This document shows, in pieces, positions 1 through 45,438 of a DNA stretch of 45,438 bases. How positions within the stretch are numbered: the stretch's first letter is position 1; every line of letters starts with the position of its first letter. Location: contig CACZJD010000009.1 of the NCBI GenBank assembly GCA_902781325.1, positions 1-45,438 on the forward strand, read 5' to 3'. The position numbers were made by a program, and so were the translations under genes. The notes below the pieces were generated by a model. The model saw only the letters and a list, made by a program, of their open reading frames with translations. It ran no database searches and was not told the DNA's origin. This stretch comes from an uncultured Lachnospiraceae bacterium (GTDB lineage Bacteria > Bacillota > Clostridia > Lachnospirales > Lachnospiraceae).

Positions 1-297
1 CACATTGAAGTCCGTGCGCAGCTGCGCGTCCTGCTCCAGCCAGTACTCATTGAGGGACTCGATCCAGTCGATCTTGCCGTACTTAAATGAGAAGAACGCA
101 ACTGCCCTGAATACCTGATCGTAATTCTCGAGGGAATCGACCTTGTAGTACTCTGTCAGCGCACCCTTGAGACCGTCCTCCAGACCGTCATACGGCGCGT
201 CGCCGATGCCCAGGACATTCACGCCGTTCTTTTTGAGCCGGTCGCAGAAGTTCCAGTAAGTGTGGGGAAAGTTGGGCGAAATGAAAATAAAGTTCAT
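1..297 (-). CDS. ATP-grasp family protein, N-terminal fragment (runs off window)
   Basis: The first 99 residues of a protein whose remainder lies outside the window. It opens with MNFIFISPNFPHTYWNFC and continues with NGVNVLGIGDAPYDGL, a Rossmann-like pre-ATP-grasp pattern that I recognise from the carbamoyl-phosphate-synthase-like/ATP-grasp ligase group found beside small esterases in Lachnospiraceae. The ATP-binding core is not present here, so substrate and reaction cannot be judged. The ATG at 297 follows AAGGAAGG at a normal distance. It lies 92 nt downstream of the esterase gene 390-1142 on the same strand and is probably co-transcribed, although a perfect palindrome sits in the gap. 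Family call by resemblance only. Confidence 0.7.
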   Translation of the reverse strand, partial: MNFIFISPNFPHTYWNFCDRLKKNGVNVLGIGDAPYDGLEDGLKGALTEYYKVDSLENYDQVFRAVAFFSFKYGKIDWIESLNEYWLEQDAQLRTDFNV

Positions 298-322
298 AGT
301 GGCACCTTCCTTATATAAACTT

Positions 323-340
323 ATATTTTGGCCAAAATAT
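323..340. promoter_or_regulatory. Perfect 18-bp palindrome upstream of the ATP-grasp gene
   Basis: ATATTTTGGCCAAAATAT reads the same on both strands. It is centred about 35 nt before the ATP-grasp start codon and after the esterase stop codon. Its position fits a repressor operator or an internal promoter control site; no known box is matched. Confidence 0.4.
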
Positions 341-389
341 CACGGTGCGGCATGAAGCCGCGCACAGCCTGCATCACTGCACGCCAAAG

Positions 390-1142
390 TTACTGCATGC
401 CCCATCTCTCCAGGATGATCGGGATGAAGTAGCGCATCTGCTTAAACCACCAGGGCCAGTCGTGATTGACGTCATAGCCCCAGAAATCACACCACGCTCC
501 GATGCCCTTCTCGCGGAAAACGCTGTCGAGATATCTGAGCGAACGGACTCCGTCCTCTTCCCAGGCGCCCTGGCCGACGCAGATGATGATCTGCTTCTGG
601 TTATACTCGTCGATATAGGGATGATCCGGAGACATGTTGGGCAGGAAGCACTCCGGAGAATTGTCGTACAGCGTCTCGTTCATCCAGCCCTTGAAGAAGA
701 CATTGCTGTCATAGACGCCGGACAGCGCCAGGCATCCTGAAAACAGGTCAGGTCTTCTGAGCATTGTGATCACTGCGTGGTTCGCGCCGAGACTGCAGCC
801 CGTAGTCATGGGCAGCTTTCCGCCGGTTCTTTCCAGTATGATGGGCATCGCCTCATCAACGATGTAATGGAAATACAGTTCCTGCTTCCAGGCCCTGCGT
901 CCCAGATCCCAGTCTCCCTCCGACCAGCTCTCCTTGTCGATGGTATCTACCACGAAATACTGGATCTTGCCATCTTCCAGATAGTCGCTCAGTTCACCAA
1001 TCATGCCGAACTCTTCATAATTGTGGCATTTCGAATCCTGGGTAGGAAACGCAAGGAACGGCACTCCGCCGTGGCCGTAGATGCAAATGTGCATATCTCT
1101 GCTCAGGCAATTGCTGTAATGTGTAATTTCTTCCTTATACAT
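390..1142 (-). CDS. Alpha/beta-hydrolase esterase (esterase D / PF00756-like)
   Basis: A 250-residue cytoplasmic hydrolase of the putative-esterase family. The nucleophile elbow is GCSLGA with Ser at about residue 117. The likely catalytic His is in the C-terminal VNHDWPWW segment, and acidic residues before it could complete the triad. Length is normal and no signal peptide is visible. GAAAGGAG precedes the ATG by a good distance. It is the first gene of a probable two-gene unit with the ATP-grasp gene and is divergent from another esterase at 1298. Related proteins act on small acyl or carbohydrate esters; the substrate here is unknown. Confidence 0.85.
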   Translation of the reverse strand: MYKEEITHYSNCLSRDMHICIYGHGGVPFLAFPTQDSKCHNYEEFGMIGELSDYLEDGKIQYFVVDTIDKESWSEGDWDLGRRAWKQELYFHYIVDEAMPIILERTGGKLPMTTGCSLGANHAVITMLRRPDLFSGCLALSGVYDSNVFFKGWMNETLYDNSPECFLPNMSPDHPYIDEYNQKQIIICVGQGAWEEDGVRSLRYLDSVFREKGIGAWCDFWGYDVNHDWPWWFKQMRYFIPIILERWGMQ

Positions 1143-1172
1143 AAGTTGACTCCTTTCGGGATACTAAAGGTA

Positions 1173-1181
1173 AGTATAGCA
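1173..1181 (-). promoter_or_regulatory. Extended -10 promoter for the esterase/ATP-grasp unit
   Basis: On the minus strand the sequence reads TGCTATACT, an extended -10 element with the TGn motif. It lies about 30 nt upstream of the esterase start codon. No convincing -35 is visible, as is usual for extended -10 promoters. Confidence 0.45.
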
Positions 1182-1233
1182 TAATTTTGAAATATGAACA
1201 GAAAATGGAAATGTATTATTGTCAAAACAGCTA

Positions 1234-1262
1234 TTGATTTGTTTTTAACAAACTGATACAGT
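1234..1262 (+). promoter_or_regulatory. Candidate promoter for the plus-strand esterase
   Basis: TTGATT at 1234-1239 and TACAGT at 1257-1262 are separated by 17 nt, about 35 nt before the ATG at 1298. Both boxes match consensus at four or more positions. Confidence 0.4.
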
Positions 1263-1297
1263 ATCGGGCGTAAAAACAAAGACAAGGAGTACAGCAA

Positions 1298-2059
1298 ATG
1301 GTTATAAAAGATACGATCTGGTACGCACCCGCTGCCGAGCCCCGCGGCCTTCATATCTATCTTCCGGACAACTACGACAGCACAGACGAGCGCTATCCCG
1401 TCACTTATTTCTGGGACGGCCATAATCTCTTTTTCGATTCCGACGCCACTTTCGGCAAGTCCTGGGGACTTCGCGAGTTCCTTGACGGCTGGGACAAGGA
1501 CATGATCATCGTCGGCATAGAGTGTTCCCACGAGGGCAATCACCGGCTCGACGAGTACTGCCCTTATGACGCCAATCTCATGGGCATTAAGATCCACGGT
1601 GAAGGCGATGAGACCCTTGACTGGATCACAAAGAGCCTCAAGCCCTTTATCGACAGAAAGTTCCGCACCTATCCCTCAAGAGAGGCCACTGCGATCGCCG
1701 GCTCCTCCATGGGCGGACTCATGTCGCTCTACGCCGTCACCAAATACAATAATGTCTTCTCCAAAGCAGCCTGCGTCTCCTCCTCCATCTTTATGGTCAT
1801 GCAGCCCCTCATGGACGACATTTACCACAGCGACATCGATCCCGATACCCGCGTCTACCTCTCCTGGGGTGAAAAGGAAGGTGGGACCGATCCGGACTCC
1901 GGTTACTGCAAGTTCCTTACCAATTCAAACCGGAAAGTGGAGAAACTTCTGAACAGAAAGGGAGCGATCACACGCCTCTACTGCCAGCCCGGCGGCGGGC
2001 ACTGCGAGGCCGACTGGGAGAAGGAAGTACCGGACTTCATGGACTTTTTATGGAAGTGA
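1298..2059 (+). CDS. Alpha/beta-hydrolase esterase (PF00756-like)
   Basis: A 253-residue hydrolase with the nucleophile motif GSSMGG (Ser about 137) and a C-terminal GGHCEADW segment carrying the likely catalytic His. The N-terminal YLPDNYDS and YPVTYFWDGHN blocks are typical of the enterochelin esterase / esterase D group. There is no signal peptide, so it should act in the cytoplasm on an imported ester or glycoside ester. AAGGAG precedes the start. It is a monocistronic gene, divergent from the esterase at 390-1142 and closed by a strong terminator. The two esterases share a fold but are not close copies. Substrate not predictable. Confidence 0.85.
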   Translation: MVIKDTIWYAPAAEPRGLHIYLPDNYDSTDERYPVTYFWDGHNLFFDSDATFGKSWGLREFLDGWDKDMIIVGIECSHEGNHRLDEYCPYDANLMGIKIHGEGDETLDWITKSLKPFIDRKFRTYPSREATAIAGSSMGGLMSLYAVTKYNNVFSKAACVSSSIFMVMQPLMDDIYHSDIDPDTRVYLSWGEKEGGTDPDSGYCKFLTNSNRKVEKLLNRKGAITRLYCQPGGGHCEADWEKEVPDFMDFLWK

Positions 2060-2111
2060 ATCCGGCAAAATATACACGGCATAACCATATGGCAAAACTA
2101 CCATAGCATAA

Positions 2112-2150
2112 ATAAAACGAGGCATCCGTTACACGGTGCCTCGTTTTTTT
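2112..2150 (+). terminator. Rho-independent terminator after esterase
   Basis: A stem of AAAACGAGGCA pairing with TGCCTCGTTTT, followed by a run of seven T. It closes the plus-strand esterase gene. Confidence 0.85.
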
Positions 2151-2178
2151 ATTACTTGATCTGATATCAGGCTTTCTA

Positions 2179-2673
2179 TTATTTGAGCAGGTTCAGCGCT
2201 TTTTTGCCGTCGATCACTACGGTGATATAGTTGACTGCCTTTCCGACAAAGTCATCAGGGTATCTCTCTTCGATTTTCTGCTTGGTCCTCTCCAGCACTG
2301 CTGCCATCTCAGCATCCCGCATTTTGAGCCCGAGATCGATCGGGAACTGATAATAATACTTGTCCTTGATCTGGATGACCTGCATCTCCAGTTTCTCCGC
2401 TCCTTCTCTGCGCGTACCCTTATCGTCAAGGATCCTCACAGCCAGCGCATCCAGCCTGTCGCGAAGTTCCGAGCCGTGCCGTTTCTGCGCATAGCCGATC
2501 ACAAAAGCATTAGCTTTCGTCTCGCTCTGGTGCTCCCGAAGTATCTTATAGTACGAGAGGATCATCTTGATCTCAGAATCCTTCGCTCCGGCTTCGACCC
2601 CCTTTTTGGTCATCTGCTGCTGCAGCGCGATCATCGCGAAGAATACCATCAGAACGAGAATAATAAAAGCCAT
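2179..2673 (-). CDS. Membrane-anchored protein of unknown function
   Basis: I do not recognise the family. The 164-residue product starts with a hydrophobic segment of about 18 residues (MAFIILVLMVFFAMIAL), which looks like an uncleaved anchor. A charged, largely helical region with many Lys and Glu follows. The C-terminus ends VVIDGKKALNLLK. The start was set at the internal ATG because AAAGGATGG lies just upstream; an earlier in-frame ATG at 2697 has no ribosome binding site. It is the last gene of a bcp - HD - membrane protein run on the minus strand and may be co-transcribed. Confidence 0.65.
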   Translation of the reverse strand: MAFIILVLMVFFAMIALQQQMTKKGVEAGAKDSEIKMILSYYKILREHQSETKANAFVIGYAQKRHGSELRDRLDALAVRILDDKGTRREGAEKLEMQVIQIKDKYYYQFPIDLGLKMRDAEMAAVLERTKQKIEERYPDDFVGKAVNYITVVIDGKKALNLLK

Positions 2674-2760
2674 AACAAACCATCCTTTCAAGATCAATCT
2701 TCAAACAGGATACAACAATTCCCCGTAATAGTCGATACTTTGCCGATCTCCTCCGCAGCC

Positions 2761-3222
2761 TCACATGCCAAATTCTTTGCAGAGCGCCTCAAATCTTACC
2801 TTCTCCTTGTCCTTCACCGCCTTCGAGAGATCGTTCATGCAGTGATGGATCACATCCGCATCCTTGAGCACTTCGTCCATCGGGCCATCCACGACCAGTT
2901 TGTCATCGTGGTGATAGATCGCCGAACAGATCAGATCTGTCTCTTCCGCACCGGTCAGCCCCAGTTCCTCCAGAATTCCTCTTGCCAGTTCAGCACCCCT
3001 GTGGGCATGGTCGTCATAAGACCCGGATTTATAAGCCGCCAGGTCGTGCATCATCGCAGCCATCGCGGCCAGTTCCGGATCCAGCCCGCGCTTCTTAGCG
3101 ATCATTGTAGCCGCCAGTGACACTCCGTACAGATGATTGACTGCGCCGTTACGTTTGTCCGGATTCTCCATCTTATTGAGTTCCGCATCCACAACTTTTC
3201 TCAGTTCTTTGAGTCTGCTCAT
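2761..3222 (-). CDS. HD-domain phosphohydrolase-like protein
   Basis: A 153-residue single-domain HD protein. The metal-binding pattern is visible: His30, the MMHD pair at 59-60, His residues at 72-74, HH at 104-105 and an Asp near 121-123. That is the usual H...HD...D arrangement of small bacterial HD hydrolases that act on nucleotides or phosphomonoesters. GGGGAGG precedes the ATG. It sits 64 nt downstream of bcp on the same strand, so the two are likely co-transcribed. No extra domain is present. The substrate is unknown. Confidence 0.8.
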   Translation of the reverse strand: MSRLKELRKVVDAELNKMENPDKRNGAVNHLYGVSLAATMIAKKRGLDPELAAMAAMMHDLAAYKSGSYDDHAHRGAELARGILEELGLTGAEETDLICSAIYHHDDKLVVDGPMDEVLKDADVIHHCMNDLSKAVKDKEKVRFEALCKEFGM

Positions 3223-3286
3223 AATAACCTCCCCTGTTTTTCCATCCCTCTTTTAGCTCAATTGAATCAAAACCGCAGCTTGTCCA

Positions 3287-3745
3287 TTACTCCGAAAGCG
3301 CGTCCAGCATCTGCTGCGGATTGTCCGCTGCCTTTACTTTGCCGATCGCCTTGACGATCACTCCCTCTTCATCGATCAGATATGTCGTCCTCACAACTCC
3401 CATGGAAACCTTACCGTAATTTTTCTTCTCTTTCCAGACGTCATAGGCCTCGATCACCGCGTGATCGGGATCCGAGAGAATTGTAAACGGAAGGCTGTAT
3501 TTTGTCTCAAAATTCTTGTGCGACTTCACGCTGTCCTTGCTGATCCCGAGCACAACCGCGCCCTTCTCCTGAATCTGCGGATATCTCTCCGCAAAGCCGC
3601 AGGCCTGCTTCGTGCAGCCGGCCGTGTTATCTTTCGGGTAAAAATACAGAATTACCTTTTTTCCTCTGTAGTCCTTGAGTGAATGCATCTCGCCGTTCTG
3701 ATCCGGCAGTGTGAATTCAGGTGCCTTTATTCCGGTTTCAAGCAT
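3287..3745 (-). CDS. bcp: Thioredoxin-dependent thiol peroxidase (Bcp / peroxiredoxin Q)
   Basis: A 152-residue peroxiredoxin that reduces hydrogen peroxide and organic hydroperoxides in the cytoplasm using thioredoxin. The peroxidatic Cys44 is in DNTAGCTKQACGF and the resolving Cys49 is five residues later, the arrangement of the PrxQ/Bcp atypical two-Cys type. The PKD turn just before it is also typical. Length matches the family. GAGGAGGAG precedes the ATG. It heads a minus-strand run with the HD protein. An inverted repeat at 3817-3836 lies in the divergent intergenic region, but it is not a PerR box that I recognise. Confidence 0.93.
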   Translation of the reverse strand: MLETGIKAPEFTLPDQNGEMHSLKDYRGKKVILYFYPKDNTAGCTKQACGFAERYPQIQEKGAVVLGISKDSVKSHKNFETKYSLPFTILSDPDHAVIEAYDVWKEKKNYGKVSMGVVRTTYLIDEEGVIVKAIGKVKAADNPQQMLDALSE

Positions 3746-3816
3746 GTTATTCTCCTCCTCTGCTTCTGGTAATTTTATTATTGTCGTAATTTACTGTTTT
3801 CTAAATTCTCAATTCT

Positions 3817-3836
3817 CTGTACAGACAAATGTACAG
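3817..3836. promoter_or_regulatory. Inverted repeat CTGTACA-n6-TGTACAG
   Basis: Perfect 7-bp arms with a 6-nt spacer. It lies between bcp (minus) and the broken nuclease-like gene (plus). It covers the -35 region of the likely plus-strand promoter, whose -10 is TATAGT at 3842-3847, so it could be an operator. Confidence 0.4.
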
Positions 3837-3880
3837 GGCCTTATAGTAAAATACATTTGATTTTTAAAAAAGGAGCCGCC

Positions 3881-5120
3881 ATGTACCCGCCGATCCACGA
3901 AAAGCCGACAATCACATATTCATTCGACCGCCTCAGGATGCTCTGAGAGCGCTATCCTCAATACCATGAAATGACCACCTTCTCCACTCTCGATGATCTG
4001 CTTGAGGAACATGAGTCCTATCAGAAGGACTTTAAAGACCTACGGGAGGAGTATATTTCCAACGACTATGAGCGTTTTCTCGTTCAGCTGTCCTGGTCAG
4101 ACCTCTCTTACCGTTATGCGACGATGAAGCTGATTGAAAATGATGAGTTCTCTTCCAATCCCTATGTGGACGCTTTCCTGAGCCAGTTCGAAGACATCGA
4201 CACTGACCGCAAGGCCTGTTTCCTCTTTCCTCCTCTTTCCGGAGAGCTTCGTTTCTCAATTCTTTGTCATAACAGAAATCTGCAGGCAGGCAGAGGTCTT
4301 CCGCCCGGTCAACAGCCTTTTTCCCGACGAGGAGAAGGTTCATTACCTGGCAGTCTTTGACAAGGAGAATATGGATACCGTGCTCCTGATGTACCATCTT
4401 CTCTACACGAACACGTCCCAGGAAGTTTTCGGCGGCTATTCGCTATATGATTATTCACTGTCCTGGTATCAGACGCACCTATGGCAGGACGGAGTCGTGC
4501 TGCGCTCGCCGTATCTGCCCGACCGCCTGGCGAAGTTTCAGGGAAACCTGCCCTTTCATCACAACCCGGTCAAGACAGTTCATGTAAGGCGCAATATCGA
4601 ACACATCCTGGAGTGCGGTTATTTCAAGTCGGAACTTGAATTCTTCCTGAGTCTGACCAGGGTCATTATGCCCTTTTTCCAGTGGTGGTACACCGATCTG
4701 GCGCTCTATGAGGAGAAGGACGGGCTGCGAGTGAACTGGCGGCTCGCGCGGACGAAGATCCGGACCAAACTCACAGCGGAGGGCGTCATCAAGCCCAAGT
4801 GGAAGCATGAGCTGAGCCTGTTTCACGCAGTGCGCGGGCTCTATCCTGATACTCTGTACCAGTACCGGCCGGACTGGCTGGGCAGGCAGAGCCTGGATCT
4901 CTACATTCCGTCACTCAGAACCGCGATCGAGTACCAGGGAATCCAGCACTATCTGCCGGTGGACTTTTTTGGCGGGGAGGAGGCGCTCACTCAGCGCCGG
5001 GACCTGGACCGCGTCAAAAAAGAGCTCTGCACGGCAAACAGCGTTCAACTGATCGAATGGCCTTACAGCGTCGATCCCACTGACAAAAATGTGAGGAAAA
5101 TGCTCTGCGAAGGTGCCTGA
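3881..5120 (+). pseudogene. Broken nuclease-like gene (restriction-endonuclease-like C-terminal domain)
   Basis: A gene with a good ribosome binding site (AGGAG before the ATG at 3881) is interrupted twice. An in-frame TGA occurs at 3944-3946 (codon 22, context RML-stop-ERYP). A frameshift then occurs near 4210-4240, within a CTCTTTCC-rich repetitive tract. The reading frame resumes as FVITEICRQAEVF and continues to 5120. The C-terminal region (DWLGRQSLDLYIPSLRTAIE then YQGIQHY) has the D...E-x-Q pattern of VSR/PD-(D/E)XK-like nuclease folds found in uncharacterised Firmicutes proteins. The intact product would be about 412 residues. I infer loss of function; downstream internal starts could still yield fragments. 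Confidence 0.75.
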
Positions 5121-5258
5121 TCAGCCCATTGCCGCTGCGATCGCGTCCAGCCTCGTCTCATCCGAGTTGGGATCCCATCCCGCGCCGCCGATTCCCCATG
5201 TGCCGAGGGTCATTGGAGTTACCATCATCTCTGTTTTGCCAAATCGTACTTTTTCCAT
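5121..5258 (-). pseudogene. Aldo/keto reductase N-terminal stub
   Basis: On the minus strand an ATG with GGAGG upstream opens a 45-residue frame beginning MEKVRFGKTEMMVTPMTLGT and continuing WGIGGAGWDP, which is the standard start of an aldo/keto reductase (the usual length is about 300 residues). The frame stops right after DAIAAAMG, where intact relatives continue into the DTA(P/D)xY active-site region. The stop codon directly abuts the stop codon of the plus-strand nuclease-like pseudogene. This is best read as a deletion junction that removed the rest of the reductase. The retained ribosome binding site suggests the loss is fairly recent. Confidence 0.7.
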
Positions 5259-5337
5259 GATTCCTCCTTTTGAAAACCTTCTATATCATGTTATCCCATT
5301 TCGTGCACAAATATCAACTGCCGCGCAGATGCTATGG

Positions 5338-5343
5338 TACAAT
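5338..5343 (+). promoter_or_regulatory. Candidate extended -10 (TGG-TACAAT) for the membrane protein gene
   Basis: TACAAT is preceded by TGG, giving an extended -10, about 87 nt upstream of the ATG at 5430. No good -35 is visible. Confidence 0.35.
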
Positions 5344-5429
5344 GAGAACGGGACCGGCCCAAAGCCGGATCTCCGGATACAGTTTCCCGGTTTTCAGGAG
5401 TGCACGAGTACTCCGCAAGGGTGTTTCTC

Positions 5430-7376
5430 ATGGAAAAAGATCGAGACGCGAACTATTCAGAAAAAATGTATACGAACGGATGGCCGTATGAAGATCTGAC
5501 AGGTACATCTGCGCCAGGGCAGGATATGTCCTTTTTCAGAGACGATGAGTCCAAAGTCTGGGAGCGGAGGCTCATGGCACCCGATCTGGGTCTTGACGAG
5601 TCTGCTCTGCAGTTATCAAAAGAGACCCGCAGCTTTCTATGGAAAGCCGGTTTGGTTCCTTACGTCTCAGATCAGCCGCTCACCGGAGCACTTCCGGAGA
5701 ATTCAGACGCTGAGATCGAGCGCAAAGACAACGGCTCCGATCAGACAGGCGAGAGCCCTGACCGGTCAGGCAGCCGCAGCTCACGTCCCGCCGCAAGTCA
5801 TGCCTCGAACAGGACTTCCAGGCGCAGCGAGGCCTGGGATATCCTGAGCGGGCAAGGCCCCACCAGCTATGCCGGCAGTACGGGCTCCGGCACCCGGTCA
5901 GGCGCAAGCTCCGGCAGCCGGTCACGCTTCAAACGAAAAGACGGCACAACCCGTTCCCGTTCCGCAGTATCCGCCGGCGTCAAGAAGGCCACTTCCACCT
6001 ACGAGAGCGTCCGCAGATCAATGCAGGCCAAGCCGGCAGTCCGCAGTAAGGGAAGCCCTGTTCTCATCCTTTCTCTTGTGATCTTCATTACGCTCTGCAT
6101 CACGGCAGGCACTTTCTTCTTTATCAGGAAGGCCGCTCCCGGACCTGACAATATCCCGATCGATCCGCCCGTCTTTGTCGGCGGAGATGACAGCGGGAAA
6201 GGAAATTCGGGAAGCGATATTTTGGCAGACTACGGATATGATTACAGTGACTTCTATACGCCGAAGTATATTGCTTCCTGCGAACAGCCCGGAGATTCTG
6301 ACCGATATAATGAGCTGTGTGTGATCGATCCGGAAGCCTTATTCGGAACTGCGGATCAGCCGGCGGATGAGAGAAAGCGGCTCTTCTACAGCAGCGTGTA
6401 TCCCACATGGATCACTCTCGGTTACATGAACACGGACTCCTACCGGGATTTTGGCTATACGATCATGTACGCTGATCCCGAGGATGACAATCCTTACGGC
6501 ATGCCGGATATCATGCTCCCTCCTCAGATGGCCGATCAGGGCGAATTCTTCGAAGCTGTCATTCACGGTTTTACCGATCCGGAATCTGATTCCCTGGATG
6601 ATTACAGTGATTTTAAGATCGGCAAAATACAGAGAGCCCTCATCGAAAAGCACTTCGTCATGTACCTGACGGTCACTTATAAAGACAGCGCGGGCCTCGA
6701 GATCCTCGATGTGTATTCCTTTGAACAGAAACCCTATGAAACAGCTTTCATTACGGAGTGCCGCTGCGAAAGCGATGATGTCACGGATGGTAAAGAAGTT
6801 CTTTCGAATCTCTACAAAATGCTGGCTTTCCATACTGACGACTTCGAGAACATAGATGCCGGCAGGCACCTGTTCACCAAGTCGCGCGTCTACAGCAGCC
6901 GGAACAGTTACTCCGCCGAGATTGACATCTCCGACCTCGGTGATCTCAAATACAGCAGAAATTTCTACAAGAATCTCGCCGCTTTCGGCATCGGTGAGTA
7001 CGACAGTTCCGGCAATCCCTTAATACAGGTTGATCTTAACTATCCGGCTTACAGTTCTGTGGAGGACCTCGGCGGCTATGAAGAATGGATCGATTATGCC
7101 CTTGAAAATGAGAATGACCGCGGGAACTATATAGAGCCTGCCGTGGAAACTGGCCGCGCGCAGTTCTTATTGGAAGACAACACTGTCTATTTCCTGTCGA
7201 TGGCAGGCACCGGGAAAATGCGCAAATCCGTCGAAGATATCGCTCTCTTCATGTACCGGATCGAGACTCCTGATGGAGAAGTCACATTGGATCTTCGTTT
7301 CGAACATGAGATCCCTGAAGATTGGGATCCCGAAGGATTCCTCAAAGAGCATATCACAATAGAAACAACAAACTAA
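5430..7376 (+). CDS. Single-pass membrane protein of unknown function
   Basis: I do not recognise this 648-residue protein. It has three parts. The N-terminal ~205 residues are polar and rich in Ser, Arg, Gly and Thr (for example the SGSRSS and SGTRSGASSGSRSR stretches), probably disordered and cytoplasmic. One strong transmembrane helix lies at about 209-233 (SPVLILSLVIFITLCITAG). An extracytoplasmic region of about 410 residues, acidic and aromatic, follows. There is no signal peptide or lipobox. The start at 5430 was chosen over an in-frame GTG at 5400 because an AAGGGTG sequence precedes it; MYTNGW further in is an alternative. It is convergent with the AraC gene and shares a bidirectional terminator. 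Confidence 0.7.
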   Translation: MEKDRDANYSEKMYTNGWPYEDLTGTSAPGQDMSFFRDDESKVWERRLMAPDLGLDESALQLSKETRSFLWKAGLVPYVSDQPLTGALPENSDAEIERKDNGSDQTGESPDRSGSRSSRPAASHASNRTSRRSEAWDILSGQGPTSYAGSTGSGTRSGASSGSRSRFKRKDGTTRSRSAVSAGVKKATSTYESVRRSMQAKPAVRSKGSPVLILSLVIFITLCITAGTFFFIRKAAPGPDNIPIDPPVFVGGDDSGKGNSGSDILADYGYDYSDFYTPKYIASCEQPGDSDRYNELCVIDPEALFGTADQPADERKRLFYSSVYPTWITLGYMNTDSYRDFGYTIMYADPEDDNPYGMPDIMLPPQMADQGEFFEAVIHGFTDPESDSLDDYSDFKIGKIQRALIEKHFVMYLTVTYKDSAGLEILDVYSFEQKPYETAFITECRCESDDVTDGKEVLSNLYKMLAFHTDDFENIDAGRHLFTKSRVYSSRNSYSAEIDISDLGDLKYSRNFYKNLAAFGIGEYDSSGNPLIQVDLNYPAYSSVEDLGGYEEWIDYALENENDRGNYIEPAVETGRAQFLLEDNTVYFLSMAGTGKMRKSVEDIALFMYRIETPDGEVTLDLRFEHEIPEDWDPEGFLKEHITIETTN

Positions 7377-7437
7377 AAAAAGCCCTCTGAGGCAGCTTGC
7401 AGACAGGCATCTGCAAACTGCTCCAGAGGGCTCTTAT
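7377..7437. terminator. Bidirectional terminator
   Basis: The outer stem is AGCCCTCTG with CAGAGGGCT and the inner stem is TTGCAGA with TCTGCAA. An A-rich run lies on one side and a weak T-rich side on the other. It separates the convergent membrane protein and AraC genes. Confidence 0.75.
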
Positions 7438-8361
7438 TCACTCATTTGGTACATCCGCAAGAAATTTCTCCCTGTAAGTCTTTCTGTATTTTGCCGGCGA
7501 CAATCCCTTCGCCTTCCGGAACATTCTGCTGAAATACATCGGATTGTCGTAGCCGATCACTGACGCAATGTTGGCTATGGAATAGTCCGTCGTCTCCAGC
7601 AGCACCTGCGCGTTGCGGATCCGGATATCCAGAATATACTTCATCGGCGATGTACCCACAGCGCCGCGAAAGCTCCGATTGAACCAGCTTGTAGACATAC
7701 TTCGGGACGCCGCATACTGCTCAATGCTGATCTCCTCGTTATAATGTTCCTCGAAATAGGCCTTCGCGCGGTCGATCTCCTCCTGGATGAATCCCGAGAC
7801 CTGCGGCATGGCCTCCGTCATCCGCCGGTGGATCATCAGCATCAGCTCCCGGAAAAGGTACGTCAGCATCTCCTCGTAGCCCCAGGAGCACTTTATCAGC
7901 TCGTCGCGCATCTTTCGAAAGCACTCCTCGTACTCCCGTGAGATCCCCGTGTGCAGGATATACCCGTCCAGCGGGATCTCATAGTGCTTCAGAATACTCT
8001 TAACCTGCCTTCCCGTGAAATGCACAAACCACACCTGCGTGCGGTCCTTCCCGTAGTAGAAATACTTCTGCTGCTGTTTGGGCTGGTACAGCACCATGTT
8101 GCCTGCAGGCACGATGACCTCCTGCCCGTCCAGCATAAAATGCCCCTCTCCGGCCGCGATATAAATGATCTGCCAGTCCACTCTGCCCTTAGGCCTCCAA
8201 GTCGGAAGCTTAGGCCAGGTAAACAGCTGATAAGTCCCTGCGCTCAGAATGCGGAGCGGCATCTTTTTCTCCTTGAAAGGCACCCTTGTATTGAACAGAT
8301 ATCCTGAATTCACATACAGATCTTTCCCCAGAACTTCGTTCTCTTTCTTATTTTCTTCCAT
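7438..8361 (-). CDS. AraC-family transcriptional regulator
   Basis: A 307-residue regulator. Residues ~60-150 form the sugar-sensing cupin domain (WQIIYIAAGEGHF, VPAGNMVLYQP). Residues ~195-300 form the double helix-turn-helix DNA-binding domain, with IASVIGYDNPMYFSRMFRKA and GLSPAKYRK as the signature. It is divergent from the beta-galactosidase/symporter operon and most likely activates it in response to a galactoside. The ATG at 8361 has a weak ribosome binding site. An internal ATG at MPLRILSAG has AAGGAG at the right distance, but relatives usually retain the longer N-terminus, so I keep the long form. Specific ligand unknown. Confidence 0.9.
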   Translation of the reverse strand: MEENKKENEVLGKDLYVNSGYLFNTRVPFKEKKMPLRILSAGTYQLFTWPKLPTWRPKGRVDWQIIYIAAGEGHFMLDGQEVIVPAGNMVLYQPKQQQKYFYYGKDRTQVWFVHFTGRQVKSILKHYEIPLDGYILHTGISREYEECFRKMRDELIKCSWGYEEMLTYLFRELMLMIHRRMTEAMPQVSGFIQEEIDRAKAYFEEHYNEEISIEQYAASRSMSTSWFNRSFRGAVGTSPMKYILDIRIRNAQVLLETTDYSIANIASVIGYDNPMYFSRMFRKAKGLSPAKYRKTYREKFLADVPNE

Positions 8362-8420
8362 GTTTCTATTACCCGTAATTGATCAAAACAACCCCTCGCT
8401 TAAATGTTTCCCTCGTCTTT

Positions 8421-8426
8421 ATTGTA
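8421..8426 (-). promoter_or_regulatory. Candidate -10 (TACAAT) of the AraC-type gene
   Basis: On the minus strand TACAAT lies about 60 nt before the AraC start codon. No clear -35 is visible. Confidence 0.3.
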
Positions 8427-8467
8427 TTACTCTTTCTTCCCTTTTCCATACCTGTACAGTTCCTGTA

Positions 8468-8496
8468 TCGGTTAGTGCAGATTTTGAGTCGGTTCG
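8468..8496 (+). promoter_or_regulatory. Direct repeats TCGGTTnG 21 bp apart: likely AraC-type operator
   Basis: TCGGTTAG at 8468-8475 and TCGGTTCG at 8489-8496 start exactly 21 bp apart, two helical turns on the same face, which is the usual half-site geometry for dimeric AraC-family activators. A TATGCT -10 candidate lies at 8524-8529. The -35 position 17 bp before it is poor and lies just after the second repeat, as expected for an activator-dependent promoter. Confidence 0.5.
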
Positions 8497-8562
8497 TTTA
8501 TATGGTTCCGGAATCCGTTTCGCTATGCTTTTTAACAGGGGATTTATTAACTGTTTCACTAA

Positions 8563-11682
<3,120 letters not shown>

Positions 11683-11692
11683 GGAGAATACC

Positions 11693-13108
11693 ATGGACGA
11701 GAATAAAGAAATCAAAGATAAAAACGAACAGCACGAGCACGAAGAAAAGACCTACCTGACATGGGTCAACAAGATCGGTTACGGCTCCGGCGATATCGCG
11801 GGCAACGTAGTCTACGCTCTGCTCTCCGCCTTCGTCATGATCTTCCTGACCGACACAGTAGGCATGAACGCCGGCGTCGTCGGCACTCTGATCGCTGTCT
11901 CCAAACTTTTTGACGGCGTCAGCGACATCTTTTTCGGTTCCCTGATCGATAAGACCAATACCAAAATGGGCAAAGCGAGACCATGGATGCTCTATGGATA
12001 TTTTGGCTGTGCGATCTGCCTTGTTGCGATCTTCTGTATTCCTGCCAATCTCAGTGCGACAGCCCAGTACGCCTGGTTCTTCATCGCCTACACCCTGCTG
12101 AACGCGGGCTTCTACACGGCCAACAACATCGCTTACTCGGCTCTGACCGCTCTGATCACCAAGAACAACCACGAGCGCGTGCAGATGGGCTCCATCCGCT
12201 TCATGTTCGCTTTCGGTACCAGCATGCTGATCCAAACCATCACTGTCGGTCTCGTGGCGTACTTTGGCGGCGGCGCGGCCGCATGGCGGACAGTTGCGAT
12301 CATCTACGCTATCGTAGGCGTGATCTCCAACACCCTCTCCGTCATGTCTGTCAAAGAGCTGACCCCTGAGGAGCTTGCGGAAGGAGAAGAAGTAAAGCCC
12401 GAACCCGGAGAAGAAGAAAAGTACACTTTGATCGACGCCTTCAAGCTTCTTATCCAGAACAAGTACTATCTGATGATCTGCGCGTCCTATATTCTGATGC
12501 AGATCTACTCCGCCACACTGAATATGGGCATTTACTACATGACCTACGTCCTCAAAAACGCGAACCTCCTGGGTGTCTTCTCCTGGTTCATCAACATCCC
12601 GATGATCATCGGTCTTCTGTTCACGCCGGCTCTGGTCCTGAAGTTCGGAGGTATGTACAAGCTCAACCTTATGGGCTATACCATCGGCACTCTGGGACGT
12701 CTGGGCGTCGTCATTGCCGGCTATCTCGGCTCCGTGCCGCTCATGCTGGTCTGTACTGCGATCGCTGCTCTCGGTATGAGCCCTCTGCAGGGTGATATGA
12801 ACGCCCTCATCGCCACCTGCTCCGAGTACACCTACCTGACCCACGGCAAGCGCGTAGATGGCACCATGTATTCCTGTACCTCCCTCGGCACCAAGCTTGG
12901 CGGCGGCATCGGCACTGCTCTCGCAGGCTGGCTTCTCGCTTTCAGCGGTTACGTCGGCGGCGCGGCTGTCCAGTCCGCATCCACTATGAACATGCTGCAC
13001 ATCATGTACCTCTGGATGCCGATGATCTTCAACCTCCTCATCACTCTCATCCTGACAAGGCTCAACGTCGAGAAGGCCAATGAGGAACTGAGAGAGAAAC
13101 TGGGTTAA
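11693..13108 (+). CDS. GPH-family glycoside:cation symporter (MelB/LacS-like MFS)
   Basis: A 471-residue membrane transporter with about 12 hydrophobic helices. It begins with a charged ~22-residue cytoplasmic tail rich in Lys, Glu and His. The block KIGYGSGDIAGN and then SKLFDGVSDIFFGSLIDKTN is the hallmark of the glycoside-pentoside-hexuronide:cation symporter family, with the cation-site Asp residues in helix 2. A charged central loop (LTPEELAEGEE) separates the two halves. AAGGAG precedes the ATG. It lies 10 nt after the beta-galactosidase gene, so it should import the galactoside that enzyme cleaves. The PTS IIA-like tail of LacS is absent. Confidence 0.92.
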   Translation: MDENKEIKDKNEQHEHEEKTYLTWVNKIGYGSGDIAGNVVYALLSAFVMIFLTDTVGMNAGVVGTLIAVSKLFDGVSDIFFGSLIDKTNTKMGKARPWMLYGYFGCAICLVAIFCIPANLSATAQYAWFFIAYTLLNAGFYTANNIAYSALTALITKNNHERVQMGSIRFMFAFGTSMLIQTITVGLVAYFGGGAAAWRTVAIIYAIVGVISNTLSVMSVKELTPEELAEGEEVKPEPGEEEKYTLIDAFKLLIQNKYYLMICASYILMQIYSATLNMGIYYMTYVLKNANLLGVFSWFINIPMIIGLLFTPALVLKFGGMYKLNLMGYTIGTLGRLGVVIAGYLGSVPLMLVCTAIAALGMSPLQGDMNALIATCSEYTYLTHGKRVDGTMYSCTSLGTKLGGGIGTALAGWLLAFSGYVGGAAVQSASTMNMLHIMYLWMPMIFNLLITLILTRLNVEKANEELREKLG

Positions 13109-13133
13109 GCTTCAAGAAGTTCTCCTTTCTCTA

Positions 13134-13188
13134 TAAAGAGACCTCCGGGGTGGTTTGCTGAATGGCCCACTCCGGAGGTCTCTTTTTC
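13134..13188 (+). terminator. Terminator of the galactosidase/symporter operon
   Basis: AGAGACCTCCGG at 13137-13148 pairs with CCGGAGGTCTCT at 13172-13183, followed by a T run. It overlaps the end of a nitroreductase remnant on the other strand. Confidence 0.85.
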
Positions 13189-13324
13189 ATGGCGGTCGGC
13201 GCCATCATAGCCGCCTTCACGCCGTTTTTGAACAAGACCGGCATATCGGCCTCCGGTATATCGCAGATTTTTGACAGAGGTTTGGATTTGTGCTTCGCTC
13301 CCTGATCGCTTCTTTGATATCCAT
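13184..13324 (-). pseudogene. Nitroreductase family remnant
   Basis: On the minus strand an ATG (GAGAGGAGACAGGAA upstream) encodes MDIKEAIRERS, the usual N-terminus of a nitroreductase. That frame soon stops. In another frame 75-130 nt further on, the sequence reads KICDIPEADMPVLFKNGVKA followed by AMMAPTAM, which matches the mid-protein 'GVxAAxxAPTAxNQQ' block of FMN-dependent nitroreductases. The stretch between these blocks in a normal gene (over 100 residues) and all the rest are missing. It is a deeply degraded fragment, cut off at the terminator of the galactosidase operon. No function is expected. Confidence 0.6.
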
Positions 13325-13366
13325 TTCCTGTCTCCTCTCCTGTTTTTTCAGGCCCCGTAAGGTCCT

Positions 13367-16123
13367 TTACACAACATACTCATACACAAGTCTGTAATTA
13401 TGATCCCTGCACGCGATGACTTCCGAGTTCCACAGCGGCCGGAAGTCCGTGAAAACATCCTCAAACACAAACCCGCCGATATCGACTCCTTTGTCTGTAT
13501 TTCTCAATACATAGCCGTTCGGAAGCGAGAAGCTGACACGGCTCACACCGTTTTTGAACTTCATACTGTCCCTGCTGATCTCGGCAAGGTCTATTGTCTC
13601 CGGATCCGCATATTCCTGCGCGTACCACAGCAGGTGGTCCCCTGTCAGTCCGAGATACCGGTCCTTCGAGAATCTCTTCCAATCCGCCTCGCAGGCTATT
13701 TCCAGATTGTTTACGTCAAAATATCGCTTGCCCGACGCCTTATCGAATGCACTCAGTCTGTAATAGAAAGTGTACTCGAACATATCATTGCAGCTGTCGA
13801 ACTCATCCTCCTGATCATACTCCAGGATCAGTTCGGTCCGGCCGTTATCCGTCCGGTTCTTATATTCCTGCGTCATCGCGAATTCCTGTCCGGCAAGGCA
13901 CTCTCTGCGCTGCGGAACCGGCGTGGGCTCATCGGACGTCGGCACGACTGTGATCAGACTCCCCTTCTTATAATAAGCGCCAAGTTCAGACCACAGCTGC
14001 ATGGACGGCTCATGCATTGTAAGCACCTGGTCCGAAAGGCTCCTGCTCAGGGCATTATGTGTCCCCGCAACATCTCCTTTTTCCCAGCACTGCCTCGCTT
14101 CCTCGTAGTACCGGATCATGTCCTCTTCTGCCTTCAGTCTGGCGTCCACCGTGGCGATCCCGGCCAGTTCATAGGGCAGTTCTGTCTCCGGCCGGAGCCT
14201 TATGGCATCCACGGTCCAGCGCCCCCATCGCTGCTCCCAGTTCATATACTCGATGATCCCGCTCTCTGTATAGCCAAGCACTTCATAGGGCATTGTATCC
14301 CCGTCTTCATCAGGCAGTGGAGGCATAGAAAGCAGCAGCCGGCCGCTCTTCGCGTCAAAAAACCACAGCACGTCCGCCTGCATAACGACAAGCTCTGAAT
14401 CTGTGCCGGCGAACTTCACATCGTCGCTTTTGTAATAATGCGGATGCATGTAACTTCCGCCCCGCGGCGTTGATTCCCCGTAGTCCCCATAATCGTTCGC
14501 GTATTCCCTGATCTCTCCGGTCCTGAGATCCTCGATCCGGTATCCGTATTTTTCCGGCTGAAATCTCTCTTTTGTCATATAGCCCTTAACCTGATACGTG
14601 CCGTCACTGCTCGTATCCGAGAGGGGCATCAGCTCCTCCAGATTTCCGGGGCGCTCATCTTTCCTGTAAGAATACACCTTCTTACCGAGATCCCAGTTTC
14701 CGCGCATACCGGCCAGCTTATCCATGACCTCTGTATGCAGGCCGCTCTCATCGGCGTTCCCCCGCAGATAAGTCATGAACGCGGCATCACTGATCAGTCT
14801 CCTGTTCCAGCGGTGCAGAGCGTAATTATAGTGATACAGGAAAACGCTTCCGTCCTTGGAAACCGCCTGCTTCAGAAGCTCATCGGCCTCCTCATCTCTG
14901 CCGAGATCAATGTAGCTCAGCGCCTTATTGTTGAGGCTGGCCGCGGTATCTGCCGCAGTCCTCGGATCACTTCGCAGGTAAGGATGTCCGCTGACTGACT
15001 GGTAGATCTTTTCAAGTTCTGCTTCAATAATGCCGAAATCATGCGGCCGATCCTCCGGTCTCTCAGCCAGACAGCCGGTTAACAGCGCCCGAAGCAACTC
15101 CGGCATGGCGACACGGCTCTTGTCAAAATATCGTCCGCAGTTCCTCCCGGCCTCCGCTCCGTTCTTCCACGGCCTTGTACCCAGATACATCTCAAGTACG
15201 GACAGTGCCCAGCTGTATATATCCGTACGGCGTGTAAGGGGCTCCCCAAGATACTGCTCCGATGAACAGTAGGCGGGGGTATATCCGCCTGTTGCCGCGA
15301 TTAATGTGGCACCGGAATCTGCCCCGAAAGTGCCTGCAGGCTGTGTTCCGCCCCTTCCCGCGGCGTTCTCTCCTTGTTCTGTAAAAAGCTGAGTGCGCGC
15401 ACGCGCAAGCCCGAAATCGGCGACCTTCGCTTCCCACGTCATGGTCAGCAGCAGATTGTCCGGTTTGACATCCTGGTGGATCAGATGATCTCTTGACTCA
15501 TGCGCATAGTGAAGGCCTCTCGCAAACTGAATCGCGATATCCAGCAGCCTCGCCTGAATGATCCGCTCCCGATCACCTACGGTCCTTTTCTGCTCCTCTG
15601 AAACCTCATACAGAGAACCGTCCTCGATCCGGTTTTTGAGACTCCCGTTTTCCATCCACTCGGAAAAAATAGTCGGGACGCCGCTGATCTCACGGACGTA
15701 ATAGCAGGAAACAATATTGGGATGAAGTCCCAGATTGATCCAGGCCTCGCACTCGCGGACAAAGTTCTCTTTCCGCTTCTCGCTGCCTTCCGAGAAAAAC
15801 CTGGGCTGCGGCCGCTTCATAGCAAGATCCGTGTTCCACCCGCCATGCCGCACCTTCCAGACGCTTCCCATACCGCCCCTGACAGCGTCAGAGATCACCT
15901 CGTAGGTATCCAAAATTTTCGTTCCCCTGACAATCTCCTCATTAGTGATGGAATCCCGGTCCTTTGTAATTCCCGCCTCCGGATCATCCGGCCTGCTGTC
16001 CTCTTCCTGAATCGTTCCTTTGCTCATACTCAGGCTCATACTAAGGCTCAGGCTCTCATCAGAGAGTTTCTCCTCAGGCACCGTTTTTTTATTCTTATTC
16101 CTGAACAGGTCAAAAAAGCCCAT
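13367..16123 (-). CDS. Serine/threonine protein kinase with C-terminal repeat region
   Basis: A 918-residue soluble kinase. The kinase domain spans ~70-370: glycine loop RGGMGSVWKVRH, catalytic Lys in LAMKRPQ (~103), catalytic loop HQDVKPDNLL (~216-225) and DFG (~236-238). The loop has HQD instead of HRD, so it is a non-RD kinase. A Ser/Met/Leu-rich SLSLSMSLSMS tract precedes it. A TPR-like segment (~390-450) follows, then regions such as LWFFDAKSGRLLLS that resemble beta-propeller blades. No transmembrane segment is visible. The start was set at the ATG at 16123 because AAGGGGA is seven bases before it and only one base before the ATG at 16129. Its leader shares a 13-nt string with the DAC-like operon upstream. 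Confidence 0.88.
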   Translation of the reverse strand: MGFFDLFRNKNKKTVPEEKLSDESLSLSMSLSMSKGTIQEEDSRPDDPEAGITKDRDSITNEEIVRGTKILDTYEVISDAVRGGMGSVWKVRHGGWNTDLAMKRPQPRFFSEGSEKRKENFVRECEAWINLGLHPNIVSCYYVREISGVPTIFSEWMENGSLKNRIEDGSLYEVSEEQKRTVGDRERIIQARLLDIAIQFARGLHYAHESRDHLIHQDVKPDNLLLTMTWEAKVADFGLARARTQLFTEQGENAAGRGGTQPAGTFGADSGATLIAATGGYTPAYCSSEQYLGEPLTRRTDIYSWALSVLEMYLGTRPWKNGAEAGRNCGRYFDKSRVAMPELLRALLTGCLAERPEDRPHDFGIIEAELEKIYQSVSGHPYLRSDPRTAADTAASLNNKALSYIDLGRDEEADELLKQAVSKDGSVFLYHYNYALHRWNRRLISDAAFMTYLRGNADESGLHTEVMDKLAGMRGNWDLGKKVYSYRKDERPGNLEELMPLSDTSSDGTYQVKGYMTKERFQPEKYGYRIEDLRTGEIREYANDYGDYGESTPRGGSYMHPHYYKSDDVKFAGTDSELVVMQADVLWFFDAKSGRLLLSMPPLPDEDGDTMPYEVLGYTESGIIEYMNWEQRWGRWTVDAIRLRPETELPYELAGIATVDARLKAEEDMIRYYEEARQCWEKGDVAGTHNALSRSLSDQVLTMHEPSMQLWSELGAYYKKGSLITVVPTSDEPTPVPQRRECLAGQEFAMTQEYKNRTDNGRTELILEYDQEDEFDSCNDMFEYTFYYRLSAFDKASGKRYFDVNNLEIACEADWKRFSKDRYLGLTGDHLLWYAQEYADPETIDLAEISRDSMKFKNGVSRVSFSLPNGYVLRNTDKGVDIGGFVFEDVFTDFRPLWNSEVIACRDHNYRLVYEYVV

Positions 16124-16152
16124 ATCCATTCCCCTTCACACAAACAACCTCC

Positions 16153-16177
16153 GGGGCTGTTTGTTTCTTACATTATA
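16153..16177 (-). promoter_or_regulatory. Promoter and shared leader element of the kinase gene
   Basis: On the minus strand a TATAAT (16172-16177) is followed by AACAAACAGCCCC (16153-16165), the same 13-nt string found in the leader of the DAC-like operon at 17980-17992. Here ACAAACA can pair with TGTTTGT a few bases on, forming a hairpin whose loop contains GGAGG. No good -35 is visible. Confidence 0.5.
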
Positions 16178-16181
16178 CAAC

Positions 16182-16223
16182 AAAAGCAGATAATGCACGC
16201 ATTAACGTGCATTTATCTGCTTT
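16182..16223 (-). terminator. Terminator of the DAC-like operon
   Basis: AAGCAGATAAATGCACG pairs with CGTGCATTATCTGCTT, followed on the minus strand by TTTTGTTG. It separates the DAC-like operon from the kinase gene; the kinase -10 lies in its tail. Confidence 0.75.
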
Positions 16224-16246
16224 ATATCGTTGTCCCGATAAATATC

Positions 16247-17365
16247 TTACACCAGCGGCAGCGCCACATTGTCATACACGACGACCTTCCCGTCATGCTG
16301 CGTACACGCCTCGATCGTTCCATCCTGTGAAATGATGAAAGCCACGCTGTCCGGTACCGCGCTGCAGAACCGATATCCGGCTCTGTGACGCATTCCGTTG
16401 TCCTTGAACTGCTTGCGTTTGTTTTCCGTATTGTCAAATTCCACAAACCGCATCGCCGGGTGCTTGCTGCCCATCTTATCCACCAGCGTCTCCGCTCCGA
16501 ATCCCAAGAGATGCAGATCCTTTGTCAGTACCACCGATCCGTCCACCGATGTGAGCTTCGCGATCAGATCCGCGTAAGTAACGATCTCTTTCTCCCGGGC
16601 ACTCTCCGACAGTTCTTCCAGCCGCTCGCTGTCGCTGAACAGATACCCTGAAGGCAGCCGGTACTTGATGTCCACATACTCCTTGCACGACTCCTCGTCC
16701 GGCACGATCAGAATAGCGCCGCCATGACGATAATCACTCACCATCCACAGGATCCGGTAGAGCAGCCTCAGACGTTCCTGATTGCTCACATGCGCGCCGT
16801 TTTCGAGCTGCTGTGACACCAGTGTAGACGTGAAGGTATCCGTCCGGAAGAAAACGCAGTGTCCGGCGCGGTAATTCACAAGTGATCCCTCGCCAAAACA
16901 CGCCTCCAGTTCTCCCGGTCCTTCGACCAGGATATTGGGGATCCGGGGCATCCTGTTGCCCGTAGTAAGCTCGCGGGTGATTATTTTTTGCCATGTTGTG
17001 TAAGAAGCTATGATCCCGATCGCTTTAAACGGCCTTTCACTGATATCCAGTACCAGATAACTCATGTCCGGGTTCAGTGCCGGCGCGAGCTTGTTCATTT
17101 CTCTGGTATTGAATTCGATCGGTTTACTGAACAGAAGTGTGTGCGAATAAATGTATGCGCTCAAAAGTTCCGAATCCGGCCGGATAAAGCACACTCTGAA
17201 CGAAGGAAATCTCCCCTCCTCGCGCATGCAGCTGATATTTAAAAGAGTCTGGCACACATCTTCCAGCACATCTTTCGAAGGGAGCCTCTGATCGTCCTCA
17301 AAAGCAGCGCCCATGCCCTCATAGCAGTTGTATATTGCTTCGACAAAATCTGTGATACCGCCCAT
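16247..17365 (-). CDS. Diadenylate cyclase (DAC)-like protein with unknown N-terminal domain
   Basis: A 372-residue protein whose C-terminal half looks like a DAC (DisA_N-type) nucleotidyl cyclase fold. Visible blocks are HGGAILIVP (214-222), SVDGSVVLTKDLHLLGFGAE with the DG(A/S) motif (275-277), GMRHRAGYRF with the RHR motif (326-328), and VAFIISQDGTI (342-351). In canonical DACs the DGA Asp and RHR bind metal and ATP, and the last block reads SEE; here it is SQD. The N-terminal ~200 residues match nothing I know and may be a sensor. It may make a cyclic dinucleotide or only bind nucleotides. It begins 1 nt after the stop of the 188-residue partner. It is not the usual housekeeping CdaA or DisA: it has no membrane helices and no DNA-binding tail. 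Confidence 0.72.
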   Translation of the reverse strand: MGGITDFVEAIYNCYEGMGAAFEDDQRLPSKDVLEDVCQTLLNISCMREEGRFPSFRVCFIRPDSELLSAYIYSHTLLFSKPIEFNTREMNKLAPALNPDMSYLVLDISERPFKAIGIIASYTTWQKIITRELTTGNRMPRIPNILVEGPGELEACFGEGSLVNYRAGHCVFFRTDTFTSTLVSQQLENGAHVSNQERLRLLYRILWMVSDYRHGGAILIVPDEESCKEYVDIKYRLPSGYLFSDSERLEELSESAREKEIVTYADLIAKLTSVDGSVVLTKDLHLLGFGAETLVDKMGSKHPAMRFVEFDNTENKRKQFKDNGMRHRAGYRFCSAVPDSVAFIISQDGTIEACTQHDGKVVVYDNVALPLV

Positions 17366-17366
17366 T

Positions 17367-17933
17367 TTAGTTCTCGAGATCCTCCATATGGCAAATTATA
17401 AAGCCAACTTTGATCACATCCGGAATCTCCGCGCTGGGGAACCGCTCGTCAAATGCCTTGACCATCTTCTCACCATCTGGAGAATTCGTGTATGCATAGA
17501 ACATATCAGAGAAGTCCTCATACCGCCTGCAGAATCTCTCCACCGGATTGCCGTCTTGCGGGATCTCAAGTTTAAAAAATTCCTTGGCAAGTATCTCATC
17601 CCAGATCGCAAACCTGGGGTTGATCGTATGCACCAGAATACTCGCAGCAGGCATTACATTTTCGTTCGAGACCTCTCGAAGTCTTTCAAACGCTTCCCTG
17701 AAAGAAATGTTGCTCATGCGCTTCATCTCTTCCAGCAGATAGAAAAACTGTGTTCTGAACTTTTCCGAGTAACCGTCATTAAGCCTGTAAAGGTCGCAGT
17801 ATGCATCCTGGAAAGTATAATCATCAGACGCGTCTGTACTAAACAGCGCACCGGTTACAAATTTGTATTTCCTGAGCATATCAGCAATTGCATCACTGGC
17901 TACAATTCCCTTAACATTCGCTATATCGATCAT
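17367..17933 (-). CDS. Uncharacterised protein, partner of DAC-like gene
   Basis: A 188-residue soluble, mostly helical protein that I cannot assign firmly. The central VHTINPRFAIWDEILAKEFF block resembles the 'NPxxFPIWDS' segment seen in helix-hairpin-helix/DNA-glycosylase-like uncharacterised proteins, which would hint at nucleic-acid contact, but this is weak. The start is placed at MIDIANVKG because GAGGAGGAAGG lies immediately upstream; a start six codons earlier would overlap that ribosome binding site. It is the first gene of a two-gene operon with the DAC-like protein (1-nt gap), so the two very likely work together. The leader shares an element with the kinase gene. Confidence 0.75.
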   Translation of the reverse strand: MIDIANVKGIVASDAIADMLRKYKFVTGALFSTDASDDYTFQDAYCDLYRLNDGYSEKFRTQFFYLLEEMKRMSNISFREAFERLREVSNENVMPAASILVHTINPRFAIWDEILAKEFFKLEIPQDGNPVERFCRRYEDFSDMFYAYTNSPDGEKMVKAFDERFPSAEIPDVIKVGFIICHMEDLEN

Positions 17934-17979
17934 ACCTTCCTCCTCATGCAATGAACTCCCAACAGCTGCAAGCGGCTCT

Positions 17980-18012
17980 GGGGCTGTTTGTTCTGCCTGT
18001 CCTTAAATTATA
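17980..18012 (-). promoter_or_regulatory. Promoter and shared leader element of the DAC-like operon
   Basis: On the minus strand TATAAT (18007-18012) in the context TTGTATAAT is followed by AACAAACAGCCCC (17980-17992), identical to the kinase leader string. The AACAGC part can pair with GCTGTT about 15 nt further on. The spacing from the -10 is 8 nt longer than in the kinase leader. Confidence 0.5.
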
Positions 18013-18063
18013 CAATAAACCAGCGGTCATTCGCATCAGTTCATGGAGAGGTTTGTTCAAAAA

Positions 18064-18371
18064 CTACGGCGTAAAGTCCTCCCACAGTTCCTGACAGCGC
18101 GCAGGATCCGCCACAAACAAAAACCTGTCTTTGTCTTTCTGAAACTGCGTATAGACCGGTACTCCGGCTTCCAAAGAGAAATCTTCCCAGGTACGAGCAT
18201 CTTTGATGATGAGTTCTCCCCCTGCATAGGCAGGATTTCTGCGTTGATTGCGGCGTGAACACATCCGGGAGGAACAATGACGACGTCGCCGTATTGAAAC
18301 CCGAAAGGTTCCTTTGTCGCCTTCAGTTCAAAACCGGGATAGAATGCCATATCTTTTCCTGTATTACTCAT
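18064..18371 (-). pseudogene. Frameshifted cupin-like gene fragment
   Basis: The frame starting at 18371 reads GFQYGDVVIVPPGCVHAAIN, a cupin-type beta-barrel segment, and then loses homology-like character. A second frame on the same strand takes over as AYAGGELIIKDARTWEDF and runs to a stop at 18064. The two join at about 18230-18245, where one base gained or lost would unite them into a product of about 102 residues. There is no convincing ribosome binding site before 18371, so the N-terminus may also be missing. It lies just downstream of the 65-residue gene. A sequencing error would be the main alternative. Confidence 0.55.
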
Positions 18372-18388
18372 AACGCCGCAAATCCCTG

Positions 18389-18586
18389 TTACTTGATGAA
18401 GCCGAGTTTTCTGGCCTGCTCGGTATACTTGGGAAGATCCTCCAGTGAGACTTTCACATTGTGCTTTCTGGCGAAATGCATGAACTCCATGATCGTGATC
18501 TTGCCGTCCGCCACGATATCGGCCACTTCCTTCTGAAGTTTCTCGTCTGTTTCATACTGCTTTACAAGTTCATCTACTGTCGCCAT
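18389..18586 (-). CDS. Small protein, distantly Nif11-like
   Basis: A 65-residue acidic helical protein with a very strong ribosome binding site (AAAGGAGGAGAATT before the ATG). The pattern DELVKQYETDEKLQKEVADI then EFMHFARKHNVKVSLEDL is reminiscent of the Nif11 leader-like fold (helix, DxxLQ, then 'AKxxGxxxSxED'). Unlike Nif11-type natural-product precursors it has no double-Gly leader end and no modification enzymes nearby, and it ends KLGFIK. I take it as a real small gene of unknown function. It lies just upstream of the cupin-like fragment and divergent from the surface protein gene. Confidence 0.65.
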   Translation of the reverse strand: MATVDELVKQYETDEKLQKEVADIVADGKITIMEFMHFARKHNVKVSLEDLPKYTEQARKLGFIK

Positions 18587-18696
18587 AATTCTCCTCCTTT
18601 AGATTTATGGGTTTTCTCCATTTTATCAAATCTGCACGGCTGATTGAAAAAAAAATACGACCTTCCCTTTTTTTCCTGCTTTGAAGCATGTTCGCG

Positions 18697-18757
18697 TTGC
18701 AATACAGGTCAAATGACCTATACTATAAACATAATAAAGGAGGCGGACGCCTCCTTT
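18697..18757 (+). promoter_or_regulatory. Promoter with operator-like palindrome and leader hairpin of the surface protein gene
   Basis: A -35 candidate TTGCAA (18697-18702) and a -10 TATACT (18719-18724) are 16 nt apart. The spacer carries the palindrome AGGTCA-AA-TGACCT (18706-18719). Downstream, AAAGGAGGC pairs with GCCTCCTTT around a 4-nt loop (18736-18757) and is followed by more T, a terminator-like hairpin placed before the true ribosome binding site AAGGAGG. Confidence 0.45.
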
Positions 18758-18781
18758 TTGGCAACAGACAAGGAGGATTCA

Positions 18782-20872
18782 ATGAAAAAAACTCTGCTTA
18801 GAAAACTGCTGATCGCGGTCCTGTCTTCAATTCCGGTTGCAGCGGCTGTTAGTATAACTGCTGCCGCGGCAGAAACAACTTATGCCTCTCAGGAAGAGAG
18901 TCTCTCTGAAATTGAGGAAGAGACTGCACCTCCTGAGGAGACTGCACCGCCGGAGGAGACTGCCCTGCCGGAAGAAACTGCCCTGCAGGAAGAAACTGCC
19001 CTGCCCGCAAATGAGGAAGCGTCTGCATCTCCGGAAACAGCGGATCTTCCCGGAAACGAAGAAGAAATCTCCGTGCCCGTTGAATCAGAAGTTCCGGGAA
19101 CAGACGAAAGTCAGGAAGAAGCCGACACTGAGGATAAGGGGCAGAATGATACTGATATACAGCCCGACTCCGAATCAGAGGCATTATCCGACACCAAAGC
19201 CCAGGCGCAGACCGGATCCGAACCCGAGGTCACCGGCGAAGAGGCGCTGCTTGCAAGCGCGGACACTGCAGAAAATGCCCCCGCTGAAGGCGGACAGAAA
19301 GAATCCTTCTTTGACCGCATCCACTTCATAAGTCTCGATGATAACTTTGCCGCTTCCGACTCGATCCTGGTCGAAAGCAACGGTCACTTTGGCCTTGTCG
19401 ACGCTTCGCATCCCTCTTCAGACCCCGACCCCAGTATAAGCGGGTATACAGTAGATGTAGATAATGTGATCACTTACCTTCAGGTGGCCGGCGTCATGCA
19501 TCTTGACTTTATTTTGGGGACACACAGTCACTCCGACCACATCGGCGGAATGAAATTCATTGCCTCTGCGCTTAATAAAGAGGGGAACTACTGGGTCGAT
19601 TCCAATACGGTCTATTACTACAAGAATTATCACTATAACCAGTTAGAAGAAGGTGAATGGGGGTGGCAGAATACGAGAATGTTCCGCCAGTCAATTGAAG
19701 CAATGGCTGCAAGAGGAGCCATCATGGTGGAGACCAGTGCCCACAACGCAGAGGCGCTGCAGAAAGCAAACGCGGAGTTTGTTAAAGGAGACAACGGACC
19801 GGTTACCGACAGCATTGAGTTTTCGCTCGGTGATTTTGTGATATCGCTGTTTAATCTCTATCACAATTCTTCCGACAACGAGAATCTCAACAGCATTATC
19901 ACTGCTGTCAGAAAAGATGAGCGCACGACGCTTCTGATGGGCGACCTGGAAATGGAAGGCGGATATGAGCGCAAGATCGCGAATACGGTTGCGTCAAAAT
20001 ATCAAAACGCGGATGTCATCAAAGTCGCGCATCACGGCTATGACGAATGTACCAGCAGCGACATGCTTAATACACTTCAGCCGTCCTATATTGTGACCAC
20101 TTCAAACCGGACCCGCAATTTCTATGACGATGAGCCTCCCTACAACTATTATCTCTCCTATCACGGAATCACTGCCTACAGAGCGGCGGAAGCATTTAAG
20201 GCGCTGGTAGAGGAATTGACCGGGGACGGCATCCGTTTCTATACTTATGACCGCAGCGGCAGCCTGACAAGGGATCCTGTTGAATGGATCGGCCGCATGA
20301 CTCCGGGCTGGAAGAAATGGCATCGCGACGACGGAACATTCGACTATATTTTCGTTAATAATGACGGCAGCGTCGCGACAGGATGGAACCGGCTTACAAG
20401 AAACGGAAAAACGAGCTGGTATCTCTTCGGTCAGGACGGCCTGAATCTCAGAGGTTTTCAGACAATCGGACAGAATACTTATTATCTGAACGCCAAGGGA
20501 GAGATGCAGACCGGGTGGGTGCGCGACAACGGCACATGGTATTACATGAACGGCAGCGGCGCTATGCTCACCGGGTGGCAGAAAGTCAATGGCAGATGGT
20601 ATTACATGGACGCCGGAGGCGCCATGCTCATCGGATGGCAGAAAATCAACGGCACATGGTATTACATGGACGCCGGCGGCGCCATGCTCACCGGATGGCA
20701 GAAAATCAATGGTAAATGGTATTACCTGAGTGCCGGCGGTGCCATGCTCACCGGATGGCAGCGGATCAACAACAAATGGTACTATATGGATATCAGCGGC
20801 GCTATGCTCACCGGATGGCAGCAGATCGACGGCAAGTGGTACTACTTCTATGCCAGCGGTGCCTTGAAGTAA
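18782..20872 (+). CDS. Secreted metallo-beta-lactamase-fold protein with choline-binding repeats (Pce/CbpE-like)
   Basis: A 696-residue exported protein. A signal peptide spans ~1-30. Next is an acidic linker with six-residue repeats of the ETAPPE/ETALPE type (~40-70) continuing to ~170. A metallo-beta-lactamase domain begins at ~176, with HSHSDH at 248-253, Asp in MGDLE (~388) and KVAHHG (~415-418). About eight 20-residue GWxxxxGxWYYMxxxGAMLT repeats close the protein (~500-696). This domain order and the 'IHFI...SDSILVESNGHFGLVD' start match pneumococcal phosphorylcholine esterase Pce. The likely role is cleaving phosphocholine or a related ester at the cell surface while bound to choline-bearing wall polymer. 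The start at 18782 has AAGGAGG; an upstream in-frame extension crosses the promoter. The 3' end overlaps the PHP gene. Confidence 0.85.
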   Translation: MKKTLLRKLLIAVLSSIPVAAAVSITAAAAETTYASQEESLSEIEEETAPPEETAPPEETALPEETALQEETALPANEEASASPETADLPGNEEEISVPVESEVPGTDESQEEADTEDKGQNDTDIQPDSESEALSDTKAQAQTGSEPEVTGEEALLASADTAENAPAEGGQKESFFDRIHFISLDDNFAASDSILVESNGHFGLVDASHPSSDPDPSISGYTVDVDNVITYLQVAGVMHLDFILGTHSHSDHIGGMKFIASALNKEGNYWVDSNTVYYYKNYHYNQLEEGEWGWQNTRMFRQSIEAMAARGAIMVETSAHNAEALQKANAEFVKGDNGPVTDSIEFSLGDFVISLFNLYHNSSDNENLNSIITAVRKDERTTLLMGDLEMEGGYERKIANTVASKYQNADVIKVAHHGYDECTSSDMLNTLQPSYIVTTSNRTRNFYDDEPPYNYYLSYHGITAYRAAEAFKALVEELTGDGIRFYTYDRSGSLTRDPVEWIGRMTPGWKKWHRDDGTFDYIFVNNDGSVATGWNRLTRNGKTSWYLFGQDGLNLRGFQTIGQNTYYLNAKGEMQTGWVRDNGTWYYMNGSGAMLTGWQKVNGRWYYMDAGGAMLIGWQKINGTWYYMDAGGAMLTGWQKINGKWYYLSAGGAMLTGWQRINNKWYYMDISGAMLTGWQQIDGKWYYFYASGALK
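20521..20870 (+). repeat. 60-bp tandem coding repeats (choline-binding motifs)
   Basis: Roughly six near-identical 60-bp units encode the GWQKINGxWYYMDAGGAMLT motif; the middle copies differ at only a few bases. Such tracts change copy number by recombination or slippage. Confidence 0.85.
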
Positions 20873-21714
20873 TGCGGGACAGGAATCATTTTGTCAAAAG
20901 TATAATATGCTTTAAAACCGAGTTCCTTCATCTCACCCATTGTTTCACGGACATATGCGCCGAGATGCTCTTTCTTGTGGCTGTCGCTCCCGATGGTGAT
21001 CACTTCACCTCCGAGATCGCGATACAGCCGAAGGATATCCCTTGACGGCGTCAGATCCCGCAGACCATAGCGGTGGCTTGATGTATTGATCTCTATGCCT
21101 TTTCCGTCAGCGATAACCGTCTTAAGGATTTCCGCAACAACGGGACGGATTCTTTCGAAGGGGAAATATCCCTCTTTATCATAACGGGAAATCAGGTCCA
21201 GGTGACCGAGAACGCTGTAATTGTGATAGCGCCGCACCAGTTCCAGTATTTCCTCATAGTAACGAAGGTTATACTCTTCCTGAGTCCGTCCCTTTTGGAA
21301 GTCCTGTGTCCAGAACTCCTTATCTTCCACCTGATGTACAGACAGGATGATAAAGTCAAAGGGATAGGCGGAAAACAGTTTCTCATACTGCGGGATCGTA
21401 TGCGTCTGCATACCGAACTCCATTCCCATTTTGAGACTGATCCGGTCTTTATACTTTTCTTTGAGGCTGCCAAACTCAGCCGCGTACTCGGGATAATTCA
21501 CGTTCACAACAGGAATCCGCTCAGGTTCCCCCGGACCTCCGCGTCGGTATTCCACCCCTCTCGGGTCATCCCAATCCCTTTTTATGCCGTAATCCACATG
21601 ATCCGTAAAACAGATCTCAGACAATCCGAGTGCGATCGCGTCTTTAACAACTTCCTCCATCGGATATTCGGAATCATCACTGTATATCGTATGAACGTGA
21701 TAATCTGCCAGCAT
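20848..21714 (-). CDS. Histidinol-phosphatase-like PHP-domain phosphoesterase
   Basis: A 288-residue PHP-family metal-dependent phosphoesterase of the HisJ/HisK type. Metal ligands are visible in ADYHVHT near the N-terminus, CFTDHVDYG (~40), a GMEFGMQTH block, FIILSVHQVED (~120), VLGHLDLI (~170) and ITIGSDSHKKEHLG near the C-terminus. Members dephosphorylate histidinol phosphate or other small phosphates. There is no other his gene here, so the histidine role is not proven. The start at 21714 is supported by AGGAGG seven bases before; an upstream in-frame ATG at 21774 has none. Its last 25 nt overlap the convergent surface-protein gene. Confidence 0.85.
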   Translation of the reverse strand: MLADYHVHTIYSDDSEYPMEEVVKDAIALGLSEICFTDHVDYGIKRDWDDPRGVEYRRGGPGEPERIPVVNVNYPEYAAEFGSLKEKYKDRISLKMGMEFGMQTHTIPQYEKLFSAYPFDFIILSVHQVEDKEFWTQDFQKGRTQEEYNLRYYEEILELVRRYHNYSVLGHLDLISRYDKEGYFPFERIRPVVAEILKTVIADGKGIEINTSSHRYGLRDLTPSRDILRLYRDLGGEVITIGSDSHKKEHLGAYVRETMGEMKELGFKAYYTFDKMIPVPHYFKAPLA

Positions 21715-21802
21715 GGTGATGCCTCCTGTTCTCTCAGCTGCTGTTTTTGCCTTGCTTTTTGCTTTCCTGATCATTATTTTACCTTATATCGAAGTGTAAT
21801 TA

Positions 21803-21832
21803 CAGATGATTTCGGGACCCTGAAATCATCTG
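21803..21832. promoter_or_regulatory. Perfect 11-bp inverted repeat in divergent intergenic region
   Basis: CAGATGATTTC and GAAATCATCTG flank an 8-nt centre. It lies between the PHP gene and the amino acid ABC operon, close to where the minus-strand promoter should be. It has no T run on either side, so an operator or an RNA hairpin is more likely than a terminator. Confidence 0.4.
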
Positions 21833-21947
21833 CAGCCGCTTAATACAGGCTGTTCCGTGTCTTGTTTCTCTTTGTCAGCTATGATAAGATACAAAAAAAT
21901 GGCAGGATCAGTTTCTATGATCCCGCCGTGAAGGAGATCCTTTTTAA

Positions 21948-22640
21948 ATGTCGGAACGAATATGGAATATTCTTGTCGAAGGTTTCGTCAAGATCATGCT
22001 GGCGAGCATCAAGGTCACAATCCCGTTGACCGTGCTCGGCTTTTCATTTGCCATGATAATCGCTATGTTCATGGCTTTAGTGCAATATGCCAAGGTTCCG
22101 GTGCTCCGTCAGCTGTCAAGGCTTTATATCTGGATCTTCAGGGGCACTCCTCTTTTGGTGCAGCTGTTTCTCGCTTACTACGGATTTCCCAAGATCGGGA
22201 TCGTTTTGAATTCATTTGTGTGCGCTGTGATCGTGTTTTCTCTCAATGAGGGAGCTTACTGCGCGGAGACGATGCGCTCGGCTCTGGAAGCAGTGCCGGA
22301 AGGGCAGATGGAAGCCGGCTATTGTGTCGGAATGAATTATCTTCAGATCATGCGCCATGTCGTGATACCGCAGGCCTTGCGCACGGCGTTTCCTCCCCTC
22401 TCCAACTCTGTGATCGCAATGCTCAAGGATACATCCCTTGTGGCGGAGATCACCGTCGCGGACATGTTCATGGCAGCGCAGAAAATAGTAGGCCGTACCT
22501 ATGAGCCGCTCTGGCTCTACTGTGAAGTGGCACTGATCTATCTCTTCTTTTCAACGATCCTGACTTTCGCGCAGCGCTATTTTGAAAAGAGACTCAGCGC
22601 TTATAACAACAAGGAGACTGAAGTGCGCACACAGGAGTGA
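21948..22640 (+). CDS. Polar amino acid ABC transporter permease
   Basis: A 230-residue inner-membrane permease of the HisM/GlnP family with about five helices. The EAA loop is clear: GYCVGMNYLQIMRHVVIPQA followed by LRTAFPPLSNSVIAMLKDTSL, which docks onto the ATPase. The IFRGTPLLVQLFLAYYG block is characteristic of the polar amino acid uptake group. AAGGAG precedes the ATG. It is the first gene of a permease - ATPase - binding protein operon. Only one permease is present, so it probably works as a homodimer. Substrate class only (polar amino acid, cystine or similar). Confidence 0.93.
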   Translation: MSERIWNILVEGFVKIMLASIKVTIPLTVLGFSFAMIIAMFMALVQYAKVPVLRQLSRLYIWIFRGTPLLVQLFLAYYGFPKIGIVLNSFVCAVIVFSLNEGAYCAETMRSALEAVPEGQMEAGYCVGMNYLQIMRHVVIPQALRTAFPPLSNSVIAMLKDTSLVAEITVADMFMAAQKIVGRTYEPLWLYCEVALIYLFFSTILTFAQRYFEKRLSAYNNKETEVRTQE

Positions 22641-22648
22641 GGGAATCT

Positions 22649-23392
22649 ATGGAGATCAGAGAACTAAGGAAATCATTTGGAGCAAATACGGTGCTCAGAG
22701 GCATTGACCTTACCGTGGAAAAGGGCGATGTGATCGCGATCCTCGGTCCCAGCGGGAGCGGCAAGACCACTCTTCTGCGCTGCATCAATTTCCTGGAGAA
22801 ATCCGATTCCGGCACAATGATATTCGACGGTGAGACGTATGATCTCGGTCATATGAAAAGGGCGGATATCGCGGCGATCCGTAAAAAGACGGCATTTGTA
22901 TTCCAGAACTATAACCTCTTTGCAAATCTGACGGCGCTCGGCAATGTCACTCTCGGTCTCACATCGGCCAGAAAGATGGACAAAGAGAAGGCTCGCCGGA
23001 TCGGTATGGAAATGCTGGACAAGGTTGGCCTGTCGGACCGCGCGGACTACTACCCCATCCAGCTTTCCGGCGGACAGCAGCAGCGCGTCGCGATCGCGAG
23101 GGCGCTTGCAACAGACCCGGAGATCATCTATTTTGACGAGCCGACGTCGGCGCTTGATCCGGAACTGATCGGCGAGGTGCTGACCGTAATGCGGCAGCTG
23201 GCGGAAGACGGGATGACCATGCTTGTGGTCACACACGAACTCAGTTTCGCGGAGAATGTCTCCAGCCGCGTCATCTTCATGGAAAACGGCAGCATCGTGG
23301 AGCAGGGTCCGTCAAAGGATTTTTTCGCAAATCCCAGGGAGCAGCGAACAAGGGAATTCCTAAGGAATATCCGCACACAGCATGACGCGTAA
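22649..23392 (+). CDS. Polar amino acid ABC transporter ATP-binding protein
   Basis: A 247-residue ATPase energising the uptake system. Walker A is GPSGSGKTT, the Q-loop is VFQNYNLFANLT, the signature is LSGGQQQRV, Walker B is IIYFDEPTSALDPE and the switch His is in VVTHELSFA. It belongs to the GlnQ/HisP group. The ATG at 22649 is preferred: AGGAGTGAGGG lies upstream. A GTG at 22637 that overlaps the permease stop is an alternative start and would add four residues. Confidence 0.94.
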   Translation: MEIRELRKSFGANTVLRGIDLTVEKGDVIAILGPSGSGKTTLLRCINFLEKSDSGTMIFDGETYDLGHMKRADIAAIRKKTAFVFQNYNLFANLTALGNVTLGLTSARKMDKEKARRIGMEMLDKVGLSDRADYYPIQLSGGQQQRVAIARALATDPEIIYFDEPTSALDPELIGEVLTVMRQLAEDGMTMLVVTHELSFAENVSSRVIFMENGSIVEQGPSKDFFANPREQRTREFLRNIRTQHDA

Positions 23393-23420
23393 GCTGCTCT
23401 GCTATGGCAAAGAACCCGAG

Positions 23421-23426
23421 TATAAT
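23421..23426 (+). promoter_or_regulatory. Candidate -10 (TATAAT) before the binding-protein gene
   Basis: A consensus TATAAT lies 50 nt upstream of the binding-protein start, in the 84-nt gap after the ATPase gene. The -35 is weak. It would allow extra expression of the binding protein relative to the membrane parts. Confidence 0.35.
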
Positions 23427-23476
23427 TTACATAAAGGACACTATCTACAAGAAGTGACAAAGAAGGAGGATCACAC

Positions 23477-24352
23477 GTGAACAAAGGTGTAAAGAAATGG
23501 CTGAATCTTCTGCTCGCAGGCACGCTTGCGGCATCCGTGCTGGCAGGGTGCGGCGGATCCGGTTCCGGGTCTCCTGCGAAGGAGGAAAACGCAGAGCCGG
23601 CGGCAGAAAGCGCTGCAGGAGCAGAAGCTTCGGGCGATGATCTTTTGGCCAAAATAAAGAAAGAAGGAAAGATCGTGATCGCCATGGAAGGCAACTGGGC
23701 TCCATGGACCTATGAAGACGAGAACGGCAATCTCGTCGGATTTGAAGTAGAGGTCTCAGGCGCTGTAGCAGAAAAGCTCGGCGTCACACCGGAGTATGTG
23801 ACCGGCGAATGGGACGGACTCCTCGCAGGTGTGCAGGCGGGCCGCTACGATGTCATGGCGAACGGTGTCGGTTATACGGACGAACGGGCGCAGGCATACT
23901 ATTACAGCGATTTCTATGCGTTCAACAGGACAGTCCTGGTCGTGCGCGGCGACAATGAGGAGATCAAATCAATGGAGGATCTGGCAGGGAAGACCACCTG
24001 CAACTCCGCCAACAGCACCTATCAGCTGACCGCTGAGAAATACGGAGCCACTGTCAAAGACGTGGAGTCCCTCTCCGGAACGATCGACGAGCTGCTGGCA
24101 GGCCGTGTCGACGCGACCCTCAATGCGGAAGTGTCCATCAACGACTACATGAAAGAGCAGCCTGACGCCAATATCAAGATTGCCGCCTATGACCCCGAAG
24201 TCGAGCAGGTCGGCATGATCATGCCCTATGGAGATTCCTCCGAGTCTCTGCGCGCCGCGATCAACGATGCCCTGAAGGAACTCAAAGAAGACGGCACTCT
24301 TTCCGCGATCTCCGACAAGTATTTCGGAATGGATATCACAGAAAACAAATAA
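23477..24352 (+). CDS. Amino acid ABC transporter substrate-binding lipoprotein
   Basis: A 291-residue family-3 solute-binding protein. A lipoprotein signal ends in VLAGC, with Cys25 as the lipid anchor. A short Gly/Ser/Glu/Ala linker follows. The body starts at IKKEGKIVIAMEGNWAPWTY and includes GFEVEVSGAVAEKLG and GRYDVMANGVGYTDERAQAY, typical of polar amino acid binding proteins. It should capture substrate outside the membrane and deliver it to the permease encoded two genes upstream. AAGGAGG precedes the start. A strong terminator follows. Confidence 0.93.
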   Translation: MNKGVKKWLNLLLAGTLAASVLAGCGGSGSGSPAKEENAEPAAESAAGAEASGDDLLAKIKKEGKIVIAMEGNWAPWTYEDENGNLVGFEVEVSGAVAEKLGVTPEYVTGEWDGLLAGVQAGRYDVMANGVGYTDERAQAYYYSDFYAFNRTVLVVRGDNEEIKSMEDLAGKTTCNSANSTYQLTAEKYGATVKDVESLSGTIDELLAGRVDATLNAEVSINDYMKEQPDANIKIAAYDPEVEQVGMIMPYGDSSESLRAAINDALKELKEDGTLSAISDKYFGMDITENK

Positions 24353-24362
24353 GATTTCCGGC

Positions 24363-24400
24363 AAAAGAGGGTACTGCTCCGCGCAGTGCCCTCTTTTTTA
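24363..24400 (+). terminator. Terminator of the amino acid ABC operon
   Basis: AGAGGGTACTGC pairs with GCAGTGCCCTCT (one G-T pair), followed by six T. Confidence 0.85.
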
Positions 24401-24433
24401 GTGCATATCGACACCCCGACGGTCGTTTGTTCA

Positions 24434-24442
24434 TGTTATAAT
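24434..24442 (+). promoter_or_regulatory. Extended -10 promoter of the aspartate kinase gene
   Basis: TGT followed by a consensus TATAAT, 33 nt before the ATG at 24475. The leader is too short to hold a lysine riboswitch. Confidence 0.5.
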
Positions 24443-24474
24443 TGCATCGTATTCTACGCCATGGAGGGATCATC

Positions 24475-25800
24475 ATGAAGGAACGCATTGTTGTCGCCAA
24501 GTTCGGCGGCACTTCGGTTGCGAACGCCGGCCAGGTTCGCAAGATCAGTGATATTGTCCGGAGTGATCCGGCGAGAAGGTTCATCGTCGTGTCCGCGCCC
24601 GGAAAGAGGTTCAAAGATGATATAAAGGTGACAGATCTTCTCCTTGACCTGTACGGGAAGGCGAAAGCGGGCGAACCCTTTGCTGCGGAACTTCGGAAGA
24701 TCAAACTGCGGTTTCGGGAGATCATAGACGGACTGGGCATCAGTTTCCCCCTCGACGAGGAATTCGAGATCCTCGAACAGTCGCTCAGGACGGAACCGAT
24801 GCAGGATTACACTGCCAGCCGCGGCGAATACCTCACTGCCAAAATAGTGGCCAAATATCTTGGCTTCACCTTCGTTGATCCTGCATGGTGTGTCTGTTTT
24901 GACGAAGACGGACACCTGAACGGCCCGATGACATCCCGTACGATGTGTGCCTCTCTCCTGCCGCTGAACCGGGCTGTGATCGCAGGATTCTACGGCTCGG
25001 ATATGAACGGCGTGATCCATACCTTCGAGCGCGGCGGATCAGACATCACGGGAAGCCTTGCAGCCTGCGCGGTCGGCGCCGATCTTTACGAGAACTGGAC
25101 CGATGTCTCCGGACTGTACGCGGCAGATCCCCGCATTGTCGCAAATCCCGAAACAGTTTCTTACATGAGTTACCGGGAACTGCGGACGCTCTCCTACATG
25201 GGCGCCTCGGTGCTCCACTCAGACGCTGTCCTGTCGGCCTCAGAGCTTGAGATCCCGATCAACATCCGGAACACGGACCGCCCCGAAGACGCAGGCACCA
25301 TGATCGTACGGCACCTGCCTTCCGGCGTTGTCAAAAATCCTGTGACCGGTGTCTCCGGCCGCAAGGGAATGTCCGTGATCCAGATCGAAAAAGTCATGGT
25401 CAGCGACGGTTCAGGATTCAGCGCACTGATGCTCGATATTTTGAAAGAGCGGGCACTGCCCTTTGAATATTGCCTGACCGGCATCGATTCGATCACACTT
25501 GTGATCCGGAAAGATCTTTTGGATGACTGCAAGGAAGACCTCTTTGAAGAGATCCGTGATAAGCTCAATCCTGATTTTATCGGGCTTCGGGAGAATCAGT
25601 CGCTGATCGCTGTGACCGGCGAGAAGGCAACAGAGTCCAGCGACGCAAACGTCCGGGTTCTGGAGAAACTCACTTCAGAAGGAATCGAGATCAGCACCAT
25701 CAACCAGGGCGCCGGCAAACTCAACCTGCTGATCGGCGTGCCTGAAGAGCGCTACGAGGACGCGATCCGGGCAATTTATGATTTCAGACAGAATTTGTGA
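24475..25800 (+). CDS. Aspartate kinase
   Basis: A 441-residue monofunctional aspartokinase, which phosphorylates aspartate in the first step towards lysine, threonine, methionine and diaminopimelate. The N-terminal VAKFGGTSVANAGQV motif binds substrate; FERGGSDITGSLAA and the WTDVSGLYAADPRIV block are also typical. The C-terminal ~150 residues form two ACT domains, the second around LEKLTSEGIEISTINQGAGK, which usually bind the feedback inhibitor. The ATG at 24475 has GGAGGG upstream; an in-frame ATG at 24442 overlaps the -10. It is a monocistronic gene following the ABC operon. Confidence 0.93.
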   Translation: MKERIVVAKFGGTSVANAGQVRKISDIVRSDPARRFIVVSAPGKRFKDDIKVTDLLLDLYGKAKAGEPFAAELRKIKLRFREIIDGLGISFPLDEEFEILEQSLRTEPMQDYTASRGEYLTAKIVAKYLGFTFVDPAWCVCFDEDGHLNGPMTSRTMCASLLPLNRAVIAGFYGSDMNGVIHTFERGGSDITGSLAACAVGADLYENWTDVSGLYAADPRIVANPETVSYMSYRELRTLSYMGASVLHSDAVLSASELEIPINIRNTDRPEDAGTMIVRHLPSGVVKNPVTGVSGRKGMSVIQIEKVMVSDGSGFSALMLDILKERALPFEYCLTGIDSITLVIRKDLLDDCKEDLFEEIRDKLNPDFIGLRENQSLIAVTGEKATESSDANVRVLEKLTSEGIEISTINQGAGKLNLLIGVPEERYEDAIRAIYDFRQNL

Positions 25801-25810
25801 ACTTTGGAAA

Positions 25811-25850
25811 TTAAGTGCCTGTCACCGAATGGCGGCAGGCACTTTTCTTA
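25811..25850 (+). terminator. Terminator after aspartate kinase
   Basis: AAGTGCCTG at 25813-25821 pairs with CAGGCACTT at 25836-25844, followed by a short T-rich tail. Confidence 0.75.
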
Positions 25851-25858
25851 TGCTTCAT

Positions 25859-26665
25859 TTACTTTCTCAGCGGTATCTGCTGCCTGACACTCTCTACTGT
25901 ATCAAGGTCGATCTGCGCCGCGAGAATTCCCTCCTCTGCGCCCAGTTCCTTCACGACCCTCCCCCACGGGTCTGTCAAAATACTGTGTCCGTAAGCGACA
26001 TAGGAGGCATTTTCATCTCTTGCAGGCGAACAGCCGAGCACATAGATCTGCTGGTCCAAAGCCCTGCTTCTAAACAGTGTTTCCCAGTGTGCGGGACCTG
26101 TCGTCATGTTAAAAGCAGCCGGCACGAAGACCATCTTCACGCCCGCATCCCGCATCTCGATGAATAAATCAGGAAACCGGATATCAAAGCAGATACACAC
26201 TCCCATCTTCCCGTATTCCGTATTAAAAACGGTTATCTTATCCCCGGGAGATAATACTTTCGATTCCTTGAAATACTGACCTCCCTTAACATCGATATCA
26301 AAAAGATGCACCTTGCGGTGTTTGCCTATTTGAACTCCTCTTCGATCAAACATGTAAGATGTATTATAGATTTTTCCGTCCTCCAGTTCAGGGACAGACC
26401 CTCCGATCACATACATCCCTCTGTCACGAGCCAACTCTGAAAGGAATCTGTAAACAGTTCCACCATCGCTCTCCGCAAACTCCGGAAAGCATTTGTTGTC
26501 ATAGGGACAAGTAAAAATCTCCGGAAGGACAAGGAAATCGATCACCGGCCCGGTACAGAAATTTCCGTCATAAGTGTCCAGCATCCGCCGTACAGCTGCC
26601 AGGTTCTGCTCTGCTGTTCCATATACCTTTTTCTGCAATGCGACAACGTTGAATATTCTGCCCAT
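25859..26665 (-). CDS. Nitrilase-superfamily carbon-nitrogen hydrolase (omega-amidase-like)
   Basis: A 268-residue cytoplasmic amidase. The catalytic triad is visible: Glu49 in FLVLPEIF, Lys118 in GKHRKVHLFD and Cys159 in VCICFDIRFPDL. GKHRKVHLFDID with the following GQYFKESKVLSPGD is the pattern of the Nit2/omega-amidase branch, which hydrolyses alpha-ketoglutaramate and similar amides. The start at 26665 has GCAGGAGGG just upstream. It is convergent with aspartate kinase. Two imperfect copies of a CTGACAAA-type motif lie in its leader. The branch assignment is by motif; another C-N hydrolase substrate is possible. Confidence 0.87.
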   Translation of the reverse strand: MGRIFNVVALQKKVYGTAEQNLAAVRRMLDTYDGNFCTGPVIDFLVLPEIFTCPYDNKCFPEFAESDGGTVYRFLSELARDRGMYVIGGSVPELEDGKIYNTSYMFDRRGVQIGKHRKVHLFDIDVKGGQYFKESKVLSPGDKITVFNTEYGKMGVCICFDIRFPDLFIEMRDAGVKMVFVPAAFNMTTGPAHWETLFRSRALDQQIYVLGCSPARDENASYVAYGHSILTDPWGRVVKELGAEEGILAAQIDLDTVESVRQQIPLRK

Positions 26666-26680
26666 TGTTCCCTCCTGCAC

Positions 26681-26713
26681 CTGACAAATGATCTCTTCCT
26701 GACAAACGACCTC
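26681..26713 (-). repeat. Imperfect direct repeat in nitrilase leader
   Basis: CTGACAAATGATCTC (26681-26695) and CTGACAAACGACCTC (26699-26713) differ at two positions and start 18 bp apart, just upstream of the nitrilase ribosome binding site. Read on the plus strand. Confidence 0.35.
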
Positions 26714-26738
26714 AAGGGTATCTTGTTCTTATTATACT

Positions 26739-26770
26739 GAAAAAAAGGCTGCCGCAAACTGCGGCAGCCT
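26739..26770 (-). terminator. Terminator of the lipoprotein gene
   Basis: GGCTGCCGC at 26747-26755 and GCGGCAGCC at 26761-26769 flank a 5-nt loop. A run of A on the plus strand (T on the minus strand) follows in the minus direction. Confidence 0.85.
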
Positions 26771-26794
26771 CCATCATCTGTCGATTATTCAATT

Positions 26795-27829
26795 TTACTG
26801 ATTGCCGCTCTTCTCGACGATCGCGTTGTACCACTCATGCATGATCTCGCTAGCCTTGGATGTGCCGTCTTCGAATGTCACCTTGGTGAAAAACGTATAC
26901 TGCTCGCCGCCTTCGGGTCCTTGCACCGTGCGGATGAGGTTCTCGCTTCCCTCTGCAAAGAAGAAATCGTAGCGCACCTGATCATCAGGGAATGTAAGGA
27001 CGACATACTCGCCGTCGGGCACTTCATTCTCTGCCACCTCGATGTCCTCGTACAGGGCTCCCTTGGTCATCTTCTCGTAGAATGGAAGGGGATCAACACC
27101 ATTGGGCGCAAGAGGTCCATGCTCTGTGGTGCTGACGGTATAATTGGCATCCTTGTCAAATGCGGCCTTTGCAAGAGCTGACTCTACAAGTGTGTTATTA
27201 AAACTGATCCCGGTCAGGCCGTTCTCCTGGGCAAAAGTCTTGGCGACTGTGGCTGCCCATTCGCATGCTGCCGACCATTCCGCCTGATCTTTCTCCATGT
27301 CCTCTACAGTTGCGCGCTCATAGCGGACATCTGTCGGGTTATTATAGATCAGATATACTCCATCTGCATTAACAGCGATCGGCTTCTGTCCTCCAAATGC
27401 GTCGATCATCATCTTGCGGGCTGATTCTTCCTCTCTCTCTGTGATCGCAAAGAGCCAGCCATAGCCCTGATTGCCGTTTCCCTTGGCCTCTGCTGCTTCG
27501 ACGGATTTCGTCTCATATACGTCAAATACGATTCCGTCATCGTTAAGATCAGGTGTATCTACCGTAATCTTATCAGCCAGTTCACCGGGAACAGACAGTT
27601 TGTAGCCTCTGTTCTCATAAACCTTCGCCTCCTCATCAGCAGTGGCGGCAGGAGTTTCTGTCTTCTCTTCTGTCTCTTTGGTTTCTGCAGTTGCAGCAGT
27701 TTCTGTTGTCGCAGTTTTGTCATCCGCCTGTGTGCCCTGGGCATTTGCTGCTCCGCAGGCTGCCATTGAGATGATCAAAGCGGGAACCACAATACCGATC
27801 TTTACTAAATCAGCAAAATTCTTTTTCAT
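26795..27829 (-). CDS. Lipoprotein of unknown function
   Basis: A 344-residue lipoprotein that I cannot place in a family. The signal peptide ends ISMAAC, giving a lipid-modified Cys at about 24. A Thr/Ala/Glu/Lys-rich linker (~30-65) follows, then a globular domain that starts VYENRGYKLSVPGELADKI and ends EIMHEWYNAIVEKSGNQ. Many aromatic and acidic residues are present and there are no catalytic motifs. AGGAGG is nine bases before the ATG at 27829; a TTG two codons earlier is less likely. It is a single gene with its own terminator. Confidence 0.75.
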   Translation of the reverse strand: MKKNFADLVKIGIVVPALIISMAACGAANAQGTQADDKTATTETAATAETKETEEKTETPAATADEEAKVYENRGYKLSVPGELADKITVDTPDLNDDGIVFDVYETKSVEAAEAKGNGNQGYGWLFAITEREEESARKMMIDAFGGQKPIAVNADGVYLIYNNPTDVRYERATVEDMEKDQAEWSAACEWAATVAKTFAQENGLTGISFNNTLVESALAKAAFDKDANYTVSTTEHGPLAPNGVDPLPFYEKMTKGALYEDIEVAENEVPDGEYVVLTFPDDQVRYDFFFAEGSENLIRTVQGPEGGEQYTFFTKVTFEDGTSKASEIMHEWYNAIVEKSGNQ

Positions 27830-28040
27830 AGTCAAAATCCTCCTGAATGCTTTTCTTCACGATTCTTTTTAGTGGCTTCTGTTCTTTAGTATGTCAAAAT
27901 TCCGTTCTCCGAAACCGGCCGCCGGAACTTATACTATAATATACGAAACATTCGCTAATATCCACTAATTAATAATCTTTTAATACTTTATCACATCAGC
28001 GTGCTGCTGTGCAGGAGGCGAATGAGGCGGCTGATCTCAC

Positions 28041-31000
28041 TCACTTCTCTACCCACGGAATCCCTTTTGCGTCCAGACGTCTCTGGACCTCGGTGCCCGG
28101 ATTGCAGTGAATGACAAACCTGTACTCGCCTGTCTCGTAATCCTTAGCCCCGATGTCGCCGATATTTAATACGGAGTCCGGAAGATAGATGTCCGTCACT
28201 TTATCACAGCCTGCAAGGGCTGAATACTCAATATACAGCGTTCCCTCGGGGACGATCAGATCTCCCTCCAGGAGTGTTGGAACAGCTGCAAGTGTTCTCC
28301 CGTCTTTGCTCATAAGCAGCCCGTCCGCCGACATATAGTTCTCGCTCTTCTCGTCCACTTCAAATCTCTCGAACAAAATATTGTCGAGGAATTTGTTCTT
28401 GATAACAAGATTTGCCGGTATACGGATCACGTCCTGAGTGAAAGTTTTATTAAGCCCGGCACTGAAAGCAGCGTAGCCCAGTTTCTCCAGTTTTTCCGGA
28501 AGTTCGATCTTTCCGTATCCATCTCCCGGCGTAAAAGCTGCTGCGCCGATCGAGGTGACAGAGGACGGCAGCTGCACGTTCTGAAGAGGGCAATCGTTGA
28601 AAGCCCTGTCTCCGATCTCTTTGAGCCCTTTGGCAAATACCACATCCGTCAGAGATGAGCAGCTCCCGAACGCGCTCTTGCCGATCGTCCTCAGGGACTT
28701 GGGCAGCGTGACTTTAGTCAGGAAAGAATTGAGATAAAACGCGCCTTCCCCGATCGTCTCTGTTTTGCCTGGGACCGTATATTCCGCGTCTTCCTTCTGC
28801 TTCGGATAAACGAGCAGGGTCTCCCCCTTCGCATCAAACAGGACGCCGTCCACACATTTATAATTCTTATTGTTCGCGCCGGTCTCCAATTCCTTCATCA
28901 TGTAGAAATCAGAGAAAAACGAGCCCTCGATTGCGCTCACGCTGTCCGGAATGACTACTTTGGAATAGTAGTTGCTATAGTACTGATTATTGTCCTTCCT
29001 GATCGCAGTCACCGGAAGTTCCCTGAACTCGGACGGGATCGTAAGCGTCCCTTTGTCGCTTCCGCTGCACCCGACCAGTTCCGCGTGATCTTTGAAGATG
29101 CGCCAAGTCATAGCCGCAGGTTCTGCGCTTTCCGCTCCGGCCATTTCCTCCGTCACAGTTTCGTAAACAAGGTTCTCCGGATCCGTCACGTCATCATAGG
29201 CGATCTCAAACTGCTTTGCATAAGATTCTGCCGCAGAGCCCTTCGAGCAGTGAAGTTTGACTTTATAAATATACTGATATTGTCCTGTTTCGTCCTGCTC
29301 GCCAAGATCATACGGGAAAACGCTCTTGCCGAACCGGAAAACACTGTCCGGGATCACAACATCCTCAGCGTCATCACAGTACGTAAGCAGATTGTCCTGC
29401 AAAGTAGTGATCCCATCCGGGATCATGATAATTTTGCCCATCCCCTGAGGCACCTCCAGGATCATATCCTTTGCTTTGCTCGTAATGAATCCGCCCGAAG
29501 AGGCAAAATAGGGATTGCTCTCCTCCACCTCAAAGGCCGCGATATTCATCATGCTGAAGGCTTCTTTTCCGATATGCTGCATATTCGGTCCGATATGCAT
29601 CGTCTCAATAAGCGGATTTTCTTCGTTTCCGAACCTGAATAACATATATTCTCCGAAAGCGGAATCTCCGACCGTTTCAATGCTGTCGGGAAGATTGAAA
29701 GAGGAAAGGCTCTGGCAGTCGAAAAACGCCATATTCTCTACGCTCTTAAGCGATTCCGGAAGAACCGCGCTCTCAATGAGGGAGCCAGCAAAGGATCCGT
29801 ACGCGATCGTCTCCGTTCCCTTCTCCACAGCGTATTCACCGCTCCGTGCGCCCGGATACTGGATCAGTGTCCTGCCGTCCTTGGTGTACAGGACGCCATT
29901 TACTGTTTTATAACTCTCATTGCATTCATCTATTGAGATCTCCGTGAGGTTTTCACAGTCCGCGAACGGTATAGAACCGATCATCTGCAGTCCGCCGGGC
30001 AGTGTCACTGACTCTAAAGCCGTCCTTGAAAACGCGCCTCTCTTGATCACTTCCACGCTCTCCGGAATCTCGACCGACGTAAGCCCGCTTCCGCGGAAAG
30101 CCGATATTCCGATCGTTCTGATCCCCTCAGGCAGCGTGACCTTCCTGCAGTTCGTCAGTCCCGAGAAAGCTTCGTCTCCGATCTCCGTCACTTTTTTGCC
30201 GGAGACTTCGGACGGCACTGTGATCTCTGTATCCTCTCCTTCATAGTCGGTGATCACCGCTTCCTCTCCGGAAACATCGGCGTACATCGTTCCGTTTTCA
30301 GTGCCTATCACTTTATATTTTCCGCTGTGATCCAGTTCAAGATCGATGAACTCCGACCCGTGGACATTGCCGTTGATGTCCTTCACAGTTACCTGGCAGA
30401 TGAAGTCCTTGTCAAAGCCGGATGCCGGCTTCATTTCGAGCCTGAAACCGTGATCCAGACACAGCGGATACATCTCATATCCCGTGGATTTCCACTCGGT
30501 AAACGGCTTCATATTTCCTTTATCATCGCGCCGGGGATTATAAGAAATACTTCCCGCGTTGATGAGCGATTCATAGTTGGAGACGTCGATCGACGCCTTG
30601 CCGCCGGCCCAGGCACTGCCGGACGCGGAGGTGATATCGAGAACGGAGGTCTCCGTCTCACCCGCAATGTTCTTGGCAGTGATCACGACCTCTTCATCCT
30701 TATCCCAGTCAACATCCATGAACTCATGCCCGGACGTTAGATAACAGTTGACCGTTCTGTAAACGGATTCAGCGTCATTGTTCTGTGACTGCACGCATGT
30801 GAGCGGTGCCGGCGCTTCTTCCATATCTGTCGCAACAGTCAGCAGCATCGGATCTGACGGAATATGCAAAACACTGTTCTCATCCGGATCCACGGCAATA
30901 TTGGCAGTAGTGATGGCATAGTCGCCGAAACTGTTCCTCTGTAAAACAGTGTAGAAAGCCTGAGAGGTATTCCTGACCTGCTCATCGGTGAGCTGAAGTG

Positions 31001-32459
31001 TCAGTTCCTCTCCTTCGCGCTGAATCTCCGGCATAGTCCAGTCTGTGTTCGACCCCTCGATCCAGCTGTCCATATAAGAGGTGACAAAGGCAGAATACTC
31101 AGGGGACAGCGAGGTTTCTTCCGAATACAGTTCTCCGGAGACGCCGTAAAGTTCCAGGTTATCACCCGGAAGATAAATAGAAATACCATTAGCGCCGCTG
31201 ACATTGGATGTATGATTCACCACCATTTCATCGACCGCCTCAAGGATGCCGCGGCTCTCCTCGGGATACAGTTCCGAAACATTTTCAGCAAGATGCTTAA
31301 GATCCAGAAGATCGAAAGCATCCTCTTTGCCGCTGGCCGCGCCCAGACCAAAAGCCTTTGTCTTAGCTCTGGCCTGGTTCAGTTCAGGGTAATTTCCCTG
31401 TTTAATTCCGATCTTCATCGCCTCAAAAAGCGCATTTGCGCTGTCGATCAGCGTATCTGTCCTGCTCAGATCCATTGCCGCCAGCGTTACGTCGGGGTTA
31501 AAAAACTCCGACCTGTTCTCTTCATAATATTTTCCGTAAGCCTCGACGATCGAGCTGACGATCGTCCTGGCGTCATCGGTCTCATTGAGCTTGGACAGGA
31601 AACTGTAATCCCAGCCCCGTCCGGATTCAAGTTCCTCTGAACCGACCATATACTGCGCATAGTCCTTCCAGAGTTTGGCACTCTCAACAGATCCCATAAG
31701 GCAGGCGTCAAAACCTACAAAATCCAGTTTTTTATCTCCCGCAAACAGGGTCTGGTCCATAGCGCCCTTAAGCTCCTCCAGCAGCAGGCTGTCATTTCCG
31801 AACAGTTCATCGCTGCCGTATCCCCAGAGTGGGCCCGCGCCGTGGTCCCAAAGCACCAGTCCGTAGTGCCTGGCCGGATAATTGGTCGTACAGTAATTGA
31901 TGAACTCAGCCAGAGTGCCTGCGGCGCCCATATCCGCAGTCTCTGAAGTCTGCGCTGTCACCTCCAGCTGTTCACCGTTTTCCATATTAATGACGCTATT
32001 GCATGTATTCGATATCGCGCTGGTCCATCTCTTGCTGCCGCCGGTGTAGACAAGGAGATTGTTCCTGCTGAAATCAAGATTCGACCCGATCATTTCTTTC
32101 ATGTCGTTTGTGGCTGCCCCGTAGCGGCTCTCAAGGTTGGATCCTACGATATAGACCATTACCGTGAAGTCCTTTTCAAGAGCTCTCGGCCCGTCCTTCG
32201 CAGCGTACAGCGCTGTGCCTTTCACATTGGTCTGCTCGGTCTTTTTTGCCTGGGCGGCGCGGCTGTAATCCGTATCCTCCTCGCCCATGATCACCAGTTC
32301 CGGCTTCTTATTCTGGTCCGGGATCTGAGCTGCCGTCTCCGTGTCCTCCGCAGTCGAACCGCTGCCGCTTTGTGTTCCGGCAGGCGCCCCTGGCCCCGCG
32401 CAGGCACCAAGCGTCAGTATAAAGCAAATAAGCAGTGCTGATATCCTTCTCATCTTCAT
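28041..32459 (-). CDS. Clostripain-family (C11) cysteine protease lipoprotein with BspA-type leucine-rich repeats
   Basis: A 1472-residue surface lipoprotein. The signal ends LTLGAC (Cys20). A clostripain-like C11 protease domain covers ~100-470: DFTVMVYIVGSNLESRYGAA, the catalytic His206 in LVLWDHGAG and Cys253 in GFDACLMGS. The central region (~480-720) has no assigned fold. From ~760 to ~1440 there are many LRR_5/BspA units (for example TEIGDEAFSGLTNCRKVTLP, ESVTLPGGLQMIGSIPFADC), in three blocks separated by non-repeat inserts. The likely role is a cell-surface protease that recognises host or microbial partners. The start has AAGAGGTGAC upstream. Confidence 0.88.
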   Translation of the reverse strand: MKMRRISALLICFILTLGACAGPGAPAGTQSGSGSTAEDTETAAQIPDQNKKPELVIMGEEDTDYSRAAQAKKTEQTNVKGTALYAAKDGPRALEKDFTVMVYIVGSNLESRYGAATNDMKEMIGSNLDFSRNNLLVYTGGSKRWTSAISNTCNSVINMENGEQLEVTAQTSETADMGAAGTLAEFINYCTTNYPARHYGLVLWDHGAGPLWGYGSDELFGNDSLLLEELKGAMDQTLFAGDKKLDFVGFDACLMGSVESAKLWKDYAQYMVGSEELESGRGWDYSFLSKLNETDDARTIVSSIVEAYGKYYEENRSEFFNPDVTLAAMDLSRTDTLIDSANALFEAMKIGIKQGNYPELNQARAKTKAFGLGAASGKEDAFDLLDLKHLAENVSELYPEESRGILEAVDEMVVNHTSNVSGANGISIYLPGDNLELYGVSGELYSEETSLSPEYSAFVTSYMDSWIEGSNTDWTMPEIQREGEELTLQLTDEQVRNTSQAFYTVLQRNSFGDYAITTANIAVDPDENSVLHIPSDPMLLTVATDMEEAPAPLTCVQSQNNDAESVYRTVNCYLTSGHEFMDVDWDKDEEVVITAKNIAGETETSVLDITSASGSAWAGGKASIDVSNYESLINAGSISYNPRRDDKGNMKPFTEWKSTGYEMYPLCLDHGFRLEMKPASGFDKDFICQVTVKDINGNVHGSEFIDLELDHSGKYKVIGTENGTMYADVSGEEAVITDYEGEDTEITVPSEVSGKKVTEIGDEAFSGLTNCRKVTLPEGIRTIGISAFRGSGLTSVEIPESVEVIKRGAFSRTALESVTLPGGLQMIGSIPFADCENLTEISIDECNESYKTVNGVLYTKDGRTLIQYPGARSGEYAVEKGTETIAYGSFAGSLIESAVLPESLKSVENMAFFDCQSLSSFNLPDSIETVGDSAFGEYMLFRFGNEENPLIETMHIGPNMQHIGKEAFSMMNIAAFEVEESNPYFASSGGFITSKAKDMILEVPQGMGKIIMIPDGITTLQDNLLTYCDDAEDVVIPDSVFRFGKSVFPYDLGEQDETGQYQYIYKVKLHCSKGSAAESYAKQFEIAYDDVTDPENLVYETVTEEMAGAESAEPAAMTWRIFKDHAELVGCSGSDKGTLTIPSEFRELPVTAIRKDNNQYYSNYYSKVVIPDSVSAIEGSFFSDFYMMKELETGANNKNYKCVDGVLFDAKGETLLVYPKQKEDAEYTVPGKTETIGEGAFYLNSFLTKVTLPKSLRTIGKSAFGSCSSLTDVVFAKGLKEIGDRAFNDCPLQNVQLPSSVTSIGAAAFTPGDGYGKIELPEKLEKLGYAAFSAGLNKTFTQDVIRIPANLVIKNKFLDNILFERFEVDEKSENYMSADGLLMSKDGRTLAAVPTLLEGDLIVPEGTLYIEYSALAGCDKVTDIYLPDSVLNIGDIGAKDYETGEYRFVIHCNPGTEVQRRLDAKGIPWVEK

Positions 32460-32510
32460 AGTGTCACCTCTTCCGGATCTGATTGATCTGTCAAAACATC
32501 ACATATCTGT

Positions 32511-32519
32511 ATTATACCA
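32511..32519 (-). promoter_or_regulatory. Extended -10 promoter of the C11 protease gene
   Basis: On the minus strand TGG-TATAAT lies about 50 nt before the start codon at 32459. Confidence 0.5.
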
Positions 32520-32581
32520 TATCCTTCTATATATAAACTGACGTGCTTCCTTCATTCTTGTTACGTAAATATTACAAACTA

Positions 32582-32610
32582 TTGCAAATATTATCGCTTT
32601 GGGTTAGAAT
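32582..32610 (+). promoter_or_regulatory. Promoter of the DUF3048 gene
   Basis: TTGCAA (32582-32587) and TAGAAT (32605-32610) are separated by exactly 17 nt, 58 nt before the ATG. Confidence 0.6.
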
Positions 32611-32668
32611 AACCGTATGTTTATGATTGATTAAACACCTACAAAAAGAACAGTATCAGGAGGACTTT

Positions 32669-34000
32669 ATGCGTAAGAGAAGTCTTTGTGTTCTGACGGT
32701 CGCTGCACTGACACTGTCCTCAGCCCTTGTCGGCTGCGGCGGTTCAACCTCCGCTCAGACTCAGCAGGAAGAAACAACAGTTGAAACAGAAAAAAAGACA
32801 GAAGAAACCGCGTCAGCAGACACAACTGCCATTGATACGGCAACTGAAGCGATCTCCAAGCCGGAACCCGAGCCCGAGCCGGAACCCGAGCCTGAACTTC
32901 CCAGAAGCCCTCTGACCGGAAAGGTCATGGATGAAGAGCTCCTCAGGCAGCGCCCTCTGGCCTTTATGTTCCCCATCAACAAGCAGGCCCAGCCCCAATA
33001 CGGTCTCGACAGAGTCGACGTCTTCTACGAGATCATGGAAGAAGGCAACATGAGCCGCCAGATGGGCATCATGCAGGATTGGCAGGATCTTGAAAGGATC
33101 GGCAATGTCCGCAGTATCCGCTCCTATTTTGTCTATGAAGCGCTTGAATGGGATCCGATCATCATCCACTTCGGCGGTCCCTCCGATTACACTGGAGAGA
33201 TCCTCTCCCGCGAGGATGTAGACAACATCAACGGCACCGGCCACGAGTCCATGGGACCGGATTACGGCGCTTTCTACCGCATTCCTCACGACGGCGTCGC
33301 TCTCGAGCACACAGCCTACACGGATGCCGAGCACATCCTTGACGCCATCGAAGAAGCCGGATTTGAGAAAGAGCACCGTGAAGAGTATTATCACGACAAG
33401 CACTTCACTTTCACAAAGGACGGCGAGATCAATGACCTCTCGCAGTATCCGGATGCTGTAGATGCCACTGAGATCGATATGTCAGGCTCCTATCCTGTCA
33501 CTCAGTCCGCACTCAGTTACGACGAAGAGGATCACCTCTATTACAAGAGACTGTACGGCGAAGACCAGTGTGATGCGGTCACAGGCGAACAGATGGCATT
33601 CACCAACATCTTCATTCAGCGCTGCGAGTGGGTCTATGCCAACAACGACTCCCGTGAATGGGAAGACGGCACACACGGTTATCTCTGGTTCAGGATCGAG
33701 GATCCCGGCTATGACGGCTTCTACATCACTAACGGCAAGATGATCCATGTCACATGGAACAAGGCAGATGACTATGAGCCCACATTATTCTATGATGACA
33801 ACGGCAACGAGGTCACCGTGAACCAGGGCCGCACCATGATCTTCATCATCCGCGATGACAGAGATGACTTCGATATTGACGGAATCACCTACTATCCCGA
33901 TGATCATACAACTCTTACTGAGCCTCATGAGGATTCTTCCGACGGTTCCACCGAGGAAGAGAGCGCTCCCGCGGAAGAGCCTGAATTCGAAGAAATGTAA
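32669..34000 (+). CDS. DUF3048 domain lipoprotein (YerB-like)
   Basis: A 443-residue lipoprotein. The signal ends SALVGC (Cys23). A Thr/Glu/Lys linker and a short Glu-Pro repeat (EPEPEPEPEPEP) follow up to ~75. The DUF3048 domain starts PRSPLTGKVMDEELLRQRPL and includes YGLDRVDVFYEIMEEGNMSR and GNVRSIRSYF, matching the YerB family of cell-envelope proteins of unknown biochemical role. The C-terminus is acidic. The start at 32669 has AGGAGG; an earlier in-frame ATG at 32627 has none. It is a single gene ending in a strong bidirectional terminator. Confidence 0.9.
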   Translation: MRKRSLCVLTVAALTLSSALVGCGGSTSAQTQQEETTVETEKKTEETASADTTAIDTATEAISKPEPEPEPEPEPELPRSPLTGKVMDEELLRQRPLAFMFPINKQAQPQYGLDRVDVFYEIMEEGNMSRQMGIMQDWQDLERIGNVRSIRSYFVYEALEWDPIIIHFGGPSDYTGEILSREDVDNINGTGHESMGPDYGAFYRIPHDGVALEHTAYTDAEHILDAIEEAGFEKEHREEYYHDKHFTFTKDGEINDLSQYPDAVDATEIDMSGSYPVTQSALSYDEEDHLYYKRLYGEDQCDAVTGEQMAFTNIFIQRCEWVYANNDSREWEDGTHGYLWFRIEDPGYDGFYITNGKMIHVTWNKADDYEPTLFYDDNGNEVTVNQGRTMIFIIRDDRDDFDIDGITYYPDDHTTLTEPHEDSSDGSTEEESAPAEEPEFEEM

Positions 34001-34044
34001 AAAAAGAGACCTCCGGATCGTTCAAACGATCCGGAGGTTTTTCA
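34001..34044. terminator. Bidirectional terminator
   Basis: ACCTCCGGATCGTT at 34009-34022 pairs perfectly with AACGATCCGGAGGT at 34025-34038, with A on one side and T on the other. It serves the DUF3048 gene and the convergent histidine phosphatase gene. Confidence 0.9.
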
Positions 34045-34058
34045 ATGTTTCGCATTCT

Positions 34059-34736
34059 TTATTTTGACGGGACCGAACCGTAGGAAAACTGCAGTTCTTT
34101 CGGCACATGGTGCTTGTCATCCACAAATTCCAGTGTCGTCCTGTCTTCTTCGTCCACCGTGACGCAGCAGACGCTGACATTATACAGAAGGTAACGGCCC
34201 ATTTTGTCCGCAGGAATCCCTTCAGAATAGTTGAGAAAAGTCTGAATCGCAGTGCCGTGGGAAGCGATCGCAATAGTTTCCCCTCTGTGCTCCCGCACGA
34301 TCCTCATGATCGCTTCGCTCACACGCTCGTAGACTTCGATCATCGTCTCTCCGCCCGGCGCTCTGGCGTGGCCTCTGTCCTCATTGAGCACATACATTCT
34401 GTAAAACTCAGGATACTCAGCCTGTATTTCTTCTTTGGTCCAGCCGTCAATCAGCCCGAAGTTGATCTCCATGACGCCGGGTTCCACCAGCACAGGGACC
34501 TCATGGTCCTGAGTCGCAAGGCAGTACTCAAGTGTTTTGACCGCGCGCTGCAGAGGGCTGGTCACCCCCAGATCGATGTGAATGTCCTTGAAATATTCCT
34601 CCAGACAGGCACCCTGCTTCTCTCCTATCTCATCCAGCGGATTGTCCGTCTGTCCCTGGTAGCGAAGAGCCTGATTCCAGGCTGTGGTGCCGTGGCGCAC
34701 CAGATAAAGGGTGGTAACTTTTTTGTTCTGCTCCAT
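34059..34736 (-). CDS. Histidine phosphatase family protein (phosphoglycerate mutase-like)
   Basis: A 225-residue phosphatase of the histidine acid/phosphoglycerate mutase superfamily. The phosphorylated His is in LYLVRHGTTAWN near the N-terminus. The SPLQRAVKTLEY block and the second His in IASHGTAIQTFL complete the active site. These enzymes act on small phosphate esters or nucleotides; the exact substrate is not evident. The start at 34736 has GGAG seven bases upstream; an ATG at 34769 lacks a binding site. It is monocistronic. Confidence 0.9.
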   Translation of the reverse strand: MEQNKKVTTLYLVRHGTTAWNQALRYQGQTDNPLDEIGEKQGACLEEYFKDIHIDLGVTSPLQRAVKTLEYCLATQDHEVPVLVEPGVMEINFGLIDGWTKEEIQAEYPEFYRMYVLNEDRGHARAPGGETMIEVYERVSEAIMRIVREHRGETIAIASHGTAIQTFLNYSEGIPADKMGRYLLYNVSVCCVTVDEEDRTTLEFVDDKHHVPKELQFSYGSVPSK

Positions 34737-34942
34737 AATGCTGCTCCTGTCCTCTTTTCTCAAATCCATTTATCCCGGATCTTCAGTTTTGTTCTGTCCT
34801 TTTATGATTATAATAGACTTTTAACGGGAGCGGAACCGTTTTCCTGTTGCGATTTCGGGGTACTCTGGTCCATAATTAGTTTTGCGGCAAATGCCGGCGC
34901 GGCAGTATGCTGCGGGATATTAACACACCGGGAGGACTGCAG

Positions 34943-35782
34943 ATGGAGTTTACATCTTTTGACGGTGAGAAAATATGGTACAAAGTCTGGGCAGCGGAAA
35001 GCCCCCGTGCTGTGATCCAGATCATGACAGGTCTTGCGGAAGTCGCCGATTATTATGAGATTTTTGCTCCTGAAATGGTAAAGGCCGGATACACAGTCGC
35101 TCTGCATGAGTACAGGAAACATGGCAGGACCGAAATCCTGCGCAGTTCTGTCCCCGGTCTTCCTATCGTCCTGTTTGCTCACAGTCTCGGCACCACTGTC
35201 TCACAGATCGCGATCTATGAGAAGATGGCGCAGTGGGACGGTATTATCTATACCGGTCCTTCCCATGCCGTCATTGCGCCGGAGCGGATGGAGGAACTCC
35301 TCGCCATTACAGACAGAGACATCCTTCTCCACGGCGCTGACTCGGTGAACGTGATGATCTTTCCCCTGGTCTTCGGGCGCCTTAACGCACCCTTCGCCTC
35401 GGACAGAAGCTCTCTCGGTTTTATCACTTCCGATGCCGAAAGGCGCAAATGGCTCGCCGCTCTGCCTTATGAAAGTCCGTCCTACACCAACCGCTTCTTC
35501 AGGGATTTTGTCGTCATGCAGGCCGATCTGGCCGTCAATGAGACGCTGGAGAAGACAACGCCTCCCCTCACAGATACGCCGGTCCTCTTCCTGACGGGAG
35601 GCGACGATGTTACCGCAGCAAACGGAACTTACGGCGACACCCAGGCGCAGCTTCTTCGTGAAGCGGGCTGTAAAGATGTCACTTCCATTGTTTATCCCGG
35701 CCTTCGCCACTCCCTTCTTCAGGAGACGGAGTACGCGAAAGTCATCGATGATATCGAAGCGTGGATGGCAAACAGATACTGA
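34943..35782 (+). CDS. Alpha/beta hydrolase (serine aminopeptidase S33 / lysophospholipase-like)
   Basis: A 279-residue hydrolase. The nucleophile elbow is LFAHSLGTT, the VIQIMTGLAEVADYYEIFAP block is typical of the monoacylglycerol lipase/S33 group, and the catalytic His lies in YPGLRHSLLQE near the C-terminus. Compared with relatives the loop around residue 60 is short (HEYRKHGRTEIL) before the nucleophile strand, so part of the core may be reduced. GGGAGGA precedes the ATG at 34943. There is no signal peptide. Substrate unknown, probably a lipid ester. Confidence 0.85.
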   Translation: MEFTSFDGEKIWYKVWAAESPRAVIQIMTGLAEVADYYEIFAPEMVKAGYTVALHEYRKHGRTEILRSSVPGLPIVLFAHSLGTTVSQIAIYEKMAQWDGIIYTGPSHAVIAPERMEELLAITDRDILLHGADSVNVMIFPLVFGRLNAPFASDRSSLGFITSDAERRKWLAALPYESPSYTNRFFRDFVVMQADLAVNETLEKTTPPLTDTPVLFLTGGDDVTAANGTYGDTQAQLLREAGCKDVTSIVYPGLRHSLLQETEYAKVIDDIEAWMANRY

Positions 35783-35784
35783 AG

Positions 35785-35832
35785 CAAAAAAGCCGCAGCA
35801 CCGGACGATCCCGGTACTGCGGCTTTTTATTA
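35785..35832. terminator. Bidirectional terminator
   Basis: AGCCGCAGCACCGG at 35791-35804 pairs with CCGGTACTGCGGCT at 35811-35824 (one mismatch), flanked by A and T runs. It ends the hydrolase gene and, on the minus strand, the pheST operon. Confidence 0.85.
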
Positions 35833-35841
35833 TTACAATGA

Positions 35842-38274
35842 TTATGCTCTGAGCGTGATCCCGAGCACTGCATCCAGCTTCTTGAGAATCTTGGCGACAT
35901 ATCTGTCAAGATCTTCGGAAGTGAACTCCTCTTCGCCTGCCCTGAAAGTGAGCGTGAAGGCCATGCTCTTCATAGTAGGCGGGATCGGAACGCCTTCGTA
36001 GACATCGAAAAGTCTGATTTCGCGGACGTACTTGCAGGCTGCCCTGATCTGATCCTCAACCTGCGCGCAGGTGATGTTCTTGTCCATGACAAGCGCGAGG
36101 TCACGGGAGACGTCAAGGAACTTCGGCAGGGGTTCAAAGGCCGGTGTATTTCCGCACAGCGGATACAGAGCAGCCAGATCCAACTCCATCAGATAGAGGT
36201 TTGTGCGCATGCTCTCGGCTTCAGCGATGTCGTATGCAAGAGTGCCTATATATCCTACAGTCTGACCTTCGCAGATCACGTCAGCAGTCTGGTAAGGATG
36301 TGTGAAACTGCGGGTTGCAGCCTTGTATGCGAATTTCACATGCAGAGTATCAGCCACTGTCTCAGCAGCTCCCTTTACAGTGAAGAAATCCTCTCCTTTG
36401 CCCCAGAAAGCGACGACCAGGTGATCTCTCTCATCCGGATACTCGGTAAGAGGAAGGGCCTTGGGCACGAAGACTTTCGCGATCTCAAAGAGTCTGCCGT
36501 CGAGGCGGCCGTTCTTCTGGTTGCGCACGACTGCATGGATCATGGAAGCCGTCAGCGTGGTCCGCATCAGGGACAGCTCTTCGCTGATGGGGTTCATGAT
36601 GCGGATCGCATTGCGCTCCGGAGCATCCGCAGGATAGCGGAGCAGGTCCAGATCGGAGGGCGAGAAGAAGGAATAGTGCATGCACTCGTATGCGCCGAGT
36701 CCGCACAGAGCCTCCTTGACGCGCATCTCGCGGCGCTGAACGGGATTCCAGCCGCCGGTAGTGACTTCCGCGCTCTTAAGGAAAGTGGGAACGAGTTTGT
36801 CATAACCGTACATGCGGATGACTTCCTCAGCCACATCCTGATAACCTTCCATATCATCGCGGTACGCGGGAACCCGGAGGGTCAGCATACGCTTGCCGTC
36901 CTTCTCACTGATCGAAGGCTTCATGTCGAGGTTGTTCATGATGCGGACGATATCCTCATCCGGAACAGTAATGCCGAGAACACCGCTGATCTTATCGATC
37001 TCGACGGTCATTTCGCGGGGCTCAACGCTGTTTCCTGTGTTCACGTCGAAGTGAGTGGAGGAAACCTTGCCGCAGCCGAGCTCCTCGACGAGGTGCAGGG
37101 CGCGCTTCATAGCCATAACGGTCGCGTACTCGTCGACACCCTTCTCATAGCGTGCGCTCGCGTCTGTGCGCTTGCCGACGCTTCTGGAAGTGCGGCGGAT
37201 ATTGTCGCGCGCGAATTTCGCGGATTCAAACATAACAGATTCGGTTGTGGGAAGGATCTCGGAGTTGAGACCGCCCATAACGCCTGCCAGCGCGATCGGG
37301 CGCTCGCCGTCGCAGATAACCAGGTTGGAGCTGTTCAGTGTCAGTTCCTGTTCGTCAAGAGTAACGATCTTCTCTCCGTCCTTCGCAGTGCGGACATTGA
37401 TGCCGTTGCCGCGCAGATACGCGTAGTCAAACGCGTGCATGGGCTGGCCCAGTTCTGTCAAAATATAGTTGGTAATATCAACCATATTTGAAATAGCGTT
37501 CATTCCGACCAGTGCCAGACGGCGGCGCATCCAAGCGGGGGACGGGCCTGTTTTGACATCATAGACATAGTGGCCGATATAGCGGGGGCACAGCTGCGGT
37601 GCGTCAACAGTAATGTTGAAGTTGTCAAGTTTCACATCTGTCTCTGTGTAGTCCAAAGCAGGCATCTTGAGAGGCTTCTCCAGGACAGCAGCGACTTCGC
37701 GCGCAATGCCGAAGATGCTCTGGCAGTCAGGGCGGTTGGCTGTGATCGCGATATCGAAGAGCCAGTCGTCAAGGCCCAGGATCGGCTTCACATCCGCGCC
37801 GACCTCAGCGTCATCGGGAAGTACCAGCAGTCCGTTATAACCTGCGCCAGGATACATATCTTCGCTGACGCCCAACTCAACTCCTGAGCAGAGCATACCT
37901 TGGGACTCATATCCGCGAAGTTTTCCCTTCTTGATGGTCATGGTTCCTTCAACCGTAGTGTGGTCACGGCTTGTGGCATAGACGGTCGCGCCTACCAGAG
38001 CAGCAGGGAACTTCCTGCCTGCCTCGACGTTGTCCGCGCCGCAGCAGATTTGGAAAGTACCGTGCGCGCCGCAGTTTACCGTGCAGACGTGCAGATGTGT
38101 GTCCGGAATGGCCTCGCAGGTCTCCACAAGACCTACCACGACACCGGAGATATCCTCTCCCACTTCATGAAGCTCCTCTACCTCGAAACCGCAGGAGAAA
38201 AGCTTGTCCTGCAGCTCCTGGGGAGTGCAGTCGATCTCTACATATTCTTTTAACCAGCTAAGTGGTGCGATCAT
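35842..38274 (-). CDS. pheT: Phenylalanyl-tRNA synthetase beta subunit
   Basis: An 810-residue subunit of the heterotetrameric PheRS that charges tRNA-Phe. Domains in order: N-terminal B1 (MIAPLSWLKEYVEI), EMAP-like tRNA-binding domain (~40-150, VVGLVETCEAIPDTHLHVCT), B3/B4 editing domain (~210-390), B5 (~405-480), the catalytic-like core, and the C-terminal ferredoxin-fold anticodon-binding domain (~715-810, PKFLDVSRDLALVMDKNI). Length is normal. It lies 24 nt after pheS and is controlled by the same T-box leader. Confidence 0.97.
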   Translation of the reverse strand: MIAPLSWLKEYVEIDCTPQELQDKLFSCGFEVEELHEVGEDISGVVVGLVETCEAIPDTHLHVCTVNCGAHGTFQICCGADNVEAGRKFPAALVGATVYATSRDHTTVEGTMTIKKGKLRGYESQGMLCSGVELGVSEDMYPGAGYNGLLVLPDDAEVGADVKPILGLDDWLFDIAITANRPDCQSIFGIAREVAAVLEKPLKMPALDYTETDVKLDNFNITVDAPQLCPRYIGHYVYDVKTGPSPAWMRRRLALVGMNAISNMVDITNYILTELGQPMHAFDYAYLRGNGINVRTAKDGEKIVTLDEQELTLNSSNLVICDGERPIALAGVMGGLNSEILPTTESVMFESAKFARDNIRRTSRSVGKRTDASARYEKGVDEYATVMAMKRALHLVEELGCGKVSSTHFDVNTGNSVEPREMTVEIDKISGVLGITVPDEDIVRIMNNLDMKPSISEKDGKRMLTLRVPAYRDDMEGYQDVAEEVIRMYGYDKLVPTFLKSAEVTTGGWNPVQRREMRVKEALCGLGAYECMHYSFFSPSDLDLLRYPADAPERNAIRIMNPISEELSLMRTTLTASMIHAVVRNQKNGRLDGRLFEIAKVFVPKALPLTEYPDERDHLVVAFWGKGEDFFTVKGAAETVADTLHVKFAYKAATRSFTHPYQTADVICEGQTVGYIGTLAYDIAEAESMRTNLYLMELDLAALYPLCGNTPAFEPLPKFLDVSRDLALVMDKNITCAQVEDQIRAACKYVREIRLFDVYEGVPIPPTMKSMAFTLTFRAGEEEFTSEDLDRYVAKILKKLDAVLGITLRA

Positions 38275-38298
38275 ACTCTATATCCTCCTTTCCCCGCA

Positions 38299-39324
38299 TC
38301 AGGCATCGTTGATCTGCTCAAGGACGCGAAGGTCGGACTCGAACAGGAGCTTGATATTGTTGATGCCGTACTTGAGCATTGCCGCACGCTCGATTCCGAT
38401 ACCGAAAGCGAATCCGCTGTACTCGTTGGGATCGATACCGCAGTTCTCAAGGACCTTGTTGTTGACTACGCCGGCGCCGAGGATCTCGATCCAGCCGGTG
38501 CCTTTGCAGAGCTTGCATCCCTTGCCGCCGCATGCGAAGCAGCTGCAGTCAACTTCTACGCTGGGCTCTGTGAAGGGAAAGAAAGAAGGGCGCAGTCTTG
38601 TGCGGGTTCCCTCGCCATATACCTGCTGAACGAACTCGTCGAGCATGCCCTGCAGGTCGCAGAGAGTGATGCCCTTATCTACTACCAAGCCTTCCATCTG
38701 GCTGAACATCGGGGAATGAGTCGCGTCATCGTCAGAGCGGAAAACTTTACCCGGGGACAGGATCTTGATCGGGGGCTTCTTGGCCTCCATGACATGGATC
38801 TGGCCTGCTGAGGTCTGTGTTCTGAGAAGATACTCGGGAGACAGATAGAACGTATCCTGCATGTCTCTCGCCGGGTGATCCATGGGAGTGTTCAGAGCCG
38901 TGAAATTGTAGTAATCGTTCTCGATCTCTGTTCCCTCATAGATCTCAAAACCCATTCCGGCGAAAATATCGACCATCTGGTTCTTCATCTGTGTGATGGG
39001 ATGAAGATTGCCGCGGGGATCCTTATCGGCAGGGATCGTAACGTCGATTTTCTCGCTCTCATAGCGGTGCTGCAGCTCGGCCTCTCTGGCCTTCTCTTCC
39101 ATTTTGGAGAGATTCTCAAGGACCCAGTCCTTAAGAAGGTTAACGTTTTTGCCGAAGTCGGCCTTCTCATCCTTGGGAATGTTGCGCATTTCCTTCATCA
39201 GCGCGTTCACTTCGCCCGCTTTGCGGTCCAGATACTTCTTGCGAAGCTCATAGATGCTGCGGGAGTCTGTGCGGCCTTTGGCTTCTTCCAGGAATTTCTC
39301 CCGGATCTCATCAAACCTGCTCAT
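38299..39324 (-). CDS. pheS: Phenylalanyl-tRNA synthetase alpha subunit
   Basis: A 341-residue class II synthetase catalytic subunit. The N-terminal ~85 residues form the tRNA-binding coiled coil. Motif 2 is around [20 protein letters not shown] and motif 3 is [19 protein letters not shown] CxxCGGKGCxxCKGTG segment, common in Clostridia PheS, precedes motif 3. AGGAG is correctly placed before the ATG at 39324. The frame is open further upstream into the T-box, but that is not translated. It is the first gene of the pheS-pheT operon. Confidence 0.97.
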
Positions 39325-39367
39325 AGCTTCTCCTTTTTGATATAAATAATTATTTTGCAAATACAAA

Positions 39368-39408
39368 GTCCCATATCCGGCTTCGCCTCGCGAAACCGGA
39401 TATGGGAC
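39368..39408 (-). terminator. T-box-controlled terminator
   Basis: GTCCCATATCCGG pairs with CCGGATATGGGAC; on the minus strand it is followed by TTTGTATTTG. Its 5' strand also forms the antiterminator. Confidence 0.85.
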
Positions 39409-39538
39409 GAGAAAGGACAAATTCCCGCGGTACCACCCACGTTCAGACGGCTCCCAGCCATCTGCTCTCATTGATCGCTGCTCGTCGCTGCCGCAGCGGC
39501 ATCCGCTTATCGCCGTTTTTATTAAAGCGCCTCGCGAA

Positions 39539-39582
39539 GGACTCCCATGCTGAAATTCACGGACTCCCATGCTGAAATTCAC
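39539..39582 (-). repeat. Perfect 22-bp tandem duplication in T-box specifier strand
   Basis: Copies at 39539-39560 and 39561-39582 are identical. Each carries GAATTTCA (the UUC specifier plus the following A), the CATG that pairs with the stem I 5' strand, and the GGA-GTCC K-turn strand. Confidence 0.9.
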
Positions 39583-39718
39583 AGCGCCGCGCGCACCCCC
39601 GTCTCTCAGCCGGTGAACGGGTTCTCTGTCGGTGTACGGGATCGGCCTGCTACTGACACATGTTCAGCGTCCGCCTGTCAGATTTAAAAGTACTCCTTTA
39701 TAAACCGTAACAAACGCT

Positions 39719-39747
39719 ATTTTAGGCACTTTTCGGGGTGTTGTCAA
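39719..39747 (-). promoter_or_regulatory. Promoter of the pheST T-box leader
   Basis: On the minus strand a consensus TTGACA (39742-39747) and TAAAAT (39719-39724) are 17 nt apart. It is one of the best promoters in the window. Confidence 0.8.
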
Positions 39748-39787
39748 GAGATTCGCCGTCTATTAACGCTTCCGTTTCCGGCCTGCC

Positions 39788-42581
39788 TCAGTCTTTCCTC
39801 ACGCGGATCAGGAATTTCAGAGTGTAATCTTTCTTAGCACTGTACTGATATTCAGGCATTACTCCGGGTCCGCAGGCTCCTGTGCCGATGCCCTGCTGGA
39901 AAGCCTGGATCGTCACATAAGTGCCGGTGCGCTTTTCATCTTCGCGGTGTTTCATCCTGCAGAGAGACCAGTCGGAATAAGGCTTGATACCAAGCTCAAA
40001 GGGCTTGTCCACAGCCTTGAAAGTGACTGTCACCTTTCCGCTGCTCACACTGGCCTCTGTGCAGTCGCAGCGGTTTCCGCTCTCCTGGGGGCGGATATTG
40101 GGTTCTGTCATATCGGCCACTTTGCACTCCACAGTGCGGATGGGGAACTGATCTTTCATATCACAGTAGCTCTCGCCGCATCTTCCCGTGTACCTTACGT
40201 TGTCAAAAACGGAGTCCAGTCGGAATGTTTTGCCAAAGCGTGGAATAATATCACCGCCGGAGACACAATGGAGCGTGCTGGTGACCAGGATTCCATCCTC
40301 TGTGCCTTCGTAGCTGTCGATCACATTGAACTTGCCGCTCTTGTTGACCAGTTCGCTTTCGACGCGGTACCCGTTGAGGATCCTGCTGCACGAGATCACA
40401 GTCTCCTCCTGGTGCATATAGGGTTCCATCGAATTGCTGAACTTCAGGTCCGTGTCGTTGCTTCTGAGCTTTTCCCCGCCCGGCAGTTCCAGTACAAAAT
40501 GTCCGTTCGGGAAAGTACATTCTTCGGGAAGCAGATGGCCGCCCTCTTCGCCCGGAACACACTGTCTGATCACGATCTGTTCCTCCGACACTATTTTGCC
40601 GGTTCGAAGGTCCTTAGCGCTCACGATGACAGAGAGATTTCCCTCTACAGCTTCCGGCCCGGCTCGGGTACTATAACAACAGACTTCTGAAGCGGTCCGG
40701 CGTCAGGCGTGATCACGGTCACACTGCCATCGTTCCAGGTAAAGGTCAGTTGATAGCGGCTGCCTTTCGAAAAAGCTGTTGTGTTGAACACCTCGAAGGT
40801 ACTTCCCGAAATATGTCTGACCCTGATCGGACGATAGATAAATCTGATGATCTTTGCTCCGGCTGAAGGTGTCCTGTCGGGGTAGAAAAGTCCGTCCACA
40901 CAGAAATTGCCGTCGTGGCTCCACTCGCCGTGATCACCGCCGTAGGTGTAGCTGCCGTCCTCGTGGAGAACCGCGTGGTCCACCATCTCCCAGACGCAGC
41001 CGCCGATCAGGTTGTCGTACTTATATATTTCTTCCCAGTATGCCTCAGTATTGCCGGGTCCCACGCCCATGGCGTGCGCATATTCGCACATGAAATAAGG
41101 CCTGTCGTTGAGCTGCTTCTGCTTGCGGCAGTGCTCGCCGGCATCATGTACCATCTGTACGGAAGGATACATTTCGCTGCCTACGTCATAAGCGATCCTC
41201 TTGCAGTGGATGGCGCTCTCGTAGTGTACGGGCAGATCCGAGCGAAGCTTCAGGTAGTCGTACATCGCGTCTGTATTGTGATAGTTGTCGCGGTGGTAGA
41301 GCCGCGATATACGGTCAAGATAGTGAGACTCCCATTTGCGGTCATGGCTGATGGTATTGTAGGTCGCGGGAAGCTGCATCGCGAAAGTTCCGTGTGTCTC
41401 CAGATCGTTCTCATCCACTATATAGAGACCGTATTCGTCCGCGAGTTCGAGAAGGAGCGGATCCGGAGGGTAATGGGACGTGCGGATCATATCGATATTG
41501 AAGTCCTTGCAGATCTTTACGTCCCGCTCGATCTCGTCGGGTGTCATCGTGTAGCCGTTAGTGCAGCTTGTGTCGTGATGATTAACACCGTGGAACTTGA
41601 TCTTCCTGCCGTTTACAAGGAAGAGATCGCCCTTTATCGTCACGGTCTTAAATCCGATCTTCTCTTTCACGCAGCAGCTCTCTGTCTCGTAGTAAATGTT
41701 ATAGAGAACGGGATCCTCCGCGTTCCACTCTGTCACTTCCAGGTCTTCGAAAGTCACGGATACCATGCACTCGGCAGCTGGCACGGTCTTGCTGCGGGAA
41801 AGACCGTGTCCCTCAACTGTGAAGGTAACATCAGTGGGCTTGAATGTTTTGGCACTGAGTTTGAGGCTGTAGGTATCTCCGGTCTTCTCCGTCTGCGCGT
41901 CGATCTCACAGATGTCGCTGTCGTCGGAGATCCTGAGCAGTCCTCAAGATAAGTTCCGTTGCACCAGCGGTGCACCACGACCACGATTTCGTTGGTTCCG
42001 GCGGTGAGCAGGCCGCTGAGGTCAAACTCCGCTGTGTTGTGAGCGCCCTCTGAATAGCCGACAAAGCGGCCGTTCACATAAAGGTCCATACAGCTGGCAA
42101 CGCCCAGGAAAGAGATCACGTAATTCTTGTCAGGATCGGCGATCTCAAGGTCTCTGCGGTAAATTCCCACAAAGTTGTACTCTTCTCCCGGATCCTTGTA
42201 GCGCATAGAGATCTTCTGGTCCACGCCTATCCAGGAGAAGACCCTGCCGACTTTATCGGTCGTGGGAATTACCGGAGGTTTGAAAGGGAACTGATAGCGG
42301 ATATTGATATAGAACGGCTTATCGTAACCCCTGAACTGCCAGCAGGCGGGTACGTCGATGGTATCGAACTCCGTGTTCTCCGTATCACTTTCATAGAATT
42401 TGAAATCCCACCTGCCGTTCAGGCACACCACCTTGGAGGAAAAATATCTCTTCTCCTTAGGCGTCACGGCATCGGCCGAAGCTCTGTCCGGATAAGGGAT
42501 GAAATAGCTCCTGGCGGGCATTTTGTTGATTTCATAAGTAGAAAAAGTATGATAGTTGTTCTGGTCAATGCGGTATTTCAT
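39788..42581 (-). pseudogene. Decayed GH2 beta-galactosidase
   Basis: A second family-2 galactosidase, intact at its start (ATG after AAGGGGG, MKYRIDQNNYHTFSTYEINK) and at its end, but broken three times. (a) Near 41940 the frame breaks right after CNGTYLED; the expected ~14 residues (…GIFRDVY) are missing and the sequence resumes in another frame as LLRISDDSDICE. (b) Near 41284 an in-frame deletion joins RLYHRDN to YHNTDAMYDY, removing the segment that carries the acid/base Glu (SLGNES in relatives). (c) Near 40660 one base is missing in a GGGCCGG run, shifting frame between VVIVPEPG and NLSVIVSAKDL. The nucleophile region FMCEYAHAMGVGPG remains. The intact protein would be about 960 residues. 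It is not a close copy of the intact enzyme at 8587. Confidence 0.9.
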
Positions 42582-42669
42582 AGTACCCCCTTACAGTGTG
42601 ATCAGACGCCCGGAGGCGCCGTCTGCGCAATGCTGCAATTATTATGAACTATTATCCCCCAAAAGTAAA

Positions 42670-42700
42670 TTGAGCCAGGTGGACTATTCCACCTGACTCA
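42670..42700 (-). terminator. Terminator-like hairpin after GlsB gene
   Basis: GAGTCAGGTGG pairs with CCACCTGGCTC (one mismatch) on the minus strand. The following T stretch is broken, so efficiency is uncertain. Confidence 0.5.
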
Positions 42701-42722
42701 TTACAACTTGCAATTTCCTTTT

Positions 42723-42956
42723 TTACTTGATCATTCTCATGACGGCAATGCAGATGCATGCGCCGATCACCGCGACAATGATGTTTCCGATCGTGCCGTA
42801 ACTGTAGATCCCTACGAACCTCAGTACAGTGCTGCCGACGAATCCGCCGACTACGCCGATGATGATATTTCCCAGTACGGAAAATTTGCTTCCCATGATC
42901 TGACCTGCAAGCCAGCCTGCGATTCCGCCGACAATAATTCCAATAATGATATTCAT
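42723..42956 (-). CDS. GlsB/YeaQ/YmgE family stress-response membrane protein
   Basis: A 77-residue very hydrophobic protein with three predicted helices. The glycine-rich pattern GIIVGGIAGWLAGQIMG then GNIIIGVVGGFVG is diagnostic of the transglycosylase-associated / GlsB family. The molecular function is unknown; relatives are induced by general stress. AGGAGG precedes the ATG on the minus strand. It is monocistronic. Confidence 0.93.
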   Translation of the reverse strand: MNIIIGIIVGGIAGWLAGQIMGSKFSVLGNIIIGVVGGFVGSTVLRFVGIYSYGTIGNIIVAVIGACICIAVMRMIK

Positions 42957-43212
42957 TTTAAATCCTCCTTAAAATTCGCTGTCCTCAGCGCCACACACAG
43001 TGTAGCACGCGAGGATAACATGTGTAAAGTGAACATGTTTACAGATCCGCTGCCTGCGGTTCACATGTTCCCTCTGCCTGTCATAATAACAGAACGCAGT
43101 TTTTCTGATTTTCTTACATATGAGCCCGGGCATTCCCCTCCTTGACTCATCCCCGAAAAGAAGTAAAGTATTTATATAACACAAATGCTCACAACTTGGA
43201 AAGGCATGCATT

Positions 43213-43956
43213 ATGAATACATCAAAATATCCCCTGATCTGGGGGCATCGGGGAGCCAGCGGGTACGCCCCTGAAAATACACTTCCCGCTTTTAAAATGG
43301 CAGCCGACATGGGCGCCGACGGTGTCGAACTGGACATCCAGATGACCAAAGACGGCGAGATCGTGGTCTGCCACGACGAGACCATTGACCGCACAAGCAG
43401 CGGCAAAGGCTGGCTCAAAGACTTTACTTTCGAGGAGCTCCGCAGGCTGGATTTCAGCAGCGGAAGCTCAGCTTACGAGGGCGTAAAGATCCCGACAATG
43501 GAAGAGGTTTTCGATCTTCTTGAGCCCACCGGGCTGCTGATCAACATCGAGATCAAGACAGGCATCGTCTTTTATGAGAAGATCGAGGAAAAGATCCTGG
43601 AACTTACAAAGCGCAAGCACTGGGAAGACCGTGTTATCTACTCTTCCTTCAATCACTATACGGTACGCACGATCAAAGAGCTGAATCCCGAAGCGAAGAC
43701 AGGCCTTCTCTACGGAGACGGTCCCATTGACATGCCCGGTTACGGACACAGACTTGGCGCGGACGCTTTGCACCCCGCTTTCTACAATCTCCAGTATCCT
43801 GATTTCATGGAGGACTGCCGCAAGTATGGCCTTGATGTCAATGTCTGGACCGTCAACTCCGCAGCCGAGCTTCGGGCCTGCAGGGAGTACGGCGTAAATG
43901 CGGTCATCACTAATTATCCGGCAAAAGCCAGAGAACTGTACGAGGCAGAATCATGA
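43213..43956 (+). CDS. Glycerophosphodiester phosphodiesterase
   Basis: A 247-residue cytoplasmic GDPD of the UgpQ/GlpQ type that hydrolyses glycerophosphodiesters to glycerol-3-phosphate and an alcohol. The catalytic His is in WGHRGASGYAPENTLPAF (His12), the metal ligands in GADGVELDIQMTKDGEIVV and CHDETIDRTSSGKG, and GLDVNVWTVNSAAEL is conserved near the end. There is no signal peptide. GGAAAGG precedes the ATG. Its last four bases overlap the start of a lipase-like gene (ATGA), so translation of the two is coupled and both likely serve phospholipid turnover. Confidence 0.95.
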   Translation: MNTSKYPLIWGHRGASGYAPENTLPAFKMAADMGADGVELDIQMTKDGEIVVCHDETIDRTSSGKGWLKDFTFEELRRLDFSSGSSAYEGVKIPTMEEVFDLLEPTGLLINIEIKTGIVFYEKIEEKILELTKRKHWEDRVIYSSFNHYTVRTIKELNPEAKTGLLYGDGPIDMPGYGHRLGADALHPAFYNLQYPDFMEDCRKYGLDVNVWTVNSAAELRACREYGVNAVITNYPAKARELYEAES

Positions 43957-44933
43957 TCGAGCACAAGATTCATTTCCTTGGAGAAAAGGATTATATTCCC
44001 GTAATGGAGACTCAAAACCGGCTCTGGCGGGAGCAGCATGTAAAGAACGGTAAAATCACCACCAGGGACGGGATCAGGCTCAACTACTATCACGCGGAAC
44101 ATCCTCATCCCAAGGCAGTTGTGGTCATACTGCACGGTTACTGCGGGTTCTGGGGCAAATACCACGAATTTGCCTGGTATTTGTGGCAGGCAGGCTATAC
44201 GGTTTTCTTTCTGGAGCAGCGCTGCCACGGTTATTCCGGCGGTAAACTTCCCGAATATGATGTGGTCCACATCGACACCTTTGACACTTATGTTAAGGAC
44301 CTGCGCGAATTTATGGACCGGGTGGTCGCGCCCGCTTCCGGGGATCTCCCCCGTCTTCTTTTGGCTCACTCCATGGGAGGCGCTGTCGGCGCTCTCTTCC
44401 TCGGAACCTATCCAAAGACTTTTAGCGGAGCTGTCCTCACTTCCCCTATGCTCAAACTCCATACCGGAAAGATGACTCCCCGCAGGATCGAAGCTTTGCG
44501 GACCTACATGAAGATTACCCGCAGCCAGAAAAGGCTGTGCTTCGGACAGCATCACTTTGATCCCGAGCCCGAATTTCCCAATAGCAGCACGCTCTCGAGG
44601 GCGCGCTACATGTACTTTTTCAGGCAGAGGATCTTCGACTCCCATTATCGCACTTCCGCCCCATCCTTTGGCTGGGTGATGGCGGCTGTCGATGTGACCG
44701 GACTCATTATGAAGCGCGCGCACAGAATAAAGATCCCGATTACGCTGATGCAGTCAGGGATCGACACACTGGTGGATGCGGCCGGCTTCAGCGAGTTCAT
44801 GAAGAGAGTTCCCCAGGCCAGACTGATACGTTATGAGAATGCCAAACATGAGCTCTTCAACGCTGCGTCAAAAGAGAGAAAGCAATATTTTGCCGATGTG
44901 ATAGCCGAGTTCGACCGGATGAGCGGACATTAA
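43953..44933 (+). CDS. Alpha/beta hydrolase (lysophospholipase / monoacylglycerol lipase-like)
   Basis: A 326-residue hydrolase. Motifs are VVVILHGYCGFWGKYHEFAW (oxyanion region), VFFLEQRCHGYSGG, the nucleophile LLAHSMGGAVGAL, the Asp in QSGIDTLVDAAG and the His in NAKHELFNA. This is the PldB/S33 lysophospholipase pattern. It overlaps the GDPD stop by four bases, so it probably removes acyl chains from lysophospholipids before or after GDPD releases the head group. There is no signal peptide. A strong terminator follows. Confidence 0.9.
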   Translation: MIEHKIHFLGEKDYIPVMETQNRLWREQHVKNGKITTRDGIRLNYYHAEHPHPKAVVVILHGYCGFWGKYHEFAWYLWQAGYTVFFLEQRCHGYSGGKLPEYDVVHIDTFDTYVKDLREFMDRVVAPASGDLPRLLLAHSMGGAVGALFLGTYPKTFSGAVLTSPMLKLHTGKMTPRRIEALRTYMKITRSQKRLCFGQHHFDPEPEFPNSSTLSRARYMYFFRQRIFDSHYRTSAPSFGWVMAAVDVTGLIMKRAHRIKIPITLMQSGIDTLVDAAGFSEFMKRVPQARLIRYENAKHELFNAASKERKQYFADVIAEFDRMSGH

Positions 44934-44970
44934 AAAAACAGCAGGTGACAAGTCACCTGCTGTTTTTTTA
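44932..44970. terminator. Bidirectional terminator
   Basis: ACAGCAGGTGAC pairs with GTCACCTGCTGT around a 2-nt centre, flanked by A and T runs. It serves the lipase and the convergent transporter. Confidence 0.9.
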
Positions 44971-44978
44971 ATTCATTA

Positions 44979-45438
44979 TTATTTTGCCAGCGGCTGCTTA
45001 TCCGAGAGTCTCAGGAAAACGAACCCCAGCAGGAAGAATACAGCCAGGGAAGCGACCGCGATGTTGATCGTGCCGCCTGCCAGCTTGACCCATGCGATTA
45101 CCGCAGAGCCGAGGAAAGACGCTCCTTTGGCAAAAATATCATAGATGCCGAAGTATTCTCCGGAGTTCTCCGCGGGAATGATCTTGGAGAAGTAACTTCT
45201 GGAGAGGGACTGGATCGATCCCTGGAAGCATCCGACGCCAAATGCGAGGATGCCGAAATCGATCAGTGTGTGCAGCGTCAGCGCGTAGAGACAGACACAG
45301 AAGTATCCGACAATACAGGCCAGGATCAGCGGCACAGTATCAAATTTCTTGGAAAGCTGCGCAAACACAAGCGATCCGCCAAAAGCCACGACCTGTGTAG
45401 CCAGAAGGAAAACGACCTGTCCGACGGTGGGAAGCCCC
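44979..45438 (-). CDS. UMF1/Atg22-like MFS transporter, C-terminal part (runs off window)
   Basis: The last ~152 residues of a multi-helix transporter whose start lies beyond the window. The GSIQSLSRSYFSKIIPAENS block followed by GEYFGIYDIFAKGASFLGSA is characteristic of the UMF1 family (vacuole effluxer Atg22-like MFS proteins) in Firmicutes; members are thought to export small solutes. About five hydrophobic helices are visible. It ends KQPLAK before a stop at 44979. It is convergent with the GDPD-lipase operon. Confidence 0.9.
   Translation of the reverse strand, partial: GLPTVGQVVFLLATQVVAFGGSLVFAQLSKKFDTVPLILACIVGYFCVCLYALTLHTLIDFGILAFGVGCFQGSIQSLSRSYFSKIIPAENSGEYFGIYDIFAKGASFLGSAVIAWVKLAGGTINIAVASLAVFFLLGFVFLRLSDKQPLAK

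Follow-up and report, generated by a model that had tools for sequence, protein, structure and literature searches.

In the window, by which we mean the whole 45,438-nt stretch of DNA that was analysed, three genes lie on the minus strand in the order P188, DACNV-DAC and kinase, and all three open reading frames (ORFs) were confirmed (Table 1). An earlier sequence-only reading had described a P188-DAC pair with a 1-nt gap upstream of a 918-residue kinase on the same strand, and both the ORFs and the spacing agreed with it. The single nucleotide between the P188 stop and the DAC start was found in all four orthologous loci (L022-L025), so in five of five loci with the window. The P188, DAC and kinase genes are all under purifying selection (dN/dS 0.04-0.11). 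The name of the broken gene in Table 1 is our own judgement from its sequence rather than the result of a family search. Rfam gave no match on the window.

Table 1. Features of the P188, DACNV-DAC and kinase locus (window positions).
Feature	Position	Strand	Basis or remark
P188, all-helical protein, 188 aa	17367..17933	-	ATG at 17933; whole ORF 17367-17951; 1 nt upstream of DAC gene
DACNV-DAC protein, 372 aa, candidate soluble diadenylate cyclase	16247..17365	-	ORF, Pfam, alignment, model, fold search
DACNV probable sensor domain, aa 24-119	17009..17296	-	Pfam PF21751, 69.3 bits; placed identically in a second search
DAC active-site motif stretch: DGS aa 275-277, RHR aa 326-328	16382..16543	-	Conserved in alignment
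Hanks-type Ser/Thr kinase, 920 aa (918 from second ATG), one TPR	13367..16129	-	Pkinase 94.3 bits; judged a neighbour, outside the DAC system
TATAAT box, P188-DAC leader	18007..18012	-	Pattern search of assembly
TATAAT box, kinase leader	16172..16177	-	Pattern search, leader comparison
Terminator-like hairpin, DAC/kinase gap	16176..16232	-	-29.4 kcal/mol, z -8.3, 57 nt; also in consensus scan
Nitroreductase-like gene, broken remnant	13179..13324	-	Full-length in L022, L023 and L024

A shared leader string and separate promoters had also been claimed for the locus. The string is indeed present twice there: TATAAT followed after 0-30 nt by AACAGCCCC occurred two times in the 3.0-Mb assembly, both at the window locus, and the reversed control pattern had no occurrence. 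It is a 17-nt repeat with a third copy (82%) at 13143-13159. However, the meaning given to it was not supported by the orthologous leaders. Among the five loci exact ACAAACAGCCCC was confined to the window; it was not carried by the P188 leaders of L022-L025, and in the kinase leaders it had one change in L024 and L025 and two changes in L022. We therefore rejected the string as a conserved regulatory signature. In every locus possessing them, P188 and kinase are both preceded by TTGTATAAT, and TTGTATAATTTAA was found before P188 in five of five loci. Both leaders have TATAAT boxes, but the sigma-70 consensus scan lists neither of them, so that the separate promoters are suggested by the boxes alone.

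The DACNV match of the 372-aa protein is well above the Pfam cut-off of 27 bits, while the DAC match (23.4 bits) is under the curated cut-off, also 27. Pfam alone thus falls short for the C-terminal DAC domain, which was recognised by fold and aligned motifs. Foldseek search against the PDB gave 41 matches at E<=0.001, led by DisA (best E 1.1e-5), CdaA and CdaM, and all 50 matches listed were DAC-fold entries. The TM-score reached 0.67 when normalised by CdaA, but just 0.26-0.30 when normalised by the query, and the model quality was moderate (pLDDT 78.6, pTM 0.64). Profile-profile comparison with the CdaA of this genome gave a probability of 7%, and a profile search of PDB sequences with the DAC alignment gave no match. 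The DAC fold proposed earlier is borne out by the DACNV and DAC matches, by the DAC-fold entries of the PDB and by most of the diadenylate cyclase motif residues.

Residues D275, G276 and R326-H327-R328 are invariant in 18 of 18 relatives, which share 63-96% identity with the window protein. The third residue of the first motif is Ser in 15 and Ala in three of them, which makes it mostly DGS instead of DGA; Met precedes RHR in all 18, where the CdaA of this genome and a Hymenobacter protein have Thr; and SQ replaces SE in the alignment. Because of these substitutions, the sub-threshold DAC score, the moderate model and the weak profile results, the DAC domain might be a catalytically dead receptor, which would bind c-di-AMP or ATP and report on the housekeeping CdaA. 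We give this reading a rather low probability, as it does not match the invariance of D275 and RHR across these relatives. In PMC3328451, on DacA of M. tuberculosis, RHR is essential for ATP binding, and its change to AAA abolished activity while a change of the Gly in DGA did not. Since a separate CdaA is encoded in the same genome (copy in L001), the 372-aa protein is probably an extra diadenylate cyclase, a sensor-gated candidate second to CdaA as judged from its domains and motifs.

Eighteen genomes of the genus carry the DAC gene, within a 'genus' whose PheT identity spans 99% to 31%. Where PheT was at least 88% identical, 11 of 13 genomes had the gene, and the two lacking it are 71% and 77% complete. 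In the phylum search DACNV was found in one of 398 genomes (this one) and in none of 14 controls, and there was no second positive to show the sensitivity of this search. P188 adjoins the DAC gene in five of the 18 genomes and the orthologous kinase in four, and these genomes are close relatives of one another. Neither gene was found beside the remaining 13 DAC genes in the flanks fetched, which were uneven (L026 had as little as 1.2 kb on the upstream side, L036 as little as 0.3 kb on the downstream side). A weak kinase-domain match (23% identity, E 2.5e-6) lies about 9 kb from the DAC gene in L029.

The sequence-only reading had joined all three genes in one regulon in which the kinase would either control the cyclase or be targeted by it, and had named co-occurrence among genomes as its check. 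Adjacency of DAC gene and kinase turned out to be rare among relatives (the four of 18 DAC-bearing genus genomes). It is true that the three genes are adjacent on one strand in these four genomes, that the common leader string has no further occurrence in the genome, and that the kinase family (E<=1e-30, 11 genomes, orthologues included) was associated with DAC over 61 genomes (seven with both, expected 3.2, p = 0.011, kinship uncorrected). But the association was lost without the five-genome group (three with both, expected 1.6, p = 0.20), the leader string is not conserved, and L023, a near-identical locus and one of the five, has no kinase. A strong terminator-like hairpin, which the sequence-only reading had overlooked, separates DAC from kinase, with counterparts in L022 (z -6.3), L024 (z -5.0) and L025 (z -4.1). 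Divergence is also discordant, dS between the window and L025 being 0.175 for the kinase, 0.563 for DAC and 0.761 for P188. At all 11 loci of related kinases, tblastn found no match of DAC or P188. We rejected the three-gene operon or regulon on these grounds and regard control or targeting of the cyclase by the kinase as highly improbable. The kinase seems to stand next to the pair without belonging to it, as an independent orphan from a small family of kinases in this genus.

The kinase has all of the Lys, H-x-D and DFG motifs. Its tail had no family match above cut-off and gave weak matches alone in the PDB sequence search (E 0.09 or worse); of the 'repeat tail' described before, a single TPR was detectable and no more. 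PADLOC matched the kinase region, about residues 71-396, to Mad6 (132.8 bits) and PD-T4-6 (100.2 bits), with no cut-off shown and the tail uncovered. Membership in MADS was rejected, because NCBIfam Mad6 gave 77.3 bits against a cut-off of 460.

P188 had no match in Pfam, NCBIfam or PADLOC up to E 1. Its best PDB fold match, 8-oxoguanine glycosylase 3knt, was weak (E 1.1, probability 0.35), and its reading as a degenerate HhH-GPD protein is a weak lead. PDB sequence search gave weak matches alone (E 0.09 or worse), the viral fold library none at E<=0.001, and the plasmid search no lead. Presence of P188 and DAC was associated over 61 genomes (G099, outside the DAC search, was left out): nine had both, against 2.9 expected (p = 2e-5, kinship uncorrected). 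Outside the five-genome group four had both, against 1.2 expected, with p = 0.008 when P188 was counted at E<1e-40 (10 of the 61 genomes) and p = 0.07 when the weaker matches were included (13 of the 61), again uncorrected for kinship. This residual association favours some link between P188 and DAC.

Such a link could be a two-gene stress or anti-phage module, in which P188 would sense some cue, altered DNA for example, and free or block c-di-AMP synthesis. It would fit the constant 1-nt gap, the associated presence and the neighbours of P188 relatives: a few kb at most from some of these relatives are BrxC (L083), DUF4062-STAND genes (L077, L078), GmrSD/MrcB/macro genes (L139), HsdS (L143) and an Eco57I-type methylase (L140). 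The neighbours sent to Pfam were chosen by eye from lists of ORFs, and these contexts carry no background rate. In some cases a P188 relative forms the end of a longer ORF, and PMC13092281 reports a CBASS pair with a DAC gene next to it. Against this module, P188 is missing beside 13 of the 18 DAC genes, four other genus genomes keep the two genes on different contigs, and in family samples of 397 genomes 15 other genomes had P188 matches while none had a match to the DAC protein. Neither protein had a match in 50,697 phage records, and viral contig scans gave no lead. Among the 14 window proteins scanned, part of the window ORFs, no defence gene was recognised apart from general kinase matches, and no CBASS cyclase and effector stood beside the DAC gene.

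The possible defence role suggested by the sequence-only reading gained little from the solo DAC genes as well. We picked 46 neighbours of the 13 solo genes by eye from lists of ORFs; the matches listed for them (25 of 45 Pfam families) included no recognisable CBASS cyclase, and one neighbour was a TIR protein. The SAVED-TIR model match to the L038 neighbour covers the TIR part alone, and the PADLOC Mad3, Mad8, helicase and TIR matches fall on ABC-type ATPase, helicase and TIR regions of a general kind; PADLOC also gave a PDC-S07 match (E 2.6e-49) among the 46. As P188 relatives are sometimes near BREX, restriction or STAND genes, a P188-DAC conflict module is possible but unlikely. Very doubtful is the further idea of P188 as a mobile helical domain from defence islands, joined in one lineage to a chromosomal DACNV cyclase, and acting as the detector of a c-di-AMP stress or anti-phage switch.

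The reading we favour, with reasonable though limited confidence, is a soluble second DACNV-DAC diadenylate cyclase beside CdaA, with P188 as modulator in one group and the kinase independent. The N-terminal DACNV domain would sense a cytoplasmic cue, which may set the head-to-head meeting of two C-terminal DAC domains. This pairing would decide the conversion of two ATP into c-di-AMP, alongside the housekeeping CdaA, which is membrane-bound (PMC8573169). In the closely related species group the cyclase would be translated together with P188, whose simplest role may be that of cyclase modulator; the kinase, downstream behind the terminator-like hairpin, would act independently of the cyclase. 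Gene order, the DAC fold, motif conservation and the distinct evolutionary course of the kinase are observed here; catalytic activity, its product, sensing by DACNV and the part played by P188 are inferred.

Pfam names DACNV merely as a probable sensor domain, and a literature search that covered few subscription papers gave no paper with this word. The name reportedly originates with Galperin (J Bacteriol, 2023). The locus gives a conserved Gram-positive example of DACNV-DAC alongside a normal CdaA, and it could show why a second soluble source of c-di-AMP is needed and what DACNV senses. The attractive reading of the three genes as one system is corrected by it as well, and P188 is flagged as an unnamed helical family recurrent near defence genes.

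Compared with known systems, DefensePredictor DS-2 (CBASS plus DAC; PMC13092281) likewise has a DAC protein beyond the housekeeping set, but no cGAS-like cyclase or phospholipase was found beside our DAC gene among the 14 window proteins scanned. Mad6 of MADS and the PD-T4-6 kinases have the kinase region in common with our kinase, whereas its tail is uncovered and its score far under the NCBIfam Mad6 cut-off. The CdaA of this genome shares the DAC fold and the Asp-Gly and RHR motifs with the DAC protein, but is followed by a gene which we take to be CdaR-like, while the DAC protein has N-terminal DACNV and lacks a neighbour of this kind in the window. DisA, the best PDB fold match, is also a soluble DAC protein; in DisA the DAC domain comes first and the helix-hairpin-helix part after, whereas in the DACNV-DAC protein the DAC domain is last. 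The DACNV-containing protein WP_243520307.1 of Hymenobacter monticola showed 22% identity to the DAC protein over residues 45-369 (E 2e-15). Both have terminal DAC motifs with similar long spacing between them and SQDG replacing SEE; the Hymenobacter protein has DGA and GTRHR where ours has mostly DGS and GMRHR, and its gene has a patatin-like phospholipase gene directly upstream.

The three genes are real: P188 (a 188-residue protein), the DACNV-DAC gene (372 residues) and a Hanks-type kinase gene are open reading frames on one strand, on contig C9 of an assembly of 3.0 Mb (219 contigs, 82% complete). P188 and the DAC gene are separated by 1 nt, and by coordinates the spacing is equal in four related loci (L022-L025), which together with the window make up a five-genome group. 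The dN/dS values were 0.04-0.06 for DAC (10 pairs), 0.07-0.11 for P188 (10 pairs) and 0.09-0.10 for the kinase (3 pairs, with the split L022 copy omitted). Two other genes were observed in the window, encoding a choline-binding repeat protein with a weak, sub-threshold metallo-beta-lactamase match, and a clostripain-family peptidase of 1472 aa with BspA-type leucine-rich repeats.

In L023 (genome G033) the DAC gene is directly followed by a full-length nitroreductase-like gene and the kinase is not between them. This nitroreductase-like gene is full-length 3' of the kinase in L022 and L024, and reduced to a remnant in the window and L025. Between window and L025 the kinase gene showed 93% identity in its first half and 97% in its last half, and the MFS and lacZ-like genes past it 96%, whereas DAC was only 88% identical (L022 and L023 are nearer, at 92%) and the window P188 87-88% identical to all four loci. 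In the same pair dS was 0.175 in the kinase, rising to 0.563 in DAC and 0.761 in P188. This discordance in identity and dS points to a probable recombination boundary between the DAC gene and the kinase gene. The DAC-kinase gap also holds a terminator-like hairpin (z -8.3), and all 3 remaining loci with the kinase have a counterpart of it (z -6.3, -5.0 and -4.1). Kinase matches at E <= 1e-30 were present in 11 of 62 genus genomes, including the four with the orthologue; the non-orthologous ones end by residue 462 of 920, and tblastn found no DAC or P188 near related kinases in the 11 loci fetched. Presence of DAC and of the kinase family was associated over 61 genomes (7 with both, p = 0.011), but this was not significant without the five-genome group (3 with both, p = 0.20). 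The kinase is rejected as a member of a DAC system, and the sequence-only reading of the three genes as one regulon does not stand. Joint function is possible only for the P188-DAC pair, which was observed side by side in five genomes only.

The leader string shared by P188 and the kinase was partly upheld: TATAAT with AACAGCCCC up to 30 nt after it occurs twice in the assembly, both at this locus, but it is not conserved in the orthologous leaders. When the five loci are compared, only the window has the exact 12-mer; the kinase leaders carry it with one change in L024 and L025 and two in L022, and it is not kept in the P188 leaders of L022-L025. Another string, TTGTATAAT, recurs ahead of both genes wherever these are present among the five loci. 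The leader string reads as a local resemblance, and a conserved regulon signal was rejected.

The kinases themselves gave two side observations. A Ser-rich N-terminal peptide like SLSxSxSISK was seen by eye ahead of the kinase domain in 13 of 15 kinases, while a regular expression matched 3 of 15. On contig C15 of the own genome, a kinase paralogue lies directly 3' of a TOTE-conflict-system primase/helicase gene (AEP-TOTE, 250.8 bits); in L091 a paralogue is also preceded by an ORF with near-identical start and equal length, and in L092 no such ORF is among those listed before the paralogue.

Coordinates of the genes and sites discussed
Feature	Location	Strand	Remark
P188	window 17367-17933	-	ORF
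DACNV-DAC gene	window 16247-17365	-	ORF
Kinase gene	window 13367-16129	-	ORF
Ser-rich kinase N-terminal peptide	window about 16020-16055; kinase starts in L084-L093		by eye, impression
Choline-binding repeat protein	window 18644-20872	+	
Clostripain-family peptidase	window 28041-32459	-	
Second PheT, two pieces	G000:C184; window 35842-38274		
Kinase paralogue and TOTE gene	L084:3791-6796 and 7097-10879		contig C15
P188 relative	L077:7612-8277		near restriction, BREX, STAND or similar gene
P188 relative	L078		near such a gene
P188 relative	L083:7829-8386		near such a gene
P188 relative	L138:1875-2786		303 aa
P188 relative	L139:4796-5842		near such a gene; 348 aa
P188 relative	L140:5815-6918		near such a gene; 367 aa
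P188 relative	L143:750-1313		near such a gene
Second P188-like gene, own genome	L146:4367-4902		contig C113
TIR-domain protein	L038:12308-13771		
Phospholipase and DACNV genes, Hymenobacter monticola	L113:5560-7809 and 7878-9086		

P188 had no family match in Pfam, NCBIfam or PADLOC. Its model is all-helical and confident (pLDDT 91.8), without significant match among PDB or viral folds; the top hit, a DNA glycosylase with E 1.1, offers a weak lead. Sequence matches were found in 13 of 62 genus genomes and in 16 of 397 family genomes, compared with DAC in 1 of such a 397-genome sample, the own genome. Four genomes (G024, G045, G053, G054) have both P188 and DAC on separate contigs. We fetched 22 further P188-like loci (L075-L083, L134-L146), L146 being the own genome's second copy, split over two frames. 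Six of the 22 lie no more than a few kb from a gene of the restriction, BREX, STAND or similar kind, as a raw count over chosen neighbours, and the STAND assignment at L078 rests on a start resembling the L077 STAND gene; an integrase is near the gene in L141. In L138, L139 and L140 P188 forms the end part of longer ORFs, and for L138 and L139 Pfam yielded no accepted domain. P188 is an unnamed helical family that recurs in the neighbourhood of restriction, BREX and STAND genes, and it merits its own study.

Of 61 genus genomes, 18 had DAC, and it was not found in 38 genomes of other families of the order (0/38); a phylum sample gave DACNV in 1 of 398 genomes, again the own one. The 17 named loci with a DAC relative are labelled Lachnospiraceae (15), Eubacteriales (1) and Sarcina sp. 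DSM 11001 (1), several with RUG names, which we take to be rumen genomes. Compared with the window protein, five of the 18 (itself included) are 92-100% identical and 13 are 63-70% identical. Among 13 genus genomes with PheT at least 88% identical, 11 had DAC, 10 P188 and four the orthologous kinase. PheT also occurs a second time in the assembly, as a divergent form split into two pieces (62% and 79% identity), perhaps contamination or an extra copy. Distant DAC relatives lie on two Hymenobacter plasmids, and in H. monticola a patatin-like phospholipase gene is directly upstream of the DACNV gene.

The other 13 DAC genes are solo, with neither P188 nor the orthologous kinase in the flanks fetched. 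For 46 chosen neighbours of these genes, 25 of the 45 Pfam families were listed; most of those listed are metabolic or transport families, with AI-2E transporter and class II aldolase at four members each. The neighbours matched 23 PADLOC families with one member each; the matches traced, PDC-S07 being outside these, were TIR, helicase and ABC-type ATPase regions. A TIR-domain protein, placed at L038 by PADLOC matches, is 1.8 kb downstream of the DAC gene there, the one such case among the chosen neighbours at the 13 solo loci. PMC13092281 reports a DAC gene adjoining a CBASS pair; of 30 homologues, 15 lie close to CBASS.

The DAC-fold reading of the 372-aa protein stands. In Pfam, DACNV covers residues 24-119 and scores 69.3 bits against a cut-off of 27; the DAC match, at 317-354, falls below its cut-off, also 27, with 23.4 bits. 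The AlphaFold2 model (18 input sequences, mean pLDDT 78.6, pTM 0.64) had 41 PDB fold matches at E <= 0.001, and the 50 matches listed consist of DisA, CdaA/DacA, CdaM/DacM, other diadenylate cyclases and the B. cereus protein 2fb5. A search of literature largely outside subscription journals found no paper with the word DACNV. D275, G276 and R326-H327-R328 are unchanged in 18/18 relatives; at the third position of the first motif, 15 have Ser and 3 have Ala. In PMC3328451, M. tuberculosis DacA lost activity on change of RHR and kept it on change of Gly in DGA; DAC enzymes require head-to-head dimers according to PMC8573169. The protein may be a dead receptor without catalysis, and three features count against activity: Met before RHR in 18/18 relatives, SQ replacing SE, and a weak profile comparison (7%) with CdaA of the own genome. 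We favour the protein as a candidate extra, soluble, sensor-gated diadenylate cyclase. The own genome encodes CdaA separately, followed by a putative CdaR-like gene; this CdaA and the Hymenobacter relative both have Thr at the position before RHR, in contrast to the Met of the DAC protein.
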